Positions 1-64,000 of a stretch of DNA of 64,000 bases are shown one piece after another. The position numbers and the translations under genes are program-made. This stretch comes from Gordius sp. MW1 (taxonomy: Eukaryota; Nematomorpha; Gordioida; Gordea; Gordiidae). The stretch lies in NCBI GenBank assembly GCA_964036665.1, contig OZ038532.1, positions 12,232,537 to 12,296,536 of the forward strand. Direction: 5' to 3'. The notes under the pieces are model-generated. The model saw only the letters and a list, made by a program, of their open reading frames with translations, did not search any database and was not told the origin of the DNA. Every line of letters begins with the position of its first letter. Positions within the stretch are counted from its first letter, which is position 1.

Positions 1-130
1 TATAGTTTTTCATGTACATTTTCAACACTATTTAGTATTTAAACATTTAATAAAAGGATATTTTGGGATATACAATTTGACACATTTCACATTCGTGTTA
101 TTATCGATATTGATTAAAAAAGTTTGATAG

Positions 131-1843
131 ATACCACGAACGATTCAATCGGAAAGTATGTAGGAAAAATGCATTGCTTAAATGTGTTGCAAAACGTGCA
201 CGCTTCAATCCTTACCCAGTTAGGCGATTCAACTACGGCTTTAACCTCATGTCCTTCTCCCCGCTCATTTGTGTCCATCGAAATTCAGGGAGTAAAGAGA
301 CTTTTAAATTCCTTCAACATATAGCAAAAATGATTTTAATTCAGAATTGTTTTAAATTTTTGTATGTATTCGAATTAAAAAGTTATAAATATTTAGGTGA
401 AGTTAAATTGTCTACAAGTTTGCTTGATAAAGGAAAGAGTAACTATAGATCAATTGGACGAACTAAGTGAAATAGCCACATGCACAACTCTCTTTATAGC
501 ATTTATCAACAAAATTAAAGTTCAAGCTTTTTCCAGCACACACTTACGAAGTTGGGATGCAGGGAAGAATACCGCTAAATTCATTGGTTATTTAGGACTC
601 ATATATTTATCCTATATTTCTATTGTGTTATATAATTTCTTTTAATGCGGGTACAAATGAAGCCATTGCTTAAATAATTTTTTGGATATATTTTTAAACA
701 AAAGTTATGGTCATTAAAAATTATAACGTCTTCTTTTCAATCACTCGTCTATCAAATTGCAGTCATATATGTATTCTAAACGTTTTATTGCAGTACGTAC
801 ACAAATTGATTCCGTTGGTTTGCAATTGCGAAGATTTGAAAACGCGCAAAAACATATGTCTAGTACATCAATTATCGAGAATGGTAATAGGGCAGTGATA
901 GCCGAAAAAAATTCAAAATTGAAATTCCGGATGCTTCCCCTGATTTTAAACCACAAAATAATGAATGAACAAAACACCAACATCTTTTTAGGAGCTTATC
1001 CTCTACTCGATTCAACGGGGTTTATTATTTTTGAAGCCTGTATAGAAGGTTTGTAGATATTACACTGTTACATAGTTTTAGCTTTTCTTGTTTCTCAAAA
1101 AATCCTTTTTTTATCGATATTAGGTATAAATGTGAAAAGTGATATTTTGGACCACCATTTCTTGTTAAACGACTTTCACCCTATACTTCAATGTTCGGAA
1201 AGGGGCGAAAGTAACCTATTTACCGTTCAAAATATCTGTGATTAATAATATTATACATTAATCGAGTTTTTATTTAAGTAAATTCTATTAATGATTATAT
1301 TAGTGCCTTGCATAATTTTAACTTGGCTTAATAATATTCTGTGAAAATGATTGATTTAGTAAATTTATTGACACATCGTTGAGTTCGAATAAAATATATT
1401 GCTTTCATTTTAAGATTGGAATATTAATTTATAAAATTGTTATAATTTTTAGGGTATAATAAATTAATTGTAATTTGTTGTTTCATAATAGGTGCTGTCC
1501 CGGAATTATCAACCATCGAATCGAGTTTAAGTATAGACGATATATGGTTAAATTTCCCAGCATCATTTTATTTTGACCAGAATAAGGAATTGACCAACGC
1601 CCAGTAATTTTTTTGTTAATTCTTGTAAAAAAGAATAAATACATTTTTTGAAATTATCCGCAATTTAGAGACGATTGGCATATATTCACAACTACATCTG
1701 CCTCTATAACTGCATGGGTCAATCCAACTTACAGACTTGTCAAATACATGCAGATATATAAAGAGGCCATGCGCTCCGAGTGTTTGTTTATAATCAACTT
1801 TTTGCTTATGCAAACTAAAGACACTTTGTTAAATGGGATATTT
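131..1843 (+). CDS. BLTP1: BLTP1 exons 1-5 of the window
   Basis: Exons are 131-291, 433-586, 794-1048, 1492-1603 and 1669-1843. The first acceptor could instead be at 122, so its start is soft. Translated blocks include FVSIEIQG, VTIDQLDEL, ESSLSIDDIWLNFP and SITAWVNPTYRL, which fit the middle of BLTP1, in the beta-groove repeat region. Phases agree at all four junctions: G|TA gives Val, G|GT gives Gly, and CA|A gives Gln. Introns are 65 to 443 nt and AT-rich, and nothing else is recognisable in them. The function of this part is structural, as part of the lipid-conducting groove. Confidence 0.8.
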
Positions 1844-4800
1844 GTAAGTTACGACATTAGTTAAAAAGTTGCTTTATGCAACTAAAAACTGTAAAATTTA
1901 TATTAATTATGATATTTTTTACGTTGATCTATTTAAAATCAAACATTTTTTTGCTTATGCCACCTTAATATTCGAAACCTATACAATATTGAAAATGTGT
2001 TCACAAGATATATAGTATCAAACAACAAAATATTTGTTGGTTCTTGATGGATCAATAATTTATGAAAATTAAGTTCATCCCTATAAAAACTATAAATATA
2101 CCCTTAACTATCAAACATAATTTACAAGCAATAAAAATATTCATTTTTTTAGAAATTATTTACAATATCAAAAATTGCGTATTCTTAAATTTAGCCGAAA
2201 TCTGCGACATTTCCTAGTCAATTAGCCGAAAATTCTATACTTTTGAACACAAATTCATCTCTGACATTTTTTCAAGAGGCCTACTCTTACTTGATGGAGG
2301 CTCCAGTTAAATCCCATTACAAATCCGGCTTTGAAAAAGCTTATTCGCGTTTTAAACGTAGCGCTCTGGTGAAGCAATCCCTAAAAACTTTGTTTAATGC
2401 TAACCTGCATTTGTGGTATCGTAGACGCTATAAACAATGGCACGAGATATTGGCTAACATGCGTTTAAATTCAGTGTTTTTGGATACGGCACTCGGGTCT
2501 CGTCAAGAACTTAACATTCATTCGATTGAATCGCAAGATCATCGCTCATCTACATCCTCTTTGAACAAATCTTCTGAAACGCCAAATTTAAAAAATAATA
2601 TATTGAGGCGCATGTCTCGTGCCATTCTCTCACCTAGCAAGAGCAGGATTACATCAAACAAAAAAAGGTCAGCCTCCTTTGCGGATAAGTACATGAGAGT
2701 TCCTATAACTAAACGAGATTCAACTCTCATATTTCAAGGCAATAGGCGAACCCCTAGTTTTCTTGATAGAAGGTGATAAATAATACATAAGCTTTTAAAC
2801 CCCTTTAAGAAATACACCTCATTGCATGGGCGTAGCCAAGGGGTAACAGGAAGGGGCAGCTGCCCCCCCCCCCTTCTCTAAATCCAAAAATTCTTCACAA
2901 TTTAATATAATCATGGTTAAAATTACCGAAAATTATCATTTCGCCCCTCTCTAAATCGTATTGTCCTCTTCTATACCCGACCCTGGCTACGCCCATTTCT
3001 GTATACAATCTATACATACTTATAAATATTTTGTTTATGATGCATAATTTTTTGTTAAATTGTATAATATTTTATCTTAATTCAATTCAAGGATAACGTA
3101 ATTATACTCTTATTAGAAGTTTGTGGGTAGTTTCTTTGATACGCTCTAAGGACTCATATGGTTATATGAAAGGACGAAAGCTGACCAGTGGTCAACTAGC
3201 ACTTCCACCTTCCTCCACACACGTTAGAACGCCCATCATTCCCTTGAAAAACTATGGTTTAGCAAGTTTATTCAATCCTTATTATTTATTATAATTATTT
3301 TTAATTTTTATTATTAATTAATCTTATTGTAATTAGAATCGGATGCTACTAAATCAAAAAGTAAGCAAAGTACCCTTTTTACCAAATCGCCTATCACGGA
3401 ATTTGAACCCGCATACAATAGCTATCAGTACGAAACGGTGGTGGATATTTTGAATCACTGGCAAAGCTTAGAAAATATCGATTTAAACGTAGGAAATGAT
3501 TTAAACCCCGTAGTAGTCACCGACAAAATTGCTAGCGACGAAGTTGTCCGCATCCAATGGTGTCATACGGCAATGCGACATTTGTTACAACGTTGCGCTG
3601 ACGCCAGAACCATGTTCCATCCAAAAGCTGTTCTTAAAAAATATGAGCTCCTCTTTAATTTAGGTTCCATCAAAATAAACATAATCGAATGCTATAACGC
3701 TCCCCCATCCTCCCACTCGTTGGCTAGTTCGAACTCCACCACGACCCCCTCTTCTAACCTAACGACTACCAATCAACAATCTAGTATCACCGATGCTTAC
3801 ACAAACTTGGCAATAAGGCGTAAACGGAATACCCTATTCTCCATCAATCGCCATTTCTCGTTACAGCCCATGAATGTACCGGACGACCATAGCAAGGGCA
3901 AAAATGTTCATCATGCTACCCTGGCAGATATCGAGGCGCCGAATACTAAGGGCGACGCTTCTAATAAAAATATCTCGTCCGATCGTTATTATTATTATAC
4001 CATGCCGTCCTCTGCCGATCCCAAACTCTTTGCCTTTAACAATATCTGTGCTCGTCTCAATTACGTTGAAACGTTTCAAATTTCAGCAGTTCGACCTCAA
4101 TTTGATGCTTTAATTCGGGCGGCTAGTCCAAATGTCAGCGATAACACGTCGAGTGTTCGTGATCACCTAAAATGCATTCAACTTCCCATCATAATATACG
4201 ATTTCAACGAAGAAGGCAAATATTTTTGCCTACCTAAACTTAGGATTATAACTAACGTCTCGTCCTTTTCCCACCACATAAACACTTCCACGCTTAAACT
4301 TATTTATCAAGTAGGTAACCTAAGATAAAACCTATCAACTAATGTTGTGAAAACGGCTGGTTAGTCGACTAAACATAAACAGACCAAATGTTTGACCTAA
4401 AAATTTTGGTCTGTATATGCGACCAAGAAAAATAGACCAAAAACCTTTGGTGTGTCTATGTTTCGTTTCGACCAAACAAAATCCATCCTTTTTTACAACA
4501 CTACTATCAACTATATTTAATATTAATTGTATTTAGATTATATGGATTATGAAAAATTTTTACGTGGTCAAAAGTGAACTTGAAGATAAGCGCAATCTAT
4601 ATAACATTGGGGAAGGCGGGGAAACGGCTTACGGTTCCTCAACTAACGAGGCGGGAAACAACGATAACTACTCAAAGGCATCCAAACGTCGATTTGGTTC
4701 AAAAAAAGAACGTATTCGGGGGAAAATTTTGACGGCTCACCAGGGCTCGAGGGATAATGACTCCTCTTCCAATAGTACTTCTTTATCTTCCTTTTCTATG

Positions 4801-7800
4801 ATGGATCGTGAATTGCTGGAGAATGTGGAGGAGAGTGGCGAATGCGGCAATACATTTATAGAAAATTTGTCACAAAACGATCGCGCCTCCAGTAATTTGG
4901 GTGAAGATTTTGGGCTATCCCCTTTACCATTTTCTTCTTCATCTTCGAATCTGACTGCATCCTCACCATCCAGTAGCACTTCTAACTCACCATCCAGCCA
5001 TTCCAAAACCTCTTCGGACCCATCTAATCTATCCATTGACGGGGATGAACTGCCTGACGCGAGTTCCTTTCACGTTCCCATTATTGCGGAATCATCGATA
5101 CGAGATATTATGGTGACTTTTTACACCGACTTGGGTATTAGGAAAAACGTTGGGGCGAAAGGTGTGCGCCTCGCAAAATTTCCGAATGATATTACATCTT
5201 TAATCGGGGGGGAGCTTGGTGAAGATGGCGATGAAACGATTTGTGTAATACTACAATGTGCCTCAACCTCGATTTTATCGTTGTGGCAAGGGATAAAGGA
5301 TGACACCTCTCTGAAACGCATCATTGACCTTGTGGATGTACGAGAAGATAACCAAGATTTGGATAATGCGAGGGATTTTGACGCCGATTTATGGGGTAAT
5401 ATGATTTTACACATAAATTATACAGGTTCCTTGATTGTTTCGAAATAGTTAATTGCAACTATGTGCTTCGTTAATGATTGAGGCTATAACAAAAGCATAT
5501 AATTGCCTAACTATGGAAAAACATAATTTCAAAGCTTGAATGTTACTGAAAACTTAAATGCAAATAACTTTCTCTTATCATAATTCACGGATTGAATTAC
5601 ATGGTTTTAAGTGCATTTTTAAAATAAAGTTTAAATTTCACTCATAGATTGTCATAACTTAGCCATCGAATCGAGTTGCCACATCTCGTATATCCGATTA
5701 TGGTTCGGGGTTGAAGGTTTAAATCTACAATTTGAATTATTGAATTTGCTGCTCAACTACGACGCCCCCTCCATTGGACATGACAAATATCAATACAACG
5801 CCAACGGTATTATGGCTTATATGGCATACCATGATTATAAATAATTTTTTTAGGTGACATCTTTGCACTCTCAAAATCCGTGTTTATGAATTGCCCTCAA
5901 ATGAGTATCACTTTGATGGAAAGTTATTCTTCACTATCTAACTTGCTCCTCAACTTCAATATTGTAGATACGTTGATGTTTTACAATTTAGCGAAGCATT
6001 CTGTTCCCCCTGTTAGCGGTAATCTTTTGAATTTAGTTGACGAGCGCACCAAAGATTCAATCCTTTTAAAGTTTGGCGATGTAAAACTAGAGATTCCGCA
6101 GCATCCCATAGTGTTGCACGAGATATTCACTAGAATAACTACTAAGTTGACCGAAACCTTAAATCAATTTGCTTTCTACTTTCATCAAAACAAAGGAGAA
6201 TCCGATAAAGGAGGTATGCCAGAAAATCCATCCTCTGTTTACAGATCCAATTCTATATTCACTGAAAAGGGCAATGCTAATTGTAGCAATAAGTCACCTA
6301 CGACAAAAATGGAGAATAAAAACAAGTAACATTATATAAACTTGATCATAACTATTTTATTGAAAGATCACCAATTGATAATTATGATTACCTCAATAAA
6401 ATTGCCTTTGATAACTTCACTGCTAATAATGTGGAGGCTGATCAGCATATAATAGTCAAGTAAATCTATGCTATATGCATTTTCTAAATAAATATTTTGT
6501 TCAGTATTTATTGGAAGGAGATAAATTTTGAAGCGGCTCTTTTGCCATCACTAAAAGCCCTTTACAACTTGAAAGACGTGCACATGTATGGAGTCAAACG
6601 CGAGAAGATTGACATCTCCCTAAATTTTACCAATCATGCCCTTATCTTAAGATCCATGGTATGTACAAAATCAAAAAAAAACTTATTTATTAAAAGAGCC
6701 TCATGACCTGCCCGAGACTCGAGTTGACTTTTGACAAAAATTAATAAAATTTACAGGTTCGGGCAGGCTCGAGGCTCGAGCTTTGCCCAAGCAAGTCCTA
6801 GCCAATAAGCAATTTCACTTTCTTTCAAACTAACCCAACACAACTTATAGATATAGAATGTTTGCACATTTAAACACTATGCCTTCCCCTTGGAAATAAT
6901 CATTTTTTGTTTAAAATCGTGAGATTCTTTTAAATATATATATAGAATAGCTATTGTAATTTTAGAGGAATATAATAATTCAACGAAATTTACATGTTTC
7001 TAACCGTTAATAAAATACTAAAGATTTAAGAAATTGTTGATAATTGTTGCAAATTAAATTGGGTTCTCGATTCTTTGCTCATCATAATTATTAATAGCAA
7101 TCTTATATATTTATTATAACATAAATTTTAAATGTAAAATTGGCCCACATCCGCGAACTAAGAAAGATATAACTCGGCCCGAAAAATTAAATAAGGATTT
7201 CGGGTTCGGACCGACGAGAAGTTGCAGCGCTCTACCTACTTATAGCATCAATAAGTTTAAAAGTTTTATTATTAAAAACCTTTAGAAAATTTAAGGAAAT
7301 TATTTATTTTTGAGCTTTTTATAATGTATAGTTTTTTGAGCCGTTTTAAGATGATTTTAATGCATATTTTAAGTATAAAGTCATTAAAAATTATTTTTTA
7401 TATTAATTTATTAATATATATACAATTTGGTTAAAAGATTCTGGACCCATTATTGAAGTTATCCCCCGAGACGCATATAGTATTACCTTTCGTTACTATC
7501 AAGGCACATTATATATGGAATTTATATGGCGCCCTCCAAAGGCAATTTTATCAGGCCATTACTCAGAACAATATTAAAGCTTTGGTCAAAGCGGATCTCG
7601 AGATTGGATATTTTGAACGTTCACTTACCACAGATCTACTTAATAATTTAGTCTTCATACAAAAAGTTTTTATGAAGGTTCGTTCGACTTGTTATTTGTT
7701 AAATTTTAAAAGTTTAGCTTTTAATAACAATTTGAAATAAATTATACAAAATCAGCTTTTAAGGTCTTTACAATGATATGAATAATTAGCTGTTAAACTT

Positions 7801-10800
7801 AATCTTATATATAAAAATGAAACTATGTGTGTGTGTGTGTATATGCCGCCACCAATTTTGGAAAACTACCAGACCGATTTGGCTCAAAATTTCACAGTTT
7901 ATTCCTGATACTTCGGAGCATGTTTTAAGATTTGTTCGAGCCAAATCGGTCCAGTAGTTTTCGAGTATTCGTACGCGTTGTATTGTATACAAATAAAACA
8001 ATAGAAGTAGAACATATAGACATCAAACTTTATTTTTACTTCAATAACCGCTTTATCATGCCCTAAAAGTCCAACATAATTTAATATACCCGGGTAAATG
8101 GCAAAACAACGTTTGCCGGGTTCATCTAGTCATAATTATAATAATGTTATGGCTATATATATTTCTAGGAGGTCAATGAATTGTTACAGCGTTTGACTGG
8201 TATGGAGCAGCCACAGATACCAAAATTTATTGAAAGCAAGCGTCAATCAATTACACAGGAGGTTATAGAACCCAAGGCGACAACTCCAACTTCTTACCTC
8301 TATATGATCCATTTAAAATTAAAAGTAATGATAAAATATGAAATATACATATTAAAATGGTATAAAAAATTACATTCCCGACTAAAAAACTATAAAAACG
8401 CGCTAAAACTAAACGGATGGCAGTGATCCGTGTATGGAAATCGTGTTGGATTTAACGATTTCCATTGTGATCTTGGCACAAAACAATTTTTAAATTTCTC
8501 ATATTTTTTTATAAAATTTTTATGATGTAATGCTGTTCGTTTCAATGCATAGGGACTTCAATTGACAGCTTCAACTCCTACCAACATAGCTCTTCGTTTT
8601 GAAACTAGCGCCATCGATTTTAAATTGTTCAATCAAATAGTACAATCTCACAAAGAATCGAACAAGCTAAATAACGAGCGAAATGAGTATATTCAATCAT
8701 CTAAAAGCCACTCAGAAGAAAAAGTTTTGAAAAGATCTAGTACCAAAATGTACAAATCTTTAAATCAGAGAACTTTTGCTCTGAAAACTCTTGCTACTTT
8801 TAAAGTAATCATACTTTTAAAATACTGGCACAATGCATTTAGGAATTATGTTATTTATAGTAAAGTTTGTGAATTAATTTTATAAATATATAAGACTTTA
8901 TACTTTTAAAATTCACCTACTAGTTTAAAATATCGGTATCCCTCGGCCAAATGACACAAAATCAACTTTACGAAGAAGCAGAGAGCGAATATAATCCTTT
9001 AGCTCATTTTACGACTACCATTTCCATGAAGAACACACCCAAAGTATTTCTAAAATGACACGGATAACCGCTATATAAAGTCTTGAAATGTCGAATTGCA
9101 TCGCGACCCAACTCGCGACAAAAATAATTTTAGATTTTTAACCTCCACTTCGCCTAAACTAAATTTTTATTTAATCGTCGACCTTAAATCAACAAAAATT
9201 ATCAAATGTATTTGGACCCACACATATAATATAGCACTATCTAAAAACTCTATATAATGGTTTTGCACCGGTATTTTGTTGATTTAATTATTAATTGTAT
9301 GTTTTTAATTTTCGAGTTATATACTTTTTGACACTTTGAGTTCCGTGCTTGACCTCAATTTGGGTTTTTAAACTATTTAATATTTAAAGTGAGACATTTT
9401 TTGTTTTATATGATCTCTTTTATTTAATCATCAAAGCTAATTTGATAAATGGATATTCTTAAAAAAGAATTTAAATTTTGGCTTAGATATCGGGGGATTG
9501 TGACAGAAGCAAGGGCTTTGAAGATGGTACCGAAGTTATAATGGTCGGTGTTCAAAGGCCTCACCTGAACGTACAAGCTTTGGCCGTCGATAAAGCTATT
9601 CTCATATATATTAATTACAAAACTGCATATGAATATTGGAACGAACAAAGGGCGGCCCTAAAACGGGACGTGCAAGTGGCTACACAACAAGTTGGTCAAA
9701 TATAAACCATACCTTTATTAGAATTAGAAAGGCAAACGTTTTTTAAATCATTTATTGATACAAGTTTTTTGTAATTTGAATGTATTGGTCTGGGCTAAGG
9801 TAATTTTGGGGTTAGGGTTAAACATATGGTTTAATTGTCACAACTTCACTATGCGGTGGATTTACTTTAATTTTATTATCAGGTGATGGAAAAATTGACA
9901 ACACCTATCCCTCAGCAAACGCCTAAAACTTTTACACAATTGTTTTTGCAACTAACCATCGACAACCTGGGTATTAGTTTGCCCTTACAGAAACCTCCAA
10001 ACATAGTAAATATTGAATTTTATATGAGATTTCCTTGTCTTATTCTAACCAAAATTTAATTTTGTTTAGTTGTTGGCTTCTAGCATAAATTCTGATCCAG
10101 ACAATTATTCCAATGCAATGGGTAATGAGTCCGATCATAGCGCCTTCTTTCCCGCAGACGACCCTACCATTTACATGGTGCTCACTATAGAACATTCCAG
10201 AATATTTGCATTTTCGAAGGATGTTTTCGTTTGTAAAGGCGTGTTTTCTGATTTATGTATTAGGTATTAACATATGTTATTCACTATTTAACTATATATT
10301 TAATGGGATTCGATGTGTACAAGATATTAAAAACCATTTTATAAGACAATTAATACAAATTTTACGTAGTCCGATCTATCTAATTTATTTTTACGCCATT
10401 TTTAAAGCGATGTTAAGCTAAGTTGATTACACCATGGAATTTTCATTAATACGTTACATATGTTGTTTTAAAATTTTTTAGGTTTTTTGTTAAGTTTTTG
10501 ATATTAATACCTAATGATTATAATGATCCGATTTCATAATTTAATTTTTAAGATTTTCCTCCGATTTCGATCCATCTTACGATGACTGGAGCCCGAACAC
10601 GAGGATTATTAGCCAGGATAAAATAACTAGTGCCAGGATTTTTTGCAACTCCACATCTAACACACTGAACCCCTACAACTCCACTCTATTAGATTCGCTC
10701 GTGTGTAATTCTTGCCACGTCAAGGAAGGCACCTACGAAGTTTGTTCCAATACCTTTTCAAGTAAATGATGCCTGCCCTTGTTAATCTTTCAATTTTATA

Positions 10801-13800
10801 TTGAAACTTAATAAAATGTTATTTTTTACAGCCAGTACTTTTAATCCGAAATGGGTTCTTAACATTAATTGGAACATGCGAGGTGTAGATTTTTTAGCTA
10901 ACACTTACATCGGAATCTGTCTCAAGAATCTTATTTATACACTCACTATATTGACCAAGGAAGAACTTGAGGGTATGAATAACATTTCAAAAAATTATAT
11001 TTAATGTTATTGACATATAAATTAAACAAACAAATTCTAAATTTACAGTGTAACATTTCCAGTATAATATATACGGTTATTATTTCTTTCAAACTTTGGG
11101 GGGGGGGGCCGGGGCTAAATTTATGGTAAAAATTGGTTCAAGTGGAGTTTAAATAGATTAATTGCCATTTTTAAATTGCTCATTCTATATAACCAAATGC
11201 ATAATATTTTTTTTTATTGTTTTTGTACCTAATAAAGCGTAAAACCTTAGAGTTTGTAAGCGTTTTTAAATTTTGGTACGTATTTGATTCAAGAGACTCT
11301 GCCTTGTTTTCCGTCTGAGAGAAATTTTTTATATGGCTGCCGATTAAATGTAATTAATTGTTATTTATAGGGGAAGAAATACCAACGTCCACTTCAATTG
11401 CGATTAAACCCTATGATCTTTCTAAATCCAATAGTAAATCCCAAACATCAACTCCAAAACCTGAAGCAGTTAATAACATTTTTGGCGATAATATGAAAAC
11501 TAAAACATCTGAGCCTAAAACCCTGAGTCCAATCAATCAAAATCTTCCTAAGGTTGATTACGAGGCTATGGGAAAATTAGGAGAAATACCATTAACATTT
11601 TTGAAGGAATATCATGATCAAGCCCGAAACCTCCATTTGTTAAAGTAAGCCTTAGATAACTAATTACAATACTTTAACGTAATTATGAGTATGCATATTA
11701 ATGGCTATGCAATTTATGGGCTCGCTTTTCGTTGTCATGTCGTGAGTGAGTGTCGTGATTGTCCAACTTGTAATTTTTGCATAATTGCCGTGGAAACTTA
11801 TAAGGGTTTTTAATGGCTGTGGACTTATGCTTCTGTAAATGACTTTTATTTTGCTTTCGCAAACACACTATGACCGCTGGTTGGCTTTAATTTTTTCACC
11901 TCGCCCGAGCCCAAATTTTATTGTTGTTTATGGGCTCGACTGTTTAGCTTTTTTTACCTCTCTTACAACAATTATTGTTTATAGGCAGCTAGGCGCGGAC
12001 GATGAAAAGATAAAGATGGAAACTGGAAAATTGCTGAATATGGAGTCGCAGGTGGCTGTAGACTATCGCCACGATATCTTTCGCAAGCTTAACAAACAAA
12101 GCATAAAAGTATTTGCCTTTTATCTAATAAAACACAATTCAATCTTTTAATCAATGTTAATTTCAATAATTCATTATATGACCTCGTATTACCAGGCAGC
12201 CCTTATTAAACAACCTTTGTTAGAGGACGGAATCAGTCAGCGACCTAAGAGTTTGCTTTCAAGGTAATTGAAATGTAATTACAAAACAATAATAATTATT
12301 TATAGTCATCAACGACAAAACTCCATAGCTTGTACAAATGAGTTTGGAACAAAACATCTCCGCCATCACAAGAGTAGTTCGTTTGGGGGGCAAGTTGATG
12401 CAGCCGATCTCCTTAAAGAAAATGATGAGTATGACACCAATTAATTGATCATAGAATGTTAATAATACGCAAAATATCAATAAAATTTAGGTTAACCGAT
12501 TCAACTTCCAGAAACGCCCAAGGACAGTTAGATGAAATAGTGCCATCATACAAGTAAATAGGCTGAATTATCAAAATGTATTTTTTAGGCAAAATCTCGA
12601 TCGTCGACAAACGCGAAAAGGTAAGCGTTTCATTTATGCCCTTTAATCTTTATCATATTCCTTAATAATTTATAGGAATTAAGGATAATGAATATGTGTA
12701 TTCCCCATTACACCCGTCACATTCCCATCCCATAGAACTGTGCAACGCAGGTGGTGGGCAAAGTGGTGAACAATTGCCTGAGAGCAAAATCGATTTTGAT
12801 TTAGACGTGAAAGTTAATATCGAAAGTGGCACATTTATCCTTTTCAACGACACCAAAGATATGGACGCTTTTAAAGAGTAAATATAAATGGCATGTCTAA
12901 TATCGTTGCACATTGCTAAAGTTATATTCGTTTTCAAACACGACATAACAATAATCGTTCTCTTTATATATAATATTCATTCAAGAGTTTATGTTATATT
13001 TACAAATTAATATTTATGATAATGAGAAATTTGAATTTGTTTTATTTTTATAAATTCAAAACCTGCTCATTTTTTTGATTTCACTAGCATTCTATATTAT
13101 GTTTATTCAAGCTTGTTGTGCAAAGAAAAAACCTTTTTTAAAACCTCTTCTGAGTTATGTATACCCAACGTTGGTAACCGCTCACACATGGTTGATGGAG
13201 GAAATACATCTCCGCTCGGTTATAAAAATCAATCTCAACAGACACAATACCCCACAGGCGGTAGTAAAGCCACAAAATTGGATCCTAACGTTAAACATGA
13301 CATAAGCACGAGTGGAAGTTATTTCAATTTCCCCTCCCAACGTCAGTCCCTGTCGATATTGTACGACAAAATAAAAAATTTCATTAAAATTGGTGCTTTG
13401 AAATACTCATCCTCCCTCTCACTCCCTGGCCTAGATGTTAAGGTATTACAATCATCCACATTTTCTTTTTTGTTATATATCTTTGAACATTTTATTAGTT
13501 ATGTTTGTTTTATCTCGCTTTCTTCATTTATAAGGTTAAATACTCTTCTCATAACATTACTGCCAACTTGCAGCACATCCATGACAAGACCCCTAAAGCC
13601 TCGAACGATAGTAGGCGTAGTTCTCAAGTCAGTGTTAATTTTTTTATTATTTTAAACTTTCCCATTAAATACATTACATTTGCTAAAATTAAAACAATTA
13701 TTTTAAACCAAGTTCCTTGCCGGTAAAAGTAAAGTCAGAAGAGCTCACCGATCTCTTGTGCCGCTCGAGGATTTAAGCAGCAACAAGGTTTCAGACAATA

Positions 13801-16800
13801 AAAATGTTCATGTTGACCCTTGCGCTAAAAGTGCAGATCTTTATATATGGGTCACAATAAGGACCTTTATAAAAGTATGTTCCTGATTTAACAAAACGTC
13901 ATATAAAATTAATAAATTGCCCAAATAAAACTTGCATTTGTCTTTTTTGTGATTTAGGAAAATAAGTTGGATCCTCATATATTAGAATTTATTGAGGCTG
14001 TACTCGAACCGTTACCCATGTCTGATATGACCAAAAAACCTCCCTCTACAAGTAATATGTTTAATTTATGAAATTTTTACGATTCGTACTAGAATGATGA
14101 TCAATTTTGTTTTTTACTTTCGATTTCCACTATTTTTGACAATTAGGGTTACAAATTTTTAATAAATTATAGAATTTAAAAAATCATCAGCTTGTGGATG
14201 TTAAGCATGTAAAAGGCATTTCATGATTATGTTAAATGCCGTTAATAGACGAAACAAGTACATCAGAGGCAGACAAAAAGAAAGAAAAAGCAAAACTCTC
14301 AACCACTGATGCCAACGTTGTTTATGTAGCTACAACCAATTTTCCAGTTAACGTATTTGTTTATTTGCGTGTGAATCCATCTTCATTTCGATTCAGGTAG
14401 ATTTACGTTTTTTAACAGATTTATTAACATGAAGATTGGAATTTAATTATATGATATTGCTTATGTTTAACAGTTGTTTGCCAGTTTCAAGGGTCGAGTG
14501 CATCATTTACTTGCCATCTCTTGATTTAATATTCACTTCAAAAACGCTGGACAATCATCCAGCCTCTCAAGACTTTTTTCAATCGCACATTCCTAGTTAA
14601 GTCCATTTTAAATAACTCCTTTTGTGGCAATTCTTTTAATTAAAGTGATGTAATAAACGATAATTTTCTGTTATGTTAAATAGAGCGAGGTGATACTGTG
14701 GAAATGCCCCTTTATTTGATGAAAGAATACGCGCGTGCAGGCAGCGGTATAAGCGTGATATTATTTCTTTCCAAATTTTCCCTCGAAATATTTCACCCTT
14801 ACGGCGGTATAACTACCAAAAATCCCGCCTCTACCACCTTTTCCAACAATAATTTAAACCGAGACACATCTACTTCTAACTCGTATAATGGTAGGTGATA
14901 TTAAAATTATATTATATAAATACGTACAAAATGAATTTTTGAAATGATTAACATGGGCAGCCAGGTTTTGGATTGGGGGGGGGGGGCAGGGCAAGACGTT
15001 TAAAAGTTCAATTAGGGAGGGGCAAAACAAAAAATTTTTTAATTTTGAGGGTCTTTGCATTGAAAAAAAAAATTCCGTCATTTAAGGGGGGGGGGGGGGG
15101 GGGATGGGGGCTGCCGCCCCCCCCCCCTGGCTACGCCCATGATGACTAATATAGCTTCCAAAATGTTTGTAGTCCTTTCAAGCGCCATTCTCGCAGCAAT
15201 GATAATGGTTATCTTTTATAAATCGACACTTAAAATTTATATTCGCCAATTATTTAAGGTGCATCCATTTTAATAAAAAAAATCGCATATTACTTGACCA
15301 AAACAATCATTATTCGGACTTAAAATTGAACGAAATTTTGCAACCCATTCTGATCCCATATCATTTTTAAAATACAAATTCAATCTGGCCCTAAAAAATT
15401 CAACATTGTCTTATATTTCTTTATTATATTAAAAATCTAATTATAAATAGGTTTTGCAAAAAGTATCTTAATTATTTTTTACTTTTTTGATTGCATTTTG
15501 ATTTTAATATGATTAAAAAAACCCAAATTACAACTTTTGAGTCTTGTGTTGGGTTTTGAATTGAAACTATAACTGACATTTCAATTATCTTTTAATTAGA
15601 TTTATATACATTATATGCAAATTGTAGCCGAAAATGGCGATATCAATGGATCGGGAATAAACGTTGACAAGAATAAAGCGCGGAAAAAGTTTTTGAGTTT
15701 GGACATTGATTACATCCAGGTATTTTTTAGCCTCATTATCTGACATATATCCTTAGACTATAGTGAAAGAACAATTCTCATTTTTTGTTGTCTAAATTAG
15801 GTCTTTGGTTAAATTATAAAAATTATATGAATATACACTTATGAGAATTTTATTTTTACGCAAGTTAAATATGTTTTCACCTTTCTGCCCCAATTCGGCC
15901 CTGTCCAATTTTATAACATAATTACCCCCCGAGCACCCCGAAACCCTTTTGAGTGTCCATCCGGCCATGCTTGAATGATTAGAGTTTCCCGGCCGAAATA
16001 AATCTTCTTCTTTATCAGTTATTTGGTCCCACATTCGTGGGGTTTGTTTTGATAGTTTCTTCCATCTTGACCGGTGAGTGCCATGTCTTGAGTAATCTCT
16101 TTGGTTTTCATAACATTATCGACTTGCCCTTTCCACGTGACACGGGGTTGTCCTCTTCCTCTCTTCCCCGGTACCGCCATGTCCAGTACTTTTCGATTTA
16201 CGTCATCCGAGCCACATCTTAGTATAAGCCCTTAGAGACCTGCAACGGGCCTATTTTGCTTGGTCGGCCCGCCCGCTTCAAAATTTTCTAGGCCCGGGCC
16301 CGGCCCTGGCCCGCCGAAATAAGAAAAATTTGGCCCGGGCCCGGCCCTAACCCAGGCCCAGCCCGGGCCCGTAGAAATTTTTTTTTGCAAATTTTTAAAC
16401 GATTGTTATTTTTTTATTAAAAAGTTTATTCAATATTCAGTAATATATGTTAAAAACATCAATAATAATCATGTAAAAACAATAAATCGTTAATTTTTTC
16501 CTGTCCTAATAGGGTTCTTCTCTCTTCTAATAAGCGACCAGCCGTTGAGAAATTTGTTCACTAGTGGCACTTGTAGCCGGGTTACTTAAAACCGTAAATG
16601 CCAAATGAGATATCTAATTAAAGGTTATATTGATTTTACTTTATTCACTTAGCTTCTTTGCCTTCAGTCCACATATCTGTTGTGGCTGAACATAAACCTT
16701 TTTGCACATAAGATATTATTTCTGGTAATATCTGTTTCCTTATGGCATCAGCAGACTGGCTAACATGTCTGGCTATAGTAGTTGGATCAGGAAAAATTTC

Positions 16801-19800
16801 TTTAACATTAACTTGCCCTGGTGTTACATTATTTATTAAAAACTGGCAAAAGGCTTGAAATCCTTTTTTGCCAAAAACTTCAAATGGTCTTAAATCTTTG
16901 GCAAAAAATTTTATGGCTTCATCAATTACTTTGGTTTTAAAGCTTTGCTTTTTTCGTATCCATTGCTGAAACATGTTGATCCATTGTTCCAGATGTTGTT
17001 TCAACACTACATTTGTGTCGTTTGAGGTGGGAGGTACCATAAGAGGGTTGGTAGGACAGATATTTTTTGCAAGTTTTGCAGATGCACACCCTAGCTTGGT
17101 TATCGTTTTCAGAGGATATAACCTTTTCCATACATCACTCTTTAAGTTATGATTCAATTTGATTTTAAGATCTTTAGCTTTTCTTTTGGTAGCATTATTT
17201 AATTCTTCCGACATGTGTAATGTATTATAAACAATTTGTTCAGATAAGCAAAACGTTATTTTAAAGATTGAAAATTTAAAATAATCATAAAAATACTTGT
17301 TGTAAAATATTGCTGTAGTTTACTTTGCTGAATATTCACGTCTTACTTATAAAGTATCAATTCAAATTTCGCAGTACTTTTTGTAAATGTATGAATGAAA
17401 AAGGAAAATTAAGTGTGTTTGTGTTGCGTATTAGGACACAAAAAAATAAATTTAAATTAATAAAAAAACAGTTTAAATATAAGACGTTTGTCTTTGTTTA
17501 AGTTGTAATTATTTTAAAATATTTATTACTACACAAATAAAAAATTAACTATTTTGCAACGAGCTTTAAACGGGCCTAGCTAAATCTAGGCCCGGCCTGC
17601 TTGATATGTCGGCCCGCCCAAGCCCGGCCCGTTGTTTTTTTTTAAAGTCCAAAGCCTGACCATCGGGCCGTGCAGGTCTCTATAAGCCCATACCACCTTA
17701 GCCGATTTTCGTTAATCACCGCCATAGGTTCAATACCCATTTTTGTCATAAGTCATTCGTCATATGGTCGAGCTTAGTATACCCCAAGCTCCACCGTATC
17801 ATTCTCATCTCTGTGGCTTGTAATAGCTTTCCTTCCGTGGTGTTTAATGCACATGTTTCACTCCCATAGAGTAACACCGGTCCTACGATGGATTTGTAAG
17901 CTTTGCTCTTCGTCTTCAACCATATTGGCATTTTCTTGTCGCACATTACACCAGATATACTTCGCCATTTAAGCCATCCTTTTTGGATCCGGGCATTGAC
18001 TTCTGTTGCGCAACCTCCCTCTTGATGTAGTATCGAGCCGAGATATGTAAACCTGTCAACTTTTGGGTACTTTAGGTGATCATCCAGCGATGGGGTGCTT
18101 GTACCGTTCATTTCCATGTATACCGTTTTTCGATCGTTGACCTTTAAACCATATCCAGCTAAGCGCTTTGACCACTTTTCAGCTTCTTCGAATACTTTCT
18201 CCCTTGTTTCCTCGCATAGTTTTATATCATCGGCATATAGCATACACCATGGCGATGGCTTTTGAACGTCCCTCGTTATCGTGTCTATAATTAATAAAAA
18301 GGGACTTAAAGCAGATCCTTAATGTAATCCAATTTTAACCAAAAGATTTAGAGTCTCCAACTGTCGTCCTAAGGCAAGAGTTTGAGGCTTCATATATATT
18401 TTTCATAAGCCGTATATATGCGTCAGGGATATTTTGTTTTCTCAGGCACCACCATATTAAATCGCGGGGGACCGTGTCATAAGCTTTCTCTAAGTCGATA
18501 AAGACCATATGTGGGTCTTTCCTCTTTTCACCATGCTTATCCAGTCCATCATTTGTTTTAGTGCGAAGATTGGGTCGATTGTGGATTTGCCAGCTACAAA
18601 TCCGAATTGATTAGCCGATATTTCCACCTCGTTTTTCAGTCTTATTACTAAGATCCTTTCCATAAGCTTCAAGGAGTGGCAAGTTAGCTTGATACTTCTG
18701 TAATTGCCACAGTCTTGAGGGTCTCCCTTGCCCTTAAATAAGGGTATAATCGTGCTTGCTCTCCATTGATTAGGAATTCGCTCTTCTACCAATATCTTGT
18801 TCAGGAGGTTCGTCATGGTGGTGACTCCTTGTTCACGACATCCGAGCAATGCTTCCATAGGTATTCCATCTGGGCCATTAGCTTTTCCTTTTTGCATCTT
18901 GTCCATCTGTGTCCTACTTCATCCTCCTAAAAGAATTCGCCCATACTTATATTTGGCTCAATTTTGGGAAGGGAATTCTTGTCATTTGCAATATTCATAA
19001 GTTTCTTAAAATATCCTTTCCACCTTTCCATCACTTCTTTCTGCTTGAATAAGGATTGACCCTTCTCGTTTTTGACTATTTTAAAAACTCCGACATCGCG
19101 ACTTTTCTTCTCCCTTATCTTGGCCAATTTGCACATAAGCCTATCGCCCCCTTTATGATCCAGTTTGTTTGTCATCTCGGTGTAGGCGGCATTCTTCGCT
19201 TTTGTAACGGCCTTTTTTGCCACCGTCTATATAGATTTTTCTTTCTTTCTATAAAATCCCTAACCTATTGATCCCACCACCAGAGTGGTCTGTCCTAGAA
19301 CACGCATCGTTCCCTTAATGTCCTTAGATAGCGTCTCCAAATCGTCGTCTACGTCCCTTTGCAACTTCCTTGCACCCACAAGATCCATAACAAGGGGACG
19401 ATGTTGCCTGGCGATTTCTTCGCCCGGTATTACTTTGCAATCCTTGATATTCCATTCCTTTCGCCAAATAAACAAATAGTCAGTTTGACTGAGATGCTTC
19501 CCACTTCTATAGGTCACAATATGATATTCGCGTTTTTGAAACTGGACGATCACCATATCATATGCTTAAGGTACTTGGAGAAGTTTTTCCCCTTCTTTGT
19601 TATTCAGACCATGCCCATAGCCTCCATGATTGCGTTACTACCCGAGGCGATCTTTCCCTACGTGAGCTTTGAAATCTGCCCCAATAATTAGCCTTTCTTC
19701 CTGTCGGATTCCTTGTATTTCCTTTTCCATTGAATCGAAGAATATGTCTTTCTCTGATTCCGAACACCCAACTTGGGGAGCATACGCGCACATAACGGTT

Positions 19801-22800
19801 AGGAGACCCCCCCCTGATCTGCAATCTTCACCCATATTAGCCTGTCGGAACAACGCTTGACTTCCACCACCTTGTCTTTGAACGATTCGCTTAGAACGAT
19901 ACCGATCCCTCTAGGATTTGGTGCCCCACTGTGGAAAAGCTTGTATCCTTCTCCTAATTCCCGAGCTTTTGTTCCGTTCCACCTCGTCTCTTGTAGGCAG
20001 GCGATGTGTACCTTTCTTCTTTTTAGCATTTGTGCGACCTCGATGCTCTTCCCCGTCTTCCCACATTCCAGCACGTTATTCGCATTCTTTCCACAACTAA
20101 TTTCCTTAACCGCCTTTGTTGTGAGTTGGGCAGGAACCCTAGTGTATTTTTCACATTGCACGGTCGGGGTACAGTGCGCGTCGTTTGTGGAGGACGCCCT
20201 AGCCTTTTCTTGTAAAATCTTGTTTAAGACTATCATAATTTTGGAGTGGGTTTTTATAGTCCGTTTCCGACCTGACGCTAACCCTCACTTTTTGCACACG
20301 GACTTGGGACCGTCGTAGGTAGTTTTGCCCGGCCTAAATAAATATTATTTTAAATTAGTTGTTTGATCTTTTAACAACAACTACCATTGTATGTATTATA
20401 TAATCACACATAAATTGTGTAGAAATTAATAGAAAGTGACAACATAATACACGATTAAAAAATGATACACCATATAAAAAAAATCTCAACAAGCCTGTTT
20501 TTGTTATGAGGCCGCCCAGGCCCTTCCGAAAATCTATTTGCCACCGCTATGGGCCACACTAATTTTTTAAGCACTCAGGCAGTGTATTGATTCTAAGCAT
20601 ATACAAAATGTGATTAAATTTATATTTATTAAGATAAACTTAATGAGAAAACGTACGTTGGCGGATTCTTTGGAAAAGAAAGGCAAAATGTCATCGAAAG
20701 CCAGCTCCCTGGGATGTAATACAGAGGAAAGTCAACGATTAACGATCTATTTATCGGGTAAGCTAAACTACTTAGTAAATTAAAGGGACAATAATTTTTT
20801 CAAACTTACTAGGTCTTTGTGATTTTGGATCAGCCTCTTTCAAATACGACATGCGAAGGCTCAACGAAATTCTCGTATTCCCCAAAGCCTGGTACCGGAA
20901 ATCGATTGCTAAACGCATATTGTTGGGCGAACACGGTAATGACTAAATGATTGTCGGCGAGGTGGATTAAATTAGTGAATTAATTAATCAAAATTATAAT
21001 TATGTAAAATGATTTTGGCTTAATTGGTAAAAAATAAAAATTTTAAAGAGCTCGCATCTATTTTTTCGTAGGTTGCATTGCTTAAACTGTAATATAATTT
21101 AATAAAATCGTTAGGCAACAGCGCGAATTTAAATACGTAAATTATGTGATTACTAACTTTTTATATCGCTTTTTCTCTTATAAATTATGAAATTTAAAAT
21201 CAATACAACTCTAAAGCATTTGCCGACTCTTGGCCATTTCGTCTTTGTATAACTAAATATTACATGGGCGTAGCCAGGGGATAGCAGGGAGGGGCGGCTG
21301 CCCCCCTCTAAATCCAAAAAAACTTTTAAAATATTATATGATTATGACTAAAATTTGATCATTTTGCCCCTCCCTAATTCATTATTTTCCCCCTCTAAAT
21401 CCAATCCTGGCTACACCCATGCCATAAAACTAAATCTTCTAATTACCCTTTCATTTTTGACTGGGGTTGAGTTTGGATTAAATTTAAAATGTATAAAAAT
21501 CACTTTTATAACGAAATGATTCAGCAACTATCTTATCTTCCTCCTAGTTTAAAAGGAAGGTTAAATTATTATGCGAAAATAATTGTTTAAAGAAAATAAC
21601 TGGATATTTAAAGACATGTTATATATATTTTTAAAAATAATCATTCTACCAGTTAAAATTGAATATTTTGATGAACAAAATAATATAATAATTTAAATTA
21701 ATCCTTTGTAAATAAATTAATTATACGTTCTAATATAAGCTTGCATTAATATATATATGATTTTTGCTCTGAATTTAATTAATTTTTTATTTCCGAATAG
21801 ACAAGACTGCTAAGCCGAAAATATATTTATTAACTTTGTGTAGCCTAGCCGAAACCATATCTTGTATGTTAATCGTAAAACGTTATTTTTAAAATTTACA
21901 TTAATTAAAGTTCTTGTTGTTAGGGTCAAGATTTGTTAAGCCATAACTCATTATCAAGTTTCAGATTGTAAATCTGGTTTAAATAATCTTATATCTCGGT
22001 CCCCAGTTTCGGGATCCAAATTTAAGGCATCCCGTACAAATCCACAGCCACCACCCAATGCGGCGGACGTCGTTAAACAGCAAATGAAAGCTCACACGAT
22101 TAACACCGCAACCGTTGTTAATAAAGTGGTTGGGGGAAGGAGAATGGGGGCCTCTGATGGGGCAAGTAGCACACTACCAGCTTCTACCAAAATAAACCTT
22201 GATTCCGTTCAATTTGCTGTCGACGATTCATCTAGTTCTACCTCATCTTCATTAACAAATGAGTTGCTCAATGTGGACGAGGAACAAAAATCCGGATTAA
22301 CATCCAACGCGTCGTCGTCATCTTTTCAGAGCCTTCGTTCATCTGGTAATCACATGAAATTTTTTATAGCGTCTCAACGGCTGGGATATGTTTGATCGAC
22401 CCCTAATTTTAGTCGACCAAACATAAACAAACCAAAGGTTTGACCAAAAAACGTTTGCTTTATTTATGCGACTAATAAAAGCAAACCAAAAAACGTTTTG
22501 TCTGTTTAGGGCTGGCCGATTAAAAAAAAATCGACTAAACAAAACCCAGCCGTTTTACAACACTACGTCTCGCTAAAGTCATTATTTATTGCTTTATATA
22601 TAGAGAGTAACAGATTTGAAGATTTTGGCAATCGCGTTTAATAGGAAATATTCTTGAACTGAAATCTGGGCACTGTTTTACTCCTGAGATTTGGAGTGAA
22701 AACTTCGAACTGAGACAATTTGATTTCAAAGTTTGAAATGCTATAATAATCTTCACCTATTCTTAATATGACTTGAAATTAAGGTCAGTGATGTAAACTA

Positions 22801-25800
22801 ACAGCAACTGTAAAATTTTAACAGCTAAAGTCGATTTTTTCATTTATTGTATATAAAAATGGACTTTTTTAATTTCAGGTAGAGCAAAGTTTCAAATTTT
22901 TTGCGATCTAATTCAGCTACTTTGCTCTATCTGCATTTTTAACTCCATGTTTTAAGGTTTTGTAGTTATTAAATTAATGACTTATGTACATATAATATTA
23001 TAATAAAAATGAGATTGTTAAACTAGTTATTCATTATAATGAAAGTATTATTCAAATAAATTAAAATTATTTAATTTAAAAAAAAATGGTCAATTGGGGC
23101 CATAGACTAGATAGACTGCTCATGCCACAGGTTGCCTATGGTTAATTGTGTGTCAAATTTTCCTCCGTTTGAAAAGCGCAACTGGTGTATTTTAACCATG
23201 TAATTTTGCCCTATAATAGTCAATTTACCTTCCTCACTCGTTTATATATTAAAACGAACGCCAATAAATTAATTTTATACAAAATATTGATGGCGCTATA
23301 TTATTAAACAAACTTTAATCGCAGTTTTTACATTTCTAATTTTTATGTATTGTTTAAATGATATTTATTTTAAAATGCTGTTCAAAATTTTTTTATTTAC
23401 GGCTTTAAGATTATTTAATTTGCGAAAATTACTAATTTCTATATGATCACCACTTTACCATGTTCACATCAAAATGGTGGAAAAAGGGTAAACATTTTGT
23501 GCGTTGTGAGCAGTCTATCTAGTCTATGATTAAGGCTGTGTTTCCTGTTAAATTTAAATTTACACTTTAAAATATTTTGGGAAAATAATTTTAATGAAGA
23601 AAATAATATTAATCCTATTGTGCCGCAATTAACTTAATAGTTAACTCTAATTGGTGCCATCTAGAGGCAACTAATTATAGGGTTATTCATAACTATTGGG
23701 GAAAAAGTTCGTAGAGATTTTATCAAAGTCTTTTATTTAACGATAATTTATTGTTATAACAATAACTTATTCAATGATATATTCGCCGTTGCTGTTTACG
23801 ACCTCCTCCCACCTTTTGACCAATTTTTCTATGCCATTACGCCAAAAATCGACCAGTCTGGTATCGAAGAAGTTGTTGAGCCAGTTTTTAAGGCCCTCTA
23901 CATTGTCCAAGGTAACGCCCCTCATATGGTTCGAGAGAGAGCGGAAAAGATGGTAATCCGTTGGTGCAAGGTCCGGAGAATATGGTGGATGCTGAAGGAC
24001 CTCCCATTCGAGCTCTTGGAGTGCGGCTTTTACGACTTGAGCAACATGGGGCCTTGCGTTGTCGTTAAGGAGTATGGTCTGGCCTTGTCGATGGGGTGTT
24101 TTGAGTCGAATAGCCTCATTCACGCGGTGTAGCTGGGATATATAGAGCTCCTTGTTCTTCTTCTTCTTCTTCTTCATCGTTTTAAGGCCGTTTTCCAGGA
24201 TCTCCTGGGTTAGCCTGTTTTCCCCTAATGCATTTCCTCCATTTTATCCGATCATGCGAATCCTGTTTTGTCAGACCCATTGCTTCCATGTCGGTAGCTA
24301 GAACAGAGGCCCATGTTGATTTCGGCCTCCCGCGCGGTTTCTTTCCAGATACCTCCAGGGAAGTACATCTCTTCACCCAGTCGTCGTCATTCTTCCGCTC
24401 CACATGTCCAACCCATCTTAGCCTGTTTTTCCGGATGACCTCGTTGATTGGCTCGATCCCGATTCTTTCTCTGAGTCTATTGCTTGTTATTCTTTCCCGT
24501 AGCGACACGTTTGACATCCATCTTATCATACGCATTTCTGCGCTTTCCAATTTGGCTTTATGTATCGACATTAATGGCCACGTTTCGCTTCCATATACAA
24601 GACAACTTCTAATACATGCCGCGTAGACTTTACCCTTTAAAGTGAGTGAAACACCTTTTCCGGTCAAAAAAGGGGCCATCTCTCTAAACTTCTTCCAGGC
24701 TTGTCGTATCCTTGCTGTAACTGCCGAGCCAACATTCCCATCTGCACTTAAAGAGTCCCCGAGATAGGTAAAGGTGTTAACTTTTCCTAGCGTCTCCCCA
24801 TTACCGATGTTAAAGTCGGTTATGGCATTATCCGGTAGAGGTCCTGTCACGCAGGGCTTGCAGCTAAAAGTACGGCTTGCCAATAAAAGACTGCCTTTCA
24901 CACCGCTACATTTTTTGTGAACCCATCCTAGGCATTTTGTACATTGTATAGAGTTGCTAGCCACTCCTTTGTGACATACGCTACAGGGCCAGGCGCAAGT
25001 TGTCTCGGCGCTCTTCGTACTTTTCCCGCCAAACATCACCTTTGTTTTTCCCATGTTAACTTTTAAGCCCTTTTTCTCCATTCCGTTTTTCCATTTTTGT
25101 ATCTTTGTAAAGAGATCAGCCTCACTCTCAGCCATTATTTAAGAGATCATCGGCGTATAAAAGTTCCCATGGGAGTCCATCTCGCAGTTCAATTCGCCTT
25201 TGTATTCATAGGGGGAGATTGGAGCAGGTTTTACAGCCGGATGCCCTTCCTGGCGCCAACCTCTTCGTCGGTTTGTACGATTCGCGAGGAGCGGAGATCC
25301 TATTCTGACCCCAGATCACAGGGGTTTGAGTCGTTTTCCTTAGAGGGTGAGTTCTAAAGGACCATTCTTTTGAAACCTTTCCATATAAACGAATCCACAT
25401 ATAGAAAGGTATGAGCCGTGTCACTTTAAACTTTTTTTTTTTGGCTTTCTAAGTGACACGGACCGCTTCTCCTTTAGCCAGATATGATCTGTTACCCCCC
25501 TGCACGACGAGGACGTAGGAGAGCGGATTTGCATGGGAGAGCGGATTTGCAAGGGATAGAGCTCCTTGTTGACCGTGGCATTCCTTTCCAGAATTTCCCA
25601 ATGCAGAATGCCCTCCCAGTCCCACCAAACGCAGATCATGGTCTTTTTTAAATGGAGGTCAGGCTTGACCCTCGGCTTTGGAGTCGCTCCAGGAGCCACC
25701 CACTCCTTTCTTTGCTTTAAATTTACGTACAAACACCATTTCTCATCTCCCGTGACGATTCGGTACAAAAAGCGCTGTTTATGACCGTGGGTTGCTCGAT

Positions 25801-28800
25801 GACGGGCGAGATGTTGAGAAGCAATTTGAAGGCGATTTTCTTTGTGGCTTTCGTTAAGCTCGTGAGGGATCCAAGATCCCAATTTTTCGGCAAATCCCAT
25901 CGAATGAAGATGATTTAGGATGGTTTTATGATCGAACTTCATTATTTCCGCCAATTCACGACTTGTTTGGCGACAGTCCTCCTTCAAAAGTGCTCTGAGA
26001 CACTCTTCGTCGAATTCCGACGGTCTTCCGCTACGGGGCTTGTCAGCGATGTCAAAATCGCCATTTTTGAACTTTGCGAACCATTTTTGTGCTGTAGACT
26101 CAACTATGACACCTTCTCCGTATACTTTACAAATGTCACGGGCTGTTTCAGCAGCGTTTTGACCACGATGAAAAGCGAAAAATAGCAGGTGTCGAAAATG
26201 TTGATTTTTACCGTTGGATACTCCATTTTGACGTCGCGAAAGTTATTAAAAACTAAATTTCTTAAAATCACGATTGGCACAGTTTTGTAGAGGGGAAAGA
26301 GTTCTACCTAATGAATATTATATAATTCATCAGAAGCAAAAAATCGATAAAATAATGCAACATGTGTTGCACCCTACCGAACTTTCTCCCCAACCCTACC
26401 ATAAGCATGAGTTGGATTTAATTTGGCCTTGTATATACCTATCTCGCTTAGAATTGTGACTTGAAAAATAACTATGGCATACTGATGAGCTCTAATTAGA
26501 GCTAAAACGGTATAGTCTATTATCATTTTCGAGTCACATGCTAAAAAGATAGGGATATATGTAGCCAATTTATTCTCTACTTAAAATTGCCTCTAGATGG
26601 CGCTAATTAAATTAAACGTAAATAAGTTAAATACCGCACTCCTTAATGAGGTTATTATCATCTTCTTCAAAATATTAGCAAGACCGCAAATTAATTATTT
26701 CAAATATAATAATGATTTATATCCTTTATACTTAAAGATATTTACTGGGGCTTTGCATCAGGTTGGATCATACTATTTACAACATTGACTATTATTAAAA
26801 AAAATTATCAAGGGATTATATTCAAAATATTTTAACATTATTATATAATTATATCTATTATATATAATAATATTAAATATTGTAGCATATTAACTTATCT
26901 AAAATATGAAAGAATATATGCAGCATTTAACTTCATATATATTATATCTTTATGAAAGAAAATATGCATGCAGCAGTAAAAAATTTAAGCTTCATATATT
27001 ATATGCTTAGATTTTTGCAACCTAATAAAGCGTTTATAACATGAATACATAAATATAAAACTAGTTAGTTATAATTATAAGGATGCTTTGCAAATTTGAA
27101 ATACATTATGATTGGTTGTAGATCCTTTGAGCGATAGACCATTGAGCAAATTCGCTTAAATAGTGCTAGTGTGGAAAAGGGTGAGCCACAGCAATTATAA
27201 CATAAGATATAAAAATCTACCGAATAGCGCTTTTACTTAAAATTTTCAAAGATTGCATATAGAGCACTCCAATTCTCAGGTAGCGGGGCTGTAAATCAGG
27301 GTTAACCGGTTTCACAGGTTATAAAATTAATCATCTCTGCTTCTAGCTCAAAAATATTGCAAATCCTCCAAATTTTGATACCCTTTATCATAAATGGTCG
27401 ATTGTAGAATATTCTGATACATCCATAATCATTACCAAGCCTATAAAAGACATTTAGTGGTTCGACTTGTTACTAAATTTGCCATGAATTAGATAACACT
27501 TTGGATTCGGCAATAGACAAACAAGGGCTTAACAATAACGCAAGTAATCGAGAGAAATGCATGGACCTACCACCATCTGCTCTGCCTAAATCACCCTTAA
27601 AATGGGAATCTCTACTCATCCTTGCCATCCGTTTCGAAAAAGTTGCTATACAAATGAACATGGGCAACGTGATGGGAAATGTCAAGTATTTTACCTTTAT
27701 TTATCACTTCATAATTTCCTCTCAGATTATTTTTCATGTGTGTTGTGGTATCATCGTTATTCAAAATTTTGGTTATTTTAATTAGTTGGAACTCGCAAGG
27801 ATGGGAATCACATAGCAGAGTATACATCGATTCTGAACACCACAAAAATGTTTTGATGACGTTTGGTCTTAGTGAATCGTTTCTTGATGCAAAAAGCGGT
27901 ATTGTAGGCGGGGATTTGGAGATGAAACAATTTTTTCAAACTTGTAAATATTACGTTTTATAAGCCCTTTAAGTTATTATAATTTTAATGTTTAAAAATT
28001 TCATTTCGATTCAAATAAAAATATTTATGAAGTAAAAATACCATTGAATTACTCTTTTGTCTAAATAATTTTTTAATATATGATGTTATAATTACATAAA
28101 CAAGTTCGCCTCCTGACAAATCCTCATTTGGTCCAAGTGAGGGTTGCTGATGCAATGTTACACGTCCTACAAGTGCGACTTGACTACATGGGATCGACAA
28201 TTCTCATAGCCAGAATATCACAAATTAATTCATCAATCAAGGATGATTGGGATATTATTTCTCAAGACTCAAATGACTCGGATAAAGACCGATTGGGATC
28301 CGCAAAAAATTTACACCCTCGAGATTTATTGTGCGTTTGCTTCTCTTTGTTTACCATTTGGAATCATTATTAAAATCACAATTTTTAATATGCCCTAATT
28401 TTAGGTTTTCACGCGTACGCCTACATACCACACTAAAATGGGACCATTTTCAACTCTTAATATGTCAGTCTACCCAATCCGACATGCAAAAGATGTGCAT
28501 GAAAATCGTAGAATTTTTTCAACACCAGTTTCAAAGCAGCGTGGCTATGTTACCTAACCTAAAGAAATCATTGAAACCACCTAATGCATCTGATGCTGCG
28601 CAAGATAAGACAAAAAAAGCTGACTTAAAAAGTAATAAAAATATTACTCAGCTTGAAAACTGGGCAATAAATGGTAAATTTTATAGATTATAAAAATTGT
28701 TTAGGTGCTCAAGATTCCAATTGCCTATCTGACGTCCAACGACATTATGCATATTGGTTAAAGATTAGAAAACTCGTTCAATTAGTAACTTCGTACGATG

Positions 28801-30475
28801 ATATTAAAGCAAAATTGGGGTCAGCTATCAAGTCCCGAATAGCAATCATATTGAAAAAACAATTAAACAGACAAGAGGGCCACATTACACAGCCATTGGT
28901 TTTGGGTGGTTCGTTCGTTTTTCAGGGCAACCATCTATCACTCGCTTGTTTTTACGGAATTAATTTTAGAGCCAAAACATGGGCCATATTCAGCATGCGA
29001 GAAATTAGTGTAGTGTTTTCATCGCAAAACAATGGCCTCAATTTTCTACGGCTAATATTACGGGATTTCGAAGAAGCACAAAAATCGTCTAAACTTATTA
29101 AAGGTTTACGGTCTATTGTATTTAATGATATTTTCAGAAATATACCATTATATTGATTATTCACATTTTGGAAAGTCCGACTATTATTTTTAAACAGCAC
29201 TTATTCTAAAACTCGTATCTTAATTAACTTACATATATTAGCTAGATTAATTTAAATATATGTTTGTCATGTAACCTCTTTATTTTGTAATATTTACATA
29301 ATAATTGCTAATTATTATTCATAAATAATAGAATTAATTCAGGCCGAAAATATTTGTCCATTAACGCTCAATCAAAACCTGCTATTTCAACTTGGCTTTC
29401 CCATAGAAGGTGAAATGATGGAAAAGGTGAAAAAATCGAAAAAAGAAATGGCCATCATTTTGAAAATAACGAGAAGTCATTACATACCACCTAAATCATC
29501 AACTATTCAAGAGTGGTGTTTTTACGCATTTTGCAAAAGTTCTATAGACGGTATAAATTAAATTATTTGATTAATCATATTGTTATTAGAAGTGGAAAGC
29601 TTTCCAGCCATTGAAGATCGAAAGCCAGTTGTTGTGAAAGATGTTCGCAACGTAACAGCAGAAACCATATTCTCTTTACCCCGTTTGCAAATAAATATGA
29701 AGTCCGAACATAGTACATCCACCAGCAACGGTATATTGGGTCACTCGCCCTTACTATATTTAAAAGATGTTTTTTGAGTTTGCTCTTATTAACATTTGTT
29801 ATTCACTCATAGACCACGACTTTAGTGTGCCTCGTGAAATAACGGTTAAATACGATTTCTTGTCCGAATTTGAGGACCATATATTGGTATCGGTTGATGC
29901 AGAGGTATTGGCATTTCTCCACGATTTAGTCATATCTTATACCAACAAAAATTATGCGACTCAAGAAAAAGGTTTTATTACGTTTTTTTAGACATTTATT
30001 ATAAAAATTTGATAAATGTTATAATTTATTTGTGATGTGAGCAAAAGAATGTTGCAGAATTTTAATAAATTTGTTTGTCTATCAGTGGTGGCTAGGAAAG
30101 CATCGATGTCTAATACAGATATTAAATCAATAAATCAACATTCGGATATTGAAGATGATAGGAACTTTGTTTGTAATACTTGGCGGTTGGAACCCACTTT
30201 AAGGTATCTGACTAGAATTTTAATCCATATTTGTCTTTTAATATTTGTACAAAATAATGGCTTTCTATATTAGAATTATGTCTTGGAAAGGTCAACACTT
30301 GGAAGCATACGGAGTTGATTATATACTTCATAAATTGGGATTTACACACGCACGCCTTACTATTCCCAAATGGATCCAACGAGGTTCAATGGATCCTTTA
30401 GACAAATTTATATCCTTCACATTATACTACGTGTTAGTTAAATCTGGAAAATTTGGCGAATTCAAGCTACATTAA
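131..30475 (+). CDS. BLTP1: BLTP1 (KIAA1109/Tweek/LPD-3) bridge-like lipid transfer protein, 3' part, 49 exons
   Basis: This is one giant gene running through the left half of the window. The family forms a long hydrophobic groove that carries phospholipids between ER and plasma membrane or other contact sites, and acts in endocytosis and synaptic vesicle recycling. I joined 49 exons by GT-AG splice signals and reading phase, about 10.6 kb of coding sequence (about 3,500 residues) of a family that is usually near 5,000. The N-terminus, including the membrane anchor, lies off the left edge. Recognition rests on many conserved blocks, such as LEIPQHPIVLH, QKVFMKEVNEL, FSCLPVSRVEC, KYDMRRLNEIL, QMNMGNVMGN and IPKWIQRGSMDPLD, in the family order. 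Exons look intact and selected, while introns are full of transposons. The first exon boundary and the exon 6/7 junction are uncertain; the other splices keep phase. Confidence 0.93.
2195..4310 (+). CDS. BLTP1: BLTP1 exons 6-7
   Basis: Exon 6 spans 2195-2772. Starting at 2195, after TTTAG, keeps phase 0 with exon 5. It holds a basic, Ser-rich stretch (about residues 95-190 of the exon product) that is likely disordered. Exon 7 ends at 4310 with donor GTAGGT and carries the family blocks TVVDILNHW and NLGSIKINIIE, then a Ser/Thr/Asn-rich loop and a final FNEEGKYFCLPKLRI block. Its start is uncertain. The strong acceptor before 3337 breaks phase with exon 6, whereas 3362 or 3371 keeps it. The 2773-3361 intron contains one GGCGTAGCC-type MITE. 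Confidence 0.8.
2825..2996. mobile_element. GGCGTAGCC MITE, copy 1 (BLTP1 intron)
   Basis: This 172-bp non-coding element is bounded by CATGGGCGTAGCC at the left and GGCTACGCCCAT at the right (inverted). A C-rich run lies inside. The same ends recur at 14952, 21263, 41519, 54830 and 58449, so this is a repeat family of this genome. The superfamily is not determined; no clear target duplication is visible here. Confidence 0.8.
4340..4503. mobile_element. hAT-type MITE with 8-bp target duplication (BLTP1 intron)
   Basis: This 164-bp element has imperfect inverted ends: it starts TAATGTTGTGAAAACGGCTGG and ends with the inverse, closing in TTTTTTACAACACTA. It is flanked on both sides by the exact 8-bp repeat CTATCAAC (4332-4339 and 4504-4511). 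An 8-bp duplication and a TAGTG-like terminus suit the hAT superfamily. The interior is built of further small inverted repeats (GACCAAA/TTTGGTC). A relative lies at 22376-22565. Confidence 0.85.
4537..5425 (+). CDS. BLTP1: BLTP1 exon 8 (large, with Ser-rich linker)
   Basis: The exon starts at 4537, in phase with exon 7, and reads through KNFYVVKSELEDKRN, matching the family block that follows the LIYQ motif of exon 7. Residues about 45-165 are acidic and Ser-rich, and look like a long disordered linker. After that a compact block resumes (HVPIIAESSIRDIMVTFYTD) and the exon ends just before donor GTTCCT at 5426. The alternative is that the frame runs on to the stop at 5446, but splicing to 5663 restores a plausible sequence. 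Confidence 0.78.
5663..6658 (+). CDS. BLTP1: BLTP1 exons 9-12
   Basis: Exons are 5663-5806, 5854-6325, 6367-6459 and 6505-6658, separated by introns of only 47, 41 and 45 nt. All phases match. The strongest family match is KLEIPQHPIVLHEIFTR in exon 10, followed by YWKEINFEAALLPSLKALY in exon 12. The region belongs to the groove-forming middle of the protein. Exon 11 is only 93 nt and is supported by phase and by its acidic, stop-free reading frame rather than by a strong motif. Confidence 0.82.
6700..7235. repeat. Decayed hAT-like repeat in BLTP1 intron
   Basis: The 779-nt intron 6659-7437 contains Arg/Gly-codon-like CG-rich patches at 6704-6790 (GGTTCGGGCAGGCTCGAG) and 7190-7235 (GTTGCAGCGCTCTAC). 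These resemble the subterminal repeats and the TAGAGNNCTGCAAC ends of the hAT family at 16233. It is probably an old non-autonomous copy. The rest of the intron is plain AT-rich sequence. Confidence 0.35.
7438..9043 (+). CDS. BLTP1: BLTP1 exons 13-16
   Basis: Exons are 7438-7677, 8169-8324, 8553-8804 and 8924-9043, all phase 0 at both ends. Across the 13/14 junction the protein reads VFIQKVFMK then EVNELLQRL, a highly conserved BLTP1 block, which proves the splice across the Helitron-bearing intron. Exon 15 holds GLQLTASTPTNIALRFETS and exon 16 KISVSLGQM, both in family order. The 8325-8552 intron carries a reverse-oriented LINE 3' fragment. The coding frame is intact. Confidence 0.88.
7803..8129 (+). 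mobile_element. Non-autonomous Helitron (BLTP1 intron 13)
   Basis: The element begins TCTTATATATAAAAATG and ends in CTAG, preceded by the hairpin GGCAAA...TTTGCC and the GGGTTCATCTAG tail. It is flanked by A on the left and T on the right. These are the classic Helitron hallmarks (5' TC, 3' hairpin, CTRR, insertion between A and T, no target duplication). It is 327 bp long and does not code for Rep/helicase. A (TG)n microsatellite lies near its 5' end. Confidence 0.85.
8375..8480 (-). mobile_element. LINE 3'-end fragment (reverse), shared with 50430-50560
   Basis: The stretch around GATCCGTGTATGGAAATCG and the nearby ACGATTTCCAT are the reverse complement, with few changes, of 50430-50560, which lies directly downstream of a CR1-like LINE coding fragment. 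I infer a 5'-truncated copy of the same LINE, inserted antisense in the intron between BLTP1 exons 14 and 15. Confidence 0.55.
9487..10972 (+). CDS. BLTP1: BLTP1 exons 17-21
   Basis: Exons are 9487-9690, 9883-10005, 10070-10263, 10553-10761 and 10832-10972. Conserved blocks are INYKTAYEYWNEQRAAL (exon 17), LFLQLTIDNLGISLPL (exon 18), IEHSRIFAFSKD (exon 19), a conserved DDW and GTYEVCS (exon 20), and VLNINWNMRGVD (exon 21). Phases agree at each junction, including AG|A giving Arg and A|CC giving Thr. Introns range from 64 nt to 289 nt and show nothing except AT-rich sequence. Confidence 0.88.
10973..11370. other. BLTP1 intron 21, no gene
   Basis: This is an AT-rich 398-nt intron with one G tract (11099-11120) that resembles the G runs of the GGCGTAGCC MITEs but lacks their ends. 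I see nothing else in it. Confidence 0.4.
11371..12877 (+). CDS. BLTP1: BLTP1 exons 22-28, including a 32-nt microexon
   Basis: Exons are 11371-11644, 11985-12108, 12196-12263, 12306-12428, 12491-12553, 12589-12620 and 12676-12877. The family block LLKQLGADDEKIKM spans the 22/23 junction and DYRHDIFRKL follows in exon 23. Exons 24-27 encode a variable, polar linker. They are accepted because every junction keeps phase and has good splice signals. Exon 27 is a microexon of 32 nt. Exon 28 ends with DFDLDVKVNIESGTFILF, a recognisable BLTP1 segment. The intron before exon 27 is only 35 nt. Confidence 0.82.
11695..11955. mobile_element. Short HINE-like fragment (BLTP1 intron)
   Basis: The left side reads GGCTATGCAATTTATGGGCT, the same end found at 34277 and 35283 in the tandem-unit Helentron-like elements. 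An inverse of part of it (TTTATGGGCTCG) recurs at 11928. It is a small internally deleted relative, without the tandem units or the tRNA-like box. Confidence 0.5.
13088..15719 (+). CDS. BLTP1: BLTP1 exons 29-36
   Basis: Exons are 13088-13442, 13535-13627, 13713-13874, 13958-14051, 14249-14396, 14474-14595, 14684-14890 and 15628-15719. This is one of the best conserved parts. It contains SLPGLDVKVKYSS across 29/30, LDPHILEFIEAVLEPLP (exon 32), NFPVNVFVYLRVNPSSFRF (exon 33), CLPVSRVECIIYLPSLDL (exon 34), and SLEIFHPYGG (exon 35). All phases agree. The 14891-15627 intron contains a GGCGTAGCC MITE with long G runs. Exon 36 ends directly before the 4.9-kb intron that hosts the RTE LINE. Confidence 0.92.
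14952..15141. mobile_element. GGCGTAGCC MITE, copy 2 (BLTP1 intron)
   Basis: Ends are CATGGGCAGCCAGG and CCTGGCTACGCCCATG. The interior has long G runs (14976, 15087) and a C run (15116). It matches the copies at 41519 and 58449 in its AGTTCAATTAGGG interior. It does not disturb exon 35 or 36. Confidence 0.85.
15142..15627. other. Remainder of BLTP1 intron 35
   Basis: This is AT-rich sequence between the MITE and exon 36. No coding block, no inverted repeat and no recognised element was seen. Confidence 0.4.
16233..17682 (-). mobile_element. hAT element inserted in the RTE LINE
   Basis: The ends are TAGAGACCTGCAACGGGCC and the inverse GGGCCGTGCAGGTCTCTA. Flanks TAAGCCCT (16225-16232) and TAAGCCCA (17683-17690) form an 8-bp target duplication with one mismatch, as expected for hAT. 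Subterminal GGCCCGGGCCCGG repeats lie at both ends. The 1.45-kb element keeps a BED zinc finger, the start of a transposase and a C-terminal dimerisation remnant, so it is internally deleted and non-autonomous. It cuts the LINE in two, so it is the younger insertion. Confidence 0.88.
16480..17214 (-). pseudogene. hAT transposase remnant (BED finger + core start + dimerisation tail)
   Basis: On the minus strand, the main frame from 17214 gives a basic N-terminus (KRKAKDLKIKLNHNLKSDVW). A second frame, 17131-16937, gives the BED zinc finger CICKTCKKYLSYQPSYGTSH with LKRHKC. The main frame then resumes with the transposase segment ending CSATTDMWTEGKE. Further down, AGRLLEERRTLLGQEKIND marks the hAT dimerisation region. 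The catalytic middle is deleted and frameshifts are present, so no active protein is made. Confidence 0.75.
17700..19556 (-). pseudogene. RTE LINE reverse transcriptase (broken)
   Basis: Minus-strand fragments 19556-19260, 19223-18927, 18906-18490 and 18243-17746 form the linker and reverse transcriptase. Visible motifs are KANGPDGIPMEAL, IPLFKGKGDPQDCGNYRSI, SANQFGFVAGKSTIDPIFAL and the catalytic LYADD box, followed by TYLGSILHQEGG and EMRMIRWSLGYT in the tail. Frameshifts separate the pieces. The C-terminal end continues beyond the hAT element at 16222-15840 (PGKRGRGQP-like). Confidence 0.85.
19600..20236 (-). pseudogene. RTE LINE endonuclease domain (broken)
   Basis: The minus-strand frame reads HIACLQETRWNGTKARELG, then GIGIVLSESFKD and, after a frameshift near 19800, VMCAYAPQVGCSESEKD and LIIGADFKAHVGKDRLG. 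These are the catalytic blocks of the endonuclease/exonuclease/phosphatase fold: QET with the metal-binding Glu, and GADF in place of the usual GDFN. The domain nicks target DNA to prime reverse transcription. The ORF is interrupted and cannot be translated whole. Confidence 0.85.
20634..22345 (+). CDS. BLTP1: BLTP1 exons 37-39
   Basis: Exons are 20634-20757, 20813-20935 and 22007-22345. Exon 38 carries FKYDMRRLNEILVFPKAW and KRILLGEHG, a hallmark block of the family. Exon 37 joins exon 36 in phase 0 across the LINE-filled intron (LDIDYIQ then INLMRKR). Exon 39 is a polar Ser/Thr-rich linker with little conservation, supported by phase and splice sites. The 37/38 intron is 55 nt, while the 38/39 intron (1.07 kb) carries a MITE at 21263. 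Confidence 0.87.
20936..22006. other. BLTP1 intron 38 with one MITE
   Basis: This is AT-rich intron sequence. The only recognisable item is the MITE at 21263-21421. The rest shows no coding block or repeat that I can relate to other parts of the window. Confidence 0.4.
21263..21421. mobile_element. GGCGTAGCC MITE, copy 3 (BLTP1 intron)
   Basis: Ends are CATGGGCGTAGCCAGGGG and CCTGGCTACACCCATG. It is 159 bp, non-coding, and very similar to copy 1 at 2825 (shared AATATAAT-ATGAT and GCCCCTC interior). Confidence 0.85.
22376..22565. mobile_element. hAT-type MITE, relative of 4340-4503
   Basis: The left side starts AACGGCTGGG and the right side ends CCCAGCCGTTTTACAACACTA. The interior has the same nested GACCAAA/TTTGGTC hairpins as the 4340 copy. 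The leftmost TAGTGTTGTAA appears lost, so the flanks (GCGTCTC / CGTCTCG) match only in part. Confidence 0.75.
22566..23100. other. BLTP1 intron 39, left part
   Basis: This is AT-rich sequence between two MITEs. No coding block or further repeat was recognised. Confidence 0.4.
23101..23528. mobile_element. P/THAP-type MITE, copy 1 (BLTP1 intron)
   Basis: This 428-bp element is bounded by CATAGACTAGATAGACTGCT and its inverse AGCAGTCTATCTAGTCTATG. The flanks are ATTGGGGC and ATTAAGGC, an 8-bp duplication with two changes. The same ends occur at 38195-41841, 54842-55986 and 58518-58979, where the flanking duplications are exact. One of those copies encodes the start of a THAP domain, so I place the family with P elements. 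Confidence 0.82.
23767..26226 (-). pseudogene. mariner transposase (interrupted and frameshifted)
   Basis: Minus-strand fragments are 26226-25990 (N-terminal helix-turn-helix, frameshifted), 25987-25560 and 24150-23767. Motifs are KEDCRQTSRELAEIM with HLHSMGFAEK (DNA binding), WIPHELNESHKENR (mariner signature), and VTGDEKW carrying the first catalytic Asp. NDNARPHV carries the second, and YSPDLAPTDYHLFRSLS the third. This is the D,D34D triad of mariner. The LINE insertion lies between the first and second catalytic residues, so the gene is dead. Confidence 0.88.
24157..25555 (-). mobile_element. 5'-truncated LINE with PHD-like finger, inside mariner
   Basis: The 15-bp sequence ATAGAGCTCCTTGTT flanks it on both sides (24142-24156 and 25556-25570). 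On the minus strand it ends in an (AAG)n tail, typical of target-primed insertion by an RTE-like LINE. The ORF 25135-24182 (317 residues) follows an out-of-frame LYADDL reverse-transcriptase box near 25160. It contains the Cys/His finger CSVCHKG...CTKCLGWVHKKC, then TYLGDSLSADG, CLVYGSETWPL, EMRMIRWMS and LRWVGHVERK. It differs clearly from the RTE at 15.8-20.3 kb. Confidence 0.87.
26394..27492. other. BLTP1 intron 39, right part
   Basis: 26394-26510 matches 56440-56545 in reverse complement (ACTATGGCATACTGATGAGCTC and GGCCTTGTATATACC), so it is a dispersed repeat. Around 26584, CCTCTAGATGGCGC inverts 23653 (GCCATCTAGAGG), framing the mariner. The remainder to exon 40 is AT-rich with no recognised element. 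Confidence 0.45.
27493..30475 (+). CDS. BLTP1: BLTP1 exons 40-49, FSA_C domain and C-terminus
   Basis: Exons are 27493-27685, 27786-27943, 28105-28330, 28405-28673, 28705-29117, 29343-29550, 29590-29730, 29813-29971, 30086-30203 and 30274-30475. They encode the fragile-site-associated C-terminal domain (FSA_C). Conserved blocks are QMNMGNVMGN, DAKSGIVGG, QVRLDYMGSTILIARIS, GNHLSLACFYG, FSLPRLQINMKSEH, VDAEVLAFLHDLV, CNTWRLEPTLR and PKWIQRGSMDPLDK. The donor at 27686 (not 27681) and the donor at 29118 (not 29104) are needed to keep phase. The stop is at 30473-30475. The intron between exons 43 and 44 is only 31 nt. Confidence 0.93.
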
Positions 30476-30690
30476 TGCCATATTTTTCTTTAGTCAATTG
30501 TATTCGATTTATTGTGAAGTAGTTTTAGAATTGTTTTTCCTATAGTTACAACCAGCGCAAAAATGTTCTGTCCTACGTAATGTAGACGTTAGCTAAATAG
30601 GTGAATTTTAGATATAGTATTGCCACTGAAATTTATATTAAAATGTCAAAGTATTTATGTTACCAACGTATTTTTTTATGTGTTTCTCTA

Positions 30691-30696
30691 AATAAA
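30691..30696 (+). promoter_or_regulatory. Poly(A) signal of BLTP1
   Basis: AATAAA occurs 216 nt downstream of the BLTP1 stop codon, in AT-rich sequence ahead of the piggyBac left end. A 3' UTR of about 240 nt would fit. No other canonical hexamer lies nearer the stop. Confidence 0.5.
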
Positions 30697-30779
30697 TATA
30701 TATAGAGTGGAAAATTATAAAACGTGTATTAGTGTCTTTTGACAATCTCAGTTTAGATTTATTTTTTTTAAATTTATTA

Positions 30780-33290
30780 CCCATTGAGGACTATCGTCGT
30801 ATTTATCATACGCAAAATATACCATTTTCAGGCTATTAATTTTAAACCTCAAAGGCCTTATTATATTATCAAACGTAGTTTTTATTAAAGCTTAAACTGA
30901 GTTCTACCTTCCTGGTGGATCATTATTATTTTGTTTCCTTATTAAATGGCTTCTATAACCAATAAAAGAAAGCGTACTTTTGAAAATTTGAAAAATTCAG
31001 ACTCTTTGTAAGTATATGTTAATAAACTTCTATATAATAAACATTTAACTAATTACATTTTCATATTCTTAATCTATAAAAAATGCTTTTTAAAATGATA
31101 TATAATTTATACAATATTAAGCATATTTTCATATTTATATAAGCTTTTAAAAATTGATGTAGTAATTTTCACACTATAGGCTTTTAAATACAGAAGAAGT
31201 CCTTACACTTTTAGAATTAGATAGTACTTTATTGAGCAACGTTCAAGCCATTGAGTTAGCCCTTATTCCACCTGTTGATGGTTATGATACAGATTATGAT
31301 GAAATTTCAGAAGATGAAACTGAAGTTTTTATTAATGATCCTCATAAATTAGGACCTGGTGTATTATCAAAGAAAGCTGAGGTGCTTATAACAAACAATG
31401 ATAATGAAATAAATCACCTTGACACTGAAATGCTGTTACCATCTATAAACAAAGTGTCCACATCTAAAAAAGAAAATCCTTATAAAAAGCAAAAACTCTT
31501 AACATGGAAATCAATTAAACTTGTGCCAGAAACAAAGGAACATGCAAAACTTAAATTACAGAATTTACAAGAGAATGCTCCTAACATTTTAACTGAAATA
31601 CAAAAATCTTCTCTTACACCCTTATGGGATACTAACTTAATTGAGCTCATATGCAAAGAGAGTAAAAAATATGCCAAATATAAATATAGTGATGAAACCT
31701 TTGAAGTGACTTGTGAGGAAATGTATAAATTGCTTGGTGTTTTACTAGTATCAGGCTTCTCTAAACTACCTAAAAAACGTCTGTATTGGGAAACGCAAGC
31801 AGATGTTAATAACATAGCCATTGCGAATTGTATTTCCAGAGATCGCTTTCAAGCGATCTTCAAATATCTTCATTTTTCGGATAACACTTGCAACCTGGAA
31901 ATTGGAAGCCTGAAAAGGTCAATGTTTTGATGGATTATATGAACAAAAAATTCGAAAAATATATTGAACCTAATCCCACAATATATTCTTTAGATGAAGC
32001 CATGGAACCATACTATGGTAGGTTTCATTTAAAGCAATTTATACGTGGTAAGCCCATAAGATTTGGGTATAAGTTTTGGTGCTTGAACAAGCCCAATGGT
32101 TATTGTTGTCGTTTCAAATTATATGAAGGACGTGAGGAACGAGAACCAGGAGTACCCCTTGGTTCCGCCGTTGTAAAAAAGCTGGTTACAGGGTTTGTCC
32201 CATCAAATAGTCACATATTTATTGATAACTTTTTTAATTCTTTACCATTATTGGAAGAGTTGGCGAAAGATTCAATTCAATTAACTGGAACAATACGAGC
32301 CGACAGGATTCAAAAGGCCCCTCTCCAAGATCTAAAAAGAGCGCCTAGGGGAGCCTGGCAAGTTCTTAGGGCAAAGGATACAAATATACAATTGTATAAA
32401 TGGAATGATAATAGCCAGGTGACCCTGGCAACAAATCGAACAGATAGCCTAGCAAGTACACTCACGAAGTGCACCAGGTATAGCAGATCAGCCAAGAGTA
32501 GGATTACCATTCCTCAACCAACCCTAATCAGCGAATACAATAAGGCAATGGGGGGTGTTGACCTTTCGACCAGTTTCGTGGCTCATATCGTGTCGGAATA
32601 CGATCAAATAAATGGTATTGGCCCCTAATACGTTTTTGTCTTAACGCTGCAGTCGTTAATTCGTGGCTGTTATGCCGGGAAGTTCATAAAGGGATTCCCC
32701 TTTTAAATTTTTTGCGGAAGATTACAGTCCCTTTGCTATCTGTTCCGAACATTCCGCGATTGAGGACCGTATATCCAAGGCGTACAAGCAATGTTTATGC
32801 CGAGGTGCGGTTTGATAATCGGGAGCATTGGCTCGCAAAGAACCCCACACAAAGGAGGTGTGGCCTTTGCCATAAATCTGCGAAAATCATATGCACAAAA
32901 TGCAACATCGGTCTACATATTAATTGTTTTATTCAATATCATACTCCGTAACTTGTTAACACTCTATTTCATATTTTTGTGATTTTAAATTTTGCAATAA
33001 ATTTTTATATGACTTAAAATTAACTTGTCAATAAATAATTTATATTATAATCAGTTTTATTTCATAATTAAATAATTTTTGCTTGAGCTATTGCTTAAAA
33101 TTTGCATTTTTTATTGTAATATAAACAGCGGATTTCTATCGTATGAAATAAACGACACCTTAAAAATGGCAGTAATATATTTTTTTTTCAAATTTTTTTC
33201 TCAATATTTTCTTTTGGTGCAAAATCACTCGAGAATTCCAAATTTTACAAAAATCTGTCGAAGATCCATATGGTCCGGTCTCAATGGGGT
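30780..33290 (+). mobile_element. piggyBac transposon
   Basis: The left end CCCATTGAGGAC (30780) is inverted at the right as GTCTCAATGGGG (33279-33289). TTAA follows the right end (33291-33294) and a degraded TTAC (30777) covers the left. TTAA target sites and CCC-type ends are the piggyBac hallmark. The element carries the transposase gene at 30946-32951. It sits just downstream of the BLTP1 poly(A) signal in the same orientation. Confidence 0.75.
30946..32951 (+). pseudogene. piggyBac (PGBD-like) transposase with one intron, two frame breaks
   Basis: Exon 1 (30946-31007) starts MASITNKRKRTFENLKNSDS. A GTAAGT donor and a TATAG acceptor join it to exon 2 at 31180 in phase. Exon 2 gives an acidic N-terminus, then ISRDRFQAIFKYLHFSDNT, where a deletion shifts frame (about 31900). 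The catalytic core continues with SLDEAMEPYYGR (first Asp), HIFIDNFFNS (second) and NKAMGGVDLS (third). A second shift near 32570 leads to the last frame (SNKWYWPLIRFCLN) and the C-terminal zinc finger CGLCHKSAKIICTKCNIGLH. All motifs remain, but the ORF is broken twice, so it is a recent pseudogene. Confidence 0.88.
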
Positions 33291-33294
33291 TTAA

Positions 33295-33985
33295 AAGAAT
33301 TACCCACTAAAACTGTGCCACTATACAAATAACTAGGTTGTCCTTTTTCATTTAATGATTCTGGCCTTAATACGATGTCATCCAATTAATCAACTTTCGC
33401 ACACGATTCAGATCTAATTGAAGGGGCTTTAGAGCTGTGATCATGCTAGGAATTATCTTTAAGGCTTGATTTAGGTTCAGGGTAGGGTTAATCATTGTCG
33501 AAGTTTGGTAAAGGGTTTGGTATGAAGAGGTGTGTGTTTATTTCATGACAAATTGCGTATAACACATGTTTACGACGAGTGAAAGACATTTTTAATACAT
33601 ATTGGCAAAAAACCAATGTTTATAACAGCCATGAGTGCATTTAGTTTGGTGGTATTAAATCCTATCGTTTGATTGCGTTTGATTGCCTCTCCCTCAACAC
33701 CCACACTAGCATCTAAAAATAAGTCAGATCTATTAATAATTGGATAATAGCTATGAAGATAACAAATGTAACGTTTATGAGACTAAAAATTTTTAATGTA
33801 AGAAAAGGAGTAACACTCAGTAGGCTAAGTGGGGTCATGCGGACTCCAAGCCATTTAAAAATGCTGTGCAAAGCAAGTTAAATGATTTTTATAATTTCAT
33901 TATTTCAGTAGCTTAATAAAATTTATCTTAGAGAATCTGCAAAATTTGGCTTGTTTTTATCAAATAGTTTTTAAGATACGGAGTG
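33295..33985. other. Intergenic, nothing recognised
   Basis: This is AT-rich sequence between the piggyBac end and a decayed GGGCC-type hAT patch. No coding block, inverted repeat or known element was seen. Confidence 0.4.
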
Positions 33986-34140
33986 TTTAAGACATAGATA
34001 AGGCCCGCGGAGGCGCCTAAAAGCTCTACCCGCAATAAAACAATGGGCCGTAATCTTACTTAGCGGGCTCGGAACGGGCATAGATTACGCAAGGGCGACC
34101 AAAACCACGTTACAATTATAAAATCAATTAGATTTTTTTA
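33986..34140. repeat. GGGCC-rich hAT subterminal remnant
   Basis: The pattern GGGCCGTAATCTTACTTAGCGGGCTCGG is shared with 54600-54690 (GGGCCGTAATATAACTTTACGGGCTCGG), both followed by AAATCAATTAGAT. It looks like the end region of the same hAT family that carries TAGAGACCTGCAACGGGCC ends. Confidence 0.5.
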
Positions 34141-34273
34141 AGTTCTATAAAGTTTAAAACAAATGTGTTTTGTAATGTTATCGTTTGTAATTTATGTTTA
34201 TTGTTTTTATAATGTTCTCGTTTGTAGTTATTTGATGTTTATTATGCATAACGCATTGTGATGCAATCAATAA

Positions 34274-34985
34274 TTAATTGCTATGCAATTTATGGGCTCG
34301 TTTTTTGGTGTCCGTCCGTCCGTCCGTTACCCTTCAAGTTATTGGCGCCAGCTTTCTGCCTGAAGGTTCGTGTTCAATCCCAAGAGAGGACAATTTATTT
34401 TTTTTTAAATTAACTTAATATTTTGTTCTTGTTAATACCATTGATAATATGACTTTTTGACCGTCCGCTGGCTCCTGATTAATGGAAAAAATGACCATTA
34501 ACCAAATAAATCGAAATTTATTTTTTTCGTTTTTGAATTGGGTATATTAGGTTAACATTGATAATTACCCTATGCCCTTTCCTACAAGGGCCTATGCCTC
34601 TACTGATATGGGTCCCTGTGCCCCTACAAAAGCCTATGCCTCTACTAATTTGGGTTCGAATCCAGGCGATGGCAATTTTTTTTATTTTTTAAATTAATGT
34701 ATTGTTCTTGTTAATACCATTTAACTTTTTAAATATTTGTATAAATTTATAATTAACTAAAAATTTGGGCAGTTAATACCCCCCTATAGGCATTCTCGCC
34801 CCTTCCCACCTTTCTCGCCCCTTCCCATTTTTCTCGCCCATAAATTGCATAGCAAATATGCTACGTTTATACGGAATATAGATGAGTCGTCCCCCCTTCC
34901 CTTCCCCTCCTCCCCTTCCCCCCTCCCCTTCCCCTTCTCTTCTCCCCCTTCCCACGTTAGCCGAAGGCCCGAGTTTATATATACG
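34274..34985. mobile_element. Helentron-like HINE/DINE-1-type element, copy 1
   Basis: It opens with AATTGCTATGCAATTTATGGG followed by (TCCG)n. Near its other end is the inverse GCCCATAAATTGCATAGCAA (34837). Between them lie one tandem unit and a tRNA-like box (GGTTCGTGTTCAATCCC). After the inner repeat come a pyrimidine tract and a small hairpin (GCCGAAGGC) before CCGAGTTT. Subterminal inverted repeats, a repeat-bearing core and a 3' hairpin match the organisation of non-autonomous Helentrons (HINE/DINE-1). The class call is inference. Confidence 0.6.
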
Positions 34986-35035
34986 CTTCGTAATAATTTT
35001 TTTTGTTTCTGTAAAATAAATTATAATCTTAGAAC

Positions 35036-35137
35036 TAGAGACCTGCAACGGGCCTATTCAGGTCAGTCGGCTCGCCCGTAATTAAAATTTAAAAGCCCGG
35101 CCCGAGCCCGTTAAAATATTAAATTATAAGCCCGGGC
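35036..35137. repeat. Left end of a GGGCC-type hAT element
   Basis: TAGAGACCTGCAACGGGCC matches the end of the hAT at 16233. A possible partner end, GCCCTGCAGATCTCTA, lies at 49794-49809, but the flanks do not form a duplication, so pairing is unproven. The patch stops at GCCCGGGC, where the next hAT element begins. Confidence 0.55.
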
Positions 35138-35429
35138 TAGTGATGCGGAAAACCCGAGAAAAATCTCGGTCTCGTCTCGAAAAACCGAGACGAGAATTTG
35201 AAAAATTGAGTCGAGATCGAGACGAGAATTTTCACCTCGAGACGAGACGAGATTTTATCAGCGAGATCTCGGCTCCAATTTTTAATTGCTATGCAATTTA
35301 TGGGCTCGTTTTTTGTTGTCCGTCCGTCCGTCCGTCCGTCGTCCACCAAGTAATTTGCCCCAGACTTCTGACCTGGAGGTTCGAGTTCAAGCCCAGGAGA
35401 GGAAGTTTTTTTTTTTTAATTAAATTAAT

Positions 35430-36960
35430 ATATTGTTCTTGTTAATACCATCAATAATATGACTTTTTGACCGTCCGCTGGCTCATGACCAATGAAAAAA
35501 ACGACTATTGGCCAAATTGTGAATCGAATTTTAATTGTTTTTTTTTCATTTTTGAATTGGAATATTAGGTTAACATTGATAATTACCCTATGCCCTCCCC
35601 TAAAAGTGCCTATGCCTCTACTGATATGGGTCCCTGTGCCCCTACAAAAGCCTATGCCTCTACTGATGTGGGATCGAATCCCGGCGAATGTTCTGAAATG
35701 CTGGTTCGAATCCCGGACAGGGCAAAATTTTTATTTTTTTAAATTAAATTAATATATTGTTCTTGTTAATACCATTGATAATATGACTTTTTGACCGTCC
35801 GCTGGCTCCTGACCATTGAAAAAAAATGACCATTGGCCAAATTGTGAATCGAATTTTTTTTTTCGTTTTTGAATTGGAATATTAGGTTAACATTGATAAT
35901 TACCCTATGCCCTCCCCTACAAGGGCCTATGCCTCTACTGATATGGGTCCCTGTGCCCTTACAAAAGCCTATGCCTTTGTTAATGTGGATTCGAATCCCG
36001 GAGAGGTTAATACCATTGATAATATGACTTTTTGACCGTGCCCTGGGTACTGACTAATAGAATAAATGACCATTGGCCAAAATGTGAATCGAAATTTTTT
36101 TTCGTTTTTTTTTGACTCGTATGTATTTGTAGACCGTCTCTTGGTACTAACCAATGGAAAAAATGACCATTAGCCAAATTGTTTTTAAGTAAAGGCTAAA
36201 ATTTCAAAATGCTACTCCCAAAATCATAATAAAATACTGAACTAAATTCTTGAATATTTGATGATCAAAAAACGCTTATTGCTGAAGTGTTTTAAATCAG
36301 TGGTTCTTAACCCTTTTATACACGCGGCCCCCCCCCCAAATATCTTATAATTTTTTTGCGGCCCCCCCATTTTTTTCATAATAATCTATATTTGTTAAAT
36401 TATCTATAATATATTGATTTTCTATTATTGTTTCATTTTATTATATAATAAAAAAACATAAAACACAACTTTATTATTTCATTATCTATATAAATAACAT
36501 AAAAACTTCTACCATTCAAAAAATTAATTCATTATAAATAAAAGATACACAGATTTTTTTAATACCAGCAGGGTGTGAGTGGTTATAGCGAAAGGGCTTG
36601 TAAACAGGAGGCAAAATGTTCGAATCCCGGAGAGGACAAATTTTTTTTTTAATTAAATTAATATATGAAACAAATAATTATAATTATGATATACACGAAT
36701 AAAAAATATAAAATTGTTCTTGTTTATACCTTTGATAAAATGACTTTTTGACCGTCCGTTGACTACTAACCAATGAAAAAAATGACCATTGGCCAAATTG
36801 TGATTCGAATTTTTTTTTCCGTTTTTGAATTGGTATATTAGGTTAACATTGATAATTATCCTATGCCCTCCCCTACAAGGGCCTATGCCTCTACTGATAT
36901 GGGTCCCTGTGCCCCTACAAGAGCCTGATGTGGGTTCGAATCCCAGAGAGGGCAATTTTT
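35430..36960 (+). repeat. Tandem units inside the HINE
   Basis: Units begin near 35430, 35745, 36005 and 36715. A further unit is in copy 1 (34430). Shared blocks are TTGTTCTTGTTAATACCATT, TTGACCGTCCGCTGGCTC, GGTTAACATTGATAATTACC, ATGCCTCTACTGATATGGGT and a terminal TTCGAATCCCGGAGAGG. The unit at 36005 is shortened. Confidence 0.8.
36567..36637 (+). other. tRNA-Thr(TGT)-like pseudo-tRNA in the HINE core
   Basis: The sequence GAGTGGTTATAGCG resembles a D arm, GGGCTTGTAAACAGG an anticodon arm with TGT in the loop, and TGTTCGAATCCCGG a T arm. The order and spacing are those of a tRNA, closest to Thr(TGT). The acceptor and T stems do not pair well, so it is a pseudo-tRNA or SINE head, not a functional tRNA gene. 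Confidence 0.5.
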
Positions 36961-37495
36961 TTTTTAATTAAATGGAAAATTTGTATAAATAATTAACTAA
37001 TCATTTTGCATTTAATACCCCCCTATAGGCATTCTCGCCCCTTCCCATCTTTCTCGCCCATAAATTGCATAGCAAATATGCTACGTTTAAACGGAGTATA
37101 GATGAGTTTCGTTCCCCCTTCCCTTCCCCCTTTCTTTTCCCCCCTCCCCCTTCCCACGAGGGCCGATAGCCCGAGTTTTATTTTTAACTATCGAGACTTA
37201 ATTTAGCTAATTAAGAATTTTAATTTACTGAGATTTTCATTTAGAATATTAAATGCAAATTAATATGTATTTGAAACTCTTGTTACTGAATTTCTTACGC
37301 ACCTAATTATCCATTTCGCGCAAATTTCAAATTGTAATATAATCTTATTCAGTAGACAACAGAGTATTAGTGGCCCTTAAGGTATATGAGCAATTAATTA
37401 TGTATTTATTACTTATTCTATAGCATTGTTATATAATATTAAAATTCTAGACCTATAATGAGTTTATGCAACAAGTTCATCATCCAACTCAAAAA

Positions 37496-37720
37496 TGAGC
37501 AGGCTGCTCAAACATTTCACAGTATCCAAGGATGAATCAAATAAAATGGGGAAGTATAAATTGTGCTTTAAAGCAGTAAAAATGACTGATGGCAATACTT
37601 AAGATCTTTAACAACAACTTAAACGTTACCATCATAAGGATTACTATAACCTTTACCCTACTCAGGTTAATAAGGAATTAAACTGCCCAAAACTTTTTTT
37701 CAGCCAACCTAAATGCTTCA
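37496..37720 (+). pseudogene. BED zinc finger of hAT copy A (broken)
   Basis: The frame starts MSRLLKHFTVSKDESNKMGK and continues with a CKLCFK-like pair (first Cys changed to Tyr: KYKLCF), then an in-frame stop where copy B reads LDLQRQLKRYHHKDY. Copy B (61782-61498, minus strand) is the better preserved. The BED finger is the DNA-binding domain of hAT transposases. Confidence 0.7.
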
Positions 37721-39174
37721 GAAATCTAAGCATTTAACAGTTATTATATTCTTTCAAAAATGACTAAATAATTGTATATTTTAAACAATTAGTTGATGAG
37801 CAAAAATAATTATCCCAATTTAGCAGCAATGGCTAGAGATTTTCTGAGCACCCCTTCGATCTCAGTGCCTTCCGAAAGATTGTTTTCGAAGGCCTAGGCT
37901 ATGTATTCTCGATTCAAAGTGATAAATAACAAATCGTAAAAACGCATTTCTTAAATGTTCCATTCCCGAGCGCAATCATCGCGTTTGTTAATTTGTGTGT
38001 TATTGTTTACAAATAATAACACACTTTGCACTTCATTTTTAAATTCGCCATTTTTGTTTGTTCTAATCCATATGGTATCAAATTATTTGTACATCTATCA
38101 ACATTTTGTGGTAAGGTATGTTGATAAAAAAAATTAAATTGATGTCTATTATGACTATCTAAATGTTTTAAAGGCAAAAGCCATGAATTCTAGCCATAGA
38201 ATAGATAGACTGCTTATCAACGCACAAAATGTGTACCCTTTTTTCCGCCATCTTGACTGGCACATTGTAAAGTGGTGATCATATAGAAATTCGTAATTTT
38301 CGCAAATTAAATAATCTTAAAAAGATAAATAAAAAATATTGAATTGGGTAGATATCAAAAACAGCATTTTAAAATAAATAACAAGTTTGTTTAATTAATA
38401 TAGCGCCATCTATATTATGTATAATATTAATTTATTGACGTTCGTTCAAATTTATTATACTAGTGAGAAAGGTAAATTAACTATTATTGAACGTAACTTT
38501 GTGATAAGTTAATGAATCTATGCAAGCATATAATAAATTGTAACAATTTATAGTTTTTTAATTTAACATAACGTCTTTAGATACCTATATTATAAGTGTA
38601 TAAAGGTAACTTTGTGATTAGTTAATGAATATAAGCAAGCATATAATAAATTGTAATGCTATATTGTTTTTTAACATTTTAGTGGGGAATAAAAATAAAT
38701 AGTGAATTACAAAACTGAAGAGTGGCTTTTAATACAAAACAATAATGGATCCACAAAAATTATTCTGAAAAAAAGATAAATCGCATGATAAAAATCAAAA
38801 AAATTTTGAAGGATAATTGTTAATTGTATTTATTAACCCTTAAGAGTACTTAGGGGGTGTGAGAAACCCCACAGTATTACTTTAAAATCATATAAACAGT
38901 TTTGGATTTAGTTTGGTTTTATAGGGTCCTTATAAAGTTATTAACAAGCCTAAACTATTATGATAACCTAGCACATAAATAATTACATAATTAGGATTCA
39001 CTATTATACAAAATATTTATATAAGAATCTTTTTCAAGAAAATCTAATGTTAGTATCTTATATTCCAAAAAAACAAGCAGGTGATGTTGTCATCTTTTCA
39101 TTATGACCAAAAAATTGACCCAGATTCTGGGCCTGCTTTAAAACCAGAAATAATGCATATTTTTTATATTATTC

Positions 39175-41274
39175 TATCGTGTACCCATACACGAAGAATG
39201 AAATTAGCGTATCCGGAGATACGATGATGAAGATGTCTTCCCACACACCCCCCCCCCCCCATCTCATCTTATACAAAAAATAAAGTTAAGAGTTCAACAC
39301 GCGGTACAACTCTTTATCTTACACGTTGTACACTCATAGCGTAGACCATTATTCTTTTACATTTAATTCCTAGTACGCGTATGTTACCCCCCCCCCCCCC
39401 CGACGCGCTTATACGTTTGTGTTATTTATTTCTCCCCATATTGATTGTTTATCAACATGAATACGGATGAGTGATTTGTAGTAAGGAGATTGATACATTA
39501 ATATAATTTTGCTACGTAGTGTTAATGAAATAAAAATGTAGTGAAAATTCCTACTAATAATTACTCCCTGTGGGGAGGACAATGTAAAGCGGTAAAGTTA
39601 TCTTTATTTAGTGGCATTAAGCCCGGCCATTCCCCAAATCACCCAATTTATTCTGTAGATTAATCTGAATTAAATGCTTTAGGATCGTCCCTTTCAATTC
39701 CCCCAATTAATTCCTAAGAATTCTTTCCTTCTGAACCTTTTTATTTAAATCGTGTTCCTTCCACGAATACGATATTTGGTGTCAGATATTCTACTCACGC
39801 CCGAAGGAGGAAACCAGGAATTATTCTACAAAACGAAAATGGAAATAATTTATACAGAAAAATTAATTTGGAATTCAAATTGCCGCCCCCCCCCCTTTCT
39901 TCTGAATAGAATGGATAAAATTATTCGGATAAAATTATTCCAGGAACATCCCGTTTGCCATGAACAACCGTCACAGCGCAGGGATATTAGATAAAATTAT
40001 TCTAGTAAAACAATCAAACCAATCCATGATTCAGAAAGATTGGGAGACGGAGGAAGAAAACAATTCCTTCGAACAATTGGCTACCAAATTTAAACCGCAA
40101 ACATAATTCAGTGGAAATTCCAATATGTCTGAAAACAGATGGCAGAATTCTTCGAAAGAATGAAAATCCCGAAACTGAAAATATCAATTATGCAGAATCT
40201 TCCCCAACTAATTCTCAAGGCCTAAATTCTTAATGTGCCGCTAAAATATTATTGTAAGACAGAATTATACACTTGATTTATTTACATATATTTATTATAT
40301 GAAAATTATATTGTTAACCAATATTTAACCCCCCCCCCCCGCTGTTTCTTTGACTATTATTTGAGAGTCTGCGCTGCGCGAGAAAGGATAATTTTCAAGA
40401 TGGCAGTTTACACTCTATATTAATTATAAGTTTTGTCAAGGCTGTTGCTAGGTGAGTCACAGAGCTGGAAGAAAAATCCGTTAGTCATGACGTTGCCTTT
40501 TTATCACTGATTTTTACATATATCAGTCGTCGTGTGAGCAAAGGCCAGGGTTGATATTCAATGCCAGATGTTTGAAACTTATATTGTTAATAACGCCGCC
40601 TTGATAGTTGCACTGAGCTCTTAGAACTCTATCGAAAATACATTAAGTCTTCGACTTTTAAAAGGAAAAGATATCGTGTACCCATACACGAAGAATGAAA
40701 TTAGCGTATCCGGAGATACGATGATGAAGATGTCTTCCCACACACCCCCCCCCCCCCCCCCCCATCTCATCTTATACAAAAATTAAAGTTAAGAGTTCAA
40801 CACGCGGTACAACTCTTGATCTTACACGTTGTACACTCATAGCGTAGACCATTATTCTTTTACATTTAATTCCTAGTACGCGTATGTTACCCCCCCCCCC
40901 CGACGCGCTTATACGTTTGTGTTGTTTATTTCTCCCCATATTGATTGTTTATCAACATGAATACGGATGAGTGATTTGTAGTAAGGAGATTGATACATTA
41001 ATATAATTTTGCTACGTAGTGTTAATGAAATAAAAATGTAGTGAAAATTCCTACTAATAATTACTCCCTGTGGGGAGGACAATGTAAAGCGGTAAAGTTA
41101 TCTTTATTTAGTGGCATTAAGCCCGGCCATTCCCCAAATCACCCAATTTATTCTGTAGATTAATCTGAATTAAATGCTTTAGGATCGTCCCTTTCAATTC
41201 CCCCAATTAATTCCTAAGAATTCTTTCCTTCTGAACCTTTTTATTTAAATCGTGTTCCTTCCACGAATACGATA
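39175..41274 (+). mobile_element. Young non-autonomous LTR retrotransposon
   Basis: Two direct repeats, 39175-39774 (600 bp) and 40672-41274 (603 bp), are almost identical apart from poly-C lengths and very few substitutions. The flanks are an exact 5-bp duplication TATTC. The first LTR is followed by TTTGGTGTCAGATA, a primer-binding-site-like TGG motif, and the second is preceded by the purine tract AAAAGGAAAAGA. Internal DNA is about 900 bp and encodes no gag or pol, so this is a TRIM/LARD-type element moved in trans. The LTR termini are TATCGT...ACGATA rather than TG...CA. Confidence 0.88.
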
Positions 41275-41518
41275 TATTCAAACCTTCTTGTCCTGGAAAT
41301 TCAAAAATTGTTGGAATGGCATTTTCTCTCAATTTATCATATTTTTCTGAAGTTGGATAGTATATGTCCCTGGAATAATGATAAGAACAGATCCTAGAAT
41401 GGATTGATGGTTGGAACCCTTTTTATCTTCTAAATCAGGACTTCGTATTTTTCATTGGTAACCTAAAATTAAAAAAAAAATTATGTAAAAAAAACTTTAT
41501 AATATATTAACTATTGTT

Positions 41519-41676
41519 CATGGGCGTACGCCCCCCCCCCCCCTAATTAACGAAAAATAAAATTTTTCAATGCAAAAACATTGACAAATTAAAAAAATTT
41601 ATGTTTTGCCCCCCCTCTAAATGAACTTTTAAACGTTTGGCCCCCTACCCTAATTCAAAACCTGGGTACGCCCATG
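41519..41676. mobile_element. GGCGTAGCC MITE, copy 4
   Basis: Ends are CATGGGCGTACG and GGGTACGCCCATG, with a C run next to the left end. The interior matches copies 2 and 6 in reverse. It lies within the P/THAP-type element, right of the LTR element. Confidence 0.8.
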
Positions 41677-42426
41677 CTATTGTTAGAATATTGTTTATCC
41701 CGAGTTTTTCTATGAGAACAATACGGAACAGCACAAAATGGCATAGTTGATATACACCAATTGTGCAAGTTATAGTACCGGATAATTTGACACACAATTT
41801 ACCATATGGATATATGGCATGAGCAGTCTATGTAGTCTATGATTCTAGCATCCCTGATAATTATGAAAATTTTGTATCAAGTAACTTACAAAGCTTCCTT
41901 GTATAGAATTTAATTATTATTTTAGGTAAGAATTCTTTAAGGCAATCTCCTCTTAGAAGTACTTTATAATAACATGAGTAATTCATAAATATTTTAGGTA
42001 TTAAAGTCAATGAAAATTTTGAAGATGTAGTCATAACCAATCCCATTTCTAAAGGTATGGGCTTAAAATTATAACAAATAAATAATTTAGGTATGAACAA
42101 TAAACTACAAAATATTAATATGCCACCGCAATTCAAGAGGGGTTATGGCCATATTAGAATAGAAAGTATTACAAAATAATTTTATTTTTATTTTGCCATT
42201 TATTTAGGTAGCTCATCATTATCAAGTATCAAGCAATCCTCCTCATGGAATTCTTTTCAATTATGCACAAATATATGACACTTATTAAGAAGAAGTAATT
42301 TTATATTAGATATTTAAACAAATTTGCCCAAAAATGAGATAGCGAAGAAAACTCTACCACCTGTTCTAAATTTTAATATAATAAAAAAAATGATTATTAT
42401 ATTTATTATGGATGTTATACATATAT

Positions 42427-45168
42427 TAGAGGTGTGCACGGATCAATCCGACATCCGATCCGTCCGAACTCGGATCGGATCAACATTTTAAATTTGAAAG
42501 TCGGATCGGATCAACATTTTATAGTCGAATCGGATTGGATATTTAAAATAAACAATAATAAGTTCTAATTAATTAAATTAATAATTTTTAGTATACCTTT
42601 TCATTTTTGATGCCCAATACCACCTCCCACCTTACTTACCCTAATATATTTATCAGTATTTCCCTAGCGTTTTTCCCTAGCTAGACTTTCTTGTTTCGCG
42701 AGAAAGGAGCTAGTGTCAATGATAAATCAGCATCTCTCGTTTCCTTTTTAGCACACGCATTTCTTTCTATCTCAACTCAACTCCGAAAATCATCAATCAC
42801 AATCTCCCCTTTCTTTAAAGCACACACGTAGCTCCTTTCCCTCTTGATTCCGGGTAATCATGAATGATGTAGCTTGCTATCTTAGAAGCAATCTCCATGG
42901 TGCAGGGGTATTGCCGTTGACGAGATGGTGTGAGTCATGCTGACTTGAGGGGGAAAAATAATGGGGGGGGGGTGTTGGAAATAATCATTGGGATTTGTAA
43001 CAACTAGCAAATACAACAATATTGTTTATCATATTAAAAACCCGGGCTGGAAGAAATATAATAAAAAAATGTAAAAGAAATATGCTTCAACTAGTTAAAA
43101 AATAAGACGGAAAAAGTCAAATTTGGAGTTACTTTGACCTTCTAAATGAAAATGATACATACACCGGTTATGTTATCTGCAAGAAATGCCATCATATCTA
43201 CTTCTACACATATAATTCCATTCGAGGTAGTTCCCATCTTTTGCATCATAAATGTATTCCAAAAACTTCAGCTAAAAATACAATTGATAAATTTGTTACC
43301 AAACCTCTCGCTGAAATCACAAAATTAAAATTTTTTTTGAAAAGCATCTAATTTATTTTATTTCAAAAGATATGTGACCGTTTTCAATCGTTAACGGGGA
43401 AGGATTTAGAGCAATGCTCCAAAAAGCTCTGAATATTGGTGCCATTCATGTTCATATAAACGTTGATGAATTTCTTTCAGATAAGACTACCTTAAGTAAG
43501 ATAGCAAAACTTGCAGATGTAAGTAGAGAAGCATTGATATTAGAGTCACTCCCCCATTTAAAAGCAAATTCATGTTCAGCCACTCTCGACCTCTGGACAG
43601 ATGACTTTGTCAAAATAAACTACTTAACATTTTTTTTACATTATTAATCCCTCGGAATCCTACATAAGCATATTCTTTTCACTTCAAAAATAGATGTTAA
43701 AAAAAAACAGGGGAAAATATTTTAAGAAAAATATCTGTAAATTTTGAAAAACTTCACATCCCTACGGAATACATGAGATTGATAAGTTACGTTAACGATC
43801 AGGGCTCTAACATGGTCAAAGCCTTGCCAAATCATAAGCGATTGAATTGCACGTCCCATTTACTGAATACAGTACTACGAAACGTATTCAATAAAAATGA
43901 TTTTATATTCCATTACCCTCAGGTTAATGACTTGATAGAAGCATGCAAAAAGCTAACGACATTTATGAAGCAAAGTGGCAAAAATAAATATTTAAATCAT
44001 ACATTGCATCAAGCAATAGAAACAAGATGGAACTCCAGACTCGACAAGTATAAGGAACTGACCACATATCTAACTTCTATAGAAATGCCAGAGAAGATGG
44101 ATGTGATTAATAAAAATTTGCTGACCAACTAATAGAAGTACTCCGGCCGTTTAAAACGGCTTTTTTAGTTCTGGAAGCTGATCAACACCCAACCTTTCAC
44201 AATATATTGATTCAATATTACCAATTACTCAGTGATCTTTCACAATCAGACCACGAGCAAACTGATGATTTTGAAGAACATCACGAAATTAATGATCTTA
44301 AAAAAAATATTTGTACCACCCTCAAGTCAAAATTTCTAATCACTCAACAACATAAAATTGCCACATTTTTATGCCCAAATTATCGCCAACTCAGGATGCT
44401 CCCCCCAAATGAGCGAGTAGGCGTAATTAATAAAATAAGATCCACACGAGCGTTTAAGCATTTTTTGGTAGATTCTGCAACTGAGATTGAAAATTATGCG
44501 GCAATAGTAGTGATAGTCAGCCTCAAAAAAAGACAAAAACGTAATAACACACATTTAAATATGTATATATATATATTTTACATAAAATAAATTATTTAAT
44601 TTAAATTTTAAAATAGTTAATCAATGGGAAGATGAGCAGGAAGAAGATAAAACCCCCGATGAAATCTCAATTTACCTTTCGTTAAAAAATGAAGATTGCA
44701 AATATGATTCAAAAAAAGATTTGCTGGAATGGTGGGTTTCATATCAAACAGTTCTGCCAAGGCTTTATAAGCTGTCAAATAAAGTTTTAGCTGTACCTGC
44801 TACCTCTACCACTTCGGAAAGAAATTTCTCGGAGGCTGGAAGAACATTAGAAGAAAAAAGAACGCGATTTAAACCAGAAAATTTAGATTCTTTATCCTTT
44901 TTATATGATAATATGGAATTAAAATTTTATTTATTTCGGATTAAAATTTCTATACCTTATTTTTATGTATTTTGAATTTAATCATCAATAAAAAGTTCTG
45001 TTCGTAAAATTTTAATTTAAAGATCGGATCGGATTTAGATTTTAAGAAACTCGGATCGGATCGGATTTAGATTTTAAAAAACTAGGATAGTATCGGATGG
45101 GATATAAAATTTTTCAAAAACCCCTCGGATCGAATCGGATCAAAAAATTTGATCCGTGCACACCTCTA
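42427..45168 (+). mobile_element. BED-type hAT element inside the MULE-like element
   Basis: Ends TAGAGGTGTGCACGGATC and the inverse GATCCGTGCACACCTCTA are flanked by ACATATAT (42419-42426) and ATATATAT (45169-45176), an 8-bp duplication with one change. Subterminal arrays of CGGATCGGAT lie at both ends (42440-42540 and 45020-45150). The interior encodes a decayed hAT transposase on the plus strand. No part of the MULE-like element intervenes. Confidence 0.9.
43115..44975 (+). pseudogene. hAT transposase of 42427-45168 (frameshifted)
   Basis: Fragments in order: a BED finger near 43115-43290 (WSYFDLL then GYVICKKCHHIYF and SSHLLHHKC); 43414-43647 with SCSATLDLWTDDF; 43773-44132 with CTSHLLNTVLRNVF and TRWNSRLDKYKEL; 44207-44560; and 44721-44940 with the dimerisation block VPATSTTSERNFSEAGRTL. 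Several frameshifts separate them. The domain order is complete, so this is a degraded autonomous copy. Confidence 0.85.
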
Positions 45169-45259
45169 ATATATATACAATAAAATTACTAAGTAATTTT
45201 TTCTTGTAACTTCCAAAAGGAAAATATTATGTTTTTTAAATTTAGAAGTTGGTTTTTGG

Positions 45260-45442
45260 TTGAAATCATTAGGTATCACAAAATTTTCATTGACATTTTC
45301 AATATCTAAAATATTTATGAATTACTCATGTTATTATAAAGTACTTCTAAGAGGAGATTGCCTTAAAGAATCACTATCTAAAATAATAATTACATTCTAT
45401 GCAAGGAAACTTTATAAGTTTCTTGATACAAAATTTTCATAA
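45260..45442 (+). pseudogene. Coding remnant in MULE-like right arm, mirrored in left arm
   Basis: The frame contains KIFMNYSCYYKVLLRGDCLK and ends TKFS. A related frame lies on the minus strand of the left arm at 42136-41861. The duplicated reading frame shows the arms were once coding. I do not recognise the domain; it may be the C-terminal end of the element's own transposase. Confidence 0.4.
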
Positions 45443-46620
45443 TTATCAGGGATTCATGGCTTTTGCCTTTAAAACATTTAGATAGTCATAATAATATCAA
45501 CTTAAATTTTTTTATCATACCTTACCACAAAATGTAGATTAAATGACAAATAATTTGATATCATATGGATTAGAACAAACAAAAATGGCGAATTTAAAAA
45601 TGAAGTGCAAAGCAAAGTGTGTTATTATTTGTAAACAATAACGCACAAATTAACGAACGCGATGATTGCGCTCGGGAATGAAACATTTTAGAAATACGTT
45701 TTTACGATTTGTTATTTATCACTTTGAATCGAGAATACATAGCCTAGGCCGTTTTCGAAGGCGTCTCTGACTATTCGTAAACATCGCAATAGATTAACTC
45801 ATGAATCTGTCAGGAGCTTGCTATGCCTAAACTCATGGCACACCTCAACAATTTTAAACCCATCACATTAATAACATTTTACGTCAAAATGTAGGCTATG
45901 CAGATGCATTCAAAACTAAATTTTTTGCAAAATGATAATTAAAATATATGAGCATAAGCTTTTTTAGTACGTAATTATTTTATGCGAAAATTAATAATAA
46001 ATGGAATAAGTAAATATTTCGTTATATAGTCACACTATAATAGAATTGTTTAAATTTTACAAACTTTAATTAAATTAAATATGTGCAATTAACGTAAGAT
46101 CTCAAAACTTTTATGTTCTTCCAACAATAATGCCTACTTTATTGTATTTTAAATAATGATAATGTTTTTAAAAGTTTACTTTCGCATTTTTGTTATTATT
46201 TTAACGTTATCATATAGGATCTCAATAATTTCATTATGTTAAAATATGAGGATATTATTAAACTTTATCCTTTTATTGAGCCTTAGCCAGGAAATAAAAG
46301 TTATTGTTTAGCAATTTTATACCTTCGATTCAAGTAGTATATAACACCTCTATTAATGCTTCCTACCTTAAGTTACTCATCTAGCTTGTGTTTTAGAAAT
46401 TGGTTCCAGTATAACCAATTTATATCTTAAAAATAATTTATAAGATCCAGAAAAAAATATATATGGTATAATTATTTTTAAGCGTCGAGACGACACGAGA
46501 ATTTAGAGACGAGGCGAGATCGAGATTTTTCTAGGCCGTGACGAGATTTTAATAATCGCACCCGAGACGAGACGAAATTTTGCTTTCGAGACCGAGACGA
46601 GATCAAAACACTAATAATTA

Positions 46621-47300
46621 ATGACGATTGTCAAGACTTTAGGTGAAAAGCGGGAAGATCATATAGAGACTTATGGGATTAAAAAGGTTAGTCACATTGA
46701 CTATCCATTTATACGGCGAAAGAAATTATGGGACATAAGATTGCAATGTAATATTAGGAGAATAAATCGCTTGGCAAAACCATCCACTAGGTATGAAGCT
46801 TTAAAGAAGAGTAATTCGGGAAAGAAAGGTTCATGAACCTCGATTTATATACGAAACGCTAAGGATTAAATCCCGCCAGAATGCCTTCAGACTTATGGCT
46901 GCAAGCAAGTTGGAACAGAACGTGAACAATGATTGGGAGACGTTAACTGCGGACATTAAGGAAACGGCAATCCAGGTTCCGGGACGACCAAAGGAGGCAA
47001 AACTCTGATTAGGGAACTATGGTGGTGGAATCAAACGTTTAGGGATTGTATTCCAAAAAATCAAATTCCAAAAAATCTAAAAAATTGATGTATTATATAT
47101 AAAAAGACCAAGAGAGTGTCGAAGCAGGCCCTTACATTAGCGAAGAATGCTGCGCACACTAAGACGAAGGGCGACAGAGATAGTCGCGATGCTGCTCAAA
47201 GTAGTCAAAAACGAGAAGAGTAAAACCATATTCATGCCAAAGGAGATGGTGCAAAGGTGGAAAGGATTTTTTAAGCAGGGCGAAGGCAGGATTATCCAAT
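46621..47300 (+). mobile_element. RTE LINE fragment, plus strand
   Basis: The frame MTIVKTLGEKREDHIETYG with SHIDYPFIRRK aligns with the endonuclease/linker part of the RTE at 19556-19260 (QFQKREYHIVTYRSGKH and QTDYLFIWRK). Later pieces (WETLTADIKETAI-like at 46938 and KEMVQRWKGFF at 47246) continue the order. Many stops and deletions make it an old relic. Confidence 0.6.
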
Positions 47301-47680
47301 TGGAGGCCGGTTAAATTATTTCTTTTAAACAAAAAACTAAATGGAAACTCTAACAAAAATTTGTTTTTGCCAGAAATAACGTCAATGAATTTACTACATT
47401 GGCTGCATGCAAATTATATTTGTAAATCCTCGTTAGCTTTTCAATCATGTTTCTACCTATACTATGCTTACAATAGCGTAGCTAGTTTAACCAATGAGAG
47501 GGAAGAGGCGAACTTATATTTTACATCAGGAATGGGGTCAATGGCGGTTAAATAAATTCCATAACCATTTGTCTTAATAACACAGCTCTACAAATTTTGA
47601 CTTTGTGATCACATCCCCCTATCCGACCAATAATTCTAATAGAGAATTTCGCGCTGAAAAATAATATGTTTTCAGTTTTT
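47301..47680. other. Unassigned sequence
   Basis: This lies between the RTE relic and the TTCGAATCC-type hAT element. Nothing recognised. Confidence 0.35.
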
Positions 47681-48922
47681 ACGCCTCTGGAAAATATTCG
47701 AGATTAGATTAGAGATTCGATTCGAATTCGGATTCGATTCGAAATATCAATTCGAATCCGAATTCGAATCCATATGTCTTAGTTTCGAATCGAATTTCAC
47801 GCTGCTAAGATTCGAAAATCCGAATCAAATCCTTGAAAAATCGAATTTTATTTTTTGTAAGTTTAATTTAAATGGACGAGACTCCAATATTTACAATATT
47901 TAGCTATTTTTATCTTACCGCATTTTAGTTATTTTTCCTGCTCCAGTTTGAAAAAGTTTAATTTAAAAATTTTCAAACTTACATAAGTTCTGGAGAACGA
48001 GGATCACAATTTAATTAAATTATGGACTTTGATAAAAACTGCAAAACAGCCAAAAATATTTCACGATTAAGGCTATATGTAAAGAATTTGACCCACCAAT
48101 TAATTACATAAAGGCAAAACTTGACATGGAAGTCAGATGGAACATCAGATCATGCTAACATGGCCAAACAGAAATTGAACATATATAGCATTCAATAAGA
48201 AGACAGTCTTATAAGCGATGTGGTCGATTTAAGGCTCAATATGTGAGTGCTTATCACCAGTGCATGGCATATCGTATAGAAAAATTTGGAAACTGCTATA
48301 GGAAGTCAGCCCGATTTTGTATCAACTAGCGAGGTATCAACACAGGATCGTCTATTAAGAGCGACATGATTTTTGCACATTGAATGTTGAGCCTTTACAA
48401 TGGTGGAAATCGAATCAACGTCGTTTTCCAACCATTCAAAAATTGGCATAAAATCTTTTCTCTATACCTGGATCATTTACCCCTTGCGAAATAATATTAT
48501 CAACCGGCACAAATTTATTGACCAAACACAAGCAATCGTTTAATAATGAGTGTAAGGAAGATAATTTGCCTTAAAAGCTGGCTAAAAACGGTTCTTGATT
48601 GTCCTACACATACCGCCATAGATTTTTGTTTGCTTTTAATATTTTTATTTTCGATGTGTGTATTTAAAAAAAAAATTAGTTAATTTTTTTGAATGTATAT
48701 GCAAATTAAAAATCATAGTAGCTTTTTTAATGTGTTTTTTAATAATAATAAAAACGTAATATATATTCGAATCGATTCCAAATCCTTAAATTTTTTTCGA
48801 ATCGAATTCGAATCTTCATTTTAATATTCGACGAATCTCGAATCGAATATTTTTTTTGAAAAAAAATTCGAATCCGAATCGAATACCAGAAATAATTAAT
48901 TCGATTCGAAATCCAGAGGCGT
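47681..48922 (+). mobile_element. hAT element with TTCGAATCC subterminal repeats
   Basis: Ends ACGCCTCTGGA and TCCAGAGGCGT, flanked by the exact 7-bp AGTTTTT on both sides. Dense ATTCGAATCCGAAT repeats lie in the first and last 150 bp. The interior keeps a plus-strand relic near 48395-48500 reading LQWWKSNQRRFPTIQKLA then FSIPGSFTPCE, which is the hAT C-terminal dimerisation region. It is dead. Confidence 0.75.
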
Positions 48923-48929
48923 AGTTTTT

Positions 48930-50164
48930 TTCTACGATTACCAGTTTTTTAGATATACGAGGTTGAAAGTTCCAAAAATGCCCTTTTTAAGCCGTTTTGA
49001 GGCTATATTGCCACGGCATTTTTAATATTTAGCGAAAAATAGTGATATATTCATGTAGATTAAAGTTTCATCTATAAGTTCATTATTTTATTTTTTTATA
49101 TCTCCCTTATACTCAAATTTATACTCGTTTGCGTAACCCCTTCTCCTTATCCAAATTTGTCCCACTATGTCTGGAAAAAGGAATTTATTAGAGTTCATAC
49201 TACACACGCGCTGTTTACTAACACATCTCTCTCTCCCTTTCTCCATCTCTTCCACTCCCGCCCCCATACCTATCAAGCATACATTAAGGGGGCGGGAGTG
49301 GAGGAGAAAGAGAGGAGAGAATTATAATCATGTGAATAGTTATCTACATATTGAATTAGCTTACTTTAAATTTTCTCGATTTTCATAGGGTATGATTAGA
49401 GTGAACCACGTCTATATATAGTCTCTTATTAACACTAATCAATTTGAAATGGGCGTTGAGTTATTGATGAATGAATGAGTAACGAGAAAAAAATAATTAT
49501 ATTTCTTTGGTTATTTGATTAAAATTAAATTATTATTATCAATTAATATAAAATATCATAAAAGCACGCCGTTGTTTAAAAATATAGAATCTTCAATCCA
49601 TTTATGTGAATGTCATTGTATAAAATCGAACCCATCGATTTTATACATTGACATTCACACCGTTGTTTATATTTAATGCACAAAAAATATATATGATTTT
49701 GTTATGGACACAGTGGGCCTTTTTATTTATATGCACGGCCCGAGCCGGCTAAGTTAAATTACTGCCCGTCCCCGATCCTTTGTTTTTTTACAAGCCCTGC
49801 AGATCTCTAAGAGAAATTACCCTAAATAAATATATTTTATTTATGATAATGCATTTAGTTAAATAGCAACGAAACTATGTAATTAAAAAGATTATATTAA
49901 GGCTGCTAAAATTATATGGCGCATAGGGAGTTTGTACAAATTAATTAAGGCCCATGGAACTGGACAAGAAAAATATTCTAATGGATACCAATGGTAAATC
50001 TATATAGCGATTGTCTTTTATTTGGTATTGCTCAAATCTTAAATAACAACCATACATATTTGATTTAAGCGGTTGTTTTAAGTTTTTAAAAATAAGTTGT
50101 GTTTTAATTGTCCGTCTTTATTCATGCTTGGTAATCAATAACAAAGCCTAAATGTAATTACGGG
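48930..50164. other. Intergenic stretch with two hairpins and a hAT end
   Basis: It contains a long purine/pyrimidine hairpin at 49227-49319, a near-perfect 24-bp hairpin at 49606-49658, and an isolated GGGCC-type hAT end at 49735-49809 (closing GCAGATCTCTA). No coding sequence is recognised. Confidence 0.5.
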
Positions 50165-50560
50165 CTAACGCTCATACCTTGGTCCCGCGATCTAAATCTC
50201 ACTTGGGATTTTACTACGGTCGACATCTTCGCCCCCTCAAACTCTTCCCCCGACCTTATAATCAAGGCAGAGAGGAAAAAGGCCGAAAAATATTCCACTC
50301 TCACCAATACAGTTTTCATCCCCGTGATGGCTACCACATTGGCAACCTAGGTTCAGAGGTTCTCGCTTTCCTCAAACAAATCGGGAAAGCGATGACAAAT
50401 TCTTCTAGAACATAAGGAATTCTTCTACATCAGGCAAAAGGTCACTATGGAAATCGTCAAATCCAACACGATTTCCATACACGGATCAATGCCATCCAAT
50501 TAGTTTTTACCGCGTTTTTTTTGTAGTATTTTATTTACCAATGTATTTTATTACCCATGT
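50165..50560 (+). mobile_element. CR1-like LINE 3' fragment
   Basis: A frame in 50195-50400 reads LTWDFTTVDIFAPSNSS then TNTVFIPVMATTLATLGSE and AFLKQIGKAMTN. This post-reverse-transcriptase block occurs in many invertebrate LINEs. The following 50430-50560 is its 3' UTR, because the same DNA stands alone at 8375-8480. No reverse transcriptase core remains. Confidence 0.55.
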
Positions 50561-50990
50561 GATACCTTTTTATATATTAAATAAAATATATATTCATATA
50601 AAGAAGTCACTTAGCTCAATTAATAGATTTACATATTTAGAAGCTTATAAAAATTTTATTATAATTAAATTAAGATATATTAAATAAATGCTTGGAGGGG
50701 AACCAAGGGGGCCAATTTTACCTTTAGGTAGGTTTACTCTTGTGACCCCCTTCGATCTAGTAGCTACGCCACTGCATTATAGGTTGTACTATAAATATTT
50801 TTGACCCAAATTAATCAGTGGTTTTTTCTGCAAGTTCAGAATATTAGAAAAAGCCCTTGACAAAATTCTGAACACTCCTGCTAAGAACAACCATTTGGTA
50901 AAATATTTAAGATTAAGAGTTACATTTTAGAAAATAATTGTAAACATATTTCAAAAATAGTATTGATTTTATTCATGCCAAATGTAGTTG
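50561..50990. other. Unassigned, with a MITE end
   Basis: AT-rich. At 50755-50780, TAGCTACGCCACTGC looks like the end of a GTGGCGTAGC-type MITE whose other end (50690, GGAGGGGAACC) is degraded. Confidence 0.35.
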
Positions 50991-50999
50991 ATTGAGGTA

Positions 51000-52990
51000 C
51001 TTTAGAAGGTTATTTTGCATTGGGGTACCTTTAACGTTTATGTCCATGATACTTTTCGATTGTGGACCTTTAAACGCTACATTGCTAAGCGCTTTGACCA
51101 CTTTTCAGCTTCTTCGAATACTTTCTCCTTTGTCTCCTCGCAACAGTACTCTTTTCTGGGCATATAGCATACACCAAGGAGATATGTCTCCAATTACCGT
51201 GTTAATAATTATATTGAATAAAAAGGGACTTAGGGTAGAACCTTGATATAATTCAATTTAAGGTTTAGTGTCCACAACTGTCGTTTTAACGCAGATTTTG
51301 AGGCTTCATAAATGTTTTTCAGGAGCCGTTTTTCTCAACCACCACCACATTAACTCACGAGGGACCGTGCTATAAGCTTTCTCTAAGTCGATAGAGACCC
51401 TATTTAGGTCTCTTCTCCTTTCCCCGTATTTATCCATCATTTGACTTAGTGCGAAGATTGGGTCGTGGATGTGACGGTCACAAATCCGAATTTGTTAGCC
51501 GATACCTCGACCTCGTTTTTCAGCTTTGTTGTTAAGATTTTTTGAATAATATTCAAAAGAGTGGCAAGTTAGCTTAATACCTCTGTAATTCCACACTCCT
51601 GAAGGTCTTTTTTTATAATCGTACTAGCTCTCCATTGATTTAAGAAATTCGCCTTCTTCCAATATCTTGTTAATGAGGTTTGTCATGGTGGTGACTCCTT
51701 CTTCACTACATCCTATCAATGCTTCCATGGGTATTCCTTGGCCATTTGCTTTTACCTTTTGCATTTAGTTCAGATTTATCCTTTCATCTTCCTGAAATAG
51801 TTTGACCAATTATGTTTGGCTGAATATAGGAAAGGAAATCTTTGTCATATGCAATGTTCCTTTAAATATCCTTTCCATTACTCCGTTCGGCTTGAATAAG
51901 GCTTGACCTTTCCAATTTTTGACTATTTAAGGACTCCAACATCGCGACTTATTTTCTCCCTTATCCTGAACTGTACATAAGCCTGTCGCCCCCTTTATGA
52001 TCCATTTTGTTTGTCATCAGGGTGTACGCTTCTTTCCTATTGCAACGGCTTTTTCGTGGCTTTCATTACCTTCATATATTCTTGATAATCCTCCGACTTT
52101 TTTGATTTATGCCACCGTCTATATAGATTTTTCTTTCTTTCGATCCTAACCGATTGATCCCACCACCATTGTTCCCTATTCATAGCTTTGCTTTCTTTGG
52201 TCTGTCCTAGAACACGAATCGCTGTTTCCTTTATGTCCTTAGATAGTGTCTCCCAATCGTCGTCTACGTCTCTTTGCAACTTCCTTGCACCCAAGAGTGA
52301 GGAGGTTTTTTGATGGTATTTTTCATTCGTCGACGTATCTTTTAGCCTTTCCTATGGAATTCGAGATTCATATACCTTTCTTCTTTAGGGAAATACTCTT
52401 CTGGCAAGATCCATAACAAGGGGACGATGTTGTTTGGCGATTTCTTCTCCCGGTATTACTTTGCAATCCTTGATCCCATAAGTCCTTTCGCCGTATAAGC
52501 AAATAATCAATTTGAAATGCTTACCACTTCTATAGGTTACAATATGATCTTCGCGTTTTTAAAAATAGTGTTAACGATCGCCATGTCATATGCTTGGTAA
52601 GCCTGCAAGATTGCGTTCATACCTGAGGCGATCTTTCCCTACGTGAGCGTTGAAATCGCCCCAATAATTAGCCTTTCCTGTCGGATTTCTTGTATTTCCT
52701 TTTCCGATGAATCGAAGAATATGTCTTTCTTTGATTTCATACACCCAATTTGGGGAGCATACGCGCACATAACGGTTAGGAGGCCCCCTTGATCTGCAAT
52801 CTTCACCCACATTAACCTGTCGGAACAACGCTTGACTTCCACCACCTTGTCCTTGAATGATTCGCTTAGAACGATACCGACCTCGTTTCTATGATTTGGT
52901 GACCCACCGTAGAATAGTTTGTAGCCTTCTCCTAACTCCCATGCTTTGGTTCCGTTCCACCTCATCGCTTGTAGGCTGGCGATGTGTACC
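51000..52990 (-). mobile_element. RTE LINE copy 2, degenerate
   Basis: It is collinear with the LINE at 15.8-20.3 kb on the same strand. It starts (minus strand) at about 52990 inside the endonuclease domain with RWNGTKAWELGEGYKLFY and GIVLSESFKDKVVEVK, then VMCAYAPQIGC and FNAHVGKDRLRYE. The linker GARKLQRDVDDDWETLSKD (52294) follows, and reverse transcriptase pieces continue down to about 51000. Many small deletions and stops. It ends abruptly next to the Ty3/gypsy remnant. Confidence 0.82.
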
Positions 52991-52999
52991 TAGCACTCA

Positions 53000-54540
53000 T
53001 TTAAGTAAAATAATAAGTCATATTTATCCGAAGGATGTTGATAAACTTACGAGGAGGTTAAGGAATTTTTAATACGGATATATTCTGATAAATATTTGAT
53101 TTGTTATTACAGGGAAATGTTATTTCGATCGGAGAGAACTAATGAAGCTATAAATGAGTATTTAACTAAGCTAAAAAATGTTAGCAATCGCTGCCAATAT
53201 AAATTCCCCACTGATGAAATTTTAAGAGATATTTTTATACTAGGAGTAAAATTACCTAGATTAACTGTTGAATTAAGGACTACATACCCCATGGGCATTA
53301 TAACATTTGACATTCATCAATTGTAGACAAAACTTCTAACGATTTGAATATAAATAAATTACATCGGGATAAAAACTAGGAATTTGACAAGTAAATATAA
53401 TAATTTTTCATGAAATGTTTTTAATCTTAGCACCTTTAGGAACAACAAGAAAATAGTATGTTATAGATGTGCTAGACCAAACCACCTAGCTCGCAATTGT
53501 TGGTCAAATCTGTCGTCAATAACTATATCCGACTTGAAATACGATGATGCGGTAACAAAAGCTGAGATCGACGTTTTTCAATCAGAAACCGTTCACTTTT
53601 CAATTCGATACTGGTGCAGCCTGCACAGTCATTGATGAACCGACGTGGCTTAGCATCGGGAAGCCGCCATTATTGCCAGGTTCAGATATTTAAGGTTATG
53701 GCCAAACAAATCAAACTTTAGGGAAGTGCAGTGCAAGGGTAGGGGTAAACAATATATCACATGTAATAGATACGCATGTTGTAAAGGGGAAATAAAATTT
53801 GATTTTCGGTATACCTCACATCATAAGATTTAATATCACTTCCATCCATCATTAAATTAAACCTTATTTTCGATAAGAAAAAATTTTTAACGGAAGAAGA
53901 TGTTTTTAAACAAATTTCATCGGTTTTTAGTCATAAATTCGGTGAAGTAAAAGATCTTAAAGTTGTTAATGAGGTAGAAAAAACAGCACGTCTGATAAGT
54001 TTTACCCCAAAACGCGTACCATTTCCGCTACGTCACCTGTCGAAACAGAGTTCAAACGTTTAGTAGGTGAAGAGGTTATTAGAAAGATCGACCCGACAAC
54101 AAGTCCGACAAATTGGGTGACGGCTACGGTAACCATTAGGAAGAAATAGGGTGACGCTTGCATATGTGGGGATTTCAGATTGACTTTAAATAAATTCCTA
54201 TCAAAAGATAACAATCTTCTGCCAACGTTCAAAGATGTTGCAAGTGAAATAGCAGGCTGTAAATTATTCTCTTTTATTGATTTAAGAGATTCTTTCCTAC
54301 AAAATTTCTGAGGAGAGTTCTAAATTGTTAAACATAGCTACTCATAGTGGGTATTTTCAAAATTTAAGGCTACCTTTTGGGTTAACTACGACGCCTATAA
54401 TATTTCATCGTTTAATGAAAAACTTGCTCAAAGGCTTAAAAGGCGTAAGCGTTTTTATGGACGATGTCATAATAAGCGGGAAAACAACGAGGAACATAAA
54501 AAATCTAATAGAAACATTAAATTAATCAAAAATGCAGAAT
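53000..54540 (+). mobile_element. Ty3/gypsy-type LTR retrotransposon remnant (no LTRs seen)
   Basis: Plus-strand fragments in gag-pol order: the end of a gag-like region (53096-53326); a CCHC zinc knuckle near 53455-53510 (CYRCARPNHLARNC); an aspartic protease with FDTGAACTVI near 53600; then reverse transcriptase pieces with LPFGLTTTP and VFMDDVII, the catalytic D-D pair, at 54325-54525. Frameshifts and in-frame stops interrupt each piece. RNase H and integrase are absent. I found no LTRs. It is a dead host retrotransposon fragment. Confidence 0.75.
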
Positions 54541-54579
54541 TAACGACAGCACTAGAAACCTGCCCTCTGCTTAAAAATA

Positions 54580-54690
54580 AAGCAACGTGCCGGACCTGGA
54601 CGGGCCGTAATATAACTTTACGGGCTCGGGCCGGGCCTAGATATACTCAAGGCCCGTTAAAAGCCCGTGACAAATCAATTAGATCAAGGA
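54580..54690. repeat. GGGCC-rich hAT subterminal remnant
   Basis: GGCCGTAATATAACTTTACGGG and CGGGCCGGGCC match 33986-34140 and the subterminal repeats of the hAT at 16233. No element ends are paired. Confidence 0.5.
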
Positions 54691-54841
54691 TAAAAGAAGG
54701 TATTTTTCTAATTTGCAATTATTTTATGTATATTAAATTAACAAGGAAAGTTAAATTTTATTTCCATCTTAGTTCATTTATTCATCATTATCTCAACCGT
54801 AAATGTAATTCATATGCGTATTCCCTTCCCATGGGCGTAGC

Positions 54842-55986
54842 CATAGACTAATAGACTGCTCATTATACGTACACACGTACCGAAAAAGTGATGCCAATTT
54901 TGACCGCCATTTGTAAGTACTACAACGAGAGAGTCTATTATAACGTTATAATGGGATTCTATATATACTCTCTATTTTTTACCCTCTTTCTCACCCGGGG
55001 AGGGGGGGGGTGTTTTGCCCCCCCCCAATTTTTTACCCTCTTTCTGATGCGGGGGAGAGGGAGGGGGGGGGGGGCAGGGGGTGTTTTGCCCCCCTCCCCC
55101 ACTAACTTTTTACCCTCTTTCTGATGCGGGGAGAAGGGGGGGGGGGCAGGGTGTGTTTTGCCCCCCCCCCTAATTTTTTACCCTCTTTCTGATGCCGGGG
55201 AGAGGGAGGGGGGGTGATAGTCAATTTAAAAAAAAAATATATAAATTTCATTAGAAAATGTTGATTATGACATTTGTCACCACGGTGACCGCAAAAATTC
55301 TTAAAATATTTTGAAAGGGTTAAAAGGGCTTTCCGGCCCCCCGGGTGACAAAGAGGGTAAAAACGAAGAGGAGCGAATTCCACCCTAGCATCAGAAAGAG
55401 GGTAAAAAATTAGGGGGGGGGGCAAAACACCCCTCTCCCCGGGTGAGAAAGAGGGTAAAAAATAATGGGCCCCCCCTCTCCCCCGCATCAGAAAGAGGGT
55501 AAAAAATTAGGGGGGGGGGGGGAGGCAAAACACCCCCTCCCCTTCCTCCCCAAGTGAGAAAGAGGGTAAAAAATTAGGGGGGGGGGCAAAACACCCCCCC
55601 CCCCCCTCTCCGGGTGAGAAAGAGGGTAAAAAATAAGGGGGGGGCAAAACACCCCCTCCCCTCCATCCCCGGGTGAGAAAGAGGATAAAAAATTAGGGGG
55701 GGGGGGGCAAAACACCCCCCATGCCCCCCCCCCCCTCTCCCCCGCATCAGAAAGAGGGTAAAAAATTGGGGGGGGGGCAAAACACCCCCCTGCCCCCCTC
55801 TCCCCCGCATCGGAAATAGGGTAAAAAATTAGGGCCTCCCCGGGTGAGAAAGAGGGTAAAAAATAGAGAGTATATATAGAATCCCATTATAACGTCAGAA
55901 GAGACTCTCTCGTTGTAGTACTTACAAATGGCGGTCAAAATTGGCATCTCTTTTTCAAAGCGAATGAGCAGTCTATTTAGTCTATG
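54842..55986. mobile_element. P/THAP-type foldback element copy 3 with G/C minisatellite
   Basis: Ends CATAGACTAATAGACTGCTC and GAGCAGTCTATTTAGTCTATG, with an exact 8-bp target duplication GGCGTAGC (54834-54841 and 55987-55994). It sits inside a GGCGTAGCC MITE end. Outer arms of about 130 bp are inverted copies (GACCGCCATTTGTAAGTACTA...). Each arm runs into tandem units with TTTTTTACCCTCTTTCT, G runs and GTTTTGCCCCCCC (left 54975-55215; inverted, right 55330-55860). The centre is about 110 bp. There is no transposase. Confidence 0.88.
54975..55860. repeat. Inverted minisatellite arrays of the foldback
   Basis: Units of about 65-75 bp combine TTTTTTACCCTCTTTC, a GATGCGGGG or CACCCGGGG variant, a run of 7-14 G, then GTTTTGCCCCCC. 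Four units on the left face about seven inverted units on the right. G-run lengths vary from unit to unit. The G-rich strand changes at the centre. Confidence 0.85.
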
Positions 55987-56092
55987 GGCGTAGCCAATTT
56001 AGGCTAGAATGGGGCAGTTTAGGTAAGGCAAAAAATGTTTTTTAGATCATAAATTTTTAGATTTAGAGGGGGAGCAGCTGCCCATTTTCCCC
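55987..56092. mobile_element. GGCGTAGCC MITE, copy 5 (split by the P/THAP foldback)
   Basis: CATGGGCGTAGC at 54830-54841 continues as GTAGCCAATTTAGG at 55990 once the foldback is removed. The right end near 56092 is poorly defined. Confidence 0.55.
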
Positions 56093-56769
56093 ATTTATAC
56101 CCTCTTCCAATATTGAGTCAATTTATTGTAAAATTCTTTATTTATATATCATTTACAAATTTAAAAACAAATTTTAAAATTGATCTTTTCTTCAAAAGTA
56201 TGACAGCTTTTGCATTTTATCAATAACCTAAAATCTTTATCATAGAATGGTGGAAAAGCTATGAAGCCAACTACGTAATTAAAAACATTACACCTTAAAT
56301 AAGTGTTTTAAAAGTTTATTAGGCTTATTTAAAGAAGGCCCGACGAAGCAAATAATGATAACTCAATTATCATGCCATAGGACACAATTTAAATTAGAGA
56401 TTAGTTTGACTAAATTATACCTATACAGATATAAAACGTTTTCGTTCTTATTAGAGCTCATCAGTATGCCATAGTTAATTTTCTAGTAACATAGTAATCG
56501 AGAAAGGTGTATATAAGGCCAAATTAGATTGAGTTTACGTTTATGGTGGTTAAGAATAAATCTCTATAACCCACCATAATTGTGGCGTAAATGATATTTG
56601 TTGTATTGATTCACGGTTACCACCCGTCGTAAATCGGGCCTTCTTTACATAAACCCGAACTGGAATCGTATTTAAATCCTATTTCAACAATATAATAAAG
56701 CAAATTTTATTAGGCTTATATAGTTTTATGTATCCCTAAGTGCCACTTGTAAAATTTTCCCCCTGTAGG
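56093..56769. other. AT-rich spacer with one dispersed repeat
   Basis: 56440-56545 is the reverse complement of 26394-26510 (both include GAGCTCATCAGTATGCCATAG). The flanking sequence shows nothing else recognised. Confidence 0.45.
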
Positions 56770-58517
56770 TAGTGTTGTGACGGGCGCGCTAGAGAGCGCC
56801 TTTATACAGTCTGCTGACGGGGTATTGTAGTCTTAAGAAAAAGAAGCCACACCCACACTGTTTGTCTCCTTTTCGGGTGAAGACATTTAGTGTGGGTGTG
56901 TTGAATATAGTGTTGTAATGCGGCGCGCCATTTTACACCCACGCCTTAATAGAAAGAAAGAGACTTAGAAGCCACACCCTTATAAAGGTCCCTCGTAAGA
57001 CGCGCTTTCCTAGTGTAAGGTCCAATTTTTTACTAATTTCCTCCCCCATGGTCCTAAATTGTAGAAAATAGAACCGCCACATGTGCCACTATATTAGTTA
57101 CATTAACCATCACATTGATGAAACAAATAAGGCATGAGGGTTGTACTATTTACTTTTTTTTAACATAAAATAGCAACACTGTGGATAAATCAGTGGCGTA
57201 AATGAGGGGGGGGGGGGGAATAGGAACATGAAAAGTTTTTTGATTAATAACTAAATTAAATGGGTTAAAATATTATAGTTTAGTTACATCAAAGACTTTA
57301 AGACACTTATAAAAACCTAGAAACATAAGAAGGATTTTTTGAAGGAGGGGGTTATAAAATTTTCATGGGTAAATTTTTTTGTAACTATTTTTTTGGATAA
57401 AAATGATTTTTTGAAATAAAATGTATGTGTGCTTTTACTTGTTACAGATAAAAATTAGACGAAAGATAATTTATAATTTGTGTAAAATTTACAAGGCCTT
57501 AAGAACATTATATTTTGGAGGGGCATAACAAAAACACCAAGTTTAGATACAATTTATTTGATATTGTAACCCTCCCTTCCGGTTACACCCACCCCCCCCC
57601 CCCCAAAAAAAAAAAAAAATTAAACAATCCTGCGTACGCCCCTGACTAAGCACAACCACAGCACACATCGTGTTGAGTTGATGATGATGACAATAACAAC
57701 TAGCTAGCTAACACCCCCTTAGCATATATCTAAGGGTCTATCGGGTCTCTATGAAAAAATAATAGACTAGCTAATGATCGGTATTCAACACACCCACACT
57801 CAATGTCTTCACCAGAAAAGGAGACTACAGTGTGGATGTGGCTATTTTTCATAAGACTACAATACCCCCTCAGCACACCCTAGGGCGCGCTATCTAGCGC
57901 GCCCCGTCACAACACTAGTTAAATACCGACCACTCTATTATTTTTTCATAGAGACCCGATGAACCATTAGATATATGCTAAGGGGGTGTTAGCTAGTTGT
58001 TACTGTCATCATCACCCAGTGGCGTAAGCAAGGGGGTGGTTTTGGGGTTTAAACCCCCCCCCCCTTGGATTTCGGAAAAAATGTTTTTTATTTTCTAATA
58101 TCGCATTATATAATAATATTAAGAAATAAGTGTTACTTAATTAATTATGAGCACTTATATTCAACAACCATTAAGTGTTTTTACGCGTTAATATAATTTT
58201 TCAGAATTTTCCTTGTGGTTATAAAACGTAAGCATTTCATTTGAGTTCCTCGATCAATTTGAATAAAAGAAAAGGCATAATATTTAAATTTTGTGTCAAA
58301 AAAGTTAATCATGTAGAACAAGAACCTGCTGTTGGTAAGATTTTTAAAGATAATAATTTTAGATTTAGTTCATTTGGAACAAGGGTCTTGCTGTTTAAAA
58401 TCTAAATTTGGCTGGAAAAACTCACATGGATGCTATATTATGTATATCCATGGGCGTAGCCAGGTTTTAGGGGGCGAAACGTTTAAAAGTTCAATTAAGG
58501 GGGGGGGGGGGCAAAAC

Positions 58518-58979
58518 CATAGACTACATACACTGCCCATGTCATATGTTCCATATGGCAAATTGTGTGTGAAATTTGCCTCCATTTTGATGAACACTAC
58601 CGTCCTATATCACATAATGGCGTTTTGCGCTGTGCCGTTTTGTTCGAACATAAGAGGTAAAAAAAAAAGGTTTTGATTCCATAAATAAGTAAGATAATAC
58701 AAAAATATATGATATTTTTAAAAAAATTTAATATCATTACAGTTTTTACATTTTTAATTTTTATGAAATGTGTCAATAAAATATTTTTTAAAAATATCAT
58801 ATATTTTGTAATATCTTACTTATTTATGGAATCAAAACCTTTTTTCTTTACCTCTCCTGTTCGAACAAAACGGCACAGCGCACAACGCTATTATGTGATA
58901 TAAGACGGTAGTGTTCATCAAAATGGCGGAAAAACACACACACATTTTATACCGTGATGAGCAGTCTATGTAGTCTATG
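58518..58979. mobile_element. P/THAP-type foldback element copy 4
   Basis: Ends CATAGACTACATACACTGCC and AGCAGTCTATGTAGTCTATG, with an exact 8-bp duplication GGCAAAAC (58510-58517 and 58980-58987). The two halves are inverted copies of each other. Each arm encodes the same THAP-domain start (see next entry), reading towards the centre. It is 462 bp in all. Confidence 0.9.
58617..58920. pseudogene. Mirrored THAP-domain start (transposase remnant)
   Basis: On the plus strand from 58617 the frame reads MAFCAVPFCSNIRGKKKRF and stops. On the minus strand the mirror arm reads IIALCAVPFCSNRRGKEKRF (about 58908 to 58835). The C-x-V-P-x-C-S-N pattern is the first half of the C2CH THAP zinc finger, the DNA-binding domain of P-element transposases and THAP proteins. 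Only about 20 residues remain on either side. Confidence 0.75.
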
Positions 58980-60299
58980 GGCAAAACATAATTTTTTTTA
59001 GTTTTTAAGGGTATTTGCATTGAACATTATTTTTTGTCATTTAGGGGGGGGGGCGGCCACCCTGGCTACCCCATGTATAGATCTTTAATAAAATTGCATA
59101 TAAAGATTTTATTATAAATTTTTTCGATATTTAAAGAAAAAATTTGAAACCCCCTCCCCCAAAAAAAATAAAATCCTGCGTACGCCCCTGTCATCATCAA
59201 CACGATGTGTGCTGTTGTGCGTGCAGTCAAATTTGTTAATCTAAGCTATCCTATCTATAAAATGTAAACTAATATTGAATTAACTAAGATAAGACTTTGC
59301 TAATACGATAGAAGGTACAGGACAGGGCATTGAACTTTGACTTTTATTATAACAATTAAGCCAGGGGCGTACGCAGGATTGTATATTTGGGGGGGGGGGG
59401 GGGGAAGGGGTAGGGTTAAAATATTAAATAAATTTTATCTAAGCTCAATCTAAGCTTGGTGTTTTTATTATACCCCTCCAAAAAAATAATGTTCCTAAGC
59501 CCTTGTAATTTTTACACAAATTATAAATTATTTTTATCTATCGACTAATTTTTATCTGTATTAAGTAAAAGCACAACAAACATTTTATTCGAAAAAAATT
59601 AGGGAGGGGTTAGTTTTCAGGTTAGAACCCCTTCCATGATTTTAAATTTATATAATTTTTTTATTGTATATTTAATAAAAAATTAATATTTGCTGGAATT
59701 TTACTTTTAGTATTTTATTATTTTTACGCTATTGTCAATTTAAACGTTTAGAAAAAAAATCATTTTTATCCAAAAAAAATAGTTACAAAAAAAAATTTAA
59801 CCATGAAAACTTTAAACCCCCTTGTTCAAAAAATTGAAGTTACGCCTATGGTATATATTATGTTTCTAGGTTTTTATAAGTGTCTTAAAGTCTTTGATGT
59901 AAATAAACTATAATATTTTAACCCATTTCATTTAGTTATTAATCAAAAAACTTTTCAGTAATTTCCGGTCCCCCCCCCTCATTTACGTTACTGATTTATC
60001 CTGAGTGTTGCTATTTTATGTTAAAAAAGGTAAATAGTTATAAAGTACCCCCTCCCCCACATGCCTTATTTGTTTCATCAATGTGATAATTAAGTAACTA
60101 ATGTAAGTAATGGCACATGTGGCAGTTCTATTTTCTATAATTTAAGACCATGGGGGAGGAAATTAGTAAAAAAAGGGACCTTATACTAGGGAAGCGCGTC
60201 TTACGATGGACCATTATACGGGTGTGGCTTCTTAGTCTCTGTCTTCCTATTAAAGCACTTGTCTAAAATGGCGCGCTGCAAAACATCACTACCTGTAGG

Positions 60300-60485
60300 T
60301 CGCCTTTTAAAAAATAGAAGATCTCCTCTGATCGCGAATTATTAATTTTTTATTTTTACAATATTTTATTAACATTATAACACATACATATTATTTACCA
60401 TATCGGTGAAAAAAAAATATATTAAAATACATTTTTTACGGACTCGGGCCCGGCTTTGTATAAAATTAGCGGGCCGGGCCCGGGC
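60300..60485. repeat. AT-rich spacer ending in GGGCCCGGGC hAT patch
   Basis: 60440-60485 carries CGGGCCCGGC and GGGCCGGGCCCGGGC, the subterminal repeats of the GGGCC-type hAT family, directly before hAT copy B. No ends are paired. Confidence 0.45.
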
Positions 60486-62222
60486 TAGTGTTTCGTTCTC
60501 GTCTCGTCTCGAAAGCAAAATCTCGTCTCGGGTGCGATTATTAATCTCGTCTCGGCCTAGAAAAATCGAGATCTCGTTCGTCTCGTCTAGACTTTTAAAA
60601 ATAATATACCATATTAATTTTTTTCTGGATCTTATAAATTATTTCTAAGATAAAAATTGGTTATAATGGAACCAATTTTTTATCTCAAACCTTAAAACAC
60701 AAGCTAGATGAGTAACTTAAGGTAGGAAACATTAATAGAGGTGTTATATACTACTTGAATCGAAGGTGTAAAGTTGCTAAACAATAACTTTTATTTCCTG
60801 GCTAAGGCTCAATAAAAGGATAAAGTTTAATAATATCATCATATTTTAACATAATGAAATTATTGAGATCTTATATAATAACGTTAAAATAATAACAAAA
60901 ATGCGAGAGTAAACTTTTAAAAACATTAAAACATTATCATTATTTATAACAAGTAATTATCTGAACATTGCAAATACAATAAAGTAGGCATTATTGTTGG
61001 AAGAACATAAAAGTTTTGAGATCTTACGTTAATTGCACATATATAATAATTTAATTAAAGTTTGTAAAATTTAAACAATTCTATTATAGTGTGACTATAT
61101 AACAAAGTATTTACTTATTCCATTTATTATTAATTTTCGCATAAAATAATTACGTATTAAAAAAGCTTATGTTCATATATTTTAATTTATTGATAAATTG
61201 CAGCATTTTGCAAGAAATTCAATTTTGAATGCATCTGCCAATCCTACATTTTGACGTAAAATGTTATGTGATGGGTTGAAAATTGTTGAGGTGTGCCATG
61301 AGTTTAGGCATAGCAAGCTCCTGACAGATTCATGAGTTAATCTTTTGCGATGTTTTTGAATAGTCAGAGACGCCTTTGAAAACAATCTTTCGGAAGGCAC
61401 CGAGGTCGCAAGGGTGTTCAGAAAATCTCTAGCCATTGCTGCTAAATTGGGATAATTATTTTTGTTCATCAACTAATTGTTTAATATATACAATTATTTA
61501 GTCATTTTTGAAAGAATATGTTTGATATATAATAACTGTTAAATGCTTTGATTTTCTGAAGCATCTAGGTTGGCTGAAAAAAGTTTTTGGGCAGTTTAAT
61601 TCCTTATTAACCTGAGTAGGGTAAAGATTATAGTAATCCTTATGATGATAACGTTTAAGTTGTCGTTGAAGATCTAAAGTATTACCATCAGTCATTTTTA
61701 CTGCTTTAAAGCACAATTTACACTTCCCCATTTTATTTGATTCATCCTTGGATACTGTGAAATGTTTAAGCAGCCTGCTCATTTTTGAGTTGGAAGATGA
61801 ACTTGTTGCATAAACTCATTATAGGTCTAGAATTTTAATATTATATAACAATGCTATAGAATAAGTAATAAATACATAATTAATTGTTCATGTACCTTAA
61901 GGGCCACTAATACAATGTCGCCTACTGCAAGATTATATTACAAATTTGAAATTTGCGCGAAGCGGATAATTAGGTGCGTAAGAAATTTAGTAACAAAAGT
62001 TTCAAATACATATTAATTTGCATTTAATATCCTAAATGTGAATCACAGTAAATTAAAATTCTTAATTAGTTATATTAAGTCTCGATAGTTAAAAATAAAA
62101 ATTAGAGCCGAGATCTCGCTGATAAAATCTCGTCTCGTCTCGAGGTAAAAATTCTCGTCTCTATCTCGACTCAATAAATTCTCTTCGAGACGGAGATATT
62201 TCTCGGTTTTTCCGCATCACTA
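60486..62222 (-). mobile_element. GAGACG-type hAT element copy B (internally deleted)
   Basis: It starts TAGTGTTTCGTTCTCGTC and ends CCGCATCACTA, with CTCGTCTCG subterminal arrays at both ends. It is the reverse-oriented, uninterrupted relative of copy A. At 1.74 kb it keeps a BED finger and a dimerisation C-terminus but no catalytic middle. Flanks (GCCCGGGC / TTAATTAG) do not form a duplication. Confidence 0.82.
61182..61782 (-). pseudogene. hAT transposase ends of copy B
   Basis: The minus-strand frame 61782-61498 gives a BED zinc finger (MSRLLKHFTVSKDESNKMGK, CKLCFKAVK, QLKRYHHKDYYNLYP). A second frame, 61472-61182, gives the hAT dimerisation region (AMARDFLNTLATSVPSERLF then THESVRSLLCLNSW). 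The RNase H-like core between them is missing, so the product could bind DNA and dimerise but not cut. Confidence 0.82.
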
Positions 62223-62225
62223 TTA

Positions 62226-62945
62226 ATTAGACATGGAATACTTGGAGTAGTCTTTTTCTTTCTCCTTCTTCCATCATGACTGCCAGGATTTTGTTCATAC
62301 CCAAGACGATTTTTTCCCACGTGAGCGTTCAAATCGCTCTTAATGATTAGTTTTTCTCTCTATCGCGCTTCTTGTATATTTTTTTCTAAGAAAGCGATGG
62401 AAATGTCTATCTATGTTTTCATACACACAGAACCCGTAGGAAGCCTTTTTATCTGCATTCTTCACCCACATCAACCCATCTGAACATCTTTTGAATTTTA
62501 CTATTTTTATTTAAAGTCGGGTAGTATAATACCGACCCGGTCATTATGATTTAGTGACCCAATTTATTATAACGCGCATCTCTCCCCTAACTACAGGGCT
62601 ATATTTCCATTCGACCCTATCTCATGTAGGCAGCGATGCGTACATTATTTTTTTAAGCATTTGTGCGACGGCGATGCTCTTTCCCGTCAACATGCCCCTA
62701 TTTGAGCATGTTAGTTGTCTTCTATTACAATTTCCTCAACCATGACTCTTAGGCGGTAGTCTAATGTATTTCGTTGCACTTGCGCAAGACAGTTTACGTC
62801 GTTTGTGGAGTACACCCTAACTTTCTGTTGTAAAGTTTAATTTTAAGCTATCTTCATTTTAAATGGATTACAGCCAGTTCCCCACCATACGCTAACCCTC
62901 GTCTTTTGCACAACAACTTGGGGCGGGCGTAGGTAGCGTTGTTAT
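62226..62945 (-). mobile_element. RTE LINE copy 3, 5' part, degenerate
   Basis: It aligns with 19600-20336 on the minus strand. Recognisable stretches are GATTTAGTGACCCA (62550), CATTTGTGCGACGGCGATGC (62658) and the 5' end GGGCGGGCGTAGGTAG (62922). Only the endonuclease region is represented and no frame is open. Confidence 0.65.
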
Positions 62946-63851
62946 TTGTTTTGGTTGTGGACAAAAAAATTGCAGAGTTGTGCTAGTACCAAAATATTTT
63001 ATTTTAATTTTATAGTTTTACAAATTATAAAATTTGCACGAATAAATGTTATTTAATCTATGCGGTTGCATTTTATAATTTGACTATTTCTTGTATTAAT
63101 TTACTATGCTCTAATTAATTTTATATAGTCGTTTCCTACATATTATAGCTGTTATTTTACAGTTTGCATCAATCATTAAAAGTTTTTATTAAACTGAGAG
63201 AGATTTTTCCTGTTAACACAAGATATAAGTTGTCAGTAAAGGATGGAGGGAAGAACAAAGTTGAAGTGGAAGAACAATAATGAAATGGATAGGCACCAAT
63301 TGAAACAATTTGAATGTTATGGAAATGGAGGGAGAAGATGAAAGAGCAGCTGACCCATAAGTACCAAAATTGGCTATGTAAAGTAACACTAGTTACTGGG
63401 GGAAAATTAAGTTTGCATGGATAAAAAGCAATCATAGTAATTCAAAACAAAGCTAAAATAAATAAAGTAGAATTTGGCACCGTCAAAGGAAAAACGAGTC
63501 AGATATTGCTATTTATGTTAATAATGTCCGTTTCTGCACAGCTTATACCACAACATTGATAAATATACAAAATAAATGATGACTATTTAATACGAGTTTA
63601 ACTAAATTCAGGTTCCCTTAATTACAGTATTAAAGACCGTACAAGGAAATAGTATATTTATTCACTACACTTTAAACATTAAAATATTTTTTCCACTTAT
63701 TTAGATAAATTTCTCATTTTTTTAATTTGCCTATTTAGGCGTAGCTGAAGAAATACATTATAAATAACAATAAAGCTAATTTTCTATAAATGCATCCCTT
63801 TTATACCATTTTACATTTTTTTAGAATCTGATGTTTATTTATAATATATAG
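62946..63851. other. Right-edge AT-rich sequence, nothing recognised
   Basis: No repeat or coding block is supported. The minus-strand 88-codon frame at 63169-63435 has no family features and is likely chance. Confidence 0.35.
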
Positions 63852-63954
63852 GACTTTAAGGCAATGCTGTAAGTCATCCGACAATTTATTTGCTGTTGAT
63901 GATCTTAAAGAATGTAGGATGGCTCTAAAGTTTGATGAGAAGTGTTATTATTGA
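63852..63954 (+). CDS. Possible terminal exon of an unknown gene
   Basis: After a TATATAG acceptor the phase-1 frame reads TLRQCCKSSDNLFAVDDLKE then CRMALKFDEKCYY and stops. The composition (four Cys, acidic/basic mix) looks more coding than the surrounding AT-rich DNA. No family is recognised and no upstream exon was found in the window. Confidence 0.15.
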
Positions 63955-64000
63955 ATTTTTATAATTAATTTCTAACATTAAAATAGAATTTATTAATTTT

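Follow-up and report, generated by a model that had tools for sequence, protein, structure and literature searches.

Hobo-type (hAT) transposons have been implicated in chromosomal rearrangements in Drosophila. The inversions 2j, 2q7 and 2z3 of Drosophila buzzatii, which were mediated by Galileo, carry oppositely oriented transposon copies at their breakpoints, and two processes that leave exchanged target duplications, namely, recombination of inverted copies and hybrid element insertion, have been set out (Delprat et al. 2009, PMC2775673). We analyzed a window of 64,000 nucleotides from the nematomorph Gordius sp. MW1 (G000:C6:12232537-12296536; the genome comprises 211.8 Mb in 12 contigs) with two hAT copies, A and B, in opposite orientations, the first of them filled with nested transposons. 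In our assessment, A and B very probably arose together through an inversion that took place between two hAT insertions and exchanged their target duplications, and the stack inside A decorates one of the breakpoints. To the left of the stack, at 28286-28690, lies a reading frame with a match to part of the BLTP1_C domain (E 1.4e-8).

Copy A (35138-46613, plus strand) has the ends TAGTGATGCGG.. and ..CACTA, and its own sequence is confined to 35138-35283, 37174-37890 and 45760-46613, the remainder consisting of inserts. Copy B lies at 60486-62222 on the minus strand. A preliminary description of this DNA had located the empty outer sites in copy B and had proposed excision in silico as a check, and both points were borne out: B is uninterrupted at the two sites occupied in A by a non-autonomous Helentron-type element (HINE) and a MULE, and A, once excised, aligns with B end to end, with 1579 of the 1661 aligned bases identical (K80 of 0.051). 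The assignment to the hAT family follows from the terminal inverted repeats TAGTG..CACTA, the 8-bp target duplications found in the family, and the Dimer_Tnp_hAT domain of copy B (PF05699, 61185-61472, E 1e-15 by Pfam).

Neither A nor B has an 8-bp target duplication of its own, the two flanks being mismatched at eight of eight positions in both copies; this is explained by the inversion and not by membership in another family. When the flanks were compared crosswise, the picture was different. The octamer GCCCGGGC to the left of A (35130-35137) is identical to the one to the left of B (60478-60485), these being the two halves of target duplication 1. In target duplication 2, the half to the right of A is ATAATTAA (46614-46621), the reverse complement of which, TTAATTAT, differs from the other half, TTAATTAG, to the right of B (62223-62230), by a single mismatch (TTAATTA[T/G]). 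Among 29 other hAT loci, 18 of the 22 copies with both ends located had their own 8-bp duplication within one mismatch, a count that excludes the 7 loci without an end pair found (L041, L042, L044, L046, L047, L052, and L064) and is uncorrected, in that it scores L060 with 4 mismatches on account of a misplaced right end (its true right flank, GTGGTTTC, matches its left flank). The duplication of copy L040 is perfect. As a control, 210 pairs of other hAT copies were compared in the same crosswise manner, and 3 of the 420 flank pairs agreed within one mismatch. Two of these 3 belong to the pair L045/L056, which matches crosswise at both ends within one mismatch owing to a chance likeness of two intact target sites. 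This control match and the one mismatch in duplication 2 speak against the inversion reading. The preliminary description had treated the outermost layer as a simple hAT insertion and had missed the inversion.

If the segment between A and B (46614-60485, 13,872 bp) is inverted relative to the ancestral arrangement, the left flank of A should continue in the left flank of B and the right flank of A in the right flank of B. With the left flank of A joined to the reversed left flank of B (join 1), all 39 non-self matches among the best 40 listed crossed the junction, at 82-89% identity, the remaining match being the B flank itself. With the reversed right flank of A joined to the right flank of B (join 2), the same was true of 38 out of 38 non-self matches, at 70-71% identity (best 40 listed, the other 2 being the window's own halves). 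At the present-day join at A, none of the 38 non-self matches among the best 40 listed extended further than 9 bases past the junction, and at the present-day join at B, none of the 38 among the best 40 listed crossed it; in both controls, the matches listed correspond to a repeat of ca. 290 bp. For each join, five relatives were aligned, and all ten run unbroken across the junction and have a single target site. The letters of the 8-bp target are not conserved in the relatives of join 2, so that there the evidence is the unbroken continuity and not the target letters.

The crosswise joins restore two dispersed repeats. One is the ca. 290-bp repeat, whose left part (35034-35137, plus strand) is collinear with positions 14-113 of the relative L070 and resumes at 60485-60292; the right part (60292-60485, minus strand; L070 positions 105-307) is now 25 kb away and reversed. 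Taken alone, the ca. 100 bp to the left of A match other copies of this repeat at up to 94% among the matches listed. The other is a diverged LINE copy split by a hAT, with the upstream part at 62223-62940 (minus strand; positions 1152-1948 of the relative L086, 67%) and the downstream part at 46621-47275 (plus strand; L086 positions 1931-2686, 66%). The long frame in L086, to judge by eye, would encode an endonuclease plus a reverse transcriptase. In both cases, the coordinates of the restored repeat run on across the jump, of 25 kb and 16 kb, respectively, with the orientation reversed. Together, the crosswise duplications and the crosswise joins that restore the ca. 290-bp repeat and the LINE indicate that an exchange between the hATs inverted the intervening 13,872 bp. 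A simple nested insertion, in which A would have lost its outer duplication by mutation with no rearrangement, fits every inner layer, but we find it hardly credible in the face of crosswise duplications, repeats restored on both sides, and 0 of 76 non-self control matches listed that cross the present junctions.

Long inverted repeats are a classical place for misoriented assembly, and A and B are such repeats, with 95% identity. The segment between them might have been wrongly oriented, or a heterozygous inversion might have been resolved arbitrarily. However, the window contains no N, copy A is 11.5 kb long with its nested inserts, and the matches listed include no further copy of the joined flanks with an identity higher than 89% for join 1 or 71% for join 2. 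An artefact of this kind is, in our view, quite improbable.

The sequence comparisons show how each insertion is nested, that the duplications were exchanged and that the two repeats are restored, and the following series of events is probably the best explanation. Two hATs of one subfamily would have inserted ca. 14 kb apart in opposite orientations, one into the ca. 290-bp dispersed repeat (duplication GCCCGGGC) and the other, with the duplication TTAATTA[T/G], into the old LINE copy. By homologous (ectopic) recombination, the inverted hATs would then have flipped the 13.9 kb between them and exchanged their outer duplications. The resulting copy A would also hold the HINE and the MULE, the MULE would in turn have been entered by a BED-hAT and, in the left inverted repeat, by a P/THAP element, into which a young LTR element would have inserted. 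Opposite orientation and exchanged duplications, both found here, are what ectopic recombination should leave, and we infer that the inversion arose through homologous recombination and not through aberrant hAT transposition.

The aberrant transposition to be weighed is hybrid element insertion, in which a hAT and its sister-chromatid copy, contributing one end each, would have transposed into the second site, with no second prior insertion. It predicts the same duplication pattern together with an inversion, as has been described (Delprat et al. 2009, PMC2775673), and a related hAT subfamily has been active recently, as seen from ten identical copies. On the other hand, copies identical at birth should share extra derived changes relative to L040, whereas A and B share 4 derived sites, against 4 for A and L040 and 2 for B and L040 (this count omits gap columns, columns covered by fewer than 8 of the other copies, and 76 in which the ancestral base was unclear). 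Derived states found in no other copy numbered 4 for A and B, 2 for A and L040, and 1 for B and L040, which is in favor of hybrid insertion and leans slightly against separate insertions, on very few sites. In the multiple alignment, K80 was 0.056 between A and B, 0.060 between A and L040, and 0.054 between B and L040. A and B are therefore no closer to each other than to L040, as expected of two separate insertions; under hybrid insertion, the inversion would have to be nearly immediate after insertion. Out of 89 substitutions between A and B, counted without gap columns and with L053 standing for ten identical copies (L054-L063), 51 had one state found in no other copy and 38 had both states present in the 19 others, and no switch point (chimerism) was found in either hAT from these substitutions and the shared derived sites relative to L040. 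Altogether, the distances and shared derived sites seem to favor separate insertions followed by recombination, short of proof, and hybrid insertion appears unlikely. Were it true, alternative hAT transposition would here be documented to the base in nature and not in the laboratory, at a breakpoint copy that hosts five other elements of five kinds.

The nested stack of the preliminary description is present throughout, repeats and coordinates alike. The HINE (35284-37173, plus strand; ends uncertain by a few T/A) lies in a T-run of hAT A and has subterminal inverted repeats (35283-35305 and 37056-37078) as well as tandem repeats; no flanking duplication was found around it in A. HINEs are described as lacking a target duplication, and subterminal inverted repeats, mid repeats, a 3' palindrome and a T-rich target are the other Helentron-type features that this element shares with them, although its 3' palindrome, as read by eye, is imperfect (PMC4067079 for the HINE features). 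The site is uninterrupted in hAT copies such as B and L040, from which the placement of the HINE within the hAT is read. Another hAT copy, L041, has a HINE at the same T-run. The possibility that the hAT had moved with the HINE inside was rejected, as A groups with B and L040, both without a HINE.

The MULE (37891-45750, plus strand) has terminal inverted repeats of ca. 470 bp and an exact 9-bp duplication, GTTTTCGAA, at 37882-37890 and 45751-45759; these are the two occurrences on the plus strand of the window, and there are none on the minus strand. Genome-wide, the bare 9-bp pattern is uninformative (1987 forward and 1751 reverse occurrences, the reversed pattern giving 1713 and 1749). The MULE site is uninterrupted in all 30 of the other hAT copies aligned, namely, B and those at 29 loci (ten being identical to one another). 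Once the P/THAP element was excised, the two arms were identical at 441 of 463 aligned bases. Another MULE copy, L018, is flanked by an exact 9-bp duplication, TCAGATTAA. No transposase ORF appears in the open-reading-frame list for the MULE copy of the window; in L014, an ORF matches the MULE transposase domain PF10551 (E 2.2e-16), the best match there being the related ZSWIM1-3 RNaseH-like domain (E 2.2e-30), and to judge from its coordinates, this ORF would be bordered on both sides by blocks of a single arm in a related element.

Within the left inverted repeat of the MULE lies the P/THAP-type element (38195-41841, minus strand), identified by an exact 8-bp duplication, ATTCTAGC (38187-38194 and 41842-41849), and a THAP domain (PF05485, 41210-41422, minus strand; E 2.1e-5, 25.6 bits versus a cutoff of 23.9). 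No ORF of at least 120 amino acids is listed for this copy. In the window, ATTCTAGC occurs twice on the plus strand, at these two sites, and once on the minus strand, outside 33-48 kb. It is found once in nine other MULE arms (L010, L011, L012, L014, L015, L018, L022, L026, and L031; to judge from their positions, L010/L012 probably represent the two arms of one element and L014/L015 those of another), while one- or two-base variants are found in L017, L025, L027, and L038 and a deletion is found in L021. ATTCTAGC is missing from the right arm of the MULE itself, and this 8-bp gap was considered as evidence against the P/THAP duplication and rejected, because the octamer is kept in other MULE copies and its loss in the right arm is thus a private deletion.

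The innermost layer is a non-autonomous LTR element of 2.1 kb (39175-41274, plus strand) inside the P/THAP element. Its LTRs (39175-39774 and 40672-41274; 600 and 603 bp) are identical at 594 of 597 aligned bases, and TATTC stands exactly at both ends (39170-39174 and 41275-41279), a 5-bp motif too short for a count test, with 116 occurrences on the plus strand of the window. Three P copies run through the site uninterrupted, two with a single TATTC and one with a single TATTT; many others stop 5-10 bases beyond the LTR junction because the sequences differ there. The longest stop-to-stop frame listed in 39175-41274 is of 81 amino acids, with no gag-pol. Neither LTR has TG..CA ends, the ends being TATCG..CGATA. 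Other copies with LTRs ca. 1.5 kb apart (e.g., C7:3553095/3554601 and C1:20280368/20281869) place the element in a short non-autonomous family. The other insertion in the MULE is the BED-hAT (42427-45168, plus strand), with duplications alike at 7 of 8 bp (ACATATAT, 42419-42426, and ATATATAT, 45169-45176) and a Dimer_Tnp_hAT domain (E 1e-18). Its transposase is spread over several frames, and the zf-BED match (E 0.0028, 18.1 bits) is below the Pfam cutoff of 20.6. The site is uninterrupted in other MULE copies (e.g., L010, L011, L012, L018, and L022), and 17 other BED-hAT copies match from query position 50 or lower to at least 2594.

The nesting supports an order, as read from sequence, in which the ca. 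290-bp repeat and the LINE would be oldest, followed by the two hATs, the HINE and the MULE, and then the P/THAP element and the BED-hAT, with the LTR element after the P/THAP element; it allows either mutual order for the HINE and the MULE and for the P/THAP element and the BED-hAT. The order hAT, MULE, P/THAP element plus BED-hAT, LTR element given in the preliminary description thus stands, backed by the uninterrupted copies. Its claim that exact target duplications order the layers holds for the inner ones only, since A, B and the HINE have no duplications of their own, and its four levels become five once the old ca. 290-bp repeat or LINE is counted beneath the hAT, MULE, P/THAP element and LTR element. 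Under the recombination reading, the inversion would come after both hATs and could precede or follow the inner insertions. The divergence dating proposed in the same description agrees with the nesting order but contributes little to it. As upper bounds on insertion age, with rough and overlapping standard errors of 0.003-0.008, terminal branches (K80) were 0.029 for hAT A, 0.022 for B, 0.026 for L040, 0.042 for the MULE (arms, 0.021 and 0.032), 0.033 for the P/THAP element, and 0.030 for the BED-hAT. Dating these layers by divergence was rejected, as the hAT, MULE, P/THAP element, and BED-hAT tie near 0.02-0.04. The LTR element alone, with a K80 of 0.005 between its LTRs (ca. 0.0025 per copy), is clearly younger than the other layers.

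This locus suggests that flanking duplications deserve to be compared between copies as well as around each single copy. The 8-bp marks from which the order of a stack is read can also expose a hidden inversion, in one assembly and without an outgroup. Joining flanks crosswise and comparing the result with repeats of the genome itself is a test of general use; applied to every inverted transposon pair, it could give a tally of inversions made by transposons. Inversion breakpoints are reported to gather other insertions, and the present case is similar, although here the inversion may have come before or after them.

Among the papers listed, judged by titles and abstract openings, no similar hAT inversion case was found, which is weak evidence of absence. 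The likeness to hobo is that of a hAT-family transposon tied to rearrangements, and a mention of hobo in the Galileo report concerns experimental populations (PMC2775673). From the Galileo cases, the present one differs in several respects: Galileo belongs to the P superfamily and makes 7-bp duplications, whereas these are hATs with 8-bp duplications; the inversion spans only 13.9 kb; it is from paralogous repeats, and not from uninverted chromosomes, that the uninverted state is deduced; and the parental switch point, decisive in Galileo, is not visible in A and B (PMC2775673). What they have in common is that the breakpoints carry two oppositely oriented copies of the same cut-and-paste transposon, that the target duplications are exchanged, that the target is single copy in the uninverted state, and that other transposons are nested in the breakpoint copies (PMC2775673). 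The exchanged-duplication signature known from Galileo is the one that we see here in a hAT family.

A related hAT subfamily is undergoing, or has very recently undergone, a burst of transposition. Alignment of 10 of its copies, which lie at separate genomic places on contigs C1, C3, C4, C6, C7, and C8 of the assembly (G000, loci L054 to L063), showed that they were identical over 1,697 bp, and the copy at L053 differed from them in a single aligned column. Exact 8-bp duplications of their own flanked 9 of the 10; given an alternative placement of its right flank, the remaining copy (L060) also had one. Among other hAT copies, two pairs had flanks in common, L042 and L044 (about 75 kb from each other on C7) and L050 and L051 (about 3.2 kb from each other on C2), which points to an origin of these pairs by segmental or tandem duplication.

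The T-run of the outer hAT copy (window positions 35138 to 46613) that holds the HINE, a nonautonomous Helentron-type element (35284 to 37173), was also occupied by a second HINE in a more distant hAT copy, L041 (reversed, around positions 381 to 1501), which suggests that this T-run is a target site used repeatedly by HINEs.

In the related MULE (loci L014, L015, and L037; G000:C7:6520518-6526865), the transposase seems to lie inside the long inverted arm, between arm positions ~196 and ~257. A short element at window positions 23101 to 23528, which matches the P/THAP element (38195 to 41841) at both ends and has its middle absent, is likely a MITE of the same family. Lastly, in the LTR family of the innermost element (39175 to 41274), the LTRs are about 600 bp long and end in TATCG..CGATA rather than TG..CA, and the internal part is short and contains no long reading frame.
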